Virus record (IMG/VR): IMGVR_UViG_3300035703_000126
Coordinates: 1 to 52,994 of that record
DNA: 52,994 nucleotides
Direction: 5' to 3' (one strand)
Source: a virus
This document shows positions 1 through 52,994 of this stretch, piece by piece (positions within the stretch are counted from its first letter, which is position 1; each line of letters opens with the position of its first letter). The position numbers were made by a program, and so were the translations under genes. The notes below the pieces were generated by a model. That model made no database searches. It was not told where the DNA came from and saw nothing but the letters and a program-made list of their open reading frames with translations.

Positions 1-543
1 TATCGAAATGCTGGAGGTGTGTTTGCGATTGATAATGGCGCATACAGCGGTTTCGACAGGTTGGCGTTCTCATCATTACTGCAGCGCGAGGACTTACATA
101 AAGAGCGTTGCCTGTTTGTCTCCGTGCCAGACATCGTGGGATCTGCTCGCCGAACTTTGGAAATATGGAGGCATCGGCACAGGATCGTGAGTGGATGGCC
201 GCTGGCGCTGGTTATGCAGGATGGCATGGAGGATATGGATATTCCGTGGGACGATTTGTCGGCTGTGTTCATTGGCGGTTGCGATCCGTGGAAGGACAGT
301 AAAGCGGCGGTTGACATCGTGAAGGCGGCAAAGACCCTGCAAAAGCACGCACACGTCGGCAGGGTCAACACGTTGAAGCGGTACAAACTGTTTGCGGAAG
401 CAGGTGCGGACACCTGCGATGGAAGCGGCGTAGCGATGTACGACCACATGCTGGACGACATCGCAAGAGGATTAAGAACAAAACCAGAACGTGGTTTATT
501 TGATGTTGCTGGCAGAGAACTGACTGCGGCAGGGGATGAGTGA
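1..543 (+). CDS. dpdA: DpdA-like 7-deazaguanine DNA transglycosylase, 5' end missing
   Basis: The frame is open from base 1 and the first Met (19) lies inside a conserved segment, so the N-terminus is outside the window; 180 residues are visible. Segments FAIDNGAYSG, FVSVPDIVG, ALVMQDGMED, FIGGCDPWKDS and HVGRVNTLKRY match the TGT-like proteins common in phages (DpdA group), which exchange guanine in DNA for a 7-deazaguanine derivative. The ID of IDNG is the likely active-site region by analogy with tRNA-guanine transglycosylases; this is family knowledge, not shown here. No QueC/D/E/F genes are seen in the window, so any precursor pathway would be host-derived or elsewhere in the genome. It overlaps or abuts the next small gene, consistent with one operon. 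Confidence 0.75.
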   Translation, partial: YRNAGGVFAIDNGAYSGFDRLAFSSLLQREDLHKERCLFVSVPDIVGSARRTLEIWRHRHRIVSGWPLALVMQDGMEDMDIPWDDLSAVFIGGCDPWKDSKAAVDIVKAAKTLQKHAHVGRVNTLKRYKLFAEAGADTCDGSGVAMYDHMLDDIARGLRTKPERGLFDVAGRELTAAGDE

Positions 544-544
544 A

Positions 545-823
545 ATGGCAAAACACAAACAGGATTGCGACATGGTCCGAACACACTTCACTTGGTCGAT
601 CGAGCATCCGCGTGGAGAGTGCCCATTCTGTGGCGATAAGACCGTGCTGATAATCGCTCCAGGACTGTGGGATGTTGACGAAGAATCGACCATCGAAACA
701 GTCGGCGAGGACAGGTATGACAACGAGCTCATCGACGGGGTGACGGTCCACGAGGAGTTGACGGGACATTATTGCCCAAAGTGTGACAAGTTGGTTTCGC
801 TGTCGCTGAACACCGGATCGTGA
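545..823 (+). CDS. Small zinc-ribbon-like protein, unknown function
   Basis: This is a 92-residue protein with paired cysteine knuckles, CPFC near residue 27 and CPKC near residue 80, separated by an acidic stretch; this is the usual layout of a small treble-clef or ribbon zinc site. An ATG at 536 overlaps the upstream stop, but AGGGG at 531-535 is correctly spaced only for the ATG at 545, so 545 is preferred. It sits in a tight early operon behind dpdA. I do not recognise the family, and DNA or protein binding is only an inference from the cysteines. Confidence 0.6.
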   Translation: MAKHKQDCDMVRTHFTWSIEHPRGECPFCGDKTVLIIAPGLWDVDEESTIETVGEDRYDNELIDGVTVHEELTGHYCPKCDKLVSLSLNTGS

Positions 824-825
824 GC

Positions 826-1029
826 ATGGCGATTGTTCCAACACCAGTGCGACTCGACCGCCCGGCGTGGGTGCTGGTCTGGCTGACCGGGCACTACTGC
901 GGGCAGGTTGTGGGCGGGCGCGTGCATGGGTCGGCGGATGATGCGAGGCGGGCGCACAAACGGTTCTGTGTGAAACTGCAGGAGAAGATGGAAGTGCGGC
1001 AGGTTTTGATTCAGGAAGGGGCGGAGTGA
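826..1029 (+). CDS. Hypothetical small basic protein
   Basis: The product is 67 residues, basic in its C-terminal half, with a hydrophobic stretch (AWVLVWLTGHYCGQVVGG) that is short for a membrane helix. A GTG at 820 overlaps the upstream stop; the ATG at 826 has a GGA about eight bases upstream and is preferred. The C-terminus (KLQEKMEVRQVLIQ) is probably helical. No family is recognised. Its stop overlaps the next start in a TGATG junction, supporting translational coupling. Confidence 0.5.
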   Translation: MAIVPTPVRLDRPAWVLVWLTGHYCGQVVGGRVHGSADDARRAHKRFCVKLQEKMEVRQVLIQEGAE

Positions 1030-1283
1030 TGTCTGACTATGCAACAGAGCAGAGCGTACTTAACACGCAATTCAACGCGGCATTGCAGGCCGACATCGCT
1101 GAGCGCCAGCGAGCACGACCTTTCATACTGCTAAGGCCGCGCATGTTTCCGGATGGCAATCAGTGGTGTGCATTGTACGGCGACAATCTGCAAGAGGGTG
1201 TCTGTGGGTTCGGCGACACTCCAGAGGCTGCTGCGGTGGCGTTCGACGAGGCGTGGAAGTCACAGACACTGAAGGGGGCATGA
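1029..1283 (+). CDS. Conserved phage-type hypothetical protein
   Basis: This 84-residue protein has a variable helical N-terminus and a conserved-looking core, QWCALYGDNLQEGVCGFGD, followed by TPEAAAVAFDEAW. Small phage proteins with this GxNLQEGVxGFGDTPxxAxxxFDxxW pattern are common, but I know of no function for them. The ATG at 1029 follows AAGGGG with suitable spacing; an upstream GTG at 1026 is the alternative. The gene is coupled to both neighbours. Confidence 0.65.
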   Translation: MSDYATEQSVLNTQFNAALQADIAERQRARPFILLRPRMFPDGNQWCALYGDNLQEGVCGFGDTPEAAAVAFDEAWKSQTLKGA

Positions 1284-1286
1284 GTG

Positions 1287-1499
1287 ATGGATTCGCAAGG
1301 AGCCATGATCGCGTACTGTGCTGCTGCGGCAATGACTTCCGGATCGTTCCCGACTCATTTGCTGGACACGGCGACGGGCGAACAACGGATTCCGTCGCAC
1401 TTCAGGTATGTGCCTGCGTCTAAGAAACGGAAGCTACCGCGCAACGCTCCGTGCCACTGTGGCAGCGGGCGAAAGTTCAAGAAGTGCTGTGGGAGATGA
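1287..1499 (+). CDS. SEC-C motif zinc-binding protein
   Basis: The 70-residue product ends in PCHCGSGRKFKKCCGR, a clear SEC-C motif (CxCGSGxxxKxCC), the small zinc-binding module found at the C-terminus of SecA and in many stand-alone proteins. The N-terminal part, with a short Ala-rich run, is not recognised. In SecA the motif contacts SecB; whether this phage protein touches the secretion machinery is unknown. The start is ATG 1287, with GTG 1284 as an alternative. Confidence 0.7.
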   Translation: MDSQGAMIAYCAAAAMTSGSFPTHLLDTATGEQRIPSHFRYVPASKKRKLPRNAPCHCGSGRKFKKCCGR

Positions 1500-1502
1500 G
1501 TG

Positions 1503-1757
1503 ATGGCTGACACAGAAACTCTGCGCCGCGAGTTCGAGGCGGCGTGCCAAGCGGAGATTGATATCGAGGCGTTGGCTGACAAAATCGCCGAGTCGCTAAC
1601 GTCTGCGTATGTTTGCACTCGCGTCTGGAGCGCGTGGAATGTCGGCACTATGACCGAAGACGACTTCAAGCCGGCAGACGAGTCGGAGTTGTCAGGGGAA
1701 ATCGCAGAGAAAGTAGTCGAGTTTATTAGCGGCCAGCGAAAAGCGAGGAAGCCATGA
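1503..1757 (+). CDS. Hypothetical acidic protein
   Basis: An 84-residue, largely helical and acidic protein (LRREFEAACQAEIDIEALAD at the start, then SGEIAEKVVEFI near the end) with a basic tail. No motif is recognised. The start is ATG 1503, directly after a GTG at 1500 that also joins the upstream stop. Its end overlaps the next ATG by four bases, so it belongs to the same operon. Confidence 0.55.
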   Translation: MADTETLRREFEAACQAEIDIEALADKIAESLTSAYVCTRVWSAWNVGTMTEDDFKPADESELSGEIAEKVVEFISGQRKARKP

Positions 1758-1954
1758 GCCTTGTCCTTAATTCAGAAGCATACCGGAAGCTAATCCGGGA
1801 AGACCTTGACTGGTTACTCAGGCAGCCACGAACGCTGGAGCGTGACCACATCCAGCAGATTCTGGAGTGGCAGATGGAGTATGCCAAAGCCGTGGTCGCC
1901 CATGAGAGAGCGATGGCAGCCTACGAACAAGCAAAGAAGGAGTCGCAGCCATGA
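1754..1954 (+). CDS. Hypothetical helical protein
   Basis: A 66-residue protein that reads as continuous amphipathic helix (LIREDLDWLLRQPRTLERDH and onward, then repeated Ala/Glu/Lys). The ATGA overlap at 1754-1757 with the gene before and another at 1951 with the gene after indicate translational coupling. It may be a small adaptor or coiled-coil protein; no family is recognised. Confidence 0.55.
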   Translation: MSLVLNSEAYRKLIREDLDWLLRQPRTLERDHIQQILEWQMEYAKAVVAHERAMAAYEQAKKESQP

Positions 1955-2292
1955 GCACACTGCTTGAAGCCGCGAAGGCTATGTGTAAGTGTTTCGATCG
2001 TAATTGTGATGTGTGCGCGGGATCTAGGATAGCAGTTGAGCTTCAAGAATCCATCGCCGCCGAGGAACAGCGGATTGCCAGCGAGCAACTGACGGCGACG
2101 ATGGAGTGGCTGACTGAGGTGCTTGGAGAACCAGAGCCATCACCTCATGGTAACGGAATCTACTGGCATCGAGGTGCAGCCACTGTTTCGATTTTCGACA
2201 CCGGCGAAGTGAGAGTCGGGAACGTGATTCTTGACTCGCCAACCCGCCGGCAGGTGCTGTGCCTGCTCGAAGCGATGGGGGTAAAGCCGTGA
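1951..2292 (+). CDS. Hypothetical protein with N-terminal cysteine cluster
   Basis: A 113-residue protein with four cysteines in the first 22 residues (CKCFDRNCDVC), a possible metal site, followed by a predicted helix and a beta-rich C-terminal half (GIYWHRGAATVSIFDTGEVR). The second half looks like a small beta-barrel or PH-like fold, but no named family is recognised. It overlaps both neighbours by four bases. Confidence 0.55.
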   Translation: MSTLLEAAKAMCKCFDRNCDVCAGSRIAVELQESIAAEEQRIASEQLTATMEWLTEVLGEPEPSPHGNGIYWHRGAATVSIFDTGEVRVGNVILDSPTRRQVLCLLEAMGVKP

Positions 2293-2609
2293 ACGACCTA
2301 CTCAATTCCGCGAAGGAGCTACTGGCTGTCTGCGACACGGCTGCCGCGATTGGTACCGGCATCCCGGAAATTACGGCTCTGCGGACAGCTCTGGAAGCGG
2401 CTGAGCGTTCCAACGTGTGTGATCAGTGCGGCAGCGCTGAACTGGAGATTGTGAAGGCCTTCATTGACGTGTGGCAGCCGACAAGCTTCGACGCAGACGA
2501 ACTGGATGCTCATCAGGATCACGACCGCGACAGCGCATGGCACATGGCATTGGCGTGTCCGCAGTGTGATGGCCGAATCGTGCCTGGGACACACTGGATC
2601 GAACCATAA
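2289..2609 (+). CDS. Zinc-ribbon-like hypothetical protein
   Basis: The chosen start is GTG 2289, overlapping the upstream stop; an in-frame start at 2259 would lie deep inside the previous gene. The 106-residue product has CDQC near residue 42 and CPQC near residue 94, a split four-cysteine zinc site, around a helical middle rich in Asp and His. Function unknown. About 27 bases separate it from the next gene, the first real gap in this operon. Confidence 0.55.
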   Translation: MNDLLNSAKELLAVCDTAAAIGTGIPEITALRTALEAAERSNVCDQCGSAELEIVKAFIDVWQPTSFDADELDAHQDHDRDSAWHMALACPQCDGRIVPGTHWIEP

Positions 2610-2636
2610 CTGAGCCTGTTTAACGAAGGGGCAATG

Positions 2637-2954
2637 ATGGACCTGCAACAGCATCTCGACCGCCAGCGGGAGTGGAGTCTGGCAACTTTCGGCGAAGGCC
2701 TGCGGACGCGCCAGATTACGGCACATATCCGCAAGGAATGTGATGAGATTGAATCGGCCGTCTCTCCGTGGCACATTCTCGCGGAAGGCTGCGATGTGAT
2801 TGCGCTGGCGTATGATCTGTTGTGGCGATGCGGATTCACGGCTGAAGAAATTTCAGCGGAACTCGACCGCAAACTGACAGTCAACATCAATCGCCAGTGG
2901 CCGCCGATCGGCAAAGACGACGGACAGCCCATTGAGCATGTGAGGGAGCAGTGA
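2637..2954 (+). CDS. DUF550-type dATP/dGTP pyrophosphohydrolase
   Basis: A 105-residue protein with the layout of DUF550 / dATP-dGTP diphosphohydrolase proteins (MazG-like, all-alpha): REWSLATFGEGLRTRQ, then HIRKECDEIE with the acidic metal-binding helix, then AEGCDVIALAYDLLWRCG, ending in VNINRQWPP. Such enzymes hydrolyse purine dNTPs to dNMPs and pyrophosphate, and relatives (MazZ) help phages bias their nucleotide pool. The start is one of two adjacent ATGs (2634, 2637) after AAGGGG; 2637 has the better spacing. The usual EWxD is replaced by EGCD. No PurZ homologue is visible, so a 2-aminoadenine genome is not implied by this gene alone. Confidence 0.7.
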   Translation: MDLQQHLDRQREWSLATFGEGLRTRQITAHIRKECDEIESAVSPWHILAEGCDVIALAYDLLWRCGFTAEEISAELDRKLTVNINRQWPPIGKDDGQPIEHVREQ

Positions 2955-3184
2955 TGCCAGAAGTCCTGAGCAGCAACGGCATGTTTGAGTGCGATGACAC
3001 CGGGCGCGTAACGAATTTCCGCCCGCTATCAACGGGAGATCCGGACTACCATCGCATCATCCGCCTGGATCTGCCCGCTGGCGAAGGGCCGTTCGATATT
3101 CTCCAGTGTGGCGTTCACACAGACGATGGGCGGTACGATCCGCCGGAGTGGGTACTACAAAAGGGGGAACCTGAACCATGCTGA
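2954..3184 (+). CDS. Hypothetical protein
   Basis: A 76-residue protein with a beta-rich composition (GMFECDDTGRVTNFRP, then HRIIRLDLPAGEGPFDILQC) and a short acidic/proline tail. No family is recognised. The start is ATG 2954 behind GAGGGAG; a GTG at 2951 is the alternative. It overlaps the following secreted-protein gene by seven bases. Confidence 0.5.
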   Translation: MPEVLSSNGMFECDDTGRVTNFRPLSTGDPDYHRIIRLDLPAGEGPFDILQCGVHTDDGRYDPPEWVLQKGEPEPC

Positions 3185-3501
3185 GACTGATCACCGCGCT
3201 GTGCCTGCTGGCTCCGCTGAGCGCGGCTGCCGAGGACTTCTACGTCGGGCCGCCGGGGTATGCCGGGCCGCCGAACTACCAGTACCACTACCGCTACTGC
3301 CCACAGCCTGCGTATCAACCGCCGGTCTACTGGCAGTTCATCCGGCCGCAGTACAGCTATCTGCCGCAGCCGTACCGTTACCCGCCGGCTCCGATCTGGC
3401 ATCAGCCGATCACGGTGGTCCCGGCGCTCCCTGGAATCTACCGCAGCGACCTCAGCCCCACCGGCTGGGTGCAGCAGCGGGCTTACTGGCCGGGATGGTG
3501 A
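3178..3501 (+). CDS. Secreted Pro/Tyr-rich protein
   Basis: The 107-residue product starts with a clear Sec signal peptide (MLRLITALCLLAPLSAAAED; cleavage probably after SAAA). The mature part is dominated by Pro, Tyr, Gln and Trp (YVGPPGYAGPPNYQYHYR, then QPPVYWQFIRPQYSYLPQPY), typical of extended, low-complexity cell-surface or extracellular proteins. It is unusual to find this among early phage genes; it may be a cargo gene acting at the host surface. No catalytic motif is seen. Confidence 0.6.
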   Translation: MLRLITALCLLAPLSAAAEDFYVGPPGYAGPPNYQYHYRYCPQPAYQPPVYWQFIRPQYSYLPQPYRYPPAPIWHQPITVVPALPGIYRSDLSPTGWVQQRAYWPGW

Positions 3502-3505
3502 CACT

Positions 3506-3691
3506 ATGTTTCCACGCATCTACCACGTCACGAACCGCAACACGTCCGGCGAAGGTTCGCTTTGGCATGGGCTTCGGCGAGCAGCCTGTGAAGCCTATGA
3601 AGGCTCCGAAGACCACACGGTCATCGTCTTTGATGTCTCCGGAAACTTCCCGGTTCCAGCCGGCGAGCACACTGACAATGCTGGAACATGA
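3506..3691 (+). CDS. Pectate-lyase-like N-terminal fragment
   Basis: The 61-residue product reads VTNRNTSGEGSLWHGLRRA and then VIVFDVSGNF. This closely resembles the first strands of secreted pectate lyases and related right-handed beta-helix proteins (VTNLNDSGPGSLRxA...IVFDVSGTI), but the whole beta-helix that should follow is missing and translation stops soon after. It lacks a signal peptide. It is either a truncated remnant of a cell-wall polysaccharide lyase or a captured cap module. The next ORF overlaps its end in another frame and does not continue the domain. Confidence 0.45.
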   Translation: MFPRIYHVTNRNTSGEGSLWHGLRRAACEAYEGSEDHTVIVFDVSGNFPVPAGEHTDNAGT

Positions 3692-3878
3692 GCCGTTCAG
3701 TTGCGGGCGTGTCAAGGTGCAGATGAGCGAACTGGCCGACGCACTCTTTACTGCTGAACGCTGGATCGAGTCGGAGGATGAAGTCGGTGGCATACCTGAG
3801 TTTGCTGAGAACCACCGCCGCCAGCTGATCCCGCCGAACACTTCGCGGGACGACATCTGCCGCATGTTCTGGAGCTGA
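3678..3878 (+). CDS. Hypothetical protein
   Basis: A 66-residue protein starting at ATG 3678 (MLEHEPFSCGRVKVQMSELA), overlapping the end of the preceding fragment by 14 bases. The same frame stays open far upstream, but that part only overlaps other genes and has the look of a shadow, so it is excluded. It is predicted helical and acidic; no family is recognised. It lies 15 bases before ssb. Confidence 0.4.
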   Translation: MLEHEPFSCGRVKVQMSELADALFTAERWIESEDEVGGIPEFAENHRRQLIPPNTSRDDICRMFWS

Positions 3879-3893
3879 AAGGAGCGCCACGCA

Positions 3894-4379
3894 ATGGCAT
3901 CGTCACTGAATAAGGTCTTCATCCTGGGCACGCTGACGCGCGACCCGCAGGTGAAATTCACGCCCTCTGGAACCGCCGTCTGCGAGATCGGACTGGCGCT
4001 CAACCGCCGGGTCAAAGGCCGCGACAACCAATGGACCGAAGAGGCCACGTTCGTCGACTGCACTCTGTGGGGTCGGCAGGCCGAAGTCGCCGGCGAGTAT
4101 CTCCGCAAGGGCCGGCAGGCGTTCATCGAAGGACGGCTGCAGCTCGAACAGTGGGACGACAAAGCCACCGGGCAGAAACGCTCGAAGTTGAAAGTCGTCG
4201 CGGAGGAACTCACACTGGTCGGTGATGGCGACCGATCACCGGGCGGAGGCAGCAGCGGTTACAGCCAGTCGCCGCGCGAGAACGGCGCGCCACCGGTCGA
4301 GTCGCCCCCGAACCGCGGCGAGCACCCGCCGGCCCCGAACTACGAAGCCCCGGTCGCAGATGATGACATCCCGTTCTGA
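3894..4379 (+). CDS. ssb: Single-stranded DNA-binding protein
   Basis: A 161-residue bacterial-type SSB. The OB fold spans roughly residues 4-110: LNKVFILGTLTRDPQVKFTP, then GLALNRR, FVDCTLWGRQAE, then RQAFIEGRLQLEQWDDK and the final strand KVVAEEL. It is followed by a Gly/Ser/Pro linker and the acidic tip DDDIPF, the tail that recruits replication partners. AAAGGAG precedes the ATG with good spacing. It would coat single-stranded phage DNA during replication and recombination. A second, highly divergent OB-fold protein is encoded at 10675. Confidence 0.93.
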   Translation: MASSLNKVFILGTLTRDPQVKFTPSGTAVCEIGLALNRRVKGRDNQWTEEATFVDCTLWGRQAEVAGEYLRKGRQAFIEGRLQLEQWDDKATGQKRSKLKVVAEELTLVGDGDRSPGGGSSGYSQSPRENGAPPVESPPNRGEHPPAPNYEAPVADDDIPF

Positions 4380-4406
4380 TCAACCTAACCCACGAAAGAC
4401 GCCCGC

Positions 4407-4814
4407 ATGAAAGACATGCCGAAGTTGGTCGCAGAGTCGAAACGCCTTGACGATGCCAGAACAACGCCATTCATCCGCGAAGTGGAAGTCTGCGGAATGA
4501 AACTGGATATCCATGCCAGAAAGCAAGAGGCAGACAGGGATGTCGCCATGTTTCGGTACGCGCCGCACATGGCGATTACCTGCTCTGTGCCGCGAGTTGA
4601 CGATCTTCCTGATTTGTGTCTCGAACAGCGCCTCGTCCGCCACGTCGTCCCGGCGATCGTCCAGGAACTGGTTAACACGCTCCTCTCGGTCACGATCGCT
4701 CACGGAATCGTCGCCGATGATCTGAAGAAACCGCAGTACGAACCGGGAACGCTGCTGGCCGAACTCTTTGACGCTTTACTCGAAGACGAAGAAGCCGCAA
4801 AACGAGCGCTCTGA
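4407..4814 (+). CDS. Hypothetical protein
   Basis: A 135-residue protein. The first 60 residues are mixed (IREVEVCGMKLDIHARKQEA), the middle has HMAITCSVPRVDD, and the end is a long helix rich in Glu and Leu (LLAELFDALLEDEEAAK). No motif is recognised. It is the last gene of the plus-strand early block; its stop is followed within ten bases by the hairpin at 4822. Confidence 0.55.
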   Translation: MKDMPKLVAESKRLDDARTTPFIREVEVCGMKLDIHARKQEADRDVAMFRYAPHMAITCSVPRVDDLPDLCLEQRLVRHVVPAIVQELVNTLLSVTIAHGIVADDLKKPQYEPGTLLAELFDALLEDEEAAKRAL

Positions 4815-4821
4815 CAACGAC

Positions 4822-4858
4822 GATAGCCGGACCAGGGACAATTCCCAGCCCGGCTATC
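4822..4858. terminator. Hairpin between convergent operons
   Basis: GATAGCCGG (4822-4830) pairs perfectly with CCGGCTATC (4850-4858), with a smaller GGGA/TCCC helix inside the loop. It lies between the last plus-strand early gene and the end of the minus-strand block, where a shared terminator is expected. No T-tract follows on either strand, so intrinsic termination would be weak; it could instead protect the RNA ends. Confidence 0.5.
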
Positions 4859-4889
4859 AACTCGCGCCAAATGCGATCCTATGCGTTCC

Positions 4890-5294
4890 TCAGGCCACCT
4901 CCTCCACCTGCCCGGTGGCGATGCGGACCTGGCCGACCAGTTCTTCCCAGCGGGCGTTGATGTTCTCCTCGATGATCGGGTTATGCACCGCGCCCGACCG
5001 GTCCGAGGGGTAATACGCGACGCCCTGATGGCAGTCCCAGGCATCGAGTTCATCAATCAGGGTGGCGGGGTTCTTATGTGGTCCGAACACCCACCGCAGG
5101 GACTGCTCAAAGCGGCTCTTGCCCGTGCAGTAGACTGCCTCGGCGATCCAGTTTCCGCCGGCAGTCTTCCACAGCTTCACGCTGAACCAGCGAACGACGC
5201 GCGGGTTCGCGTCCTTCGCTTCGTAGTCCAGCAGTAACTCTCCGGTGAACCGCAGCGGCTGGCCGTCGCGGATCAGGGTAACAGTCTCAGGCAT
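4890..5294 (-). CDS. Hypothetical protein
   Basis: The 134-residue product starts at ATG 5294 (MPETVTLIRDGQPLRFTGEL), inside the last codons of the upstream gene, which gives coupled translation. The frame is open further upstream but only over the neighbouring gene. The protein is beta-rich at first (GELLLDYEAK, WFSVKLWKTAGGNWIAEAVY) and later contains CTGKSRFEQSLRWVF. No known family is recognised. It is the last gene of the minus-strand small-gene block. Confidence 0.6.
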   Translation of the reverse strand: MPETVTLIRDGQPLRFTGELLLDYEAKDANPRVVRWFSVKLWKTAGGNWIAEAVYCTGKSRFEQSLRWVFGPHKNPATLIDELDAWDCHQGVAYYPSDRSGAVHNPIIEENINARWEELVGQVRIATGQVEEVA

Positions 5295-5715
5295 TGACGT
5301 GCTCCTCGTCGATGTAGGGAGATCCGCAATGCGAACACCCCAGCGTCCTCGTTCCATCGGCCAGATCTCCAGCGAGCGGGAAGCCGATTTCCCCGCATTC
5401 TCCGCAGGCAGACTCGACACCTTCGGTCCATTCCGAATCAGCCACCTCCGAATAATGGCTCCAGTCGCCGAGGATGGCGAGAAGATCGTCACGCCCGACG
5501 CTCCACTCGGTAGCGGATTCGTGATCCAGTCGGCGTATGATCACCTCGGTCGGCGATAGTTCCTGCGTGATGGCGTAGCGACCCGGCAGGATGTATCCGC
5601 AGAAGTTGCCGCTGACCCCTTTGGCCTGGCACGCATGAAGCGTGAACTCATCTCCGACATCGAGCGGAAACCTATCGGACCGAATAACACCCCCATGTGC
5701 GTCAGTTACTGGCAT
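5287..5715 (-). CDS. Hypothetical protein with shared N-terminal module and zinc ribbon
   Basis: The 142-residue protein starts at ATG 5715 behind AAGGGGGA. Residues ~13-32 contain FPLDVGDEFTLHACQAKG, nearly identical to the start of the gene at 6907, so the two share a duplicated module. The C-terminal part has CGEC and CSHC pairs, a probable zinc ribbon. The middle is beta-rich with an acidic patch. Function unknown. The end overlaps the next gene's start (AATGCCTGA). Confidence 0.6.
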   Translation of the reverse strand: MPVTDAHGGVIRSDRFPLDVGDEFTLHACQAKGVSGNFCGYILPGRYAITQELSPTEVIIRRLDHESATEWSVGRDDLLAILGDWSHYSEVADSEWTEGVESACGECGEIGFPLAGDLADGTRTLGCSHCGSPYIDEEHVNA

Positions 5716-5959
5716 CAGATTCCCCCTTCGCCTTCGCGATTGCCGCGCGGGCAGACTTGAACGCATCGACGGTGAATTGATTGCAGCCGAAGCCGGCGGC
5801 GAAATCCTCTGGCGTTGCAGGTGATGGCAATCGGTTGTTGGCTTCAATGGCAAACGCGAGAAGTAATTCCAGTGATGCCAGCAGGATCGCTCGCTGCTGC
5901 TGAGCCAATGCCAGCTTCTGGCACAGACTGTCGATGATCTCGTTGTTTGTGTCGTTCAT
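5702..5959 (-). CDS. Hypothetical helical protein
   Basis: An 85-residue, mostly alpha-helical, Ala/Leu/Gln-rich protein (LCQKLALAQQQRAILLASLE). ATG 5959 overlaps the stop of the small gene before it as ATGA; an in-frame ATG at 5971 adds MAQH but lacks an obvious ribosome-binding site. A mid-protein motif, TPEDFAAGFGCNQFTVDAF, is short and not recognised. It overlaps the downstream gene by 14 bases. Confidence 0.55.
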   Translation of the reverse strand: MNDTNNEIIDSLCQKLALAQQQRAILLASLELLLAFAIEANNRLPSPATPEDFAAGFGCNQFTVDAFKSARAAIAKAKGESDASN

Positions 5960-6132
5960 GTGCTGTGCCATCCAATTACGATTTTCTCGCCATTCAATAA
6001 TTCATCCTTCGCGACGAATCCAAAACCGCTCTCGAACCGCATGGCGTTTGATCCGTCGTCAATCAGGCGATCAAATAGCAGCGTTCCGTTTTCGCTTGTG
6101 ATGTGAACGCGATTCCCCTGGCATGTCTTCAT
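5956..6132 (-). CDS. Small hypothetical protein (58 aa)
   Basis: A short minus-strand ORF begins at ATG 6132 behind AAGGGAAAAGCAC and ends in an ATGA overlap with the next gene. The product (MKTCQGNRVHITSENG at the start, then GFGFVAKDELLNGEKIVIGW) is beta-rich, like a small SH3-like barrel. It fills the gap between its neighbours precisely, with good start signals on both sides. No family recognised. Confidence 0.6.
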   Translation of the reverse strand: MKTCQGNRVHITSENGTLLFDRLIDDGSNAMRFESGFGFVAKDELLNGEKIVIGWHST

Positions 6133-6177
6133 GTGCTTTTCCCTTAAACCTGAAACCCCTGCCGATACCGTGCAGCC

Positions 6178-6429
6178 CTAGATGCGAGCATGAACCAGCC
6201 AGGTGAAGTGCGTCGAAGGGCATAGGCTTGTTCCTTCGTTTTCTTTGTTGTACGCAATCGTTTTCTTGGGCTGTGAAACATCTTCACAGAATTGATGCAG
6301 AAGCCGAAACGCAGCCCTTGCGGCAGATTCAGACCACGCCTCAACGATGATGTGACTGCCGAAAACGTCGATCTTCTTTGCCTTCAGTGCCTTTTCAAGA
6401 AGCTCTTTGATTTTCTGCTGTGGTGTCAT
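6178..6429 (-). CDS. Hypothetical protein
   Basis: An 83-residue protein starting at ATG 6429 after AAGGGGAAAGCAA. The core IDVFGSHIIVEAWSES followed by a helix (AARAAFRLLHQFCEDV) suggests a small alpha/beta fold. The C-terminal part (CPSTHFTWLVHARI) is aromatic. Function unknown. It is the second of a run of small genes preceded by very similar AAGGG-type ribosome-binding sites. Confidence 0.55.
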   Translation of the reverse strand: MTPQQKIKELLEKALKAKKIDVFGSHIIVEAWSESAARAAFRLLHQFCEDVSQPKKTIAYNKENEGTSLCPSTHFTWLVHARI

Positions 6430-6440
6430 TTGCTTTCCCC

Positions 6441-6611
6441 TTAAATCAGTTCCACGGAAACAGCCGGAACCATCCTGTCAGTCGGGCATTCTTCTGTGTC
6501 GCCGAACTGGAACAGGTTCCCGACGTAATAACGCTGCGCGTCATCAATCGTGCCGTTGAATCCCGTCGTGATTGTGTTGCCGTCTGCGAATCGAACGCGA
6601 ATGCTGATCAT
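6441..6611 (-). CDS. Small hypothetical protein (56 aa)
   Basis: A minus-strand ORF from ATG 6611, which overlaps the upstream stop as ATGA, to a TAA at 6441. The product begins MISIRVRFADGNTITTGFNG and continues with DDAQRYYVGNLFQFGD. It is beta-strand rich and compact, like small phage proteins that carry a GFNGTxxEAxxYYxGNxF pattern. Function unknown. Confidence 0.6.
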   Translation of the reverse strand: MISIRVRFADGNTITTGFNGTIDDAQRYYVGNLFQFGDTEECPTDRMVPAVSVELI

Positions 6612-6907
6612 GATTTGCCTTCTGGGATGAAGTATTCCGAAACCGGCAATCCGCTGCCTTCCGGAATCTTCTGGACAATTCTGCCATGTTCATTGCGGTC
6701 TCTATCGAGAAATCGCGACGTGTATGGAAAGTTTCCCTCGATTGAAGGATGCACGTCTCTGTGTCCAATGTGCTGCCAGAATTCGGATGCCGTAACTCTC
6801 TGCATGTGCTTCTCCTGTTTTACTGAAACAGCGCTGATCCCCTTCGCCTGGCAGGCGTGCAGAGTAAACTCGTCTCCGACGTTCAACGGAAAATATCTCT
6901 CAGCCAT
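6608..6907 (-). CDS. Hypothetical protein with shared N-terminal module, possible fusion
   Basis: The 99-residue frame starts MAERYFPLNVGDEFTLHACQ, almost identical to the module in the gene at 5287-5715. After about residue 28 the sequence is unrelated. An internal ATG at 6805 is preceded by CAGGAGAAGCAC, a strong ribosome-binding site, and would give a separate 65-residue protein (MQRVTASEFWQHIGHRD). The frame therefore looks like a truncated copy of the shared module joined to an originally independent gene. Either one or both products may be made. Confidence 0.5.
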   Translation of the reverse strand: MAERYFPLNVGDEFTLHACQAKGISAVSVKQEKHMQRVTASEFWQHIGHRDVHPSIEGNFPYTSRFLDRDRNEHGRIVQKIPEGSGLPVSEYFIPEGKS

Positions 6908-7139
6908 TGCCTTCCCCCTCCGGATTCAGGACCAACCTGGCCGCATCATTCAGTCGGATGTGCGTCAGGTCGAAAACGCCGGGCGCACACTCGTGAGCGA
7001 AAGCCGCCGCACGCAGCACGCCGATCGCCGTTAACCTGTCGATCACAGGCATATCCACAGACCGCACAGTGCGGCCATCAACGCGCGAAGTCACGCGCTG
7101 GTGGCCACTGCGAAGCTGCTCGATGCTCAGCGAAATCAT
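6900..7139 (-). CDS. Hypothetical protein
   Basis: A 79-residue protein beginning MISLSIEQLRSGHQRVTSRV, followed by a helical segment (VIDRLTAIGVLRAAAFAHEC). Its stop overlaps the next start by eight bases. GAAGGGAGAAAGAC precedes the ATG at 7139. No motif or family is recognised. Confidence 0.55.
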   Translation of the reverse strand: MISLSIEQLRSGHQRVTSRVDGRTVRSVDMPVIDRLTAIGVLRAAAFAHECAPGVFDLTHIRLNDAARLVLNPEGEGNG

Positions 7140-7180
7140 GTCTTTCTCCCTTCGCCCGCACTTACCGGCAGCGGGCTGGC

Positions 7181-7201
7181 TCTCCGTGTCTCTGTGGTGA
7201 A
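7181..7201 (-). repeat. 21-bp leader repeat, copy 1
   Basis: On the minus strand this reads TTCACCACAGAGACACGGAGA and lies between the stop of the gene at 7209 and the ribosome-binding site of the gene at 7139. An identical copy is at 7540-7560. Very similar TTCACCACAGAGRCACAGAG strings recur between genes in several bacterial phyla, so this may be a host-derived mobile or regulatory sequence. Confidence 0.7.
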
Positions 7202-7208
7202 TGAACTA

Positions 7209-7532
7209 CTAAGCGAGTTCTTTCGCTCGCCGCAATACCGACGGGTAGATGCCGACCAGGGCCGATTCGAGCGCGGAGTTAAAAGCCTCAATCTCAGCCG
7301 CATCGCCGCCCTGTATGATCGCGAACGCGCCTACCGACTGCTGGTAGGCCTGTATCCACTCGACGCCAGCGTCCGTCAACGCGGTGAGCGTGGCGCTCGC
7401 CAGCTCATCCGCGCACTCATCGTAGTCGGCCAACTCGGTCGAAGCGGAGTCGAGTCCGACCTCCTCTTCCGCTCGCCCTATCAGATCCAGCAGACTATTT
7501 CGCCAGTTCTCGGTCGCGGTGTTCAGTAACAT
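7209..7532 (-). CDS. Hypothetical acidic helical protein
   Basis: A 107-residue, strongly acidic, Ala-rich helical protein (LDLIGRAEEEVGLDSASTEL, later SATLTALTDAGVEWIQAYQQ). ATG 7532 is preceded directly by the 21-bp repeat at 7540, whose ACGGAGAG end doubles as the ribosome-binding site. No family is recognised. Confidence 0.55.
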   Translation of the reverse strand: MLLNTATENWRNSLLDLIGRAEEEVGLDSASTELADYDECADELASATLTALTDAGVEWIQAYQQSVGAFAIIQGGDAAEIEAFNSALESALVGIYPSVLRRAKELA

Positions 7533-7539
7533 GATTTTC

Positions 7540-7560
7540 TCTCCGTGTCTCTGTGGTGAA
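7540..7560 (-). repeat. 21-bp leader repeat, copy 2
   Basis: An exact match to 7181-7201, placed immediately upstream of the ATG at 7532 so that its GGAGAG end acts as the ribosome-binding site. The short AGTAGTTC segment beside each copy is also partly shared, suggesting that a larger leader unit was duplicated. Confidence 0.7.
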
Positions 7561-7565
7561 GGGAA

Positions 7566-7856
7566 CTACTCGGCCGCGGCGAACTCCGCCGGAACCTCAC
7601 ACGCCTCGCCGCCCTCCGGGAGCGGGCGAGCCTGCTCGGCCGTGACCGACGGCACGCAGTCATGCCGCTCATTGATAAGCACGGCCACGAATGGCTCCGT
7701 GCTCCATGCGCGGATATGCTCGTCCGTGTCGCAGTTGCCTCGCGGCTCTACGCGGCAGTCAACATGCACTTCAGCCGCGCCGACAAACTCCACTCGCGTC
7801 TGATCGTGACCGAGCGACGAAGAAAATTGTGACAGTGTGCGGAACCAGTAATACAT
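7566..7856 (-). CDS. Hypothetical protein
   Basis: A 96-residue protein starting at ATG 7856 (MYYWFRTLSQFSSSLGHDQT), with AAAGGGACAG upstream; the frame extends to a TTG at 7931 but without a good start signal. The middle is beta-rich (RVEFVGAAEVHVDCRVEP) and the end is acidic and Ala/Glu-rich. No family is recognised. It follows the strong hairpin at 7908-7939. Confidence 0.5.
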   Translation of the reverse strand: MYYWFRTLSQFSSSLGHDQTRVEFVGAAEVHVDCRVEPRGNCDTDEHIRAWSTEPFVAVLINERHDCVPSVTAEQARPLPEGGEACEVPAEFAAAE

Positions 7857-7907
7857 AGCTGTCCCTTTGGGGCCTGCGGTGAAACTCCTGCGACGGTGCA
7901 GGTTGTT

Positions 7908-7939
7908 CGGCCCCACGAACTCGAAGTTCAATGGGGCCG
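7908..7939. other. Strong intergenic hairpin
   Basis: CGGCCCCA pairs with TGGGGCCG, and inside the loop GAACT pairs with AGTTC, giving a long two-step stem between the minus-strand genes at 7956 and 7856. There is no T-tract. It could be an RNA-processing or attenuation site. The GGCCCCATTGAA half resembles the leader boxes at 8490 and 9332. Confidence 0.55.
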
Positions 7940-7955
7940 TGGAACGTGAACCGTC

Positions 7956-8480
7956 TCAGTCTGCCAGGGCGTTGCGGCGGATGACGATTGCCCGGAGGTC
8001 ATCGAGAGTTCTGGCCGCCACAGCCGCCGCCGCTAGATCGCCATAACCGCAGGCACGGAGGTCCTCCTCAAATCGCGACCCGGTCATGATGTACCTGGGC
8101 GGCTCGGCCAGGTACTGCTCCAGCAACTCTGCGTACCGAGCCAGCCGCTCGGCCTGCAGCGTGGCGTGGCGGGCGGCGTTCCGCGCGGTGGCCGGAGCGG
8201 TGATCACTGTGTGCGAGACGGCATCGACCCACACGAACCACTGGTGGCCCGGCGCAGCAACCCAGTGATCGTCAACAGCCTCAGACCGGCCCTCGACGAG
8301 TCGCTGGGCGCCGACCTGCTGGACGATCACCCGGCGATATCCGGCAGCCACAGCATCAGCGGCAGCTCGCTCGGCAGAAGCCTCAGTCTTGTGAGCGTAG
8401 CTGCCCAGCCAGTGGAGTCCCTCAGAGGGCATCACGCCCTGCACTCGCTCGATCGTGATCGCTTCGGTCGTCGTCGTCAT
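7956..8480 (-). CDS. Hypothetical protein
   Basis: A 174-residue protein starting at ATG 8480 behind GAAGGAAGAAATC. The first half is beta-rich (AITIERVQGVMPSEGLHWLG, VIVQQVGAQRLVEG, HQWFVWVDAVSHTVI); the second half is Ala-rich helix (RLARYAELLEQYLAEP) ending in a repetitive AAAAVAARTLDDL segment. No catalytic motif is seen and the family is not recognised. The ORF reads further upstream only across the leader hairpin. Confidence 0.55.
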   Translation of the reverse strand: MTTTTEAITIERVQGVMPSEGLHWLGSYAHKTEASAERAAADAVAAGYRRVIVQQVGAQRLVEGRSEAVDDHWVAAPGHQWFVWVDAVSHTVITAPATARNAARHATLQAERLARYAELLEQYLAEPPRYIMTGSRFEEDLRACGYGDLAAAAVAARTLDDLRAIVIRRNALAD

Positions 8481-8489
8481 GATTTCTTC

Positions 8490-8504
8490 CTTCAATGGGG
8501 TCTG
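8490..8504 (-). promoter_or_regulatory. Shared leader box
   Basis: On the minus strand, GACCCCATTGAAGGA ends in the ribosome-binding site for the gene at 8480. Close matches precede the gene at 9324 (9332-9346) and sit in the hairpin at 7928-7938. This suggests a common translation or RNA-stability signal for the minus-strand block. Confidence 0.4.
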
Positions 8505-8516
8505 TGGTGAATTGAA

Positions 8517-8533
8517 GGCCCGCAACGCGGGCC
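8517..8533. terminator. Perfect 7-bp GC hairpin
   Basis: GGCCCGC-AAC-GCGGGCC lies between the stop of the gene at 8554 and the start of the next minus-strand gene. The stem is perfect and GC-only, but no T-run follows, so it may attenuate rather than terminate. Confidence 0.4.
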
Positions 8534-8553
8534 GGGGAACGCACACCGTCAGC

Positions 8554-9324
8554 TCAGTCAGCGATCGTCGAGCCGATATTGCTCGGCGGAGTGGCGTCAT
8601 CGTTGAGCAGCAGCGCGACGCCGAACTCAGCCAGCTCGTCCTCGTCTGTCAGCTCGCGAGTCTCGCCGGCAATCTCGCAGACCAGCCGGCCAGCGTCATC
8701 CTCTTCTGCTTTGAGCGCGGCCTTTGCGCGCTCGATATGCCGCTCGCGGACCTCGTGCGCGAACTCACCGGCCTCGTAACTCACCGACGTGAGTCCCTGC
8801 TCCCAGGTATCGGTGCGGCGACTGCAGCCGCAGATGCCGCAGACCTCATAAATCTCGACCCCGCCGCCCGATCCGTAGACTCCGGGATTCTCCCGGAGTC
8901 CGCCGACCAGCTCGATCGGCGACTCCCAGCGGTGGTCGTGCCCGTCGAGACAGTCCGGCTCGGTCGGCTCGAGCGCGATCTTGTGCGAGGCGCGCCCGAT
9001 CTTCACGACCTCACCGGACGAGTTGATGCCGCGCCGGTAGGTGTACACCATGACCCATGATGTCTTAGTGACCTCACCCCAGTCGCCAGAGTCAACGTAC
9101 TCCTGAGCTGCGTCCGCCGGGCTGGTCTCGGAGTCATACTCGACCTCAGCGTTGCCGTCATCCGCATAGACGGGCGACGAATCCAGGACGAGGCAGTCGT
9201 CCTCCAGAACCACGCCGATCCAGTCGGCGAGCTGCTCTGGAGTCGTGATTCCGAGGCGGACTGCCTCGGCGAGAGACTCCAGATCGGTCGGGTCCAGCGT
9301 GATTGCGGGGGTCGTTGTGCTCAT
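8554..9324 (-). CDS. Conserved mobile-element/phage hypothetical protein
   Basis: The 256-residue protein starts at ATG 9324; the ATG at 9330 is closer to GAAGGA but too close. The N-terminal ~40 residues are helical (ESLAEAVRLGITTPEQLADW). The centre holds HDHRWESPIELVGGLRENPG followed by GGGVEIYEVCGICGCSRRTD, a conserved block with a small cysteine cluster that I associate with uncharacterised plasmid and phage proteins. The C-terminal part is acidic. It is the first gene of the minus-strand block. Confidence 0.6.
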   Translation of the reverse strand: MSTTTPAITLDPTDLESLAEAVRLGITTPEQLADWIGVVLEDDCLVLDSSPVYADDGNAEVEYDSETSPADAAQEYVDSGDWGEVTKTSWVMVYTYRRGINSSGEVVKIGRASHKIALEPTEPDCLDGHDHRWESPIELVGGLRENPGVYGSGGGVEIYEVCGICGCSRRTDTWEQGLTSVSYEAGEFAHEVRERHIERAKAALKAEEDDAGRLVCEIAGETRELTDEDELAEFGVALLLNDDATPPSNIGSTIAD

Positions 9325-9331
9325 GATCATT

Positions 9332-9346
9332 CCTTCAATGGGGCCT
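9332..9346 (-). promoter_or_regulatory. Shared leader box upstream of the minus-strand block
   Basis: On the minus strand, GGCCCCATTGAAGGA precedes the ATG at 9324 and matches the box at 8490-8504 at 14 of 15 positions. It overlaps the ribosome-binding site, so it would act on the mRNA rather than as a promoter. Confidence 0.4.
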
Positions 9347-10035
9347 GAAGCGGGCTGTCTGAGCCGCCCGCGATCGCTCTTCTCGAATCAGAATCCTGCC
9401 AGCAGCAGGGCGCTCATGACGGCCGCACCTCCCGCCGCGCAGCACCGGTGGCGCAGCTCACCGTGCCCCGAATCCCCGGAGCCGGGTCGCAGCCGCATTC
9501 GGCCGCTCATCTATCTATACGCCCCAGCCCAGACACATTCCGCCCCCCTACCCCTTATTTTTTCGGAAGTCGTGAGGAATCAGCACGCCATCACAGGCCG
9601 CAACCACCGCAGAGCTGCGAGAGCACACGCAGGAACTCAGCACGAGGAAGAGGATGAAAGGTGATGCTATCCTCGACGCAAACCCAAGCGGCGGAAGGAC
9701 TTGTGTTGATTCTCCGGGGTTTTCGCGGCCTCGCGTCAACATGGTAGAGCACGGTGACGGGCTGAGAGCAGGTCTGCAGCCAGAGGGGGGTCCCCATTCG
9801 CTGGTTTTTGCCATCGACCCCCGGCCCGCCGTCCCGGCTGGGGTGATAGTTATCCCCTGTCGCTGCCTGCCGATTTTGCGTGTGTGGGTCGAGCGTTGGG
9901 GGTTGGCGTACCTGCGGTTTTGCTGTGGTGTGAAGCGGAGATGTTCGGGGTGCGTTTTGTGGTGGATCGTTGGTTTGGAAGATGGCGCAGAGGTGGCCTT
10001 GTTGCGCAAAGCCCCCCACCCGCACCGCAGAGTTT

Positions 10036-10073
10036 CTGAGCGATCTGGATGGTGATTCCAGAGTTTTGCTCAG
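10036..10073. other. Two-step hairpin
   Basis: CTGAGC (10036-10041) pairs with GCTCAG (10068-10073), and CTGGA (10045-10049) with TCCAG (10057-10061). The 11 base pairs and small internal loops look like folded RNA or a protein-binding site in the non-coding zone. Confidence 0.45.
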
Positions 10074-10191
10074 CGGTCCTGCATCGCTTCCCGTGACGAT
10101 GTGATGTTGATCACGGCACTTGGGGAAGTCCTCGACCGGGGTGGAATCCCGGCAGTGTCTCTTGACCTTCGGAGATTGAAGGCTGCCGAGA

Positions 10192-10404
10192 TCATGGCTG
10201 CCGGGTTGGTGGCTGGTCCTCGCGGAGTTGCTGTGGCCGTGGTACGGCAGAGCCATCCAGCCCGCGACGTTCCTGTGGTTCCCTGCCGGATGATGAGTCC
10301 CCCTCTGGTTGATTGAGGGTCAGGCAGGCGACGGTGATACGCGCGTTTTCACCCTGAGCATCTCCGCGTTCGGCCTCGAATAGCGCTCTTTCGAGCTGGG
10401 CCAC
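10192..10404 (-). CDS. Weak candidate ORF, unknown
   Basis: The frame reads like protein (VAQLERALFEAERGDAQGEN, then ARITVACLTLNQPEGDSS), and plausible sequence (LEQLRDTARFPLRV) continues upstream of the only usable start, GTG 10404, back to a stop near 10557. No ATG exists in that longer frame. It may be a gene that has lost its start or an unusual CTG/GTG start. Kept at low confidence. Confidence 0.3.
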   Translation of the reverse strand: MAQLERALFEAERGDAQGENARITVACLTLNQPEGDSSSGREPQERRGLDGSAVPRPQQLREDQPPTRQP

Positions 10405-10674
10405 CCGGAGCGGAAACCGCGCTGTATCCCTGAGTTGTTCGAGTGGGGGCGGGACCGTGGCGCACCTGAGCCGGGTTGCTGCGTCCAGCCGTTCATCCCC
10501 AGTTGAACGGGCAGCGTTTATGTCTGGCGGAGAGCTTATCGAGCTGGAATCCGGCTACCTTGTTGAGTGGTTTGGGGATTACAGTGTTGAACGGGCTGTC
10601 CGTTGAATGCGGGGAATACCTGTGCGGGGGCGGGGAGTCAATACGGGGGGAGTTTTCTTCGGCGGAGGGGCTGT

Positions 10675-11982
10675 ATGACGGAGGGGGTTCCGCGTTACAG
10701 GTCGGAAGATTCTGCGGGCCGTGTGCGAGGGAGGCCGGAGTACAGAGAGGGCGACGAGAGCAGCGTGAGTCAGGTCGGTCGCGTGAGGCTGAACAGCGTG
10801 CAGGTTGTGGGCTTTCTGACCGACACGTCGAAGATCGGGTACGACAATCCGCGTTTCAGTCTGCTTCCGAGCGGCACATTGAAGGCGTGGAGCCGTCTGG
10901 CGGTGATGCACGACTGGTTCAACTTCGGGACCGGGGAGTGGGAGGTTGAAACGACACTTCTGGCGGCGTCATGCGGTGGTATGTTCGCGGACGTGTTGTA
11001 CCGGTGGAAGGAGCCGCGGTTGTGTGTGTCGATGATCGGGTCGTTGCAGCAGATTGACTTTGCTGATTCGGCCGGATTGACGCGGCGAGTGACGTATCTC
11101 AGTGCGGATTCCGTGTCTGTGTGCGAGCCGTTCACGAATTATGTGAATGAATTGCAGATGGTGTGCGTGATCTGCCGGCCGAACAGGCATCCGAATCCTG
11201 ATTTGCGTGTCGGGAATGACGGGAGGTTGTTCGGTCTGGTGCGAGTGGCGGTGTCGAAGTGGAAGTATGCGTACAAAGACACGCCGGGGCATGTTGAGTG
11301 GGTGTTTCTGACGGTGAGAGTGAGTGGATGGATTGCGGATCTGGTGCAGAGGTACGCTGTTCCCGGCCGTGAAATGCTGGTGTATGGGAATCTGACGAAC
11401 CATCGTTACACGATGCCTCACGGCGAGCATCGGTGCGACGTGGAGGTGCGGGCGAATTATCTGGCGTTTCTTGATCGGAAGATTCCAGACGGCCCTGATG
11501 TGGAGATTCGGAACCCGCTGGGGAAGCGTGGGATGGATTTGTACGAAGGGATCAACACGGAGAAGATTCATGACAGACCGGGAAGTAGAGCGCTCCACAA
11601 CGGATACGTCCTGTGCGCCGGAGGGATCAACGTGCCCATCCTGGAATCCACTTACAGAAGAGCTGGACTCAGCGAGGAAGAGATTGGTGCAGGACGGGCG
11701 GTGGATGGCTTTTTTGAAGCTCAGAGACTCTCTGCTGCGCGAGTTGAAAATGGAGCCTCTGCAGGCGGCGCGGACGGCATTGAAGGACTTTCCGCCAATC
11801 GAGGCGTTGACGACGGAGGAGCAGCAGGAGCGGGCGGAGCAGATGCGTCTGGCGTTCATGACTCAGGCGGCAGTGGCGGCGGAGAAGAAGGCGGCGGGCG
11901 GAGGGGGCCGGAGAGCGAAGGAGAAAGCGGGTCCGGATGCCGGTTTGATGGCTCAGGCGGAGGAGAAGCGGCGGGAGATTGA
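10675..11982 (+). CDS. Tandem OB-fold, SSB-like protein
   Basis: The start is ATG 10675 behind GGCGGAGGGG; upstream in-frame codons lack signals. Two SSB-like OB domains follow one another. Domain 1 (~38-148) runs LNSVQVVGFLTD, TLKAWSRLAV, EWEVETTLLAAS, CVSMIGSLQQID, VTYLSADSV. Domain 2 (~156-267) runs NELQMVCVICR, RLFGLVRVAVSKW, EWVFLTVRVSGWIADLVQRY, MLVYGNLTNHRY, VRANYLAFLDRK. This order (first strand, FxxAV, W/F-x-x-V helix, GxL, final strand before xFLD) is that of bacterial SSBs. From residue ~298 the frame overlaps the next gene out of register for 413 bases and becomes Gly/Ser/Glu-rich, ending GGGEAAGD; the true protein may be this long or the tail may be accidental. A role in coating DNA at packaging is an inference from its place beside terminase. 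Confidence 0.6.
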   Translation: MTEGVPRYRSEDSAGRVRGRPEYREGDESSVSQVGRVRLNSVQVVGFLTDTSKIGYDNPRFSLLPSGTLKAWSRLAVMHDWFNFGTGEWEVETTLLAASCGGMFADVLYRWKEPRLCVSMIGSLQQIDFADSAGLTRRVTYLSADSVSVCEPFTNYVNELQMVCVICRPNRHPNPDLRVGNDGRLFGLVRVAVSKWKYAYKDTPGHVEWVFLTVRVSGWIADLVQRYAVPGREMLVYGNLTNHRYTMPHGEHRCDVEVRANYLAFLDRKIPDGPDVEIRNPLGKRGMDLYEGINTEKIHDRPGSRALHNGYVLCAGGINVPILESTYRRAGLSEEEIGAGRAVDGFFEAQRLSAARVENGASAGGADGIEGLSANRGVDDGGAAGAGGADASGVHDSGGSGGGEEGGGRRGPESEGESGSGCRFDGSGGGEAAGD

Positions 11983-12403
11983 CGAGCAGTTGCGTCAACT
12001 GGCGGCGATGACGGCGGGGATGGAGCCTGATTTCGACCGGGACTGGGCGTGGGCTTACGACAACATGGCGATGCCTGACGCGATGCCGTTGATGGCTCCG
12101 AGTACGTCCGCGTGGGGTCTTCTGGAGTGGGCGCGGGAGAGCAAAGACAAGTTCGTGCAGCAGTATGTCGCGTACCAGGAGAAGCGGCGGAAGGATGGCG
12201 ACGCGAGCACGATGGAGATGGAGACGGATCGCAAGACGCGGTTCAATGTTATTGACCGTCTTCTGTCGTTTCTGGAGACTGATGTGGAGAAATCCGCGCG
12301 TCAGGCGGTGGAATTGAGCGCGGAAGTTGTGGCCGGAGTGCTGAGAGAGGCGGGATGGTCCGTCGCGCGAATGGAGTCCGTCGTTGATACTGCCGGAAAA
12401 TGA
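11570..12403 (+). CDS. Putative terminase small subunit
   Basis: The start is ATG 11570 with GGAGAAGATTC upstream, well inside the preceding frame. The 277-residue product is helical: ELDSARKRLVQDGRWMAFLK, then an Ala/Glu/Lys-rich coiled coil (residues ~85-150), then a conserved-looking domain (DWAWAYDNMAMPDAMPLMAP) and a C-terminal helical region. It overlaps the large terminase start by 20 bases, the usual place for the small subunit, which recognises the packaging site and regulates the large subunit. No sequence signature proves it; the assignment is positional. Confidence 0.5.
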   Translation: MTDREVERSTTDTSCAPEGSTCPSWNPLTEELDSARKRLVQDGRWMAFLKLRDSLLRELKMEPLQAARTALKDFPPIEALTTEEQQERAEQMRLAFMTQAAVAAEKKAAGGGGRRAKEKAGPDAGLMAQAEEKRREIDEQLRQLAAMTAGMEPDFDRDWAWAYDNMAMPDAMPLMAPSTSAWGLLEWARESKDKFVQQYVAYQEKRRKDGDASTMEMETDRKTRFNVIDRLLSFLETDVEKSARQAVELSAEVVAGVLREAGWSVARMESVVDTAGK

Positions 12404-14351
12404 CCTGCATGTGCCCGTGGAATACAACTCCGTGGTGTATCGGGGTCTTACACCGCGTGAAATGGAGTTCAATCTGCGGTTTCGGAAAGAGGCGTTGCAG
12501 GCCGGTTATGAAAGCGCGTCCGATGCGCGGGAATTGATTGAGATTTGCAGCCGCGACGTACTGTTTTTCGTGAATACGTTCTGCTGGCTGCTGGAAACAC
12601 GGGATGCAGCGAAGTGGCAGATCGGAAAACGACTGCCGAACAAGCGCCAGATCCCGTTTATCACCCGTCCGTACCAGGATGAGGGCATTCTGCGGTCGGT
12701 GGCGAACCTCGGAAAACGGGACATCGTGGTCCCGAAGTCGCGCGAGACCGGTGTGACGTGGCTGTATGTGTCGATGGCGGCGTGGGACTGGTTGTTTCAC
12801 GAGGAAACACACATCGGGTTCGCGTCGAAGGACGAGAACACCGTTGATAACCCGGCTGACCCGGACTCTTTGATGGCGAAACTGGACTTTCTGCTCAGCC
12901 GGCTGCCGATCTGGATGCTGGATGCGAAGAAAGACCTGGTGCGGAACGTCACATCGCACTCGTTTTTGAACCAGCGGAACGGATCGTCGATCGTGGGCTA
13001 CGCGGCGACGGCCGATCTTGGCCGTGGCGGTCGTAAAAACTGGTGGCTGATGGACGAATTCCACTTTTTCGGGGCCGGAGACGATGAGCGGGCGATGGAA
13101 TCGACGCAAGGTTCCACCCGATGCCGGGTTCTGGTTTCAACCGTGAACCGGATTCGTGGCCAGAGCGGCTCATTCTTCAACTGGGCGACCAGCGAGGAAC
13201 TCGATCGCGAAGTGATCGTCATCGACTGGAAGGATGACCCGGAAAAGCGGCTGGGAATGTACACCTCAGACCGGGTTGGACAGAGCGACGTGTTCAATCT
13301 GCGGATCGTGGACGAGATATTCTGGAGTGGCTACCGCAGAGATAACGGTTTGTACGCGCATCCGATGGAAACGGGGAAGGATTACCCGTTCATTCTGGAT
13401 GGAAAGACGCGGTCGCTGTACTACGACACGGAATGGCGGCGCAGCACGCCTCAGGCGATGGCGGCGGAACTGGATCGCAACTTCGCGGGGGCAACATCGC
13501 AGGTCTGCGACCAGTCCGTACTGGATACCGCCATGATGAAGGCGGACGACTACGAGTTCACGGCGGATGTGAGGCGGGATGACGCTCAGGAAGACCGCCC
13601 GTATGTGGTTGATCCGTATCAGGACGGCAATCTCGGCCTGTGGTGCGAGATGGAGAACAACCGCCCGATCAAGGATGTGTACGCCGTGGGGTGTGACATC
13701 TCGGCGGGGACCGGTGGGGCGTGGTCGTCGTATTCACACATCGCTGTATTCAGCCGGAAGACCGGGAAGCAGGTGGCTGAGTGGCGAAGCAATCGGTTCA
13801 ATCCGCTGGAGTTCGCCGATCTGGCAATGGCCGTGTGCCGGTGGTTTCACAATGCGTACCTGATTCCGGAGTGCAACGGCCCGCTGGGGACGATGTTTGT
13901 GAACCGGGTTACGGAAGTCGGGTACTACAATCTGTTCTACGCGCGGAAAAGTCAGGAAGATGCGACCGCGCTGGCGGGAAGTCGTCCGGGGTACTGGAAC
14001 AACGACGGAGGCAACCGGATTCTGGTTCAGTTGACTCAGGCGTTGCGTGAGGGGCGCGCGGTCGTGAAGTCGAAGATCGCGCTGCGTGAAATGGGTCGGT
14101 ACATCTACCGGGACGGCAAGTGCGTCCATTCGTCCGTGAAGGATGAGTCCGATCATGGAGCGCGCGGGAAGTCACACGGCGACGCGGCCATCGGGACGGC
14201 AGTGGCGTGGCATGGGATTCTGGACCTTCCAGAGATCCGCAAGGAAGCTCCGCCGGACGAAGTGGTGCGTGGATCGTTTCTTGAGCGGCAGATGCGGGCG
14301 AAGCAGGAGCGGGAAGCTCGCGAACGCCATCGAACATACTGGTCAGCGTGA
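12384..14351 (+). CDS. terL: Terminase large subunit
   Basis: A 655-residue packaging motor. The start is TTG 12384 with GGAG seven bases upstream, overlapping the small subunit; the first in-frame ATG (12462) would remove conserved sequence. The ATPase has a deviant Walker A, VVPKSRETGVTWL (~115-127), and Walker B WWLMDE (D224/E225). The C-terminal RNase H-like nuclease shows GCDISAGTGG (D438), the PECNGP segment, and HGDAAIGTAVA (D600). It would cut concatemeric DNA and pump it into the prohead through the portal encoded next. Length and order fit headful-type podovirus-like terminases. Confidence 0.92.
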   Translation: MILPENDLHVPVEYNSVVYRGLTPREMEFNLRFRKEALQAGYESASDARELIEICSRDVLFFVNTFCWLLETRDAAKWQIGKRLPNKRQIPFITRPYQDEGILRSVANLGKRDIVVPKSRETGVTWLYVSMAAWDWLFHEETHIGFASKDENTVDNPADPDSLMAKLDFLLSRLPIWMLDAKKDLVRNVTSHSFLNQRNGSSIVGYAATADLGRGGRKNWWLMDEFHFFGAGDDERAMESTQGSTRCRVLVSTVNRIRGQSGSFFNWATSEELDREVIVIDWKDDPEKRLGMYTSDRVGQSDVFNLRIVDEIFWSGYRRDNGLYAHPMETGKDYPFILDGKTRSLYYDTEWRRSTPQAMAAELDRNFAGATSQVCDQSVLDTAMMKADDYEFTADVRRDDAQEDRPYVVDPYQDGNLGLWCEMENNRPIKDVYAVGCDISAGTGGAWSSYSHIAVFSRKTGKQVAEWRSNRFNPLEFADLAMAVCRWFHNAYLIPECNGPLGTMFVNRVTEVGYYNLFYARKSQEDATALAGSRPGYWNNDGGNRILVQLTQALREGRAVVKSKIALREMGRYIYRDGKCVHSSVKDESDHGARGKSHGDAAIGTAVAWHGILDLPEIRKEAPPDEVVRGSFLERQMRAKQEREARERHRTYWSA

Positions 14352-14362
14352 AAGGACGCGGC

Positions 14363-16141
14363 ATGAATTCCGAGCAGTTCAACAAGCTGAGGTCAGCGGT
14401 TTCGCGTTCGTATCGCGCTCTGGAGCCGTTCCGGAAACTGCAGCGCGAAGGGCTTCAGCAGATGTGCGGACCGCACTACGGCGAGAACCGCGAGATGGAT
14501 TCAATGCCGGTCAACATGCTGGAGCTGGTCGTCTCAACGCTCCTGCAGGAACTGGTGGCGAAGGAGCCGCAGTGTCTGGTGCTGACCAGGAACATCGGGT
14601 TGAGAGCCTCAGCCGCGGATTTTGAACTGGCTATGAATGAGAAGCTGCTGCGGATGAACGCCGGCGAAGAACTGAAGGCGTTCGTCATGTCCGCCATGTT
14701 CTCGATGGGGATCATGCGCGTCGGGCTGACTCAGGGGGCGACCGTCACGTTCGGAGATGAGCCGGTTACGAACACTGAGATTTTCATGGAAGCGATCCAG
14801 TTCGATGACTGGGTTCACGACACGACGGCAAAGCAGTGGCGACAGCATCTGGTTCGCTTCTGCGGGCATCGGTATCGCCGATCACTTGAGGATGTTCGGA
14901 ACGACGAGAACTACGATCCGGAAGTCCGGCAGAAGGTGCAGTCCACTACGCGAGCGACGGTTGTTGGCGAGATGCCGAACGACTCCGAGACATCGGACGA
15001 TCTGGCGTTCGGGCGCGAGGAACTGGAAGACCAGTTCGATCTGTACCCGACCGTGGAACTGTGGGACATCTTCATCCCGCGCGAACAACTGGTCGTGACG
15101 TATGCAGCCGGCTGCGACCGGCCGCTGCGTGAGGCGAAGTGGATGGGTCCGCCGGACGGACCGTACCGCACGTTCGGATTCAAGCATGTGCTCAACAACA
15201 CGATGCCGCTGCCGCTGGTGGCAAACTGGATGGACATGCACGATCTGGTCAACAAGCTCTACGCGAAGCTGGGGGACCAGAGCAGTCGGCAGAAGACGCT
15301 GACGTTCGCGACCCCGAACGACAAGGTGGACGCCGGCACGATCATGAAGGCCGGCGACGGCGACGTGATCACCGTCAAGAATCCTCAGGGCATCAAAGAA
15401 GCCCGGTACGGCGGCGTCGATCAGCAGACGCTGGGCTTCGCGATCCATGCGCGCGATGTGGTCAGCTACATCATGGGGAATCTCGATGCGATGGCCGGGC
15501 TGGGTCAGCAGGCGGACACGGTCGGCCAGGAGAAGATCATCAAGGAGTCGGGGAACCAGCGTCTGCGCGCCATGCAGTCGGCGGTGATGAAGGTGTTCCG
15601 GGCGATTCTGCGGGACATCGCATGGTGGATGTGGAACAACCCGATGGAAGACATGCAGTTGACCAAGCGGATTTCCGGGACGGATATCGAGATCAACACG
15701 TCCTGGCCGATTCAGGAGGAATGGAACGGCTTCGAGTACGTTGAGTCCGATGTGCGCGAGGGCGTTGATTTCAATGTGTTCCAGATCGACATCGAGCCGT
15801 ACAGCCTGCAGGACATCTCGCCGTCCGAGCGGATGCAGGCAATCCGGACGATCTGGCAGCAGGATATTATCCCGCTGCAGCAAATGGGCGTTGTTCCGGA
15901 CGTGGAGCAGTACCTGCGGCTCATCTCGAAATACGGCGACCTGCCGGAGATCGACGCGCTGGCCACGCTGTCTCCCGACCCGATGATGTCGAAGGCTGGC
16001 GGCGGAAGTGCAATGCCGTCAACAGGTTTCGGCAAGCCGAACGGGCAGTACACGCGGACGAACGTGTCTGGCGGGATGACTCCACAGGCTGCCTCGCAGC
16101 AGGCCATGATGACCGCGATGACCGCCGGACAGCCGCAGTGA
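14363..16141 (+). CDS. Portal protein
   Basis: A 592-residue protein starting at ATG 14363 after AAAGGA. It follows terL directly and precedes scaffold and capsid genes, the canonical portal position. It has the N-terminal helices and MLELVVSTLLQELVAKEP block, an acidic wing region, a long helical stem section (IIKESGNQRLRAMQSAVMKV, WWMWNNPMED) and a low-complexity Gln/Met/Ala tail. Length matches podovirus-type portals, which form the 12-mer DNA channel. No single motif is diagnostic; assignment rests on size, fold-like pattern and synteny. Confidence 0.8.
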   Translation: MNSEQFNKLRSAVSRSYRALEPFRKLQREGLQQMCGPHYGENREMDSMPVNMLELVVSTLLQELVAKEPQCLVLTRNIGLRASAADFELAMNEKLLRMNAGEELKAFVMSAMFSMGIMRVGLTQGATVTFGDEPVTNTEIFMEAIQFDDWVHDTTAKQWRQHLVRFCGHRYRRSLEDVRNDENYDPEVRQKVQSTTRATVVGEMPNDSETSDDLAFGREELEDQFDLYPTVELWDIFIPREQLVVTYAAGCDRPLREAKWMGPPDGPYRTFGFKHVLNNTMPLPLVANWMDMHDLVNKLYAKLGDQSSRQKTLTFATPNDKVDAGTIMKAGDGDVITVKNPQGIKEARYGGVDQQTLGFAIHARDVVSYIMGNLDAMAGLGQQADTVGQEKIIKESGNQRLRAMQSAVMKVFRAILRDIAWWMWNNPMEDMQLTKRISGTDIEINTSWPIQEEWNGFEYVESDVREGVDFNVFQIDIEPYSLQDISPSERMQAIRTIWQQDIIPLQQMGVVPDVEQYLRLISKYGDLPEIDALATLSPDPMMSKAGGGSAMPSTGFGKPNGQYTRTNVSGGMTPQAASQQAMMTAMTAGQPQ

Positions 16142-16157
16142 GATAACCGAGGTTATC
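16142..16157. promoter_or_regulatory. Perfect palindrome GATAACC-GA-GGTTATC
   Basis: A 16-bp perfect inverted repeat directly after the portal stop. Its symmetry and AT-rich surroundings suit an operator or a short hairpin. It is the first of three inverted repeats in the 117-bp gap before the next gene. Confidence 0.5.
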
Positions 16158-16176
16158 AATATCATTTGAAACGATC

Positions 16177-16190
16177 GGCATAAATATGCC
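16177..16190. promoter_or_regulatory. Perfect palindrome GGCATA-AA-TATGCC
   Basis: A second perfect inverted repeat 19 bases after the first, in an AT-rich stretch with TTGAAA at 16166-16171. A convincing -10 at standard spacing is not seen, so a promoter here remains unproven. Confidence 0.45.
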
Positions 16191-16231
16191 TCATTTGCTG
16201 TTTACTTCAGGATAAAGTCTGCGCACTCTTT

Positions 16232-16251
16232 CCCCTGCTGGCTGGCAGGGG
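16232..16251 (+). promoter_or_regulatory. Hairpin over the ribosome-binding region of the next gene
   Basis: CCCCTGC (16232-16238) pairs with GCAGGGG (16245-16251). The second arm is eight bases before the GTG at 16259 and carries its only G-rich ribosome-binding site, so folding would hide it. This suggests translational control of the 16259 gene or a weak terminator. Confidence 0.5.
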
Positions 16252-16258
16252 AAATGGA

Positions 16259-16588
16259 GTGTCCACGCATCGCGTCGTGATCAAGCGCGGCAACCGCACG
16301 ATTTTCGGTCGCAGAAGCGACTTTGAGAGAAGCGGTCCGGCCAGCAGCCTGAATGTCGGAGTGTTCGGCCAGTCGCCTTCCGGGTGGCCTTTGCATTCCG
16401 ACGCCCTGGGCGTTGATCCATCAACCGTTCCTGAGTGGATGGAGTTCGATGCGGCCCACGGTTGCAAGGTCGATTACGACAAGGATGGATGCCCGGTCTT
16501 CACAAGTCCCCGCCAGCGCAAGCGATACGCCGAAGCCCACGGTTATTTCGACCGGAATGGCGGCTACGGCGATCCGATGCCGACGTAA
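16259..16588 (+). CDS. Conserved hypothetical protein between portal and scaffold
   Basis: A 109-residue basic protein starting at GTG 16259. The C-terminal half, DKDGCPVFTSPRQRKRYAEA followed by HGYFDRNGGYGDP, resembles a short conserved module I associate with proteins encoded between portal and capsid genes in other phages; its role is unknown. The N-terminal part (THRVVIKRGNRTIFGRR) is beta-rich and basic. Translation is probably modulated by the hairpin just upstream. Confidence 0.6.
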   Translation: MSTHRVVIKRGNRTIFGRRSDFERSGPASSLNVGVFGQSPSGWPLHSDALGVDPSTVPEWMEFDAAHGCKVDYDKDGCPVFTSPRQRKRYAEAHGYFDRNGGYGDPMPT

Positions 16589-16600
16589 GGGGACTCCGGA

Positions 16601-17752
16601 ATGCTGTTCAATGACGAGTGGAACCGCTGGGTTCTGATGGAGGAAGAGGCTGGCGCCGGCGGAGATGATGGCGGCGCCGGCGGCGGTGCGGCGACGGCGG
16701 AAGCAACTGAGGTTGACACTTCCGCGCCGGAATCGGACAACACATCCGCGGAACGCATCCCCTCATTCTTTGAGGGCGATGAGTACGACACAGAGGATAA
16801 TCCGTCATCCGATGACAATCCGGATGGCGATGACGCCGGCTCCGAAACGGAAGCCGATGACGCGGCCACGGGCGAGCAGCCGTCCGGCAATGGCCATGCG
16901 AAGCTGCCGGAGATCACTCCGGAACTTCAGCAGCGAGCTGCGGTACTCGGTTTCACGCTGGCAGATTACCAGCGGTTCGGAACTCCTGAGGCACTGGCTG
17001 CCGCCGTTGATACCGCCGAACGTGTCGCTCTCACGCTGATGGAATATCAGCAGGCGCAGGCACAGCAGGCTGGTCAGCAGCAGCAGAACACAACCCAGCA
17101 GCCGCAGCAGGATTCGGCCACTCAGGCCGTCAATCAGTCCGCCGCGAAGATTCAGGCTCTGCGTGAACGGATCGAGAAGCTGAGGGACGACGGCTACAGC
17201 GACGAAGACCTGGCATCCCGTATCGAGATGCTGGACGTGCTGGAAACCCAGCATCAGTCGCTCGTGACGCAGATGGAGCAGATCAACCAGTTCATGCAGC
17301 AATCGCAGCAGGAACGGGTTCATCGGCAACGGGAAGTCGCCCGCGAGCAGGCAACGCAGGCTTTGAACGAGTTCGACCGGGACATCAGCAGCCTTCCTCC
17401 GGAGTACGAGTCACTCCTGGGCAAGGGGCCGACAACCGCGATCGACCGGACCAGTCCGCAGTTCGCCAATCGCGACCGGGTTCTCGGCCTGATGCGAGTC
17501 ATCGCCGCCGACGCGCAGCAACGTGGTCTCACGATGACCAGAGAAGAGTTGAAGCTGGCCGCCGTCAGCGCGGCATTCCCGACACAGGCACATTCGATCG
17601 CACGGAACGAACTCAGGAACAAGCTGAAGACGGCCGGCAGCCAGACTCTCGCGAAGCCCGCAAGGTCATCGCAGGAACCGGCTCTCAGCCCGGAAGAGAA
17701 GGCCTTCACGAACTTCGAGCAGGGTCTTCGGAGAATCATGCGGAACTCCTGA
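16601..17752 (+). CDS. Scaffolding protein
   Basis: A 383-residue protein with the expected scaffold features: a very acidic, Gly/Asp/Glu-rich N-terminal third, a Gln-rich centre (QQAGQQQQNTTQQPQQ) and long predicted coiled coils (KIQALRERIEKLRDDG, QMEQINQFMQQSQQERVHRQ), ending in a basic helical tail that usually binds the coat. It lies between portal and major capsid. It would direct prohead assembly and leave before DNA packaging. No protease motif is seen. Confidence 0.75.
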   Translation: MLFNDEWNRWVLMEEEAGAGGDDGGAGGGAATAEATEVDTSAPESDNTSAERIPSFFEGDEYDTEDNPSSDDNPDGDDAGSETEADDAATGEQPSGNGHAKLPEITPELQQRAAVLGFTLADYQRFGTPEALAAAVDTAERVALTLMEYQQAQAQQAGQQQQNTTQQPQQDSATQAVNQSAAKIQALRERIEKLRDDGYSDEDLASRIEMLDVLETQHQSLVTQMEQINQFMQQSQQERVHRQREVAREQATQALNEFDRDISSLPPEYESLLGKGPTTAIDRTSPQFANRDRVLGLMRVIAADAQQRGLTMTREELKLAAVSAAFPTQAHSIARNELRNKLKTAGSQTLAKPARSSQEPALSPEEKAFTNFEQGLRRIMRNS

Positions 17753-17792
17753 GCCGCACCGGCGAGCAACCATAAACGAAGGATGATTGAAC

Positions 17793-18884
17793 ATGACTGC
17801 ACGGACCGCAGAGGACATTGCTGATCTGGTAGCCGGGACGCTGCGCGATCTTGGCCAGCTCAAGTTTGAGAACGTGGCGGACACTCTTCAGGACTGTCCG
17901 GTCATGAACCAGTGGCTGAAGAAGGACAAGATCCTGATCGACGGCGGCTACGGCATTCAGCGCACGCTGATGACGCAGTTGTCCCGTCAGGCGGCACACG
18001 TTTCGTTGAATGCGGAAGACAACACCGACATTCCCGATCTGTCCGCTCAGCTTCAGGTTCCGTGGCGGTTCGCTCGAACCACCTGGGGCTACGAGTATCG
18101 GACCGACATCCTGATGAACCAGCGGGCCGGCGGGTCGAAGAAGATTTTCGACACGCTGAAGATGCGTCGTGCCGATGCGATGCAGTCTCTCGCTGAGGAA
18201 CTGGAAGCGAAGGGATGGTCCACTCCGGCCTCCACCAACGACACCGAGCCTTACGGCATCCCGTACTGGGTTGTGTACAACGCGACCACGGGATTCAACG
18301 GTGGTCTGCCGAGCGGCCATTCCACTCTGGCTGGTGTGAATCTGACGACTCACGCCAACTGGAAGAACTACACGGCGAACTACTCGACCGTGTCGAAGGC
18401 TGACCTGTTCGCGAAGATGCGGACCGGCCTGCGGAAGATGCGCTGGGCGCGGCATCCGGACGATTACTCGAAGCCGCAGACCCGGATGATGATCTACACC
18501 GACAACGACCGCATCGAAGCGTTCGAGAATGTCGGTGAGGCGCAGAACGAGAACCTCGGTCGCGACCTGGCTCCGTATCAGGCTGGTGCGCGGCGGCCAG
18601 AGGATAAGCAGGTGGATGTGAACGGCGAACTGGTGTTCCGCCGGTATCCGGTCTGCTGGGTTCCGCAACTGGACGACACCGCTGTCTACACCGCGGCAAC
18701 GGCGCCGATCTACTGCATCGACCACAGCACGTTCGCTCCGTATGTGCTGGAAGGCGACTACCTCCGGGAAAGCAAGCCGGAGAAAGATCCCAACAAGCAC
18801 AACTGGTTCAGGGTCTTTGTGGACCTGTCCTACAACTACATCTGCCTGAACCGGCGAAGGAACGCGATCTTCGCGACCGGGTAA
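17793..18884 (+). CDS. Major capsid protein
   Basis: A 363-residue protein starting at ATG 17793 (a TTG at 17787 is the alternative). Position after the scaffold, length, and a compact alpha/beta composition without low complexity fit an HK97-fold coat. Notable segments are VADTLQDCPVMNQWLKKDKI at the N-terminal arm, WGYEYRTDILMNQRAGGSKK, and the ending NWFRVFVDLSYNYICLNRR. It is followed by a 146-bp hairpin-rich gap, typical downstream of highly expressed capsid genes. Confidence 0.85.
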   Translation: MTARTAEDIADLVAGTLRDLGQLKFENVADTLQDCPVMNQWLKKDKILIDGGYGIQRTLMTQLSRQAAHVSLNAEDNTDIPDLSAQLQVPWRFARTTWGYEYRTDILMNQRAGGSKKIFDTLKMRRADAMQSLAEELEAKGWSTPASTNDTEPYGIPYWVVYNATTGFNGGLPSGHSTLAGVNLTTHANWKNYTANYSTVSKADLFAKMRTGLRKMRWARHPDDYSKPQTRMMIYTDNDRIEAFENVGEAQNENLGRDLAPYQAGARRPEDKQVDVNGELVFRRYPVCWVPQLDDTAVYTAATAPIYCIDHSTFAPYVLEGDYLRESKPEKDPNKHNWFRVFVDLSYNYICLNRRRNAIFATG

Positions 18885-19030
18885 TGAGACTGCTGCCCCC
18901 GTCTGCCATTGAGCAGCGAAAAGCGTCCGTGGGGGCACGGAACCCCAGGCCGGTTTGCATGGTGCGAGCCGGCCGAATGTCCGCCGGTGGGGATCGGCGG
19001 CGATGCAGCAGACCATGAAAGGGTCGCATC
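18885..19030. terminator. Multi-hairpin gap after the capsid gene
   Basis: Three stems follow the capsid stop: TGCCCCC (18894-18900) with GGGGGCA (18931-18937), enclosing CTGC/GCAG; GGCCGG/CCGGCC around 18952-18980; and CCGCCG/CGGCGG around 18982-19003. No T-tract is present. Such structures commonly tune the level of capsid mRNA relative to downstream genes by partial termination or 3'-end protection. Confidence 0.5.
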
Positions 19031-19843
19031 ATGACGAATCGCACGCAGTATGCGGGTCAGTTGACTGAGGATACCACCCGCCTCTGGTGCTCCTCCATCT
19101 GGGGTGATTGCCCGGTGGAAGCCATTCGGGCCGGCGACGAAAACGGGATTCTCGTTTTCGACGACTTTGAGTTCGGTCCAATAGTCGCTGCCGGAGCAGA
19201 AGCCGCGACGGGACTTTACAAAGGCTTTGCGTCCACTGGCGGTTCTGTGGCAGCCGGTGATGAATGGGGCGGAACGCTGGTTCTGTCGAGCGACGGCGAC
19301 AATGAAGGCGCGTCGTTCGGAATGCGAAACTTTCCGTTCCAGATCAGCCGGTCTCATGGCAAGTTCTGGTTCGAGTGCCGCATCAAGACCTCGACGATCA
19401 CCGACACCAAGCACGGAATCTTCGTGGGCCTGATCGACAATTCGACGTTGTCGGCGACGGTTCCGATCGCGGCGGATGGAACTCTGGCCGACGAGAATTT
19501 CGTTGGTTTCCACCGGCTGGAAGGCGACGGCGACTACTTCGACACCGTCTACAAGGCGGACGGTGTGACTCAGGTGAGCGTTGGAGCCGATGCAATCCAG
19601 ATCGCGGCGGACACCTACGTCAAACTGGGCATGAAGTTCGATCCGCGCACCAACAAGCTGACGTTCTACAAGAACGGTGTGATCGCTGGCGCCACTAAGA
19701 CGATTCCGTCCGCTGCGGGCACGGACTTTCCGAACGACGTTCGGCTCGGCCTGGTAATTGCCGTTCTGAATGCGACCGGCACGACTCCCGGCGAGACTGA
19801 AATTGACTGGTGGCGTTGTGCCCAGGTCGGCGTGACGGGCTGA
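19031..19843 (+). CDS. Virion surface/decoration protein with concanavalin-like fold
   Basis: A 270-residue protein directly after the capsid gene. A short N-terminal arm is followed by a beta-sandwich: FVGLIDNSTLSATVPI, VGFHRLEGDGDYFDTVYK, KLGMKFDPRTNKLTFYKNGV and a final strand before TEIDWWRCAQ. KFWFECRIK followed by HGIFVGL resembles LamG/concanavalin A-like lectin domains. A role as capsid decoration or host-surface binding protein is inferred from fold pattern and position. It is flanked by structured RNA on both sides, so its dosage is probably controlled. Confidence 0.6.
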   Translation: MTNRTQYAGQLTEDTTRLWCSSIWGDCPVEAIRAGDENGILVFDDFEFGPIVAAGAEAATGLYKGFASTGGSVAAGDEWGGTLVLSSDGDNEGASFGMRNFPFQISRSHGKFWFECRIKTSTITDTKHGIFVGLIDNSTLSATVPIAADGTLADENFVGFHRLEGDGDYFDTVYKADGVTQVSVGADAIQIAADTYVKLGMKFDPRTNKLTFYKNGVIAGATKTIPSAAGTDFPNDVRLGLVIAVLNATGTTPGETEIDWWRCAQVGVTG

Positions 19844-19891
19844 TGCGATTCCGGCCGGTGGCCACGGAGGGCTGCCGGCTTTCTGCGATTG

Positions 19892-19950
19892 AGTCGGCCC
19901 GGTCTGTCTGCTGCGTCCCCGGACTCCCCTCGGCAGCAGCCGGGCTGACT
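19892..19950 (+). terminator. Long stable hairpin
   Basis: AGTCGGCCCGG (19892-19902) pairs with CCGGGCTGACT (19940-19950), with one G-T pair, and CTGCTGC (19908-19914) with GCAGCAG (19933-19939). The roughly 18-bp stem ends 22 bases before the next ATG. No T-run follows; partial termination or mRNA stabilisation is likely. Confidence 0.55.
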
Positions 19951-19972
19951 CCTTTCTCAAGAGGGGTGAGTC

Positions 19973-20392
19973 ATGGGGATTTCTGCTGCTCAGGCTGAAA
20001 AGCTGCGGCACGTTCTGAACCTGTCAAACACTGATCCACTGCCGGATGAGCTGTGCGAACTGGTCCGACGTTGCGATGCGCGGCTGCAGCCATTCAGCAA
20101 GTCGCTCGACATTCAGGGCATGGTGATGGCGGTCGAGATGTGGCAGTTCATGGCCAACATCCAGCCGGCTCAGGTTCCGGATGACGACACGGCCGCGGGC
20201 ATTCCGGTCGAGCATCAAGCCGCGTTCGCAAAGCTGAAGAAGAACGATCCGGTCATGGCGCTCATCGACGGCTCGATGCAGGAAGCAACGTACCTCGGTC
20301 GCGACCGCAAGGGCTGGGTCCGCGTCAGGAAGACGGGCGAAGAGCGTTTCCGGCTGGTTCCGATTGCGCAGGTGGAAACCATCAAGGCGTGA
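19973..20392 (+). CDS. Small head-region protein, unknown
   Basis: A 139-residue protein with AAGAGGGG upstream. The N-terminal half is helical (SAAQAEKLRHVLNLSNTDPL). The C-terminal half is a small beta-domain: NDPVMALIDGSMQEATYLGR, GWVRVRKTGEERFRLVPIAQ. It sits between the decoration gene and the head-tail adaptors, so a head-completion or capsid role is plausible, but no family is recognised. Confidence 0.5.
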   Translation: MGISAAQAEKLRHVLNLSNTDPLPDELCELVRRCDARLQPFSKSLDIQGMVMAVEMWQFMANIQPAQVPDDDTAAGIPVEHQAAFAKLKKNDPVMALIDGSMQEATYLGRDRKGWVRVRKTGEERFRLVPIAQVETIKA

Positions 20393-20400
20393 GGTAAGCC

Positions 20401-21315
20401 GTGGCGGAGAGTTCGCTCACTGTCGATTACATGCACCTGGTGCGCGTGCTGGCCCGCCAGATGGGCGGCTACGCCACCTACTCGACAGGAACGATCACTG
20501 TTTCGTCCGGCACAATCACACTGACTGGCGGGACGTTTCCGACATGGGCGGGAACCACATCGGTCGGAACGTCCGCCATCAACATCGCCGGCAGCTACTA
20601 CCCGATTGCAACGCGGGCCAGCGGCACAAGCCTGACAATCTCGGACACGTCCGTTTCGGCGTCCGGCGTTCGGTATGTGCTGGTGCAATCGAATCTGGAG
20701 CGGCTGGAAGATGTTCTGCACGACATCGACGACTGCATCCGGGACGGCTGCCGGGAGTTCTATTTCCCGACGCCGCTCGACGGTCAGCAGGAGCCGATGA
20801 CTGGGTGGAGCTTCCTGCGGAAGCAGGCCACGTTGAGTCTCAGTGCGTCGGATTACGACTACGACCTTCCGGACGATTTCGGGCAGCACATCTTCTGGGC
20901 GCTGTGGGGATCAGCTTCGGAGATTCGCCCGGTCAACATTGTGACTCGCGCGGAGCTGTTGAACTACCGGGCGGTCGCGTCACAGAGCGGCACGCCGACG
21001 AATCTGTCCTGGCAGGACAAAACCTTCGATGCCGCAACAGGCCGGCGGTTCGAGGCGCTGCTGTATCCCACTCCGGATGCCAGCCTGACGCTGACCTACT
21101 CCTACCTGTTCATCCCGGAAATGCTGACTCCGACGAACCGGTATCCGGTCTGCGGATCCATTCACGGCGACACGCTGCTGAAGGGCTGTCAGGCGTCGAT
21201 GGAACGTCTGCTGGATGACACGTCCGGCATTCATCAGGAAGCGTTCATGCGGCGTCTGGCTGCGTCAATTCAGCTTGATATGCGGCCCGCCAGACTCGAA
21301 GGGACGGTGAGCTGA
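20401..21315 (+). CDS. Head-tail adaptor-like protein 1
   Basis: A 304-residue protein starting at GTG 20401. It has an N-terminal beta-rich insert (TGTITVSSGTITLTGG, a Thr/Ser-rich barrel-like segment) followed by VLHDIDDCIRDGCREFYFPT, LRKQATLSLSASDYDYDLPD and later ALLYPTPDASLTLTYSYLFI. The DxAxxxGxxxFYxP ... YDLPDDF layout matches the following gene, so the two are paralogues of the gp4/gp11-like adaptor family that docks the tail onto the portal. Ends overlap in ATGA fashion. Confidence 0.6.
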   Translation: MAESSLTVDYMHLVRVLARQMGGYATYSTGTITVSSGTITLTGGTFPTWAGTTSVGTSAINIAGSYYPIATRASGTSLTISDTSVSASGVRYVLVQSNLERLEDVLHDIDDCIRDGCREFYFPTPLDGQQEPMTGWSFLRKQATLSLSASDYDYDLPDDFGQHIFWALWGSASEIRPVNIVTRAELLNYRAVASQSGTPTNLSWQDKTFDAATGRRFEALLYPTPDASLTLTYSYLFIPEMLTPTNRYPVCGSIHGDTLLKGCQASMERLLDDTSGIHQEAFMRRLAASIQLDMRPARLEGTVS

Positions 21316-22094
21316 TGACAGGCATCTTCCCGCAAACCAGACCGACGTATGGCAGCTACCAGTGGTTTCAGTCGCAGATCGGGCGAATGCTGCCGGATCT
21401 GAAGCCGGACCCGAAGCAGTGGCAGCGCGATGTTCGCGAGGAAATTCACGACATCATCAACCGCGGCGTGCAGCGTGTGTATGTGCCTGATGTGGCTGGC
21501 GATCCGACATTCCGCTGGTCCTGGATGGTACTGCCCTTCACGTTCGTCACGGCCGCTGACCAGGAAGACTACGAACTGCCGGAGAACTGCGCGGGAATCG
21601 TCGGCAACCTGCAGTACACGGCGAGCGACAACTCCTACATCGAAGTCGTGAAGACGAATTACGACACGATCCTGCGTCGCCGCTCATTGAACGACACCGG
21701 CGCGACCTATCCCGCCATCTTCGCGGAACTGCCGCTGGAAGGCAGCGGGACCGAGCATCAGGGGATGCGGATCACGCTGTGGCCCTCGCCATCGACGACC
21801 TACACGATGAAGGGTCTGTACGACGCGATCCCGCGCGACATCACGGAAGACCAGCCGTATCCGCTGGGCGGCCGGCCCATGACGGAACTGTTTCTGGCTT
21901 CGATGCTGGCGATCGTGAATCCGAAGACGCTGCCTGATTTCGAGCGGCGATTGATGGCGGCGATCCAGCACGACCTGACCCGCAGAACCGGTGAGAACCT
22001 GGGCTACAACGGGAACGGCGACAAATCATGGCGCGGCGACCGTCGCTCGCGCGGTTGGCAGAGGGAGTTTGAAGTGACCTACGGCGGTCAGTAA
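21315..22094 (+). CDS. Head-tail adaptor-like protein 2
   Basis: A 259-residue protein with the same layout as its neighbour: DVREEIHDIINRGVQRVYVP, WSWMVLPFTFVTAADQEDYE with LPENCAGI, then ITLWPSPSTTYTMKGLYDAI and a helical bundle end (MAAIQHDLTRRTGENLG). It lacks the Thr/Ser-rich insert. Two consecutive adaptor-like genes suggest either a stacked double connector or a duplication. The first four bases overlap the upstream stop. Confidence 0.6.
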   Translation: MTGIFPQTRPTYGSYQWFQSQIGRMLPDLKPDPKQWQRDVREEIHDIINRGVQRVYVPDVAGDPTFRWSWMVLPFTFVTAADQEDYELPENCAGIVGNLQYTASDNSYIEVVKTNYDTILRRRSLNDTGATYPAIFAELPLEGSGTEHQGMRITLWPSPSTTYTMKGLYDAIPRDITEDQPYPLGGRPMTELFLASMLAIVNPKTLPDFERRLMAAIQHDLTRRTGENLGYNGNGDKSWRGDRRSRGWQREFEVTYGGQ

Positions 22095-22109
22095 AAGGAG
22101 TACGAATCC

Positions 22110-22550
22110 ATGTCGCGCGCACCGAATCTTCACACCGCACTGGGCGTCATCGCGGAAACCCCGAACTCCGGCATCCTGCTGGCCTACGGGACCACAGTGC
22201 CAGCGGATGCGTCCGCCGGCTACGCCACCGGCTGTCTCTTCATTCACACGGACGGCGGCGAGAACACGGCCATCTATGTGAATGACGGCTCGAAGACCTC
22301 GTCCGACTTCAACGCGATGAGCACGACCGGTCCGGGTGCGGCATTGACTGCAGCCTTGACCACGATCACGCCAGCCGATGCTGAGGGAACTCCAGACTAC
22401 GCCATCGCCGGCGTGACCAACACGTCGGCTTACGGGTTTGCGTCGGCTCAAGAAGCGATCACGGTTCTCTATGTCATCAAGAATCTCCAGACACGGCAGG
22501 CGGAAATCGAAGCCCGTCTGGAAGCCGCTGGAATCGTGGCCGCCAACTGA
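22110..22550 (+). CDS. Head-fibre/decoration-like protein
   Basis: A 146-residue protein. ILLAYGTTVPADASAGYATG, CLFIHTDGGENTAIYVNDGS and SSDFNAM form a beta-module common in small phage fibre or decoration proteins, and the end is a short coiled coil (NLQTRQAEIEARLEAAG), the usual trimerisation tail. It probably projects from the head or the head-tail joint. GGAG-type signal precedes ATG 22110. Confidence 0.6.
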   Translation: MSRAPNLHTALGVIAETPNSGILLAYGTTVPADASAGYATGCLFIHTDGGENTAIYVNDGSKTSSDFNAMSTTGPGAALTAALTTITPADAEGTPDYAIAGVTNTSAYGFASAQEAITVLYVIKNLQTRQAEIEARLEAAGIVAAN

Positions 22551-22559
22551 GGATGAATC

Positions 22560-23006
22560 ATGGCATCGACAGTCCGGTTCTTCTCGTACCTTGAAGTTGA
22601 GATCGAGGGCGAGAAGCACCGCATCGGTTCTCTGTCCGAAGCCCGCACGCTCAGCGTGACGGGCGCGGCTCTTGATCTGCGCAAGATCATCGGCACGTCC
22701 ACCACATGGGATGTGTGGGAGTCCGGCGCCGAGGAACCGATGACGGACTTCGACGTGCTGTGCATCGAGTCCGAACTGTCGGGCGTCATTGTCGAGTTGA
22801 CGGCGGATAAGGGCGGCGAGGTGGGAACCCGCGTCTTCACAGTCGAGTTGACGGCGGACTGTCCGTTCTTTCTCTTCAGCGATGGAAGCTGGGCGAATTA
22901 CACGGCGGACTTTGCCGCCGGCACTCTGGATGTGATCGACCGCATCCGCATCCGAAATGTGAACGCGAGCAGCACGGCGTCTGTTCGCGTTCTCATGCTG
23001 ACGTAA
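22560..23006 (+). CDS. Hypothetical virion-region protein
   Basis: A 148-residue, beta-rich protein (STVRFFSYLEVEIEGEKHRI, LSVTGAALDLRKIIGTSTTW, GVIVELTADKGGEVGTRVFT). It may form a small beta-sandwich, like single-domain structural proteins. It resembles the next gene in its TAAGAAVDLR-type motif (GAALDLRK versus GAAVDLRL), suggesting a shared fold or duplication. No function assigned. Confidence 0.5.
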   Translation: MASTVRFFSYLEVEIEGEKHRIGSLSEARTLSVTGAALDLRKIIGTSTTWDVWESGAEEPMTDFDVLCIESELSGVIVELTADKGGEVGTRVFTVELTADCPFFLFSDGSWANYTADFAAGTLDVIDRIRIRNVNASSTASVRVLMLT

Positions 23007-23015
23007 AGGAACATG

Positions 23016-23294
23016 ATGGCATCCCCACTGCGGAATGTGATCGTCACGGCGGTTGCGAACGACAACAACGAAAAGTCGCACGTTTTTGATTCCAACATGC
23101 ACACCTTCACGCTGAAGGCCATCGGAGCGGCAGTGGACCTGCGGCTGGAGTCCGGAGAGACAACGCACATCTGGACGCTGGCGGTTGGAATGCCGGAGTC
23201 CTTCGCGCTGCCATCCTTCGCCGGCGCAACGATCTATTTCATCGGGGCGTCTGGTTCGCTTCAGATCATGGAATTCCTCAATACGAATGCGTGA
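23016..23294 (+). CDS. Hypothetical virion-region protein
   Basis: A 92-residue beta-rich protein starting at ATG 23016 (23013 is an adjacent alternative) after AAAGGAAC. It contains VIVTAVANDNNEKSHVFDSN, IGAAVDLRLESGETTHIW and FAGATIYFIGASGSLQIMEF. The GAAVDLRL match to the preceding gene suggests a half-size paralogue. Probable structural protein by position only. Confidence 0.5.
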   Translation: MASPLRNVIVTAVANDNNEKSHVFDSNMHTFTLKAIGAAVDLRLESGETTHIWTLAVGMPESFALPSFAGATIYFIGASGSLQIMEFLNTNA

Positions 23295-23303
23295 GGTGCG
23301 GAA

Positions 23304-24266
23304 ATGGCGGGGACACGTCCGGGACTTCAGCATGGCCGGTCAACATGGACTGGCCCGTATCCGTCCGCCTCAGTCGCAAACGAAGGCGTCTGGTCCGGCA
23401 CGCTGGAGATGAAACCGTGGCAGTATCCAGTCACGGTTGTGATTCCACATCGCGACCTGATGGCCGGGCTGAAGCAGACCATTAAGACGCTGCGTCTTCA
23501 GACCGTTCGGCCTTACATCGTCATCGTGGATAACGGCAGCAACCCGGCACAACTGGCCGAACTACGAGCGATGGAAGCGGCATCGCCGGACATCGAGGTT
23601 CACGAACTGCGATCAAAAGGCCGGCGCTGGGCGTGCGAAGTGGTGACTGCGTCGATGGACCTGGCGTTTTCAATCTGCCAGACGAAGTTCCTGTACGCGA
23701 CGCATTCGGACGTGTTTCTAAAGCGGCCCGATTACATCGAGTTCCTGCTGGCTCACTGCGGAGAGCGACATCCCGTTGTGGGCTACCAGATGAGTCCACG
23801 CTGGACCACGGAGCACTGGAAGGACACCGCAAGTCACACAGCGACGATGTATCACATGCCGTCCATGCGGAAATACGGCGTTGTCTGGTCGATGGATCGA
23901 GTGGTGGAAGCGTTCGGATGCACTCCGGACGAGATGAATCAGGGCTGGCCAGATACGGAATCGTCCCTGTGGTACGCGCTGCGTCAGGCCGGAGTTCGGA
24001 CGGAATGGATTGGCAAGGCGATCGGGACCGATCCGTCCGTGCTGCTGATCGGCGAGGAATCCAATTCGACCTACGAAGACGACAACCTGATTCACGTTCG
24101 CAGTGCCACGGTGCGTTCGCATCTCGGCGGTCAGGCGTGGCAGGTCAGCGCGGAACTGGGGCTGGCTATCGCGCGGTCTCAGGAGATCGTGTCGCACTGG
24201 AAGCGGCCGGCAGCACGCATGAAGGTCTGGATGAACCGGATTCGGAACATGCTGGCCATGCTGTGA
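23304..24266 (+). CDS. GT-A family 2-like glycosyltransferase
   Basis: A 320-residue protein starting at ATG 23304 with GAGG upstream. The first ~37 residues look like an unrelated leader. Then a Rossmann-like GT2 start follows: YPVTVVIPHRD (41-51), LRLQTVRPYIVIVDNGS, and a DxD-like metal site at THSDVFLK (H134-S135-D136). Later segments DTESSLWYALRQAG and LIGEESN fit the acceptor half. Such enzymes transfer sugar from a nucleotide donor. Embedding within virion genes is unusual; it might glycosylate a virion protein or modify host surface glycans. The DxD is degenerate, so activity is uncertain. Confidence 0.65.
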   Translation: MAGTRPGLQHGRSTWTGPYPSASVANEGVWSGTLEMKPWQYPVTVVIPHRDLMAGLKQTIKTLRLQTVRPYIVIVDNGSNPAQLAELRAMEAASPDIEVHELRSKGRRWACEVVTASMDLAFSICQTKFLYATHSDVFLKRPDYIEFLLAHCGERHPVVGYQMSPRWTTEHWKDTASHTATMYHMPSMRKYGVVWSMDRVVEAFGCTPDEMNQGWPDTESSLWYALRQAGVRTEWIGKAIGTDPSVLLIGEESNSTYEDDNLIHVRSATVRSHLGGQAWQVSAELGLAIARSQEIVSHWKRPAARMKVWMNRIRNMLAML

Positions 24267-24296
24267 GGCAGCAGTCGGACGGAATGGAGTGAAGCG

Positions 24297-26948
24297 ATGG
24301 CGTCCCAGCTCGTCAGCCTGCCGTTTCCAGTGAGAGGACTGGATGAGGGACTGGCATTCGATGCGCAGAAGCCGCTGACGACTCCCGGCATCATGAACAT
24401 GATTGCCGGAGATCCTGTCACTGGACGCGATCGAGGGGCACAGCGTCCCGGATTGACGAAGTTCGTGGATGACACGATCGACTCGTCCGCGTCCATTCAG
24501 GAAATCTGTCACACCATCGGCCCGTTCTTCACCGATTCTGAAGGCCAGGGTCAACTGGTGTACTCGGCGGCCACCGGTGCGGCATGGGGAACGCTGAGTG
24601 ATGCTGGCGTTGAGCTTGGCGAAGGCGGTGCTTCGTCGGCGGTTTACCTGATGAGTTGCTGGGATGCGTCGGGGAATCTGTATGTCGCGACCCGGACCGG
24701 TGCGACCACGGACACGGTCACAATCGTGCGGTCGGCTGTGGACGGGACGATCGCGTGGACGAAGTCGGTCGTGCATGGTTCCACGTCATCGCCGTCGCCC
24801 GTGATGGGGATGCTCTGCATCGGAGCGACGCTGTACGTCCTGTGGGGCGGAACCAGTTCCTACGCCTCGGCGATCTACCGCTACAGCACGACGGACGGAA
24901 CTCAGATTGATGCGGGAGCGTGGAAGTCGAACGGAGGCGGCGCGAACGACATCAGCGGAACTGTCTTCACGACCGGGACAGCGCAAAGCCTTGTGCTGGC
25001 CGGAAACCGTCTGGTGGTCATCACCCGGACCGGCACGGAAGGCACGACCGGACCGCAGACAATCCGCGGCGACATCTTCAACTACTCAAACGGGACGCGG
25101 ACGGACTCGGATGTGCTGGTGACAGTGTCTGGAAGCACGAGCGACCAACTGCGTTTCTATGGCGTCTGCCCCGGCGATCCCGGCCGGTTCTACTTCGCGG
25201 CCCAGAAGCGGGCCGGAGCATCGACCTACACGAACTACGTCCAGAAACACATCAACGCGATTGCAGATTTCCCAACTCCACTATGGAGCAAAACATCGTC
25301 CGATTCAGACGGCGCGCCGCTCGGCATCGCCTACGACGCAAAGAACAATCGGCTGGGTGTTGTCGGGGCGAATGTGGACGGAACCGGGCACAGCTTCGCG
25401 GTGATGGCGGGGACGAACGGAGCGACCAGCGGCAACTCCGATGTGAACAGCGTCACGACATGGCATCGCATCGCGGCGGGAGTCGATGGAGATTTCCGGC
25501 TGCTGCGGAATTCATCCGGCAACAACATCATCGGGCTGAACTCAGATTTGACGACTGTGGACTGGCAGATCAATGTCTCTGACAACCAGGACATCGTCTG
25601 CAGCATCAACACGTTCGCCACTGTGTCGCAGCCTGTGTTCCGCGAGCGTAACGTGCGCACGCTGGCTGTGGCGGCTGGGTCGGTCTTCCGGATCGACAAC
25701 GATGTTGTCACGGAAGTGACGGATGGATCGAACGCTCTGAGTCTGCGTCCCGTTGTGTTCGCGACCTCGTACTACCCGAACATCTTTTTCGCGGACGGTG
25801 ATCACGTTCGGTATTACCTGAGTTCCACGAACACGCTGGCGACATGGACTCCGACTGCTGGCTCGCTGCCGGTGGACGACGACGGATTCCGCGCACGGCT
25901 GATCTGCACATGGCAGGGCCGGATCGTTCTGTCCGGGCTTCCGGGGGACGCGCAGAACTGGTTCATGTCGTCGATCAACGATCCGTTCGACTGGGACTAC
26001 TCGCCCGCCACAACGACCGAAGGACAGGCCATCGCCGGAAACAACGCGGATGCCGGCGAGGTTCAGGACGTGATCACCGCGCTGATTCCGTACAACAACG
26101 ACTACCTGATCTTCGGCGGCGATCATTCGATCTGGCAGATGACCGGCAACCCGGTCGCGGGCGGGCGGCTGGATGAGGTGTCGGACATCACCGGCATCGC
26201 GTGGGGGCGGGCATTCACCCGCGATCCATTCGGCAATATCTGGTTTGTCGGTTCGCGAGGCGGTCTGTACCGGATGATTCCCGGATCGAAGCCGGAGCGC
26301 ATTTCATCCGAGTCGATCGACGACCGGCTGACCGACATCGACATGGGCGCCAACATCATCCGGCTGGCGTGGGACGATAAGCACCAGATGCTGGTGATCT
26401 GCATCACGAATCAGGACTCTGTCGCGACGACGACGCACTACTTCTACGACCCCCGGAATCAGGGCTTCTTCCCGTTTCAGTTCGCCGATCTGGATCACAA
26501 TCCGAAAGTGGTCTACCTGTACGACGGCGACGATCCGGATGACCGCGTGATCCTGATGGGCGGCTGGGACGGCTATGTCCGCAAGCTGGATTCATCGGCG
26601 AAGTCAGACGACGGGACGGCGATTGATGCGTACTACTTCGCCGGTCCCATTCAGGACGAACGACGCAATCTGATCCTGATGAATGAAATGCGGGCGATCC
26701 TCAGCAGCACGTCCGATCCAGTGACCGCGACCGTGCATGTAGGAGCGTCGGCGGAAGAGGCGTTATCGGCCGCATCGCACTTCGGCGCAAGACTGGTGGC
26801 GGGACGGTCGCGAGCAATCCGCACTCGCGCGATGGGGCATTCACTGTTCGTCAAACTGAGGAATGCGACGCTGGGGGAATCGTTCTCGGTCGAGTCGATT
26901 CAGGCTGGGCTGATTCCGAAGCAGGGCGCGTACAGCCGGAGGTTCTGA
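24297..26948 (+). CDS. Tail nozzle/tubular-protein-like beta-propeller
   Basis: An 883-residue protein. The opening, LVSLPFPVRGLDEGLAFDAQ with KPLTTPGIMNMIAGD and GAQRPGLTKF, is typical of podovirus tail tubular protein B/nozzle proteins that start by defining a parameter table. Many repeated four-stranded units with YVLWGG, VGANVDGTG and IWQMTGNP-like segments suit a beta-propeller platform. It would close the tail end and hold fibres. It follows the adaptors and precedes the fibre gene, as expected for a short tail. Confidence 0.75.
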   Translation: MASQLVSLPFPVRGLDEGLAFDAQKPLTTPGIMNMIAGDPVTGRDRGAQRPGLTKFVDDTIDSSASIQEICHTIGPFFTDSEGQGQLVYSAATGAAWGTLSDAGVELGEGGASSAVYLMSCWDASGNLYVATRTGATTDTVTIVRSAVDGTIAWTKSVVHGSTSSPSPVMGMLCIGATLYVLWGGTSSYASAIYRYSTTDGTQIDAGAWKSNGGGANDISGTVFTTGTAQSLVLAGNRLVVITRTGTEGTTGPQTIRGDIFNYSNGTRTDSDVLVTVSGSTSDQLRFYGVCPGDPGRFYFAAQKRAGASTYTNYVQKHINAIADFPTPLWSKTSSDSDGAPLGIAYDAKNNRLGVVGANVDGTGHSFAVMAGTNGATSGNSDVNSVTTWHRIAAGVDGDFRLLRNSSGNNIIGLNSDLTTVDWQINVSDNQDIVCSINTFATVSQPVFRERNVRTLAVAAGSVFRIDNDVVTEVTDGSNALSLRPVVFATSYYPNIFFADGDHVRYYLSSTNTLATWTPTAGSLPVDDDGFRARLICTWQGRIVLSGLPGDAQNWFMSSINDPFDWDYSPATTTEGQAIAGNNADAGEVQDVITALIPYNNDYLIFGGDHSIWQMTGNPVAGGRLDEVSDITGIAWGRAFTRDPFGNIWFVGSRGGLYRMIPGSKPERISSESIDDRLTDIDMGANIIRLAWDDKHQMLVICITNQDSVATTTHYFYDPRNQGFFPFQFADLDHNPKVVYLYDGDDPDDRVILMGGWDGYVRKLDSSAKSDDGTAIDAYYFAGPIQDERRNLILMNEMRAILSSTSDPVTATVHVGASAEEALSAASHFGARLVAGRSRAIRTRAMGHSLFVKLRNATLGESFSVESIQAGLIPKQGAYSRRF

Positions 26949-26949
26949 G

Positions 26950-29127
26950 ATGGCCTGGAAGGGTTTTGGCCGTCCAGCCTTCAACGAGGTGGACCCGGCC
27001 ACGCGGCGGTTTCTGGATCGACTGGCTCGCGCTGTGGAGCTGTGGGCCACGTCGAGCGGCAGTGTCACGATCGGCGACAGCGGCTTGCTGGAAGTCGTCA
27101 TTGATCCAAACGGTCTGCTGGTGAGCACGGCGGATGGGCTGTCGGTCAACGGGATCGGCACGACGGCCCAGGGCGACCTGCTGTATGTGTCGGCGTCCAA
27201 CACCCTGACGGTCCTCAACAAGAGTGCCACCGCCACGCGGTATCTGTCGAACACAGGGACGAACAACAATCCCGCCTGGGCACAGGTAGACCTGACGAAC
27301 GGAGTCAGTGGAACGCTGCCGGTGGCCAACGGCGGAACCGGTTCCGGAACGGCCTTCAACAACAACCGCATTCTGGTGAGTGCAGCCGGAGCAGTGGCGG
27401 AAGCGGCGGCTCTGACGAACGGGCAGTTGCTGATTGGCTCGACCGGTGCGGCTCCAGTGGCGGCCGGGCTGACAGGCACATCGAATCAGATCACCGTCAC
27501 GACAGGGGCGGGTTCGATCACGCTGTCGCTGCCGCAGAACATCCATTCGGCGGCGACTCCAACCTTCACCACGCTGACGTTGAGCCAGACGACGGGCACG
27601 GCTCCGTTGACGATCAGTTCCACCACGCTGGTGACGAACCTGAATGCCGACCTGCTGGATGGTCAGCACGGGTCGTACTATCTGGACTCGGCCAATTTCA
27701 CAGGGACCAACTGGACCGATCTGACGGACGGAGGAGCATCCACGCTCCACAAGCACGATCACGGGGGGCAGGATGGATTGTCCGACGACGATCACACGCA
27801 GTACGCATTGCTGGCGGGTCGATCGGGCGGGCAGACGCTCATCGGCGGAACGGCGTCTGGCAACGACCTGACGCTGCAGAGCACGTCGAATGCGACGCGA
27901 GGCTCGATCTACTTCGGCACGTTCATGGAGATCAACGAAGCGACGGCGGCGGCGGCGATGGGCGGGGCCGTCATCGCGACCGATTCGATCCTGAGTATCG
28001 GCGGAAATCCAACGCAGGTCACGCGGTACAAGCTGGGATTTGGCGGAGACTACACGAATACTTCCGGATCGCAGGCGGGCGGCATCTTCAACCTGAATGC
28101 CGACCCGGGTTCATCGTCGTCGGCGTCCACATACGGGGCGTGGGGAGAAGGCGGCACTGCGACCGGCAATTCATCTGCATTAACGAGCGCGCTGGCTCTG
28201 GTGGGCGTGCGCGGCGGCGTGCGACATCGCGGAACCGGAACCGTCACTGCGGCAATCACGATGTATGCCGCACCGGTGGCTATTCCCAATGCCGGAGCGA
28301 TCACGACCACCTACGGCGTCTACATCGACAACCAGAGCGTCTCCGGCAAGACAACCACGACGTGGGGGCTGTATCAGGACGACGCGAACGATCTGAACTA
28401 CTTCGAGGGGCATGTCGGCTTCAATGTGACGCCGACAACTCCGATTCACGCGAAGGGTCCGGACAACACCACGATCATGACTCTGGAGTTCGCGGCCACT
28501 CAGGCGAACGTCACCGGCGCGGACACATTCATCGACTTCCGCTCCAGCAGCGGTTCTGAAGGTTCCGTCGCGGGAACCGGAGTCGCGGGAGTGATCGCGT
28601 ACAACACTTTCACCGGCAGCCATTTCACCGTTGTCCGTTCCTCTGATCGAGCGGAACTGCAGCCGCTGATGCTGCTGGAAATCGTGGATGGTCCACTGCC
28701 GACAATGCGGGCGCACAAGCAGCAGCGACGCTTTCAGGTGCAGAAGACAGACCGCGACACAGGGGAGACCTGGGTTGAGGATCGCATTGAGGAGTATGAG
28801 GCGAAGGCGGCCGACAAGCCGCACCTGTTCCGAACGCGGATCTGCAGGACTCGAAAAAGCAAGGCGGCGATCGGCGTGTTTGGAGGAACGGACAAGGAGG
28901 GCCGGGACATGGTGCTGTGCATGGGCACGGCTCCGGGCCTGGTGACGAACACCGGGAAGGATATTGAGATCGGCGACCTGCTGTGCTCGTCGGATGTGCC
29001 TGGTCATCTGGAGATTCAGGGCGACGACATTCTGCGATCAACGACGATTGCGAAGGCGACTCAGACGGTAAAGTGGCAGGCGGGCGAAACGTCGCGGCGA
29101 GTGAACCTGATTTTTGTCAGCGGCTGA
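26950..29127 (+). CDS. Tail fibre with C-terminal chaperone-like domain
   Basis: A 725-residue protein starting at ATG 26950, two bases after the nozzle stop. Repetitive Gly/Ser/Thr/Asn segments (GTTAQGDLLYVSASNTL, LPVANGGTGSGTAFNNN) and LLDGQHGSYYLDSANFTG are hallmarks of phage fibres. The central part contains HVGFNVTPTTPIHAKG. The last ~150 residues (RFQVQKTDRDTGETWVED, IGVFGGTDKEG, GDLLCSSDVPGHLE) resemble intramolecular chaperone/peptidase G2-type domains that help trimers fold. It probably determines host range. Confidence 0.72.
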   Translation: MAWKGFGRPAFNEVDPATRRFLDRLARAVELWATSSGSVTIGDSGLLEVVIDPNGLLVSTADGLSVNGIGTTAQGDLLYVSASNTLTVLNKSATATRYLSNTGTNNNPAWAQVDLTNGVSGTLPVANGGTGSGTAFNNNRILVSAAGAVAEAAALTNGQLLIGSTGAAPVAAGLTGTSNQITVTTGAGSITLSLPQNIHSAATPTFTTLTLSQTTGTAPLTISSTTLVTNLNADLLDGQHGSYYLDSANFTGTNWTDLTDGGASTLHKHDHGGQDGLSDDDHTQYALLAGRSGGQTLIGGTASGNDLTLQSTSNATRGSIYFGTFMEINEATAAAAMGGAVIATDSILSIGGNPTQVTRYKLGFGGDYTNTSGSQAGGIFNLNADPGSSSSASTYGAWGEGGTATGNSSALTSALALVGVRGGVRHRGTGTVTAAITMYAAPVAIPNAGAITTTYGVYIDNQSVSGKTTTTWGLYQDDANDLNYFEGHVGFNVTPTTPIHAKGPDNTTIMTLEFAATQANVTGADTFIDFRSSSGSEGSVAGTGVAGVIAYNTFTGSHFTVVRSSDRAELQPLMLLEIVDGPLPTMRAHKQQRRFQVQKTDRDTGETWVEDRIEEYEAKAADKPHLFRTRICRTRKSKAAIGVFGGTDKEGRDMVLCMGTAPGLVTNTGKDIEIGDLLCSSDVPGHLEIQGDDILRSTTIAKATQTVKWQAGETSRRVNLIFVSG

Positions 29128-29194
29128 TGCGGCGCGGGATTGCTGGTGAGCGGAAAGATAGGGACAATTCCAGCGGGAGTTCACGGAGGGAATA

Positions 29195-29833
29195 ATGGCT
29201 ACTCGCGACGAAGTCCTGCAGATGCTGCAGCAGATTTCCGCATCCAACGCCCAGCGCGCCGCAGATGTCAGCACCTATGCTCCACAAGCATTGAATGTCG
29301 GGCAGCGATACACGCCGCGTGGAAACCTGTTCGTGTCAACTCCTGGGTACACACAGGCGGCCCAGGCGTCTCAAGCAGCCGCGACGAACCTGGCAAATGC
29401 GAAGACGCAACTGCGTGCGCCGGCGCAGTATATAGACCCGACATTTTCAATCAGCCTTCCATCATGGTTGCAACTTAGCACTGTCACACCAAGCCAGTAT
29501 CAACTAAACCCGAATGCGTATATCCAAAACCCAAACTACGCAGCGGATCTAAAGGCTTACAACGACGCGCGTTCGGGAGCGGACGCAATTCTGGCGGCAC
29601 GCACAGGCAATCTGGCGCAGGCGTCGCAATACGAACGGCAGTTGAAGCGAGGCGCTCAGGATGTCCGGTCGCAGGAATCCCGCGCTCAGCAGATACCAGC
29701 ACTGAAGCAGATGGCCGTTGATCGTGTCCGGTCTGCAATGGCGCAGCGCAATCAGACCCCGAAAGAGCTTCAGGTGCCAGGTGCGGACTCTCTGAGTCTG
29801 GACGCCCTTCTTGCAATGAGTGGAGGCAAATAA
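29195..29833 (+). CDS. Putative internal virion protein
   Basis: A 212-residue helical protein, rich in Gln, Ala and Ser (VLQMLQQISASNAQRAADVS). The middle, at DNA 29430-29560, has visibly lower GC and Asn/Gln/Tyr-rich sequence (QLNPNAYIQNPNYAAD), hinting at a recent insertion or a flexible linker. It ends as helix (ESRAQQIPALKQMAVDRVRS). It belongs to the run of genes after the fibre that encodes ejection-like proteins. Assignment is by position and composition. Confidence 0.45.
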   Translation: MATRDEVLQMLQQISASNAQRAADVSTYAPQALNVGQRYTPRGNLFVSTPGYTQAAQASQAAATNLANAKTQLRAPAQYIDPTFSISLPSWLQLSTVTPSQYQLNPNAYIQNPNYAADLKAYNDARSGADAILAARTGNLAQASQYERQLKRGAQDVRSQESRAQQIPALKQMAVDRVRSAMAQRNQTPKELQVPGADSLSLDALLAMSGGK

Positions 29834-30195
29834 TGGCCGGAATGTCAATGTCGTCCAGTGGTGGTGGCGGATCAGGATTGCTCGGCTTACTGGACGACGC
29901 ATACGGAACATGGGAATACGAAACAATGGGTCCAGAGCGGGGAAGGCGAATGCCCAGCGGCAGGAAGGCCGCCGCTGCGGAGATGCTGTTCAGGCAGCAC
30001 AGCGACCTTGATCTGGAAGAACGCCGTAACAGATTGAAGATGATTCAGGCTGCCCTTCAGTCGCTCGGCCTCGACAATCAACTGAAGCGCCAGTTGCAGT
30101 TTGGAGCGGCAACGCCGGTCACTCCAGCTCCACGCGCAGAGATTCCAACCGCATTTCAGGCTCCGCCTCCGCCCGCCGCTAACATGAGAAGGTAA
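29833..30195 (+). CDS. Hypothetical virion-region protein
   Basis: A 120-residue protein: Gly-rich N-terminus (SSSGGGGSGLLGLLDDAYGT), helical centre (DLDLEERRNRLKMIQAALQS) and Pro-rich tail. It shares its start base with the upstream stop. No family recognised; probably a minor internal virion component, inferred from its neighbours. Confidence 0.45.
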   Translation: MAGMSMSSSGGGGSGLLGLLDDAYGTWEYETMGPERGRRMPSGRKAAAAEMLFRQHSDLDLEERRNRLKMIQAALQSLGLDNQLKRQLQFGAATPVTPAPRAEIPTAFQAPPPPAANMRR

Positions 30196-30199
30196 CAGC

Positions 30200-32473
30200 A
30201 TGGCTCTTGCCGTAACCTCACCGACGTTACCGCAGTTCGGAACCAGTCCGACACCGGTGAATACGTTCGGACCGCAGTTACCCAAATACATCAGCCCAGG
30301 CGGAACAACGTCGAACCCGCTTGTGCCGAACCAGAATCCACTCGGCACATCAGCCACGATCAACTCCACCGGGACCGGCATCACGACGCAGGGCACTGGA
30401 ATCATTGGTGCAATGCAGCGCGTCGGGTACGGAACGGGAACGGCATACACGCAGCCGGAAAGAGACCGGCAGATTCGAGCGGCCGAGTTGATGCTGGCCA
30501 TGCAGAACGCTTACGGAGCCGGAACGGCGAACCGTGAGAATCTGATGCGCCAGATTCAATCCGTACACGACGCGCGGATTCCAGACCTGCTGAACCGCAA
30601 TGCGTCGTTGGGGCAGAACGTCCTCAACACCTACGCCACCGGAGCGAATCAGGTGGCCGGCGACTGGGACACTCGTGCGACCGGCGCGAATCAGGCACTG
30701 GCGGATGCGGGCCAGACGGCGATCGACAAGATGATCACCGCCTACAACAGCAGCGGACCGACTGGCCTGAACAGGATGGCGGGCGACCGCGAGACGAACA
30801 TCAACAACCTGATGGCGTTGATTCAGCAGGCGCAGGGCAATCGCACATCCGCCGTGCAGGGCCTGCAGGGCGGCATTGAATCCGGCTACGACACCCGGGC
30901 GCAGAACCTGGGTACATCGCAGGCGGGAATCAACACCGGCTACGGAACCAGAGAGGCGGACCTGACCGGAGCGTACACGGGACCGGCAGGCGTGAATGCC
31001 GGCTACGGCAATCTGCAGTCGCAGATCGGGAACCTGTATTCCGGGACCGGCGGAATCCTCGGCCAGCTCGATTCGCGAACGACCGATCTGACCGGGCGGT
31101 ACGACCAGACGCTGACCGGCTACGGTAACCGCGCGGCAACGCTGGGAACCGACTACTCGCCGATCAACACTGGTTACGGCAATCGCGCGACGACACTCGG
31201 CACGGATTACTCTCCAATCAACACCGGTTACGAAGGGCGAACGGCGACGCTGGGAGCGGATTACGATCCGATCACGGCTGGATTCAACACGCTGGCGTCG
31301 GACTTGAACACGTCCTACGGCGGCGTCGAAAGCGGGTATCAGAACCGCGTCGGCGAGTTGACGGGGCTGCTGGATCTGTCCGGCCGGGAAGCCGGCGAGC
31401 GAATCGGGCAGCAGTTCGATCGGGCCGGAGCGAAAGCAACCTCCAGTCTGGCCTCACGCGGGCTGACGAACACAACCGTGACAGACTCTGTGCAGCGAGG
31501 CATCAACGAGGACCGCAGCCGGGAACTGCGAGGCCTCGAAGAGCAATTGCGGGCACAGGAACTCGGACTCCGGCAGACGCTGGGTGGGGAAGCTCTGGCG
31601 GCTCAGGAGCGGGGAATCGCCGCTCGGCAGCAGGCTGGCGCGCAGACGCTGGGGGCGATGGAACGGGAGGCCGGTCTGCGTCAGGCCGCGCTCGGCGATC
31701 AGTTGTCAGCACGGGAACGCGAAGCAGCAATGCGCCAGTCCGCCCTGGGGGATCAGCTTTCCGCACGCGAGCGGGAAGCGGCGATGCGCCAGTCCGCTCT
31801 TGGCGACCAGCTGTCCGCCAGCGAACGAGCGATCGGGCTGCGGCAGCAGACAACCGGGGACCGTATTGCGGCCGGAGAACGAGCGGCCGGAATTCAGCAG
31901 GATCTTGGCCTGCAAGGTCTGTCGGCACGGGAGCGCGGCATCGGTCTTCAGCAGCAGGTCAGCGGAGACACGCTGGCGGCGCGGGAACGCGGACAGGCTG
32001 TTACGGATGCCGCGAATCTCGATCTGCTTCAACAGCGGGCGCAGGGGCGGGACATCACCTCCGGCCTTCTGGCAGATCAGATTTCCCAGCAGAACCGCAA
32101 CGCGGACGTGGCCAGCCAACTGTCTCAGGACAAGATCGACATGCGGCGGCAGGGCACGCTTGATGAACTGGCTCAGCGTGAACGCACGCGGCAGGAGCAG
32201 GCTCAGCAGCGTCAGGCCTACGATCAGGCGTGGCTTGGGTTCGCCGGTCAGACTCCGGAACGGATGGCACAACTGGCGGAACAGCAGCGGGCCACGGACA
32301 CGGCACTGGCTCGCGATCTGACCGGGCAGCGGCTGGACTTCATGAACCAGAGCCTGTTGAACCGTGACTATCCCAGCCTCAACGAGTTGTACAACCTGGC
32401 GATTCAGGCCGGGTCTGACGTGCCGTATCCGGTTCAGTCATCTGGCGGCGGACTCGCCAGCCTGCTGGGCTGA
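30200..32473 (+). CDS. Repeat-rich putative ejection protein
   Basis: A 757-residue protein. After a Pro/Thr/Gly-rich head it holds two sets of tandem repeats with an 18-residue period. Set 1 (DNA ~31080-31270) is TLGTDYSPINTGYGNRAT-like; set 2 (DNA ~31650-31990) is REREAAMRQSALGDQLSA-like, with several degenerate copies. Eighteen residues is five helical turns, suited to long coiled-coil or rod proteins. The C-terminal ~150 residues are Gln/Arg/Glu-rich helix. Such proteins are typical of the internal core ejected by short-tailed phages. No enzymatic motif is seen. Confidence 0.6.
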   Translation: MALAVTSPTLPQFGTSPTPVNTFGPQLPKYISPGGTTSNPLVPNQNPLGTSATINSTGTGITTQGTGIIGAMQRVGYGTGTAYTQPERDRQIRAAELMLAMQNAYGAGTANRENLMRQIQSVHDARIPDLLNRNASLGQNVLNTYATGANQVAGDWDTRATGANQALADAGQTAIDKMITAYNSSGPTGLNRMAGDRETNINNLMALIQQAQGNRTSAVQGLQGGIESGYDTRAQNLGTSQAGINTGYGTREADLTGAYTGPAGVNAGYGNLQSQIGNLYSGTGGILGQLDSRTTDLTGRYDQTLTGYGNRAATLGTDYSPINTGYGNRATTLGTDYSPINTGYEGRTATLGADYDPITAGFNTLASDLNTSYGGVESGYQNRVGELTGLLDLSGREAGERIGQQFDRAGAKATSSLASRGLTNTTVTDSVQRGINEDRSRELRGLEEQLRAQELGLRQTLGGEALAAQERGIAARQQAGAQTLGAMEREAGLRQAALGDQLSAREREAAMRQSALGDQLSAREREAAMRQSALGDQLSASERAIGLRQQTTGDRIAAGERAAGIQQDLGLQGLSARERGIGLQQQVSGDTLAARERGQAVTDAANLDLLQQRAQGRDITSGLLADQISQQNRNADVASQLSQDKIDMRRQGTLDELAQRERTRQEQAQQRQAYDQAWLGFAGQTPERMAQLAEQQRATDTALARDLTGQRLDFMNQSLLNRDYPSLNELYNLAIQAGSDVPYPVQSSGGGLASLLG

Positions 32474-32499
32474 TACACCTGTAAAACAAAGGCAGAGCA

Positions 32500-34449
32500 A
32501 TGCCAGTCCGCTTTCTGGATTCGAGCGTCACGTCGCTTCTCAGTGCGCTGATGAGGGACAGCGGCGTGGATCTTGGCTCCCAGCCGCGATGGTCAAACTC
32601 AACGTCGTTTTACGGTTCTGATCGCTTGCCGATGGCGGCGCCACCTTCAAATGCAATCGCACCTCAGAACGATTATTCGCCGGAAGCACGACAGAGACGG
32701 GCGGCAGCCGCGCAGCAAATGGCTCTCCAGCAGATGGATATGGAGCTGCAGGCGGCGCGAATCGCCAACGCGCAGGCAGAAACAGCCCAGCGAGCGGCCC
32801 TGATGGCGCAGCCGAGAACTGGAGGTGGAGTCGGCGGATCAGCAGGAATGATGGCTGGTACGCAGAAGCCGATGACTCCGGCCGAGTACCGGACGATGTA
32901 CGACCGGGCGGTTGAGAAGCAGCAGTCACAGGCCAATCAACTGAGAGCACGACTGCGTGCTGGTCAGATCAGTCCGGAGATGATTAAGCAGCAGGGCTTC
33001 GATGTTCTTGAGCGTCCCGCAAACGATGAAGACGTAAACGCCGGGCAGGTTGATGCTATTCGCAATGGCGTAGCGTACCGCTACGACCTGTTTCCATTGG
33101 GCGGTGATGCTGCGATCAATCGACTGATGCAGGATGAATTGCGGGCGTATCAAAACTTCATCTCTGGAGGAAATCCAGAGGCCGTCAATCCTCCTGATAT
33201 CGTGAACCAGCCACAGCCTCCCGGCCAGCCGGGCGGCATTCAAGTTCCGCAACCGCCGGCTCCGCCGGGACCGCAGCCGCCTCCAGAGCAGGCTCAGTTT
33301 CAGCAGCGGCGGCAGGCCTGGCAGCAGATGGTCGAAGCAGCCGACGCGGAAGGAAAGGAGTTCACGCCGCAGCAGCAGGCGACGCTCAAGACGCTGGACC
33401 AGCAGGAAGCTCAAATCCTTAAAGACCCACGACTCAGCGGCACGGACCGCAACCGGGCGCTGCTGTTCATTCAGGAAGCCAGGGAGCGACTGACTCCCGA
33501 TCAGAAGAAGATGACCCCGCAGCGGGTGTATCAGGAAAAGGTTATGGAGTTGCCGGACGGCAACAAGGTCACGGTGAACCAGCACGGTCAGCCGGAGATC
33601 ATGATGCCGCCGGCGGACAGCGTGCAGAGACGCGAGCGGGAACTGGACTCGAACATCCGCAATTCCGCGATGGTCGAATGGCAGAAGCTGCTGGACCGTG
33701 GATTCGACGCGGCTCAGGCCACCGCGATCATCGAAGACTTGTTCAAGATTGAGCTGCCGCTTCAGATGCGGTCCGCCCCGCCGTTGCCTGCACCGACTCA
33801 GAGCCAGCCGGCGCCCGCACCGGCCGCGATGCCGGAATCATCTCCGACTGCACCTGGAATGCCGATTCGCCGGCAGACGCTGATGCGATCGGACATGAGC
33901 GGCGTGCCGATCGAAGTGGATCGCATGGCAGTTCAACAGCAGGGAGAAATGCCGCCGGATGTCGCACAGTACATCAACGAAATGATGCAGCGGCCGACTG
34001 CCGGCATTGGCGGTCCGCAGCCGGGCATGGCCCCCGTGATTACGGATGTCGAAGCGGCAATGCGTGCCCGGCCGGCTCCCGCGTCGATCGGAGGTCCGAT
34101 GGGAGTTCCGCAGTCCGCCGTGGAAAGCGCGGTCGGAATCAACCGCAGCGCGCCGATGCCGCCGGCTGGTGCGAGACCGGGAATGCTGAATGACGGCACG
34201 GACCCGTTCGCTCCGAAGACCGATCCTTACGCGAACATGCCGGCCGACCTGCAGGAACTCGGCCGCATGAAGGACACATTCAAGCAGTTCCGGGACGAAA
34301 CGCGGGACCGTCCAATCCGAAAAGCGGCGGCAGACCTGTTCAATCTGAAGAAGAAGATCGCGGCGGGGCAGAAGCTGACTCCGCAGGACATGCAGGTGCG
34401 CGACCGGGCCGTTGAGTTTCTCATGAATGAGGGAGTGCTGTCGCCATGA
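32500..34449 (+). CDS. Putative internal virion protein, Pro/Gln-rich
   Basis: A 649-residue protein. It begins VRFLDSSVTSLLSALMRDSG, then has a Gln/Ala-rich coiled coil (RRAAAAQQMALQQMDMELQA), Pro-rich spacers (PPAPPGPQPPPEQAQF), and a helical C-terminus (DLQELGRMKDTFKQFRDETR). Its stop overlaps the next ATG as ATGA, so it is coupled to the giant polyvalent protein. Long low-complexity linkers joining short helices suit a protein threaded through a narrow tail. No enzymatic motif is visible. Confidence 0.5.
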   Translation: MPVRFLDSSVTSLLSALMRDSGVDLGSQPRWSNSTSFYGSDRLPMAAPPSNAIAPQNDYSPEARQRRAAAAQQMALQQMDMELQAARIANAQAETAQRAALMAQPRTGGGVGGSAGMMAGTQKPMTPAEYRTMYDRAVEKQQSQANQLRARLRAGQISPEMIKQQGFDVLERPANDEDVNAGQVDAIRNGVAYRYDLFPLGGDAAINRLMQDELRAYQNFISGGNPEAVNPPDIVNQPQPPGQPGGIQVPQPPAPPGPQPPPEQAQFQQRRQAWQQMVEAADAEGKEFTPQQQATLKTLDQQEAQILKDPRLSGTDRNRALLFIQEARERLTPDQKKMTPQRVYQEKVMELPDGNKVTVNQHGQPEIMMPPADSVQRRERELDSNIRNSAMVEWQKLLDRGFDAAQATAIIEDLFKIELPLQMRSAPPLPAPTQSQPAPAPAAMPESSPTAPGMPIRRQTLMRSDMSGVPIEVDRMAVQQQGEMPPDVAQYINEMMQRPTAGIGGPQPGMAPVITDVEAAMRARPAPASIGGPMGVPQSAVESAVGINRSAPMPPAGARPGMLNDGTDPFAPKTDPYANMPADLQELGRMKDTFKQFRDETRDRPIRKAAADLFNLKKKIAAGQKLTPQDMQVRDRAVEFLMNEGVLSP

Positions 34450-37400
34450 GCAGGCTGAGTCTGTCCGGTCTGGCGGATCTGTATCCGGAACGACAGCAGG
34501 GGCAACCAGCCCGCGATTACCGGATGCAGCCGCAGCCGGGTGGCAGGCCGTTGTCCGTGGGTGGCTATGACCTCGTGTCGCCGGACATGCGTGACACGGC
34601 CGCGCAGGACGCCGCGATTGCCGAACAGGCTCGTCGCGCGGATGCACAGCAAAAGGAACTGGATCGACTGTCCTGGTGGGAGCGGTTCAAGAACATTGGG
34701 GCACGACTCGGCGCCGGCATGAACCCGGACGCTCAGGTGTCACCGGCGGAAATGCCGCTGCCCGATCCGCAGGCAGAAGCCGCGCGAATCATGGAAGAGC
34801 AGCGGAAGGAGCAGGTCCGGAAGTCGAGTCCGTACTACCAGCAGGCGTTGATCGAACTGCAGGCGGAAGACCGGCTGAAACGGCTTGATGCTCAGTACCA
34901 GCGTGAAGCGGATGAGCGGCTCAAGGGCGTCGGACTGCCGCGCATCGGTCTGCGTCCCGGCCAGCAGCCGCCCACGATGGGCCAGGCGATGGCGGAGGAG
35001 ATCGCTCAACGGACCCGCGAGGACCGGGCACGGGAGTCCGGCTATCAGTACGAGACCGGGGCACTGGCGGAAGACCCGTTTGGACGCACTCAGATGCGTT
35101 CCGGAACGCCCGGAGAGAGTCCGCAGTATCCTTTGCTGCGTGACATCGGCATGGGGCTGAGAAACGCTGGCGGTGCTCTCGGCTCTGTGGCGCTCCGGAT
35201 GTTCGGATCGGACGATCTGGCGAATCAGGCGCAGGCCTACATTGAAGGCCAGCGGATGCGTCAGGAGCAGGAACGAACCGGCGACCGATTTCCGTCCATG
35301 ACTCGTGCAGCGGCAGGAGCTACGGAGTCGGCGGCAACGCTTCTCGGAGCCAGTGCTGTCGGCGGGATGCCGGCCGTGATCGCCACCTACGGCGCGGAGG
35401 CCTTCGATCAGGGGCTGTACGACGCGAAGCAGGCCGGGCTGGTTGGAAACGACCAGTTGCGCTACGCAGCCGGCGAGGCGGCCATTGCGAGCCTTGTGTC
35501 GCCGATCATGGATCGACTCGGCATGTCCGGCGTTGAGAAGGCGGCGATGGCACAGCGCGTCGCCAATCGGACGATGCGGAATGCCTTCGGAAACCTGGCA
35601 AAGACGGAGGCCGGTGAATTTGGTCAGGAGCTTCTGGAGCTGTCGCTGTCGTCCGCATTGCAGGCGGAAACCGGCGTCGATCCGCAGGCACTGGAACTCA
35701 GCACGTTCATGCCGCGAGTGGCTGATACGGCTTTGACGACGATGCTGACAGTCGGCGCCGTCGAGTCCCCGAACATTGCAGCGGCAGTGGATCGGTTCAT
35801 CCGCGAGCCAAGCCGGAAGAACTACGCCGGCCTGCCGGAGGAAATCCGCGCGCCGCTGGGCGACACCGTGAAGTCCTCGGCGGACCGGCAGCGACTGGCC
35901 GAACAACTGATCGCGAATCAGACGCCGCCGCAAACGGAACCGCTTGAAACCGCTCGAAACCGCTCGAAACCGGAGGAAGCACTTCAGCCCGGCGTTACTT
36001 CGCCGCCGGGACCGTCCGCCGGGAGTCCTCAGCTACCGATGGGGACTCCCGGTGTCCAACCAGAAGATCAAGGCGTCCCGTCTCAGGTTCCAGTTCTCAG
36101 TCCCGGAGAGGAGGTGATCGTTGATGAAGAGCGGATGCAAAGGGGGCCGGAAGGGCGGCAAAGGGAAGTAGTCGCGCCACCGGTTCCCGATCCGACAGAG
36201 CAGGCCGGCGGCATCCCCGTCGCCGCCGAGCCTGCTGCTGCTCCTGCTGAAACAGCTCCCGCGCAATGGATGCTGACTCCGGAAGACACTGCGATCGCTG
36301 AGAGGGCTATTCGCGACGTGATCAGGGCTGGCAAGCCGCGCATCCAGGACGCGGATGTCGATGATCTGACCGGCAAGGTTCTCGATGTTGTCGCGACGCA
36401 GTTTTCTCCGGAGCGTGGGAACCTGCGAAACTACGCGCGGAAACTTGCGAAGAATGCCCGAACGACCTTCATGCGAGAGCGGCAGCGCGGTCCTGAGCAG
36501 ATGCCGGAAGGTGTTACCGATTCTGGTGCAGTCGATCCGGCGATCGAGGCGCAGATCAACGAACGCGCCCGGGCGGAAGGCATCGACATCAACGTGCCGG
36601 AAGTCCCCGATGTGCCGCAGGTCGGCAACGCGCCGCCACAGCCAGATCCCGGACAGGCGGCAACGGACATGCCGAAGATCAGGGCCAACAACGTATGGGT
36701 CGGACAATCCGGTCCCGTGCGGATCAACAGCACCAAAGGCGGACTGGTGACATTCAAACCCGTTGGCGCCGCAGGGGAACCGCAGACCCTTCCGGAGAAT
36801 GAGTTCCGCCAGCAGTACACTCCACGCGGAGCGACCCAGCCACCAGCCCAACCCGTCGAACCAGTCACGACTGAAAGACCGCTGTATGACCGAGCGGTTG
36901 ACTTTGCTGTCGGCAAAGGTGTCGTGAGCACTGGAATGCTGCAAAGGGAGTTTGGACTCGGATACACCGGCGCGGCACAACTGATCGACCAGATGACAGA
37001 CTCTGGCGTGATCGCCCCATCAACCGGAGCGCAGGAGCGAAAGGTATTGCTGACTTCAGCACCGCAGGCAGTCGCTCCACCAGCACAACCTTCCGTGCCG
37101 CCCACAGAGCAGCCGCAACAGGCAGGACTGCAAACGCCTTCCCCGCAACCGGTGGACACGATCGCCGGCCGGATGGATCTGACTGAGTTCGAGACGAAGG
37201 GGTACGCGCCGGAGCAGGTCACGCGGCAGGACTGGATCAACCTGCAGAGGGCTGAGCGTCGTCGGCTGGGGCAGCCGGAAGAATCCGGGACGCAGTACGC
37301 TCCGTTTGCTGACTACGAAGAGTTCCATCGCGACGCTGTCAGGCAGGCAGTCGCGCGCGGCGATGAAGTTGATCCCCAGGTTCTGGCGGACTATCCCGAT

Positions 37401-40400
37401 CTGGCTCCCGCGTCGTCGGCCGTCGAGCCGGAGAAGACGATCGGCCAGCAGGCAGAGCCGGAGTCACAGCCAACTCCGGCAATAAGCTTCGAGCAGTTCG
37501 CCGACGCGATGGAGCGATCTGAACGAGGGGCGAAGCGTGATGGATCACTGGTGTCATTCGGAGACCTCCGGCGAGAAACAGGCCTCAGCAAGCCGGACTT
37601 CGACGCAACCGTCCTGCGATTCAAAGCGGAGGGCAAGCTGAATCTGCACACCGACGACTTCCCCGGCAACAGAACTGCCGAGGAACGTGAGCGGTTCATC
37701 CCAACAAAGACAGAGCGCGGCGACACATACTTTCTTGGCGCGTCAATCAGCGAAACTGCGCGCGACGAACTGGCCAGGCAGCCGGCTGCCACTCCACAGG
37801 CCACACCGGAGGCGACTCCTGCGCCGCCCGCCGAATCGCCGCAGAAACCAGTGAAGCCGCGAACGCCGGGCAAGCCACTCAATCGCACGCAGAAAGATGC
37901 AGCCCTGCGGCATCACTTCACGCCTGGAAAAATTGTCCCGTCATACAGCGGACAGGATCGGGTGATCGCATTCAATCCGGGCGGCCCTGAGTCCACATGG
38001 AGCGTGGACGTGCAGGCTGTTGACGAAAGCGGTACTCCTATCGAGGGCGAGGTTGTTCGACGGCACGGCACGGAGCCGGACGCGAAGACGCTCCTGAAGG
38101 CCTACGATGATCTGGTGGCATCGCAGCAGGCAACCGCCCGGCCGACAGAGCCAGAGGCGAAGCCCGCCAGGAAGAGGAAGGAATCACCAGAGCGGGAACC
38201 ATACCGCAGGACAACTGACGCATCGCCGGAAGGGCGAGCGCTGCTGCGATCACAAACGGAAGCATATCGTGACAGAATCACTGAGCTTGAGCCTCGGCTT
38301 AAAGATGCCAGAAAACGTCTGGCCAACACGCGATCTAACGCACACAAGAAGCGAGGCGAAATTCAGACTGAGATCAACGAGATCGAAAACGAAATAGGCC
38401 GATGGAGACGCATGGAGCAAAAGGCGGCAGACGAGTACCGCCGTGCTGCAATTGAGGACGCGATGGAGGATCCGAAATCAGACCTGCATCGTCAGGCTGG
38501 TCTTCGCGAACTCGCCATGCTCGATTTTCGGGAGGCGGAACGGCGAGGTGCAGATGCCCGCGAGAAACGAGATCGAGGGTCGTATGACGCGGCCATGAAG
38601 CAGATGAGCAGCCTGGAAGACAGAATCCGTGCGATGGATCACGATCTTGAAGCTGGGTTTTCTCAGATCGCCATTGAAAGGCACGGGGATGCTCTGACTC
38701 CAAACGAGATCGCATCAGTCGCATCGCTGTCAAAATATGACTTCAACGTGGATTCGCGAGGCACTCCGGAATCAGTCATCGACAGTCGCGCCGAAGAACA
38801 GATTGCCGGTCGCAAGAACAACGTGAGCCTGGCGGATATCAGCGGGCTTCCTGAGGATGATCGGCAACGGCTGGAAAAGCAGATCGAGGATGACCTGCGA
38901 AAGAAGGAGTGGCACGAAACCGTTACGCGAGTGCGGAATGAGGCGTCTGAGATTGCCAGAACCGCACGAGAGGAATCACAGAAGCGGAAAGCGAAGGAGG
39001 CGCAGGAAGCTGCTGAGGAGAAAAGAAAGTCAGATATTGCAGAGGCCAAAGAGAAGTATGCGCAGCGCAAGTCAAGCTCCACCGAACTGCGATACTGGAA
39101 GCAACTGAAGGAACGTGCCAGCAAGATCAAGACACAGAAGGATGTGTCAGGAAAGTATGGCGACGATGCTGTGAAAGGGGACGCCGTCGGCGAGACCTGG
39201 CTAATTTACGCCGCCGGAAAGGGGGATTACGTCCTGATTCACCGTCCATCCGGCATTGGAGTGACGCACGCCACGAATCCGAGCAACGCTAAACAGCTCA
39301 TTTTGATGCTGGAAGACGCCGGCATTGATATGTCGAAGTACGAAACGGCCGACTCTATCCCGGCAGATGTCGCGAAGCTCGCCGGGCAGATCGTTCGCGC
39401 ATGGGATAATGAGGACTTCCAGCAGATCACCGACGATGGGAAGCGTGGCGATATTTTGTCGCGAGTCCAGAAGCCTGATGTTGGGGTGAAGTTCGATATC
39501 GAAGTCGATGCGGCTGATGTTGAGAGTGCGAAGAAGATTGGAAGTAAATCTGCAGAGCAGCGACTGCGAGAGTTTGTCCGCGAGGTTCCGGAGTTCGGCT
39601 ACAACCCCGTCTTCACGGTGGATGACAACAAAAGACTGGTCTTCAAGGATGGTTTCAAGTTTGCGCTGAACCCGGAATTATTCGGGATCGACGCCGACAT
39701 TCTGGAGCCGGGATTTCGCGTTGCCGTCAATCTGGAAGACATTGGCATCGCGCGGCCGACTGCCGCCGAAGTCGTGAAGGATGTGCTGAGCCGCGAATTC
39801 AAAGTGACCAAGAGCGGTCCATCCGTGTTCGCCGTCAAGCCGCTGGATAAGCCCGATGGTCCGGCTGTCGTGGTTCGACAGGGCAGCGGAGAAGAATGGA
39901 TCGCCGGAACCGGATCGGACGCTCCGCACTACGCACGAGTCGAACAACTCCTGAAGGGCATCCCGTGGCGGGAAAGCGAGCAGGTTGCAAAGAACGACAA
40001 GGCGGCCGACGCCGACGCACAAGAGTCGCTTCCGCCAGTTGTCGCCGCTCCATACAAGGATGACTTCGCAAGGATTCTGCCAGTTTTAGACCGTCAGGTC
40101 AGGGCGGAAATCAGCCCGAATAAACAGAAGACTATTGCCATCAGCCACATGGATGGCGAGCCGCCGGCAATTCAGCGGGCTATTGCAGAACGCCTGCAGC
40201 AAATTGCTCCGGATGCGGTTCGGAGTGCCATCGCTCAGCCAAAGTCTGTTCCGATTGGCATGATGGCTCATTTCAGGGCGGTCACCACTGAGCTTGACTC
40301 TGAACGACCTGGTGGATCATCGGCGGTCGGAATGCCGGCGAAATCATCGAAGCCGGTTCCCGCTGTGCCACGGGACATGCCGCTGTTGTTGCCGCCGGCC

Positions 40401-43400
40401 GGAGACACCGGGAAGCCTGTGGCGATCCGCACCATCATGAATGCTCTGGAGCAGGCGGTATCCCTGCTCGGCAATGAAGTGCCGATTCGCGTCGGAAAAA
40501 TGTCGCAACGAACGGCACTCGGCATCTTCAAGGTTCACGATGAAGTCGCGCGCATCCGAGAAGCCAACGACCTTGAAACGGCCGCTCATGAAATGGGACA
40601 CGCCATCGACAAGTTGATCAATGGCTGGCCTAAGGGTGGACCGTGGAAAACGCCGCGAGTGCAAAAGCTGGTGCAGGATGAACTGACAGCAATCGGCCGA
40701 TCCCTCTACGTCGATACCGCGCCAACCGGAGGATACAAGCGCGAAGGCTGGGCGGAGTTTGCCCGGCTGTGGCTGACTGATCCGGAGTCGGCCGCGAAAT
40801 TTGCCCCACATACGTCGGAGTGGTATCGAGACACATTTGAGAAGGCGTATCCGAAAGCCGCTGCGGCTCTGCGGGAAGTGCAAGGCATGATTACGAAATG
40901 GAGAGAGCAGGGAGCGAAAGCACGACAGAGTACGGCGATCATCGACACCGGCAGTGTTCCGCAGAGAGTTGAGCGCATTAAAAAGTGGGCAAAGCACGCC
41001 GTCAGCATGGAAGCCCATATCGAGATGCTGGAGCCGCTGTGGGGTTTGGCCAGAGAAGCCGAGAAGCGAACTGGCAGGGAGCTGGCTGCGACAGACGATC
41101 CATACGCTATCGCGGATGCCTTGCGGATGGTTCATCATGCGCGAGTCGAGACATGGGTTCGGCACGGCATGACCGACCTGGCCGGAATGCCGACAGGAGT
41201 GAAACCGCTCAGTGACGTCGGAAAGCTGATTCCAGAACAAGAGCGGAACGACTTTGTGCTGTATTTGTGGGCGAGACGGGCACTGGCCTTGATTCTCGAT
41301 CCCCGTGGCCCGCGAAATCCCGGCATGTCGCTCAACGAAGCGGAATACCTCATCGCCGAGCTTGATAACCCGCGATTCCGGGAAGCGGCGCAGATCGTGT
41401 ACGACTGGAATGATGGCGTTCTGGATTACGCGGCTTCTGCCAGTCCAGTGTTCGCTGATGTTGTTCAACGAATCCGTGCGCGTGATCCCGGCGCATACAT
41501 TCCTCTTGCCCGATACTTCCGGGAACTCGATGAGATTTACAGCCGGAGCGGTGGCGGCAACGACATGATGGGCACGTTGATGGGCAAGTTGCGAGGGTCC
41601 GGCCGGGAAATCAAAGACCCGATTCCGCAGATGATCGCCAACGCCACAAAGATGGCGCACGCGGCGCATGACCGCATGATTCTGGACGCGATTCAAAAGC
41701 TGTCCGCGAACGTGCAGGGGCTGGGGAAGTACATCGAGAAAGTGCCGCGCGATAAAGTTCCGGCGGCGGCCGTGTCCGTCGAGGAACTTCTGCGGACACT
41801 GGAAAAGAAACTGTCGGAGCAGGAAATCGACATGACACTGACTCGTTACGACGAGCCAGTTGAGAAAGAAGACCTTCAGGATCTGATTGGCGAGACAGTC
41901 ACGTTCTTTACGACGGCAATCAATCCGTCAGGTCCGTATCCGATCATGCCGATGTATGACGCGACAACGAAGAAGATTGAGTGGTTCTATCTCAACGGCA
42001 ACCTGTATCACGCACTTGGCGCCATCGAGATGGCGGGGCTTCCAATGATTGGAGGGTTCAATCTACTGGCTCCGCTGGCCGCATTGAATCGACTGCGGAA
42101 AGCGGGAACTGTCGGCTTGCGAGCGGCATTCCAGTTGTTCACAAACCCGACTCGCGATCTTCAGACACTGCTTCAGAACACGCAGTCGCGGGCGACTCTA
42201 CCTAAAGTCGCATGGGAGTACGCACGCCAGACTCTAGGTGCCGCATGGAATCTCCTGCCAGGAACCCAGCCGACATCGGCAATGCAGTTCTGGAGAAACG
42301 CGGGCGGGCATGTCGCGCAGATGCTTGGCGAAGATACAGCACGCACACGAGAGTTAGGCAGTGAGGTGTTCGGTAAGAAGTTCAGCCGGCGACTGCTGCC
42401 GTCGAACTGGTGGAGCAACGTCAAAGACGCATACGACATTTACAAGGACATCGTCCAGATTCCGGAAGCAACAGCCCGCGCCACTGAGGTGCAGTTGCTG
42501 ATGGACGAAATGGGCATCAAACCTGGGGACCGCATCACGCTGGAGCAATCCCTGCGGCTGCTGACGGCGGGCAAGAAGGTTACGGTGGACTTCAGCGCCG
42601 CCGGCGAGTTTGCGCGGGTCTGGAATCAGCTCGCTCCGTTTTACAACGTCGCCATTCAGGGACCGCGTTCTATGGTGCGAGCGGCGCAGAAGAACCCGTT
42701 TGTTTTCACCGTGCGACTGGCGCAGGTGGCTGCACTGTCCGCGCTGTTGTGGTGGCGGAATAAGGATGAGGAATGGTATCGCAAGCTGAACACACGGCTG
42801 AAGACGATGTACTGGAGCTTTCGATATGGCGATCAGGTCATACTGCTTCCCAAAGCATTCGAGAACGGTGTCGGAGTGGCCGGCTTTGTTGAGTCCATGC
42901 TGGATCAGCAGTACGGACAGAATCCTGAGGCCGTGACGGAGTGGTTTCACCAGTTTATGGAAACTGCCACCCCGAACTACATACCGGGCGTTGCCGATGA
43001 GGTTCTGGCTCAGGCGATGAATGAAGACCTGTTCTGGAAGACGCCGATTGAGTCGCCGGAATTGCAGCGCATGCCGCGTCATGAGCGATTTAATGAGTAC
43101 ACGTCAGGCGTGGCAAAGTGGCTCGGCAAAACCATGAAGTGGTCGCCAGCTCGCATTGATCACGCTTTGCGCGGCATTGCGGGACCAATGGCTGGAGATG
43201 TGACGAGAACACTTGATGAGATTGTCGGAGTCAGCACGAAGCGAACGAGAGAGTGGGAGCCGGCAGACCTTCCGGTGATCGGTAAGGCGTTTCAACGTGG
43301 CGGAATCCACGGAACCCGCACGGCGAACATTGACAGGCTGTATGAGCGGCGAGCGGAAATGAACCTGCGGTCAAACAGTAAGGAGAACCCGGAAACGCCA

Positions 43401-43796
43401 CAGCAGCGACAGCAACGGCTGATGTTGAATGATGCCGCAGAGGCGGTGTCGGATATCTATCAGGCGCGGCGACAAATGGAAAAGACAGAAGATCGCGGCA
43501 AGGCGACTGATGAAGCGGATCGTATCGCGACTGATGCGCTGAAACGCCTTGAGTCCGGGACGCTGCCGCCGGAGCGCATCGCCATCCTGGTCGAGAACGC
43601 CATCTCTGAGGGGAAGTCCGAGAAGGCTCAGCAGGAGTCCCGCGAGGCACTGCTGATCCTCAAGCAGTCAGGGCTGTCCGCGCGGGAAATCACACAGGCC
43701 TACACGAAGAAGAAGCGAGCGGACAAGGAGCGTGTTCTGCCGTCGAACCTCAACAGGCTGAGGCTGCGGCTGTCGCGAACGAAGGCCGAAGAATGA
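34446..43796 (+). CDS. Giant polyvalent protein (3116 aa)
   Basis: The largest gene in the window. In order: residues ~200-450 hydrophobic and Ala/Gly-rich, like membrane-active cores; ~608-690 a sigma-70 region-2-like segment (DADVDDLTGKVLDVVATQF, PERGNLRNYARKLAKNARTT); ~811-872 an FtsK-gamma-like winged helix (RPLYDRAVDFAVGKGVVST, LQREFGLGYTGAAQLIDQM); ~915-985 a block common in polyvalent proteins, ending VRQAVARGDEVDPQVLADYP; ~1250-1560 long charged coiled coils; a metallopeptidase motif AAHEMGHAID (H2048, E2049, H2052) with a downstream EGWAEFARLW likely giving the third ligand; and a C-terminal ~1000 residues of large-polyvalent-protein LPD38-like sequence (VTVDFSAAGEFARVWNQLAP, FYNVAIQGPRSM). 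Such proteins enter the host with the DNA. Translation couples to the gene before. Confidence 0.75.
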   Translation: MSRLSLSGLADLYPERQQGQPARDYRMQPQPGGRPLSVGGYDLVSPDMRDTAAQDAAIAEQARRADAQQKELDRLSWWERFKNIGARLGAGMNPDAQVSPAEMPLPDPQAEAARIMEEQRKEQVRKSSPYYQQALIELQAEDRLKRLDAQYQREADERLKGVGLPRIGLRPGQQPPTMGQAMAEEIAQRTREDRARESGYQYETGALAEDPFGRTQMRSGTPGESPQYPLLRDIGMGLRNAGGALGSVALRMFGSDDLANQAQAYIEGQRMRQEQERTGDRFPSMTRAAAGATESAATLLGASAVGGMPAVIATYGAEAFDQGLYDAKQAGLVGNDQLRYAAGEAAIASLVSPIMDRLGMSGVEKAAMAQRVANRTMRNAFGNLAKTEAGEFGQELLELSLSSALQAETGVDPQALELSTFMPRVADTALTTMLTVGAVESPNIAAAVDRFIREPSRKNYAGLPEEIRAPLGDTVKSSADRQRLAEQLIANQTPPQTEPLETARNRSKPEEALQPGVTSPPGPSAGSPQLPMGTPGVQPEDQGVPSQVPVLSPGEEVIVDEERMQRGPEGRQREVVAPPVPDPTEQAGGIPVAAEPAAAPAETAPAQWMLTPEDTAIAERAIRDVIRAGKPRIQDADVDDLTGKVLDVVATQFSPERGNLRNYARKLAKNARTTFMRERQRGPEQMPEGVTDSGAVDPAIEAQINERARAEGIDINVPEVPDVPQVGNAPPQPDPGQAATDMPKIRANNVWVGQSGPVRINSTKGGLVTFKPVGAAGEPQTLPENEFRQQYTPRGATQPPAQPVEPVTTERPLYDRAVDFAVGKGVVSTGMLQREFGLGYTGAAQLIDQMTDSGVIAPSTGAQERKVLLTSAPQAVAPPAQPSVPPTEQPQQAGLQTPSPQPVDTIAGRMDLTEFETKGYAPEQVTRQDWINLQRAERRRLGQPEESGTQYAPFADYEEFHRDAVRQAVARGDEVDPQVLADYPDLAPASSAVEPEKTIGQQAEPESQPTPAISFEQFADAMERSERGAKRDGSLVSFGDLRRETGLSKPDFDATVLRFKAEGKLNLHTDDFPGNRTAEERERFIPTKTERGDTYFLGASISETARDELARQPAATPQATPEATPAPPAESPQKPVKPRTPGKPLNRTQKDAALRHHFTPGKIVPSYSGQDRVIAFNPGGPESTWSVDVQAVDESGTPIEGEVVRRHGTEPDAKTLLKAYDDLVASQQATARPTEPEAKPARKRKESPEREPYRRTTDASPEGRALLRSQTEAYRDRITELEPRLKDARKRLANTRSNAHKKRGEIQTEINEIENEIGRWRRMEQKAADEYRRAAIEDAMEDPKSDLHRQAGLRELAMLDFREAERRGADAREKRDRGSYDAAMKQMSSLEDRIRAMDHDLEAGFSQIAIERHGDALTPNEIASVASLSKYDFNVDSRGTPESVIDSRAEEQIAGRKNNVSLADISGLPEDDRQRLEKQIEDDLRKKEWHETVTRVRNEASEIARTAREESQKRKAKEAQEAAEEKRKSDIAEAKEKYAQRKSSSTELRYWKQLKERASKIKTQKDVSGKYGDDAVKGDAVGETWLIYAAGKGDYVLIHRPSGIGVTHATNPSNAKQLILMLEDAGIDMSKYETADSIPADVAKLAGQIVRAWDNEDFQQITDDGKRGDILSRVQKPDVGVKFDIEVDAADVESAKKIGSKSAEQRLREFVREVPEFGYNPVFTVDDNKRLVFKDGFKFALNPELFGIDADILEPGFRVAVNLEDIGIARPTAAEVVKDVLSREFKVTKSGPSVFAVKPLDKPDGPAVVVRQGSGEEWIAGTGSDAPHYARVEQLLKGIPWRESEQVAKNDKAADADAQESLPPVVAAPYKDDFARILPVLDRQVRAEISPNKQKTIAISHMDGEPPAIQRAIAERLQQIAPDAVRSAIAQPKSVPIGMMAHFRAVTTELDSERPGGSSAVGMPAKSSKPVPAVPRDMPLLLPPAGDTGKPVAIRTIMNALEQAVSLLGNEVPIRVGKMSQRTALGIFKVHDEVARIREANDLETAAHEMGHAIDKLINGWPKGGPWKTPRVQKLVQDELTAIGRSLYVDTAPTGGYKREGWAEFARLWLTDPESAAKFAPHTSEWYRDTFEKAYPKAAAALREVQGMITKWREQGAKARQSTAIIDTGSVPQRVERIKKWAKHAVSMEAHIEMLEPLWGLAREAEKRTGRELAATDDPYAIADALRMVHHARVETWVRHGMTDLAGMPTGVKPLSDVGKLIPEQERNDFVLYLWARRALALILDPRGPRNPGMSLNEAEYLIAELDNPRFREAAQIVYDWNDGVLDYAASASPVFADVVQRIRARDPGAYIPLARYFRELDEIYSRSGGGNDMMGTLMGKLRGSGREIKDPIPQMIANATKMAHAAHDRMILDAIQKLSANVQGLGKYIEKVPRDKVPAAAVSVEELLRTLEKKLSEQEIDMTLTRYDEPVEKEDLQDLIGETVTFFTTAINPSGPYPIMPMYDATTKKIEWFYLNGNLYHALGAIEMAGLPMIGGFNLLAPLAALNRLRKAGTVGLRAAFQLFTNPTRDLQTLLQNTQSRATLPKVAWEYARQTLGAAWNLLPGTQPTSAMQFWRNAGGHVAQMLGEDTARTRELGSEVFGKKFSRRLLPSNWWSNVKDAYDIYKDIVQIPEATARATEVQLLMDEMGIKPGDRITLEQSLRLLTAGKKVTVDFSAAGEFARVWNQLAPFYNVAIQGPRSMVRAAQKNPFVFTVRLAQVAALSALLWWRNKDEEWYRKLNTRLKTMYWSFRYGDQVILLPKAFENGVGVAGFVESMLDQQYGQNPEAVTEWFHQFMETATPNYIPGVADEVLAQAMNEDLFWKTPIESPELQRMPRHERFNEYTSGVAKWLGKTMKWSPARIDHALRGIAGPMAGDVTRTLDEIVGVSTKRTREWEPADLPVIGKAFQRGGIHGTRTANIDRLYERRAEMNLRSNSKENPETPQQRQQRLMLNDAAEAVSDIYQARRQMEKTEDRGKATDEADRIATDALKRLESGTLPPERIAILVENAISEGKSEKAQQESREALLILKQSGLSAREITQAYTKKKRADKERVLPSNLNRLRLRLSRTKAEE

Positions 43797-43801
43797 CAAA
43801 A

Positions 43802-43837
43802 GCCACCCCGGCTGCTGGCTGTTACAACCGGGGTGGC
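43802..43837. terminator. Rho-independent-like terminator, better on the minus strand
   Basis: GCCACCCCGG (43802-43811) pairs perfectly with CCGGGGTGGC (43828-43837). On the minus strand the stem is followed by TTTTGTC, a fair U-tract; on the plus strand only by CTTCACC. It lies just after the giant gene's stop and just after a minus-strand ORF stop (43840), so it can serve both directions. Confidence 0.75.
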
Positions 43838-43839
43838 CT

Positions 43840-44013
43840 TCACCACGAAGACGCCACAAGGCGACTGACATACGCAGATTGCACGACAAACTCTTTGATG
43901 TCAACTCCATCCTGCCTACCATTCACAGCATGGCCCAGCCGAACGACGGGCAGGTCGATTGAGCAGGGGCACTCTAACAGCACATCGAGGTTCTGAAATG
44001 GATGCCGTGACAT
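43840..44013 (-). CDS. Small minus-strand ORF, unknown
   Basis: The 57-residue frame from ATG 44013 (MSRHPFQNLDVLLECPCSID, then LPVVRLGHAVNGRQDGVDIK) ends two bases before the hairpin that has a T-run in this direction. GGAG lies about 12 bases upstream of the ATG. Its ATG overlaps the PAS gene's ATG on the opposite strand (shared CATG), leaving no space for a promoter between them, so one of the two starts may be misplaced. Function unknown. Confidence 0.4.
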   Translation of the reverse strand: MSRHPFQNLDVLLECPCSIDLPVVRLGHAVNGRQDGVDIKEFVVQSAYVSRLVASSW

Positions 44014-44605
44014 GCCGTGGCTCAACTCCGCGTCGCTGGACGTACTCCGATTCTGGATCAGAGAAACGCCGTGCCCGATGCTCGTCGTTGCTCAGGACTC
44101 ACGAATCCTCTGGTGTAACCCTGCCTTCGAGCACCTCTGCGACTACTCACTCGTTGAGTTCACCCGACCAGACGCCCCGGTCAATATCGACTCGCTCATT
44201 ACTGACCGCAGCGATTCTGATGCTTATCGCAGTCTCGTTACAGACTGTCTGTCGGGCTTTCGACCCCACTTCCAGCTCACACTGAGCCTCCGTCGAAAGA
44301 ACGCGGCCAGCGTCACAGCCATCGCGCACTTCCTGCGTGTTCCATCGCAAGGCGACATGCAATACAGCATCGTCACGCTCTACCCACTCGAAAAAGCAGC
44401 CACGGAAGTGTTATCCGAACTACAGGCAATCCGCGCCGCTCTGGACTCTTCTACCGGAGTCCAGTTCAGCAAGCTGGTGGAGTGGGCGGATAAGAATCCC
44501 CGCAAGGCCGCGTTGCTCATTCTCATCGTCTGCGGAGCCATCTTCGGGACCAGTTTCTTCGACATCGCGCAGAGAGCGCTCAGCATTCTGCGCGCTTCCG
44601 AATAA
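44012..44605 (+). CDS. PAS-domain protein with C-terminal membrane anchor
   Basis: A 197-residue protein. Residues ~15-125 form a PAS domain: PMLVVAQDSRILWCNPAFEH, LCDYSLVEF, then FRPHFQLTLSLRRKNAA and VTAIAHFLRV. A coiled linker (EVLSELQAIRAALDSS) leads to a transmembrane helix at ~166-184 (AALLILIVCGAIFGTSFFDI). PAS domains sense small molecules, redox or light. Here no kinase, cyclase or HTH output domain is attached, so signalling would be through the linker or partner proteins. PAS proteins are rare in phages, suggesting acquisition from a host. Confidence 0.7.
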   Translation: MPWLNSASLDVLRFWIRETPCPMLVVAQDSRILWCNPAFEHLCDYSLVEFTRPDAPVNIDSLITDRSDSDAYRSLVTDCLSGFRPHFQLTLSLRRKNAASVTAIAHFLRVPSQGDMQYSIVTLYPLEKAATEVLSELQAIRAALDSSTGVQFSKLVEWADKNPRKAALLILIVCGAIFGTSFFDIAQRALSILRASE

Positions 44606-44701
44606 ATTGAGCCGGTCTGACATTGATCCTCTTTCGCATCGCGATAACCTGCCGATCCTGTATCCGGGGGGATTCAACGCTGAAGGGGAGAGGATCACAT
44701 C

Positions 44702-45457
44702 ATGCCCGACGCGGTCATCTACAGCCGCTTCTCGCCGCGGCCGGAAAAGGCCGGCGATCAGGAACTCAAAGCCCGCGCCGAAGACGCAGCCACGATCCAG
44801 CAGCAGATCGACGCCTGCCGGCGATACTGCGACATGAAGGGCTTCACAGTCACTCAGGTCATTCGCGATCCGGAAACATCAGCCCGGCACACGAAGCTCT
44901 TCGAGCGACCCGGCGGATCAGCACTGCTCGAACTGCCGCCAGGCACGCACATCGTCGCCGCCAAGCTCGACAGGCTCTTCCGTAACACGATCGACGGACT
45001 GTCCTCGATGTCCACGCTGCGGCGGAATGGACTCACGCTGCACCTCGCCGATCAGGGTGGATGCACGATCGACACCAACACCGCCATCGGGGAACTCATC
45101 ACCACGATGCTGCTCAGCGTCGCCGCCTTCGAGCCGCGACAGACAGCCGAACGGGTCAGCAAGGGAATGCGCTACCGCCAGAACACGCTTCGCCAGCGCA
45201 TGTCCGCCAACGTCCCGTTCGGATTCAGGCTCTGCCCGGACACCAATCTACTGATCGACGACGAACACGAACGGCAGCTCATGAAACGCTGCCATGCCCT
45301 TCGCAAGCAGGGCTTCTCCCTTCGGGAGATCATCGCAATCCTCGTCAGGGACGGCGACGAGAAATGCCGCGGGAAACAGTGGCACCCCAACACGATCCAG
45401 CGGCTGATCGAAGCGCACGAGAAGCATCTGGTCCCAGCAGGAGCAGCATCGGCATGA
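44702..45457 (+). CDS. Serine recombinase / resolvase-integrase
   Basis: A 251-residue protein with GGGGAGAGG upstream. The N-terminal catalytic domain has AVIYSRFSP (catalytic S8, followed by R9), a regulatory helix around QQQIDACRRYCDMKGF, and AAKLDRLFRN, the conserved DRLxR segment; the E-helix region follows (IGELITTMLLSVAAFE). The C-terminal ~90 residues (VPFGFRLCPDTNLLIDDEHE, LREIIAILV) form the recombinase DNA-binding part, ending in WHPNTIQRLI. It is short for a large serine integrase but has the recombinase domain. It would integrate, excise or invert phage DNA by cut-and-rotate strand exchange. att sites could not be identified. Confidence 0.85.
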   Translation: MPDAVIYSRFSPRPEKAGDQELKARAEDAATIQQQIDACRRYCDMKGFTVTQVIRDPETSARHTKLFERPGGSALLELPPGTHIVAAKLDRLFRNTIDGLSSMSTLRRNGLTLHLADQGGCTIDTNTAIGELITTMLLSVAAFEPRQTAERVSKGMRYRQNTLRQRMSANVPFGFRLCPDTNLLIDDEHERQLMKRCHALRKQGFSLREIIAILVRDGDEKCRGKQWHPNTIQRLIEAHEKHLVPAGAASA

Positions 45458-45864
45458 ACTACAACGGTATTTTCATTCCCGCGTGTATCGCCATCATCGC
45501 CGCAACGGCAGACGCGGAGGCTCCTCCGCCGCGAGGCATTACAACCACGGCGAAGGTCGTCAGAGTCCTCGACGGGGACACGCTCGATGTCGCGGTCACA
45601 ACGATCGTCCGCGTCAGAATCAAAGACTGCTGGGCGCCGGAGTCTCGCACAAAAGACCTGGCCGAAAAGGCCAGAGGAATCGCCGCGCGAGACAATCTGA
45701 AGTCGCTGCTTCCAGTGGACTCCACAGTCACGATCCACATCCCGACAACAGGCCGGCTGATGGATTCGCTCACACTCGAACGAGTCGTCGCGGATGTCTG
45801 GAAGGACTCTGACAAAGTCGCGGACCTGCAGATTGAAGCAGGACACGCGCGGCCATCGAAGTGA
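45454..45864 (+). CDS. Secreted SNase-like nuclease
   Basis: A 136-residue protein starting at ATG 45454, overlapping the recombinase stop. Residues 1-22 are a probable signal peptide (IFIPACIAIIAATADAEA). The SNase core follows: VVRVLDGDTLDVAV, VRVRIKDCWAPESR with APE, and a helix KARGIAARDNLKSLLP; later SLTLERVVADVWKDSD and LQIEAGHARPSK match the end of the family. The catalytic Arg and Glu pattern is partly recognisable. It may degrade host or competing DNA outside the cytoplasm. Confidence 0.72.
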   Translation: MNYNGIFIPACIAIIAATADAEAPPPRGITTTAKVVRVLDGDTLDVAVTTIVRVRIKDCWAPESRTKDLAEKARGIAARDNLKSLLPVDSTVTIHIPTTGRLMDSLTLERVVADVWKDSDKVADLQIEAGHARPSK

Positions 45865-45907
45865 CCGCTACCAGCGCCTCATTCGCTACGCTCTGAGGCA
45901 CGACACA

Positions 45908-45921
45908 GCCCCTGACGGGGC
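45908..45921 (+). terminator. Short GC hairpin with T-rich tail
   Basis: GCCCC-TGAC-GGGGC followed by AGGTCGTTTTGCTTTG. It lies about 45 bases after the SNase stop and before the convergent minus-strand block, where a terminator is expected; stem short, so modest confidence. Confidence 0.45.
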
Positions 45922-46011
45922 AGGTCGTTTTGCTTTGCTCCTGAGGTGGGCGCAGCTCTCGCTTCGACGGTGCGAATTGTCATCACAGGCTGTCATTCGT
46001 CAAGCCCGGAA

Positions 46012-46353
46012 TCATCCCCGCGTCATCTTCAGGAACTCGCCCGCTGAGGCCGGCACGGTGAAGCCGAAGATTTCCTTGAACCGTCGCGCGGACTCCGGAT
46101 CGCTGCCGATGAACTTCAGGATCGCACTCAGCAGCTTCAGCATCTCCAGCCACTTCCCGTTCAGGAACCGCACTCCGCTGCCGAGTGCCAGGCTGCCGGC
46201 CGACAGAGCGGCATACGTTCCGACGTAGGTGGCATACGGTCCGCTCGCCGACACGTTGCCCTCAAGCTGGATATGCGACGCGCCCGCCAGACCGCCGAAC
46301 AACGCCGCCAGAATCTGCAGAATCAGCGGCAACAGTTGAATCAGAAACGCCAT
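46012..46353 (-). CDS. Holin-like membrane protein
   Basis: A 113-residue protein with GGAG upstream of ATG 46353. The N-terminus is a long hydrophobic helix (MAFLIQLLPLILQILAALF) and a second weaker one covers ~45-60 (GTYAALSAGSLALG). The rest is soluble and helical (MLKLLSAILKFIGSDPE) with a basic end. Size and topology fit a holin-like protein that would permeabilise the inner membrane, but the assignment rests only on topology and on its place at the end of the exit block. Confidence 0.5.
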   Translation of the reverse strand: MAFLIQLLPLILQILAALFGGLAGASHIQLEGNVSASGPYATYVGTYAALSAGSLALGSGVRFLNGKWLEMLKLLSAILKFIGSDPESARRFKEIFGFTVPASAGEFLKMTRG

Positions 46354-46377
46354 GACCTGGGACTCCTTGCCCTGTGG

Positions 46378-46917
46378 TTACTTCACCCCGACCTCACGCA
46401 GTGCCTGCTGAGCTGTCGGACCGCCCGACTGCCACATCTGCGGCGCCCACGTTCTTCCGCGATACCGGATCGTCGGATACGACTCCGCCGGCTCACCCTT
46501 CACAACCCGCACCGTGTAGCCCAGCGCTCGGAAATCCGCGACCGCCAGATCGCACGCCAGGCAGCCATCCATCGACAACACCTCGATCACCGGCTTCTCG
46601 AACTCCGACGCCGAACGCAGAGGACGAGGATCGACACGAATCTGCGGCAACTCAGGCATGTTCCCGAAACGGTTTTCGGCAACACCGGAGCACCCACAGC
46701 CAGCCTTCCCGCAGCCGCATTCGCAGGTGTCAGCCGCCGGTGAACCGCCCCCCTCGTTGACGATCCGCCGCGTCTCCTTCACCTCGACCTGCAACTGGAT
46801 CGGGATCACCGTCGCAGCCACCGCGCCACCACCGCCCTCCGGCGGATTCACTCGCGGGATGAACGCCCCGCCGTTACAGCCGGCAAGAGCCAGCACCATC
46901 AGACTGATCCATCGCAT
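46378..46917 (-). CDS. Thioredoxin-like lipoprotein
   Basis: A 179-residue protein. A lipobox LALAGC (lipidated C14) follows a short signal peptide. Residues 65-76 are unusually Cys/Gly-rich (TCECGCGKAGCGCSG), possibly binding metal. The C-terminal half has a thioredoxin/glutaredoxin-like strand and CxxC: VIEVLSMDGCLACDLAVADF (C119, C122), then YTVRVVKGEPAESYPTIRYR with the cis-Pro-like segment. It would sit in the periplasm, anchored to a membrane, and might reduce or isomerise disulphides, or bind metal. Its position suggests a role near host exit or superinfection defence. Confidence 0.65.
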   Translation of the reverse strand: MRWISLMVLALAGCNGGAFIPRVNPPEGGGGAVAATVIPIQLQVEVKETRRIVNEGGGSPAADTCECGCGKAGCGCSGVAENRFGNMPELPQIRVDPRPLRSASEFEKPVIEVLSMDGCLACDLAVADFRALGYTVRVVKGEPAESYPTIRYRGRTWAPQMWQSGGPTAQQALREVGVK

Positions 46918-47102
46918 GATTCGTCACTCCCTTTGAGTTTGTGCGCTACGGCATGGTACTCATTAACGATCTGGTCCAACTGTTCATACACATTGGCCGA
47001 CCAGATCAACACGCAACTGCAATCCGGATGCCTCGCACACTCAGCACGCACAAGTTGCCCCGCAATGATTGCATTAACAATCTGCTCTCCAACGGATGGC
47101 AT
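46899..47102 (-). CDS. Hypothetical protein
   Basis: A 67-residue protein: VGEQIVNAIIAGQLVRAECA, a Cys/His segment (RHPDCSCVLIW), then helical sequence (ANVYEQLDQIVNEYHAVAHK). AGGGAAGGG precedes ATG 47102. Its stop overlaps the lipoprotein start. A small metal-binding protein is possible; no family recognised. Confidence 0.5.
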   Translation of the reverse strand: MPSVGEQIVNAIIAGQLVRAECARHPDCSCVLIWSANVYEQLDQIVNEYHAVAHKLKGSDESCDGSV

Positions 47103-47159
47103 GTCATTGCCCTTCCCTCACACTATCCGCCCGTAAATCCGGCTCCGGATATCGTCTAG

Positions 47160-47540
47160 TTAGGTAAACCGAAAAAACTCCAGCACATAGCCAGCTTCCG
47201 CCTGCTCTTCTTGTTTGGCGTACTTGCCGCTTTTGAGCTTCCTCAGATACACGACGGACGGACTCTCTGCTTTCCAGAAAGGAGCTACAACCCGCAGTAG
47301 CTTTACTGTTTCATCGCCGTCGGAAAACTCCAAAATGCCTTCTCTCGTGTCCCACTCGTCACCAAATTTCTCTTCGAGCTTATCCTGAAAAAGCGCAACT
47401 GTTGCAATTTCCCATTTTTTCCTACGCACCTCAGCTTCGATAGCAGCCTCTACGGCGGCGTCGCGAAGCCGTTCCACGAGCTGTTCGTCTACCTCGAAAC
47501 TGACTCCACGCATGCTATACACGCTTCGTTTTTTGTTCAC
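47160..47540 (-). CDS. Cassette-borne hypothetical protein
   Basis: The 126-residue protein starts at GTG 47540 (MNKKRSVYSMRGVSFEVDEQ). It is helical and charged (RRKKWEIATVALFQDKLEEK), with a beta-rich second half (ETVKLLRVVAPFWK, SVVYLRKL). Local codons are more A/T-rich than the neighbours. On this strand the frame begins about six bases after GTTAGGC and its TAA stop lies within ACCTAAC, the classic start and end of an integron gene cassette. No family recognised; cassette cargo is often of unknown function. Confidence 0.6.
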   Translation of the reverse strand: MNKKRSVYSMRGVSFEVDEQLVERLRDAAVEAAIEAEVRRKKWEIATVALFQDKLEEKFGDEWDTREGILEFSDGDETVKLLRVVAPFWKAESPSVVYLRKLKSGKYAKQEEQAEAGYVLEFFRFT

Positions 47541-47545
47541 GGCAC

Positions 47546-47630
47546 GCCTAACTAACGGTTGCAGCCGAGCCGCCTCATAGCTGCATGTGAGTCAAAGCCG
47601 TGGGCGGCGGCACAGCTGAACCTGGGCGTT
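47546..47630 (-). other. attC-like inverted-repeat site
   Basis: GCCTAAC (47546-47552) on the plus strand reads GTTAGGC on the minus strand. Arms GGTTGCAGC and GCCGCC (47557-47574) pair with GGCGGC and GCTGAACC (47603-47622) with one extrahelical base, around a variable middle, and GCGTT ends the element at 47630. This is the architecture of integron 59-base elements/attC. The far 3' GTTRRRY box is degenerate (GTTCACA), so it may be a relic. Confidence 0.45.
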
Positions 47631-48142
47631 CACAGAATCCACGGCGCCACGGTCACGTTCGGCAGGCGAGCCAGATCGCCAGGCGTCGTCTCCGCTGGAA
47701 CACCGAACTTCGGAACTCCGACCAGCATCAACGCGAACGCTGCCAGCTCCGAACAGAACCACCGCTCGGCGTGCAGGTCAGTTTTCAACTTCCACGCCCG
47801 GCTGATCCGACGCCACACCCACGAAAACGATCGCACGAACTGACGCGGCGAAGCGTACTCCTCACCGATCCGATGCAGCAGGAACCGCTTGATCTCCTGC
47901 CGCTGCTCGCCATCCAGCCCGTCCACCCGCCCGATCGCACAGTGACCGCGCCACTGCTGCCAGACATACGGCCGAACGATCCGCACGCCCTTGCCTTCGA
48001 GCGCCTCCACGATCCACAACTGGCCCTCGACCTCGACGAACACGCCGACGTGCGACCACTCCGACCCCGACCGCAGCCGGATCAGCCGCGACCACAGCCG
48101 CCTTCCGCTGAACAACGCCAGATCGCCCGTCCGTGGCTCCAT
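47630..48142 (-). CDS. C92-like permuted papain-fold amidase/peptidase
   Basis: A 170-residue protein starting MEPRTGDLALFSGRRLWSRL. EWSHVGVF (H31) near the start and RWFCSELAA (C130) near the end give the His-before-Cys order of permuted papain-like enzymes (YiiX/YaeF, C92 group, NlpC/P60 relatives), with VEALEG in between. These cleave amide bonds in peptidoglycan or related polymers. No signal peptide is seen, so release would need a holin. It is the best candidate for an endolysin here, but the substrate is unproven. Confidence 0.65.
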   Translation of the reverse strand: MEPRTGDLALFSGRRLWSRLIRLRSGSEWSHVGVFVEVEGQLWIVEALEGKGVRIVRPYVWQQWRGHCAIGRVDGLDGEQRQEIKRFLLHRIGEEYASPRQFVRSFSWVWRRISRAWKLKTDLHAERWFCSELAAFALMLVGVPKFGVPAETTPGDLARLPNVTVAPWIL

Positions 48143-48157
48143 TGGTCTGCTCCGTCG

Positions 48158-48529
48158 TTATCGAAACCGCTGGTTCAACTCTTCTATGCGAGCACGCAGA
48201 TGCTGCACGTCGCCGATGATCGTGTTGATTGCGGCCACCACATCACTGCATAGCTGCGCCGGGACAGCATCATTTGGTCCGTCGGCGGCTGTCTTAGCTG
48301 GAACCAGAAATGGCCCCAACAGAAACATCAGATCGCTGAGAGCATTGTGTGCCGCGCCAACGCAGTCGTGGGCTACAGCCAGTCGGTCTTCGATCGACGT
48401 GATTTCTCGCCCGGTGGCGACCGCTGGCCCACCATTGCAATGTGCGTTCATTCGCGCAAGCCCCTCTTCGCCTCGATCCGAGAACCCAACACTCATTCCG
48501 CCCATACGAACCATTTCAACCTGATTCAC
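48158..48529 (-). CDS. Hypothetical protein
   Basis: A 123-residue protein starting at GTG 48529 after AAAGGGGATG. It is helical (IEDRLAVAHDCVGAAHNALS, DVVAAINTIIGDVQHLRARI) with a hydrophobic stretch (LMFLLGPFLVPAKTA) too short to be certain as a membrane segment. It lies between the two papain-fold enzymes, so it may be an accessory exit factor, for example an inhibitor or spanin-like partner. Confidence 0.5.
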   Translation of the reverse strand: MNQVEMVRMGGMSVGFSDRGEEGLARMNAHCNGGPAVATGREITSIEDRLAVAHDCVGAAHNALSDLMFLLGPFLVPAKTAADGPNDAVPAQLCSDVVAAINTIIGDVQHLRARIEELNQRFR

Positions 48530-48561
48530 TCTGCATCCCCTTTGATAAAAGACATCCGTCG

Positions 48562-49380
48562 TTACCTCTTAACCTTCGGCAGCGGCTGTGCCTGCTTTGC
48601 CGCCCGGATCGCATACGCCCGGTGAAACCGGATCGTCCGCTCCAGGTGGCCCGATCGCAGCAACGCACGGCCGCTTGAACCCCACCTCACGCCCCACGAA
48701 TTGGACATCGTGAAGGCCAGTTCGCCGTCCGCCCACGCCAGCCCGTCCGCCAGAACCGCGTGATTCCCGGCTCCGTTGTCGATCCCCGCGAAGCCGTTCC
48801 GATCCAGCTTCGAGAACGAATCGCCTACATGCACGGCCAGCACCAGATCGAAACCCATCGCCAGAGCTGTGAACGCCCCGCGAACGGTCTCGACGGCATA
48901 GCACTCATGCGCCCGGTACAGCTTCGCTTCCCGGTCCGCCTGCTGAACGTCGTACTGGTTGCGGTAAATCTGATGCGGCCTCACCGTTGGCTCCGACGCG
49001 CAGCCGCGATCCATCAACGCTGCCATGCCGCGGTGCAGCGTGGAACCCTCGTCCCGGCCGTCGTTGACCAGCGAGTACAAATACGACCCGGACAGGTCCA
49101 CGCGGTCCTGACCACCGCGAACCCTCGCCCGCGCCAGAGCCATCGCTCCGGCCCAGCCATTACAGGAACCTGCCGCGCCCTGGTCTTTGATCCAGTTGCG
49201 GTCCTCGAACAGCGTGCGGCCGTCGAGCTTCCCGGTTCTGGCGATCTTCTCCAGTGCGCTGTCGGACATCTCCGGCACTGCGAAGACCGGCATCGACAGC
49301 TTCAAGCCCGGTTCCGGCAGCAGAGTCGCCAGCTTGCGCTCCACGCCGTCAATCACAATCACTGGCAGAGACTGAGTCAT
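48562..49380 (-). CDS. Papain-family (C1A) cysteine protease
   Basis: A 272-residue protein. The mature-type domain begins around residue 60: KDQGAAGSCNGWAG (oxyanion Q67, catalytic C73), followed by SGSYLYSLVNDGR, GNHAVLADGL (catalytic H207) and SNSWGVRWGSSG (N227). All four papain landmarks are present, in the usual order. The N-terminal ~55 residues may be a short propeptide or adaptor. No signal peptide. C1A proteases are rare in phages; in this block it may degrade the proteinaceous part of an envelope or a host target. Confidence 0.82.
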   Translation of the reverse strand: MTQSLPVIVIDGVERKLATLLPEPGLKLSMPVFAVPEMSDSALEKIARTGKLDGRTLFEDRNWIKDQGAAGSCNGWAGAMALARARVRGGQDRVDLSGSYLYSLVNDGRDEGSTLHRGMAALMDRGCASEPTVRPHQIYRNQYDVQQADREAKLYRAHECYAVETVRGAFTALAMGFDLVLAVHVGDSFSKLDRNGFAGIDNGAGNHAVLADGLAWADGELAFTMSNSWGVRWGSSGRALLRSGHLERTIRFHRAYAIRAAKQAQPLPKVKR

Positions 49381-49398
49381 GCGACATCCTTAACCTGA

Positions 49399-50196
49399 CT
49401 ACCAATCAACGCACGTTTCGCACATAGGAAGGCCATCATCCACAAACAACCTCATCTGTGCGGCATCCGCTGCAACGAGAGACTCCCAGCTCCAGTGTCT
49501 CCCAAGACCCTTGACTACATTGAGACCGCCGCGTTCGCGTGCGTTCTGCTCCATCTCAACAGCCCTCTGGAAGAGATCGGGGTACTCTCTGGCCAGAGCC
49601 AGCACTTCCGGCTTTCGCATCGCAGGGCAATAAAAGCACGCTGACTTTTCTGGAACATATCCAACAGCACGCACACATGCGGCCTCGCAGTCTTCCTGTC
49701 GCCACTTCCATTCTCTCAACGGGAAGCGGTAGGTGAACTGCGCGTCGTCGGGAATCTTTCCTCGTTTCGTCTCTCCGTAATGAATGCCGATGACTCGCTG
49801 CACGCGCTGTCCGCGTTCCCATGCCGCTTGCGCTGCAGGCCACGCCTTGACCCACTTATCCATCGGGTAGCGTTTCCACTTTTGAGAACAACCGCCGAAC
49901 CCGAACGCCTTGCTGGGCAGCGTACCGTTTGTGTGGCATTCATCTTCCAGGCTTGCGTGCCGGCTGGTGTCGCTGTATCGCACGATGATCAGTTCGGGAA
50001 ACCCGACATCAACACACCACCGCTGCATTCGCTCCAGGTGCCTGTATGTGCCCGGTTTCTCGCCGCCAGTATCGGCAAACAGGATTGCGTCCGGTCGCTC
50101 GCCGCGCTCAAGCATCCCTTGAAGTATTGCAGTGCTGTTTGTCCCGGCGCCGAAGCTGACCACTGACGGGCTATGACCTGGCAGTTCCGTTGCCAT
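49399..50196 (-). CDS. PAPS-reductase-like PP-loop protein
   Basis: A 265-residue N-type ATP-pyrophosphatase fold: SVVSFGAGTNSTAIL (residues 11-25; a variant of the SGGxDS loop), then ILFADTGGEKP, a GGCSQKWKRYPMDKW block, IGIHYGETKR, and a cysteine set (CFYCPAMRKPE, CETC at the end) able to hold a metal. Phages often carry such proteins; some act in sulphur transfer or DNA phosphorothioation. No DndA/B/D/E genes are seen, so phosphorothioation is not supported. Substrate unknown. Confidence 0.7.
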   Translation of the reverse strand: MATELPGHSPSVVSFGAGTNSTAILQGMLERGERPDAILFADTGGEKPGTYRHLERMQRWCVDVGFPELIIVRYSDTSRHASLEDECHTNGTLPSKAFGFGGCSQKWKRYPMDKWVKAWPAAQAAWERGQRVQRVIGIHYGETKRGKIPDDAQFTYRFPLREWKWRQEDCEAACVRAVGYVPEKSACFYCPAMRKPEVLALAREYPDLFQRAVEMEQNARERGGLNVVKGLGRHWSWESLVAADAAQMRLFVDDGLPMCETCVDW

Positions 50197-50218
50197 TGCT
50201 TACTCCTGAGTTCTCTGG

Positions 50219-50545
50219 CTATTCCAACTCGCTCACGGCTGCGAATATCGCCGCTGCCGTTCCCGCTTTCTCAGTCGCTCCATGCACTTTGAGTCTGTGA
50301 ATCAATTCCCTCAGGTTTACAGGAACAACTTCCGGGCGATGCACCAACTCCAACTGCCTGGCGTAAACCTCGTATGACGGGTCCACCTGCAAACGTCCGT
50401 TAATCATTCGCTCAACAGCAACAAGTACACTGCTTCCGACCTGGTCCTGCCTGACGACACCTTCGACGCCCTCCAGAAACCCTCCGCCTGAAAAACTCTG
50501 CAACGACCATACCCTGACAATGTCGCCAGCTTTGTATTCACACAT
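50219..50545 (-). CDS. Hypothetical SH3-like protein
   Basis: A 108-residue protein starting MCEYKAGDIVRVWSLQSFSG, followed by GVVRQDQVGSSVLVAVER, a small barrel-like beta-rich half, and a helical end (NLRELIHRLKVHGATEKAGT). No catalytic motif. Position next to the lipoprotein and PP-loop genes gives no function. Confidence 0.5.
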   Translation of the reverse strand: MCEYKAGDIVRVWSLQSFSGGGFLEGVEGVVRQDQVGSSVLVAVERMINGRLQVDPSYEVYARQLELVHRPEVVPVNLRELIHRLKVHGATEKAGTAAAIFAAVSELE

Positions 50546-50566
50546 GCGTTGCCTCGCTTTTCGTCG

Positions 50567-50977
50567 TCACTTCCCGATCACCGCAGAGACTCCGGCCGTC
50601 GTGTCCGGCAGCCGAACTGCTTTTGCCACTCGAACGCCATCGCCGTCCGGGACCAGCACCAGTAATGCCGGTCGAATCTCGCCAGCCGCAGCGACGTAGC
50701 CCGCGTCGATCGCGGACTGGTCGTCGTCGTCGAGGATGCGCCAGTCGATGCCGCGCTGCTTCAGCGACTGCCAGAACCGGAGGTCGGACAGAACAGCCGC
50801 TCGCGCCGGATCGTGCTGCCGGGAATCGGACTCTTCGATCACGACCACCAGAGCGGCGTCGATCACCGGTGCTGGCGATGGCTCCGGATCAGGCGTCGGT
50901 CCCGGCGGCAGCGGATCAGGCAGGCAGCCCGCCGTCAGCAGCAGGAATGCCAGAAACAATCTGCAAACGTGCGTCAT
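50567..50977 (-). CDS. Small lipoprotein
   Basis: A 136-residue protein. The signal peptide and lipobox LTAGC (C18) are followed by a Pro-rich tether (PDPLPPGPTPDPEPSPAP) and a compact domain (VIDAALVVVIEESDSRQHDP, RFWQSLKQRGIDWRILDDDD, LLVLVPDGDG). The Pro tether resembles outer-membrane lipoprotein partners such as o-spanins, but the globular domain is larger than usual. It is the first gene of the exit block, 42 bases after its promoter's -10. Confidence 0.6.
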   Translation of the reverse strand: MTHVCRLFLAFLLLTAGCLPDPLPPGPTPDPEPSPAPVIDAALVVVIEESDSRQHDPARAAVLSDLRFWQSLKQRGIDWRILDDDDQSAIDAGYVAAAGEIRPALLVLVPDGDGVRVAKAVRLPDTTAGVSAVIGK

Positions 50978-51018
50978 CGCGCGTTCTCCACTTCTCTATG
51001 TGACACATGCGGCGCATC

Positions 51019-51047
51019 AGTATTGTCGCGGTTCTCAAAACTGTCTA
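51019..51047 (-). promoter_or_regulatory. Sigma-70-like promoter, minus strand
   Basis: On the minus strand, TAGACA (51042-51047) is 17 bases upstream of AATACT (51019-51024), matching the sigma-70 consensus at 5 of 6 and 4 of 6. It would drive the minus-strand exit block starting at 50977. It lies back-to-back with the plus-strand promoter at 51059-51087. Confidence 0.6.
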
Positions 51048-51058
51048 GATGCAGCCTC

Positions 51059-51087
51059 TTGATTTTTAATGGATTCCGAAAGATACT
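51059..51087 (+). promoter_or_regulatory. Sigma-70-like promoter, plus strand
   Basis: TTGATT (51059-51064) and GATACT (51082-51087) are 17 bases apart. Transcription would begin near 51094, giving the HTH gene a very short leader. Only 11 bases separate its -35 from that of the divergent promoter; TCTAGA lies between them and could be an operator. Confidence 0.6.
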
Positions 51088-51110
51088 GACGCCCGCAGGA
51101 GGAAAGATCA

Positions 51111-51302
51111 ATGGAACTGAGTAAGCTGAAATCGCTGCGGCAAGTGGCGAAAGAGATGGAATTGAGCGACTCGCGAATCAGCCAGCTTTGCAAAGAAGCG
51201 GGAGTGGAAGGCCGGCGTGTGGGAACGGCGCGTTTGCTGTCTCCGAAGGAAGTCGAGACACTGAAAAGCGTTGCGCGTCGTCCGTATCAGAAGGCGAACT
51301 GA
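51111..51302 (+). CDS. Small HTH DNA-binding regulator
   Basis: A 63-residue protein behind GCAGGAGGAAAGATCA, the strongest ribosome-binding site in the area. KSLRQVAKEMELSDSRISQL is a compact helix-turn-helix, and CKEAGVEGRRVGTARLLSPK followed by EVETL looks like the wing of excisionase/MerR-like domains. It sits directly after the divergent promoters and so is likely to bind between them, acting as a switch or excisionase. AATGGATT occurs on both sides of the gene in inverted orientation (51068-51075, 51306-51313). Confidence 0.7.
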   Translation: MELSKLKSLRQVAKEMELSDSRISQLCKEAGVEGRRVGTARLLSPKEVETLKSVARRPYQKAN

Positions 51303-51372
51303 CTTCAATCCATTTTTGGAATTTTCAGCATTGCTGGCTTGTCTAAAACTTCGGACTCGATTAGAAACTAAG

Positions 51373-51455
51373 CCCGTCAGGCATGGGACTGACGCGGGAG
51401 ACGAACGCAAGTCTCCTGCATGAGGCAGTTGAGCCAGTCACGGGCGCGTGACTGG
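51373..51455 (+). ncRNA. Structured RNA segment with three stems
   Basis: GTCAG/CTGAC (51377-51394), GCGGGAGAC/GTCTCCTGC (51395-51420) and CCAGTCACG/CGTGACTGG (51434-51455, tetraloop GGCG) are contiguous stems. GCCCGT (51373-51378) could alternatively pair with ACGGGC (51440-51445), giving a competing cloverleaf-like fold. It is followed at once by a small membrane gene, so it may be a regulatory leader. A real tRNA is unlikely as no TTCGA loop is present. Confidence 0.45.
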
Positions 51456-51469
51456 AACGGAACGAGGAC

Positions 51470-51586
51470 ATGAGCTTCGACGCCTACGGCCTGCTTCTGC
51501 TGGGCCTGCTCATCGTCAGTGGCGTGGCGGCGGCCTACGTCGTGTCGCGCCCGCAGCAGTTCTCAGACACCGGGAGCGAATCATGA
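51470..51586 (+). CDS. Small single-pass membrane peptide
   Basis: A 38-residue ORF from ATG 51470, behind GGAACGAGGAC, ending in an ATGA overlap with the acetyltransferase. The product (MSFDAYGLLLLGLLIVSGVA, then AAYVVSRPQQFSD) is one hydrophobic helix with a short polar tail. The tight coupling and good start signal argue it is real. It could be a small holin-like or regulatory peptide. Confidence 0.6.
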   Translation: MSFDAYGLLLLGLLIVSGVAAAYVVSRPQQFSDTGSES

Positions 51587-52095
51587 GCGACCGATTCTCT
51601 ATTCGCTGGATGGTCCGCAAAGACATGGACCAGGTTGTTCAGATCGAGCGGCTTTGCTTTGGTCAGCACGCATGGACCACGGAAGACTTCTTTGACGCAC
51701 TGCGTAACCGCCGCGTCATTAGTCATGTGGCGACGCTCGCCGGCGAGTCGGACCGCGTCATCGGCTACGCGATCAAGTTGCTTCGGCCGAAGCGTATCGA
51801 GTTATGGAACATCGCCGTGCATCCGGAGTGGCAGCGGTCGGGCATCGGCACGCTGCTGCTGCATCACGTCGCTCGCGGCGTTGGCGACCACGGCCGAACC
51901 GAGCTGACTGCCCAGGTTCGCGACGGCAACCTGCCGGGCCAGCTCTTTCTGAAACACAACGGGCTGGTCTGCGAGTCGATCGTCCATCGGCCCTACGAGG
52001 CCTGCGACGACGACGGCTATGTGTTCCGGCTGCGCGTCGGCGACCGGAAGCCCGATGAGAATACCTGTGAGAGCGGCCCTGTGAGCCGGGGCTGA
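51583..52095 (+). CDS. RimI-like GNAT N-acetyltransferase
   Basis: A 170-residue protein starting at ATG 51583 behind CGGGAG. It has GNAT motifs: IRWMVRKDMDQVVQIERLCF at the start, IELWNIAVHPEWQRSGIGTL with the acetyl-CoA-binding Q/RxxGxG/A loop (QRSGIG), and LEVRD-like AQVRDGNLPGQLFLKHNGLV. This pattern is that of ribosomal S18 N-acetyltransferase RimI. It would transfer acetyl from acetyl-CoA to a protein N-terminus or a small molecule. Phage GNATs may modify host proteins or disarm toxins; the target is unknown. Confidence 0.8.
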   Translation: MSDRFSIRWMVRKDMDQVVQIERLCFGQHAWTTEDFFDALRNRRVISHVATLAGESDRVIGYAIKLLRPKRIELWNIAVHPEWQRSGIGTLLLHHVARGVGDHGRTELTAQVRDGNLPGQLFLKHNGLVCESIVHRPYEACDDDGYVFRLRVGDRKPDENTCESGPVSRG

Positions 52096-52111
52096 GCGTC
52101 ACAAATGAACT

Positions 52112-52168
52112 GCGGAGAGGCTCCCGGCAGCGGTAAATGGGGAGCTTGACCCGGTGAGAGACCGGGGT
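52112..52168 (+). other. Hairpins upstream of tRNA-like elements
   Basis: GCTCCC/GGGAGC (about 52113-52144) and CCCGGT/ACCGGG (about 52150-52166) precede the tRNA-like sequences in a 281-bp stretch with no protein gene. They may be processing sites or further structured RNA. Confidence 0.35.
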
Positions 52169-52261
52169 TGCTCGTGGGCCAACGGTGGCGGCGAGGCACA
52201 AGCCGACGAATGAGCGGTGGTGAATTGCCTGGCGTGCCCGGTTCGATTCCGGGGCGAGCAA
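52169..52261 (+). tRNA. Degenerate class-II-like tRNA remnant
   Basis: TGCTCGT (52169-52175) pairs with GCGAGCA (52254-52260), with one G-T pair. A perfect T-arm, CCCGG-TTCGATT-CCGGG, precedes it, and a class-II-like D-arm (GCC-AACGGTGGC-GGC) follows the 5' arm. At 93 bases the size fits a long-variable-arm tRNA, but no convincing anticodon stem is present and position 8 is not T. Probably a decayed tRNA or tRNA-like element. Confidence 0.4.
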
Positions 52262-52349
52262 GTTCGACTCTGCGTCAGTGATTCAAACGGCCGGATTTCT
52301 GACGGCCGGTGTGTTGCCGGTGCTTCGCGGCCGGAGTCGATGTTTACAA

Positions 52350-52422
52350 CGGGCTGTAGTTCAGGTGGAGCAGAACATGACCAGACGTGGTCAAGGCGTG
52401 CGTTCGAGTCGCACCAGTCCGG
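52350..52422 (+). tRNA. tRNA with non-standard anticodon loop
   Basis: All arms pair: acceptor CGGGCTG/CAGTCCG with G73, T8-A9, D-arm GTTC/GAAC with A14, GG and A21, anticodon stem TGACC/GGTCA and T-arm GTGCG-TTCGAGT-CGCAC. The anticodon loop is only AGACGT (six bases; eight if the last pair opens), with no U33 at the expected place, so the isoacceptor cannot be named. It may be deviant, pseudogenised or non-canonical. It overlaps the first codons of the next ORF. Confidence 0.55.
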
Positions 52423-52613
52423 TTTCACACAAAGAGCGGCGGCGTTTGAGAACTCTGGATCGCCAGATCGGGCAGTTGGACAGGCAGCTTCAATCTGCTT
52501 TCTGGCCCGGATACTTCAACAGGGCAACCATTGAAAAACGCCAGCGGCTGGATGCAGAGCGTAAGGCATTGCGGATCGCCATCAAGCGACCGGTGGTTCT
52601 GGAGACTCAGTAG
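52377..52613 (+). CDS. Small helical protein, start uncertain
   Basis: A protein that reads RRLRTLDRQIGQLDRQLQSA, FWPGYFNRATIEKRQRLDAE, then RKALRIAIKRP. ATG 52377 (78 residues) lies inside the tRNA-like sequence, whereas TTG 52446 with AGAGCGGCGG upstream gives a 55-residue product outside it and may be the true start. It is basic and helical, perhaps a nucleic-acid-binding or small coiled-coil protein. Confidence 0.45.
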   Translation: MTRRGQGVRSSRTSPVSHKERRRLRTLDRQIGQLDRQLQSAFWPGYFNRATIEKRQRLDAERKALRIAIKRPVVLETQ

Positions 52614-52632
52614 CAAACAAGGAGCGAGGTTT

Positions 52633-52994
52633 ATGCTGGAGCAGTTTGACACATTAATTAAGCAGCGTGCGGAATTGAAGAAATGGTGGACGCTCCGCAG
52701 CACTGTGGCAGCATACGATCAGAAGCGACATAAACTACGTGTTGATGTTGCTGCGCCAACGATGGTCGCTTTCTGCGGTCAGGCGTACGCCGGAGCAACC
52801 AATTATCACGACGCGCCGAAGTGGTTTATCAGTGCCATCAGAGCGGAAATGCAAAACGAGGCAGATCGAATCACCGAGCAGGCGTATCACGCAGAGATGG
52901 CGCGGTTGAATTCGGAAATACAGAAGCATCACGATGTCGTGATGCAGGCTTTAAGGGAAGTAGACAAGGAGGTTGAAGATGCTTGTGTTGTCAC
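52633..52994 (+). CDS. Hypothetical protein, 3' end missing
   Basis: An ORF from ATG 52633 with GGAGCGAGG upstream stays open to the last base; at least 120 residues. It is helical with MLEQFDTLIKQRAELKKWWT at the start, a middle with RVDVAAPTMVAFCGQAYAGA and NYHDAPKWFI, and a coiled C-terminal part (AEMARLNSEIQKHHDVVMQA). A strong AAGGAGG signal and ATG at 52979 near the window end suggest the next gene starts there. Function unknown. Confidence 0.55.
   Translation, partial: MLEQFDTLIKQRAELKKWWTLRSTVAAYDQKRHKLRVDVAAPTMVAFCGQAYAGATNYHDAPKWFISAIRAEMQNEADRITEQAYHAEMARLNSEIQKHHDVVMQALREVDKEVEDACVV

Follow-up and report, generated by a model that had tools for sequence, protein, structure and literature searches.

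How might a phage leave its host when its putative exit block encodes no recognizable conventional endolysin? To our knowledge, phage lysis has been described almost entirely in terms of peptidoglycan hydrolases, holins, and spanins. The question arises from a gene block in IMGVR_UViG_3300035703_000126, a linear IMG/VR virus record of 52,994 bp that was analyzed at full length (the window). A sequence-only reading had proposed that this block breaches the envelope by means of cysteine proteases and thiol chemistry. The first gene of the record is 5'-truncated at base 1, which makes the record a fragment. Plus-strand structural genes extend from ~11.7 to 43.8 kb, including TerL (phrog_5989) and the major head protein (phrog_9953) assigned by PHROG, SU10-type adaptors, a 3,116-aa protein with LPD38 and FtsK_gamma domains, and a portal gene assigned from its position and relatives. 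The block follows at 46012-50977 as ten closely spaced ORFs on the minus strand, opposite to the structural genes and adjoining a serine recombinase. Intergenic gaps are mostly -19 to 32 bp, with two wider gaps of 57 and 89 bp, and a purine-rich stretch precedes most starts. The ORFs were thus located and oriented as first described, on one strand and mostly with short gaps. Four of them offered no family assignment: products of 108 aa (50219-50545) and 123 aa (48158-48529) had no Pfam or PHROG match, and those of 126 aa (47160-47540) and 67 aa (46899-47102) had no significant one.

The clearest assignment within the block is the product of 48562-49380 (minus strand). By its catalytic set, profile, and modeled fold, it is a C1A papain-like cysteine protease of the xylellain type, for which proteolytic activity is predicted; it carries no signal peptide. 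The Q67/C73/H207/N227 set initially read from the translation is exact, and Peptidase_C1 (PF00112) matched above its cut-off (E = 6.9e-7). We built a search profile from three sequences, namely those of this record, its 51-kb relative G014, and the 595-kb phage LR756511. Its best PDB match was xylellain (3ois, 3e-18), and foldseek matched the AF2 model (pLDDT 71.5) to cathepsin K (7e-12) and xylellain (8e-12). Among 12 phage homologues, Q, C, and H are invariant and N is present in 8, with Lys at the position of Asn227 in the other 4. The protein shares a short single-domain architecture with xylellain-type bacterial papains and their Caudoviricetes copies. C1A papains in Caudoviricetes have already been reported, and the accessible portion of that report describes their acquisition and gives neither a role nor a partner (PMC10380794). 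Leptospira prophages are reported to encode a putative endolysin of the cysteine-protease kind next to holin and antiholin genes (PMC8705779).

A candidate partner is encoded at 50567-50977 (minus strand), separated from the papain gene by two genes. Its LTAGC lipobox was read directly from the sequence and is followed by a Pro-rich linker, which bears out the earlier description of a Pro-tethered lipoprotein. The AF2 model (pLDDT 75.9) gave thioredoxin 2lst as its best PDB match (3.6e-4, TM about 0.5), and the order of strands and helices agrees with a thioredoxin fold, which we assign to the C-terminal domain with moderate confidence. CxxC is absent from this protein and from the thioredoxin-fold region of its homologues. 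Consequently, the proposal that thiol chemistry activates the proteases finds no support for the conserved partner. In hhalign comparisons, the lipoprotein matched two families of exported papain neighbors, A9 and A10, with E-values of ~1e-5 to 1e-6. Neither score was reached by any of 200 shuffles, and of the other proteins of the record that were tested, all under 400 aa, none exceeded 22 against these families. What appears new here is a Pro-tethered lipoprotein, modeled as a thioredoxin fold lacking CxxC, with homology to exported proteins encoded upstream of papains in the two phage groups described below.

The lambda Rz/Rz1 spanins come to mind, since here too a putative exit block encodes a proline-rich lipoprotein. 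However, 50567-50977 is predicted to contain a folded thioredoxin domain rather than a short peptide, no i-spanin was seen among the block ORFs, and the L096-type partners described below are membrane-anchored proteins, not lipoproteins like Rz1. We did not retain the spanin assignment.

The three-sequence profile recovered papains on 13 viral contigs. When the papain, the C92 enzyme, and the holin-like protein were each used as single queries against viral contigs, no relatives were recovered, and a genome-contig search with the papain returned distant bacterial papains only. Homologues of 50567-50977 lie directly upstream of the papain in L093, L096, L097, L087-L091, and LR756511. L098 also has one close upstream, with a possible 87-aa ORF in between. 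Two unrelated phage groups carry the pair: phages of ~43 kb, and huge phages including the 595-kb LR756511. In L093, L096, L097, and L098 the module immediately precedes the terminase genes and reads anchored SNase-like protein, anchored ~130-aa protein, papain, and membrane-anchored thioredoxin (WCGPC or WCGSC). The order in L087-L091 and LR756511 is secreted Pro-rich-linker protein, papain, amphipathic protein, 620-aa anchored protein, and CxxCH protein. The neighbor of the G014 papain is a secreted Pro-linker protein weakly related to A9/A10. By sequence comparison, the predicted papain and its putative thioredoxin-fold lipoprotein are conserved as a pair in unrelated phages, with two genes intervening in this record. 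This pairing was not found among open-licence papers, and relative to the Caudoviricetes papains as covered in the accessible part of PMC10380794, the conserved lipoprotein partner is the feature seen here.

Across papain loci more generally, a script counted an exported, same-strand immediate neighbor at 11 of 17 papain loci, against a per-gene background of 15%. As loci within a group are not independent, we also counted by group, by hand and with start sites corrected by eye; about 7 of 9 groups had such a neighbor, against roughly 28% expected from the 15% background, a modest excess. A rival view is that the enzyme stays in the cytosol, degrading host proteins or processing virion proteins, with the lipoproteins as unrelated neighbors. 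The lack of a signal peptide would fit such a protease, as would the solitary papains of some phages: the second papains of huge phages and the FLC9 papain lie among metabolism or unannotated genes, with no exported partner. Yet unrelated lineages repeatedly show the lipoprotein linked to the papain, and the partner homology outscored every shuffle, so we judge a purely cytosolic role very unlikely. The pair's recurrence, both in phages unrelated to each other and in giant ones, points to a helper system built on a protease that targets the host envelope, probably during virus release.

Several phages place the papain next to lysis genes. In L099, a SleB-type Hydrolase_2 (3.7e-7), small membrane proteins, and a Tat-type lipoprotein accompany it, and in phage THSA-485A an endolysin with GH25 and PG_binding domains lies 16 bp upstream. 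The annotated 753-aa endolysin of Alicyclobacillus phage MMB025 combines a papain, an Rv2525c-type glycoside hydrolase, and PG_binding_1 in one chain. Its papain domain belongs to the same Pfam family as ours, and a C92/phrog_1128 gene lies nearby; it differs in the fusion to glycoside-hydrolase-like and PG-binding domains, and no thioredoxin-fold lipoprotein partner was seen.

Might the papain then be the endolysin itself, acting on a protein wall or on the cross-links of peptidoglycan and needing no second enzyme to hydrolyze peptidoglycan? The proteolytic activity for which C1A enzymes are known argues against this. In its favor, Pfam searches of essentially all predicted genes of the record, which is cut at its left end, found no known endolysin and no peptidoglycan-lytic catalytic or PG-binding domain in the block or elsewhere. 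The same was true for endolysins among the scanned contig genes of L096 and among 45 scanned proteins of G316, a relative that recurs in tandem every 50.9 kb. Because pooled-alignment scans do not name the matching member, "no endolysin" here denotes a match list without any endolysin family. The earlier statement that no recognizable conventional endolysin is encoded thus holds for Pfam-detectable families in this record; as a claim of absence it is not proven, since the record is linear and starts within a gene. Divergent endolysins also escape Pfam, which further weakens the case for the papain as sole lytic enzyme. Papain-fold CHAP/NlpC enzymes do cleave peptidoglycan (PMC10318531). Against this, in L099, THSA-485A, and MMB025 the papain stands beside or is fused to recognized peptidoglycan-lytic domains and for that reason looks like a helper. 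An endolysin role for the papain alone therefore seems improbable to us, to a marked degree.

Relatives in the phage family of this record supply a second line of evidence. No papain was detectable in the searched members except G014. G010 instead carries a two-TM holin-like gene followed by a matrixin (PF00413, 2e-15), then a larger CxxCH protein and a second CxxCH protein; the larger is related to the 620-aa protein downstream of the huge-phage papains (blastp about 1e-9). In G013, a marginal trypsin-like protein lies next to a small holin-like gene. Differing proteases beside a holin-like gene within one phage family were not found among open-licence papers. These loci invite a broader and rather doubtful idea, in which a protease exit system would keep a holin-side slot open to a papain, a matrixin, or perhaps a trypsin-like enzyme, use tethered thioredoxin-fold or CxxCH proteins, dispense with a classical peptidoglycan endolysin, and depend on a protein-dependent host envelope.

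Papains do not always signify lysis, as the second papains of huge phages, FLC9, and the L151 papain-lipoprotein pair sit in non-lysis settings. An accessory envelope module could remodel or protect the surface during infection, for example by superinfection exclusion or receptor removal. The pair moves as a cassette between unrelated phages, is followed in huge phages by exported, cytochrome-like CxxCH proteins, and in L151 lies beside nucleotide-metabolism genes, all of which suit such a function; so do the serine recombinase next to our block and its opposite orientation to the structural genes. On the other hand, SleB, GH25, and PG-binding domains neighbor or are fused to the papain in other phages, and in G010, and possibly in G013, a protease gene adjoins a holin-like one. 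We consider an accessory role outside lysis a possibility of some weight, albeit on the unlikely side.

We put at about even the chances of our preferred explanation, that the papain and lipoprotein form an envelope-acting module which assists host exit. It draws on the catalytic residues, the modeled folds, the recurrence of the pair among unrelated phages, and the lysis genes found nearby in several phages. An envelope-directed, protease-centered module is supported because the pair is conserved, papains occur beside or inside lytic enzymes, and proteases of relatives lie beside a holin-like gene; this much of the envelope-breaching proposal stands, and the contributions it assigned to the C92 enzyme, the PP-loop protein, the holin, thiol activation, and a protein-rich envelope are not supported. 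The papain, which lacks a signal peptide, would be synthesized in the cytosol and would reach the periplasm late, once the inner membrane had been opened. The partner would be exported as a lipoprotein, its proline-rich tether holding the thioredoxin-fold domain off the membrane, and may serve as substrate, receptor, or regulator of the papain. Together they would use proteolysis to weaken the envelope and thereby help the phage leave, in combination with a peptidoglycan hydrolase that went unrecognized or is carried by the genome part missing from this record. Counting against this explanation are the weak "holin", the two genes between papain and partner, the papains in non-lysis settings, Lys in place of Asn227 in 4 of 12 homologues, and the lack of a detectable papain in searched family members other than G014.

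The closest functional parallel is Mtz-Tim of Listeria, a phage-derived metzincin and lipoprotein pair that enhances phage-mediated lysis, an effect that requires Mtz proteolysis (PMC8235301). Both systems combine a phage-associated protease with a lipoprotein partner, and Mtz-Tim sensitizes cells to phage-mediated lysis (PMC8235301). They differ in the enzyme (metzincin versus papain), in the lipoprotein (TIMP-like versus thioredoxin-fold), and in that Mtz is secreted whereas 48562-49380 has no signal peptide; no homology is claimed. By analogy, our best reading is that the papain-lipoprotein pair acts much like Mtz-Tim and may likewise enhance lysis. If so, envelope proteolysis would be added as a general step of phage lysis, and phage C1A papains would gain a testable function.

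The remaining genes of the block contribute less to this picture. The product of 47630-48142 (minus strand) is a YiiX-like, permuted papain-fold enzyme of the C92 type, as first proposed: PF05708 matched at 1.5e-6 (28.8 bits against a cut-off of 27), phrog_1128 at 3.6e-19, and YiiX (PDB 2if6) at 4.5e-5, and the catalytic pattern GD6, H31, and C130 occurs in permuted order. It thus shares both profile and pattern with YiiX/C92 amidases. Its suggested part in lysis found no support because its PHROG relatives, where examined, are encoded in tail or baseplate regions, including that of Bacillus phage Troll among tail and baseplate genes, and we rejected it as a lysis gene. The PP-loop protein at 49399-50196 (minus strand) matched phrog_424, PAPS reductase (2.2e-30); its membership in an envelope module was unsupported, and it is probably a passenger.

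A second lipoprotein, at 46378-46917 (minus strand), has an LALAGC lipobox, read directly from the sequence, and a Cys-rich linker. The lipobox agrees with the sequence-only reading; the thioredoxin-like nature was not confirmed, being suggested by CLAC and "YPT" motifs, with profile comparison and PDB search not significant. Redox activation of the protease by this protein is possible. Compared with the WCGPC/WCGSC anchored thioredoxins beside the papains of L093, L096, L097, and L098, it did no better than shuffles. The supposed holin at 46012-46353 (minus strand) is a small membrane protein of 113 aa with one hydrophobic segment (residues 2-22) and no significant Pfam or PHROG match; hydropathy allows a possible holin and does not confirm one. 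Its proposed homology to the amphipathic proteins beside huge-phage papains failed against shuffles. Adjoining the block on the opposite strand, 45454-45864 (plus strand) encodes a small exported protein with an SNase-like motif seen by eye (DGDT, VRIKDCWAPE; not significant), and its comparison with the anchored SNase-like proteins likewise failed against shuffles.

The protein-rich envelope once suggested for the host is unsupported. PSCyt1-type CxxCH domains in huge phages and G010, below cut-off, hint at Planctomycetota; a control search for this domain gave no match anywhere. The main text of the huge-phage paper names neither Planctomycetes nor Verrucomicrobia (PMC7162821). One relative occurs as tandem repeats within a genome whose phylum matches that of the Verrucomicrobia MAG of L004, and that genome may represent a host or a co-binned phage.

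A serine recombinase gene (window 44702-45457) lies beside the exit block and has homologues (40-45% identity) in relatives of the window phage, where they are encoded on the opposite strand, close to terminase. This suggests that the window phage family is temperate. One relative (G316:C1, loci L144-L147) was present as a tandem repeat with a period of 50,933 bp, its copies identical across the 1.7 kb compared. The genome carrying this repeat belongs to the same phylum as a Verrucomicrobia MAG. Adjoining the exit block is a PAS-domain protein gene (window 44012-44605), the product of which has a hydrophobic C-terminal segment.

Among the papains of other phages, those encoded just upstream of terminase genes (L093, L096, L097, and L098) contain Lys in place of the catalytic Asn (TKSWG). 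Three huge-phage loci (L116, L117, and L118) encode a second, solitary papain flanked by CTP-synthase-like, DNA-methylase-like, and ribonucleotide-reductase-like genes. Exported CxxCH proteins, which resemble c-type cytochromes, were found in huge phages and in the window relative G010 (L087:9311-12060 and L130:5886-8329).

Elsewhere in the window, a 5'-truncated gene (1-543) encodes the motif FAIDNGAYSGFD, which resembles DpdA-type DNA-modification proteins; a similar motif occurs in the relative G003 (~2757-3434). The window also encodes a 3,116-aa polyvalent protein (34446-43796) with FtsK gamma (1e-16) and LPD38 (3e-28) domains and, within the tail module, a protein read by eye as glycosyltransferase-like (23304-24266).

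Follow-up and report, generated by a model that had tools for sequence, protein, structure and literature searches.

A single integron-type cassette, with its gene reversed relative to the attC site, in a gene block of a metagenomic phage genome

The window, i.e. the whole stretch of DNA analyzed here, is a 52,994-bp IMG/VR virus record, a metagenomic and possibly incomplete contig that encodes a serine recombinase as well as a major head protein and the large subunit of terminase. Between about 51.0 and 46.0 kb, genes are located on the minus strand with intergenic gaps of −19 to 32 bp; the single exceptional gap, of 527 bp, lies between a C92-type amidase gene (47630-48142, minus strand; Pfam PF05708, 1.5 × 10−6) and the next phage ORF, of 67 aa (46899-47102, minus strand), and contains a minus-strand ORF (47540-47160) and a hairpin. 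The GC3 values of the flanking genes are 0.76-0.81 on one side (46012-46917) and 0.80-0.83 on the other (the C92 and C1 peptidase genes). A search of the record for an integron integrase gave no TIGR02249 match, so that the record does not hold a complete integron, i.e. intI together with attI. Elsewhere in the window, a 3116-aa ORF (34446-43796) adjoins the structural genes, and ARAGORN reports, near the contig end, a tRNA-like gene whose anticodon is undefined (52350-52422).

Within the exceptional gap, a 469-bp inserted cassette (47160-47628, given in the plus-strand orientation of its attC) was delimited by core boxes at both ends, a match to an attC model, foreign composition and the arithmetic of the gap. 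The order on the plus strand is CTAG^TTAGGT, the reversed ORF, the R'' box GCCTAAC, the L'' and L' boxes and GGGCG^TTCACAG (cut 47628/47629), with the leading core G^TTAGGT (47159-47165, plus strand) and R'' being 387 bp apart. In the integrated state, the attC occupies positions 47546-47628 on the plus strand (R'', 47546-47552; L'', 47558-47565; L', 47615-47621), and the first base of R' is G47628; the extrahelical base, G47561 on the plus strand and C on the folding strand, lies within L''. At the right junction, GTTCACA (47628-47634, plus strand), the G comes from the cassette and TTCACA from the phage target. When 47160-47628 is circularized, the leading core is brought up against the opposite end of the cassette and R' is restored as GTTAGGT, which pairs with R'' at 6/7 positions; in the attC so rebuilt, the N5 and N6 spacers are canonical and the extrahelical base is in its usual place. 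Across the 53 kb, GTTAGGY occurs only twice per strand. The hairpin measures 83 nt as integrated, lengthening to 89 nt once R' is rebuilt, and contains one extrahelical base, in line with the inverted repeat of about 75 bases described in the initial annotation. Excision of the cassette in silico yields the empty site CTAG|TTCACAG, brings the 67-aa ORF to within 58 bp of the C92 gene and leaves the C92 stop intact. This TGA (47632-47630) is one base beyond the proposed cut, so the C92 gene indeed ends at the element, as had been noted, and the cut after G at a G^TT (CTAG^TTCACAG), with that stop preserved, has the form of an attG-type insertion.

The composition of the cassette is foreign to the surrounding phage genes. 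The GC content of the cassette body is 0.508, compared to 0.602 for the window, confirming the A/T-richness that was originally reported, and an equally low value is found in only 1.2% of 380-bp windows; the GC3 of the cassette ORF is 0.35, compared to 0.53-0.83 for the neighboring genes.

Typically, attC sites favor the bottom strand. In the present case, the rebuilt bottom strand adopts the canonical attC fold at −19.5 kcal/mol (5/200 shuffles equally good), whereas the rebuilt top strand has no canonical attC fold (−16.9 kcal/mol, 60/200 shuffles equally good); the flaws in the stem are one T-T mismatch and one wobble pair. In recombination, too, the bottom strands of attC sites are the more active ones (PMC9892861).

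The canonical attC pattern CTAAC-N5-GTTNNAGC-loop-GCTNAAC-N6-GTT was found at one place in the window and in 0/100 shuffles. Because the spacing in this pattern was picked with the window sequence and the aadA7 attC already in view, a stem-pairing test trained without the window sequence was added. The genome contigs were scanned with the pattern ending in GTTAG, which gave 120 loci, often arrays, many of them in known carriers of integrons such as Xanthomonadales, Methylococcaceae and Aquabacterium. From 43 bacterial attC sites at these loci, a covariance model was built here (it is not the IntegronFinder model). The covariance search, which the initial annotation had called for, returned a sole match in the window at E ≤ 10 (47546-47637, minus strand, 29.7 bits, E = 2.7 × 10−6); given that the training sites were themselves selected by the attC pattern, this test is only partly independent. 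As the model represents the bottom strand, a match on the minus strand means that the top strand of the attC is the plus strand. When applied to phage TJE1, the same model found no attC although published tools find attC there, so that the model is conservative and its counts are lower bounds. A stricter structural attC finder, employed for the array comparison only, misses the window's own site because of the wobble pair. An Rfam search yielded no match, and comparison with the 120 bacterial loci indicated no clear donor lineage.

The cassette ORF (47160-47540, minus strand; 126 aa) begins with GTG, with an ATG alternative at 47513, and reads against the attC and along with the phage block. 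As first described, it starts just past GTTAGGC (47552-47546), 5 nt downstream, and its TAA stop lies within ACCTAAC (47165-47159). The GTTAGGC next to the start represents R'' read on the opposite strand rather than a leading core, and the TTA of the actual leading core is the complement of the TAA stop. No clear ribosome-binding site precedes the start. No convincing relatives of this ORF were found in viral contigs, genome contigs, plasmids, phages, 48 integron-bearing genomes or 392 genomes of a single phylum; a suspected likeness to an ORF of L202 was not supported on comparison, and for the cassette as a whole the searches likewise gave no relative. AlphaFold run on the single ORF sequence gave a pLDDT of 42, too low to be informative. 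Our likeliest guess is that the product is a small phage accessory protein.

As the top strand of the attC is on plus and the site lies 5' of a minus-strand ORF, this is a reversed cassette. Integron cassettes typically, albeit not by definition, have the ORF and the attC in the same direction, whereas here the ORF is on the minus strand and the attC top strand on the plus strand. What stands of the initial annotation is a cassette-type insertion with an attC inside a phage gene block, but not the canonical order of core, ORF and attC on one strand. Several hallmarks of an integron cassette are present, namely, complementary outer boxes, the inner L'' and L' boxes with the extrahelical base and proper spacing, and the covariance match; with one attC in the window, the element is not a CALIN, which comprises at least two clustered attCs.

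The minus strand, read by itself, does present GTTAGGC, ORF and ACCTAAC in a canonical-looking succession, and the locus might accordingly be a remnant of an ordinary array on that strand, in which the cassette preceding the ORF was lost apart from its attC, the present hairpin (R' GTTAGGC at 47552), and the ORF is in sense, its own attC having been deleted. We deem this very unlikely: the directional model matches only with the top strand on plus, the minus reading yields TGTGAAC as R'', at odds with RYYYAAC, and places the N5 and N6 spacers as well as the extrahelical base on the wrong sides, and there is no hairpin with a GTT box after ACCTAAC, whereas the plus reading accounts for both boundaries by one event. 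Neither of those boundaries would be called for by an ordinary phage gene behind a structured 5' leader, which is what the hairpin amounts to in the reading direction of the gene, and which has counterparts in similar leaders before genes in other phage contigs. Such a gene has no need for a matching GTTAGGT core at its far end or for G^TT junctions, its composition would not be expected to be foreign, and a leader leaves unexplained both the arrays that this element forms in other contigs and the two contigs (L147 and L159) that have the attC and leader in common in front of different genes; we regard this alternative as most unlikely. That the window is a metagenome-derived virus record raises the prospect of an assembly chimera between a phage contig and an integron fragment. 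This is exceedingly unlikely, given that both flanks consist of co-directional genes with similarly high GC3 and that the insert is bounded on both sides by exact recombination cut sites, which a random chimera would not produce.

The phage operon genuinely harbors one integron cassette, with its gene reversed, and very likely an integron integrase acting in trans put it there, at an attG-like site. In this scenario, the bottom strand of the attC of a circular cassette would fold and recombine with the attG-like G^TT located directly after the C92 stop, an insertion that would leave both neighboring phage genes intact. The integrase would presumably be supplied by the host, and the cassette by some donor. 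Being antisense to the attC but along phage transcription, the cassette gene is readable as a further cistron of the minus-strand block, and would probably be expressed by read-through, the attC hairpin serving as the leader and the core-box TTA providing its stop codon. There are precedents for the component steps: attC clusters occur in phages, and IntI1 recombined 5/6 tested phage attCs (PMC9892861); PMC12901181 and PMC11023631 cite Loot et al. 2024 (Nat Microbiol 9:228) for the entry of cassettes into bacterial genomes by way of attG sites. For the C92, C1-peptidase and lipoprotein-like genes, the searches returned no close relatives, and terminase relatives reach only about 31% and come without a C92 match; none with an empty site, or close and with the same flanks, was seen.

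Viral contigs were scanned with the attC pattern, allowing long and short loops and a free R', and about 100 further attC loci were identified, nearly all confirmed by the covariance model. Among cassettes with a confident ORF, the ratio of antisense to sense was 14:4 in viral contigs, the window included, vs 13:48 in bacterial ones, where the 13 include one artefact row; this excess was noticed post hoc, with the window among the data examined. A short-loop check sample, taken later, gave 10:1 (viral) vs 1:5 (bacterial; p = 0.005, with few bacterial cases). For cassettes bounded by two attCs, as delineated by the structural finder, the ratios were 26:17 and 17:77 (p = 2 × 10−6), with nine of the 17 viral sense cassettes coming from one locus with IntI (L210). 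The ORF calls behind these counts are naive, and shadow frames are long in GC-rich DNA; the contigs are partly related, and identical cassettes were dropped by exact sequence only. The most robust test involves no gene caller: an antisense frame that is closed by the core-box TAA and fills the cassette (at least 70% of its length and at least 50 codons) was found in 18/52 IMG/VR cassettes vs 6/96 bacterial ones (p = 2.6 × 10−5, post hoc); three of the bacterial six, all in L057, are artefacts of short intervals. The cassette in the window is one of these 18 viral reversed cassettes with the stop in the core, along with 17 others. A Shine-Dalgarno-like motif behind the attC was detected for 17/23 confident antisense viral ORFs and is absent in the window. 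A count of flanking-gene direction from naive ORFs was dropped because it was too noisy and misclassified the window itself.

Many attC cassettes, single or arrayed, with up to about ten per array, and mostly without IntI, are found in the IMG/VR loci L124-L170 and L174-L228, where the genes predominantly run against the attC, with the stop codon within the core box. IntI scored above the family cut-off in 4/50 attC-bearing viral contigs (L178, L190, L202 and L210), and in L178 and L202, reversed cassettes occur alongside IntI. Terminase or portal genes are present in the contigs of L131, L134, L147, L157, L159, L162, L176, L193, L209 and L225; many other contigs lack both by these two families, and some of them may thus be misclassified, non-viral sequences. 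In one contig with a portal-type protein, the ORF of a DNA methyltransferase overlaps a lone attC and reads against it (L153:6931-7797). The identity between L147:4553-4637 and L159:615-699 is limited to 85 bp that comprise the attC and the leader up to the ribosome-binding site, with unrelated flanks and, behind the common 85 bp, unrelated reversed ORFs. A near-identical attC, GCCTAACACTTCGTTCCAGCCGACCTACGGCGGCTGAACTCGGGC, recurs in at least nine viral contigs (L174, L177, L178, L181, L191, L200, L206, L213 and L227) with differing R' boxes (GTTAGGC, GTTATGC, GTTGGGC and GTTCAGC), and had no match in the isolated-phage collection.

Some of the reversed viral cassettes carry phage-type genes, namely, those for an RNA ligase (L225:4379-4921; phrog_14301, 4.9 × 10−70), a phage-type ATPase/kinase-like protein (L198:10959-11342; phrog_2071, 1.7 × 10−31) and a D5-like regulator (L140; 1.2 × 10−6). 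The RNA ligase and the ATPase/kinase-like protein are reminiscent of RNA repair and may point to a response to RNA-cleaving defenses. That integrons feed genes into phages, as initially suggested, is one possibility, but the contig lacks intI and phage-type genes occur in some of the other reversed cassettes, which makes a cassette pool circulating among phages at least as likely. We tentatively entertain the possibility that phages share an integron-type cassette pool of their own, in which an accessory gene is reversed to the attC, the attC is the 5' leader, usually followed by a ribosome-binding site, and the stop is in the core box; wherever co-directional phage genes have a G^TT between them, a landing site would then exist at which host integrases could add a ready-made cistron, and the cassette in the window would be a lone member of this pool.

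The proposed insertion offers a concrete route whereby a phage genome can acquire accessory genes one at a time, with precise boundaries and unbroken neighbors, and would add a phage to the bacterial chromosomes as targets of attG-type insertion. Should the reversed layout prove to be a real class, the integron cassette would be more than a bacterial stockpile, phages having an operon-suited version of their own, and the cargo, with an RNA ligase and an ATPase among the genes identified, may supply phage accessory or counter-defense functions. Because the stop codon is inside the recombination site, the reversed class can be scanned for directly.

Compared to integron gene cassettes with their 59-base elements, the present one shares the R''/L''/L'/R' anatomy, the extrahelical base, the G^TTRRRY boundaries and the compact single ORF, but the ORF is antisense to the attC, with its stop codon coming from the leading core, and the phage contig has no intI, attI or Pc promoter. 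Like the phage CALINs and attCs of Qi et al. 2023 (PMC9892861), it is a cassette with an attC in a phage that lacks an integrase; at least two attCs were a requirement in that study, whereas the window has one, and the gene is reversed. Among the phages described there, TJE1 and PH101 have same-direction arrays and P12002L has divergent attCs (PMC9892861). With the insertion at attG, as the Loot et al. 2024 work is represented in the papers citing it, the present case has in common a single cassette outside an integron at a G^TT; the target here is a phage genome rather than a bacterial chromosome, and the event is one that we infer rather than observe. In the open-access literature, we found no published report of reversed cassettes in phages. 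Phage-borne attC clusters and attG insertion have already been published, and it is the reversed phage variant that appears to be new.
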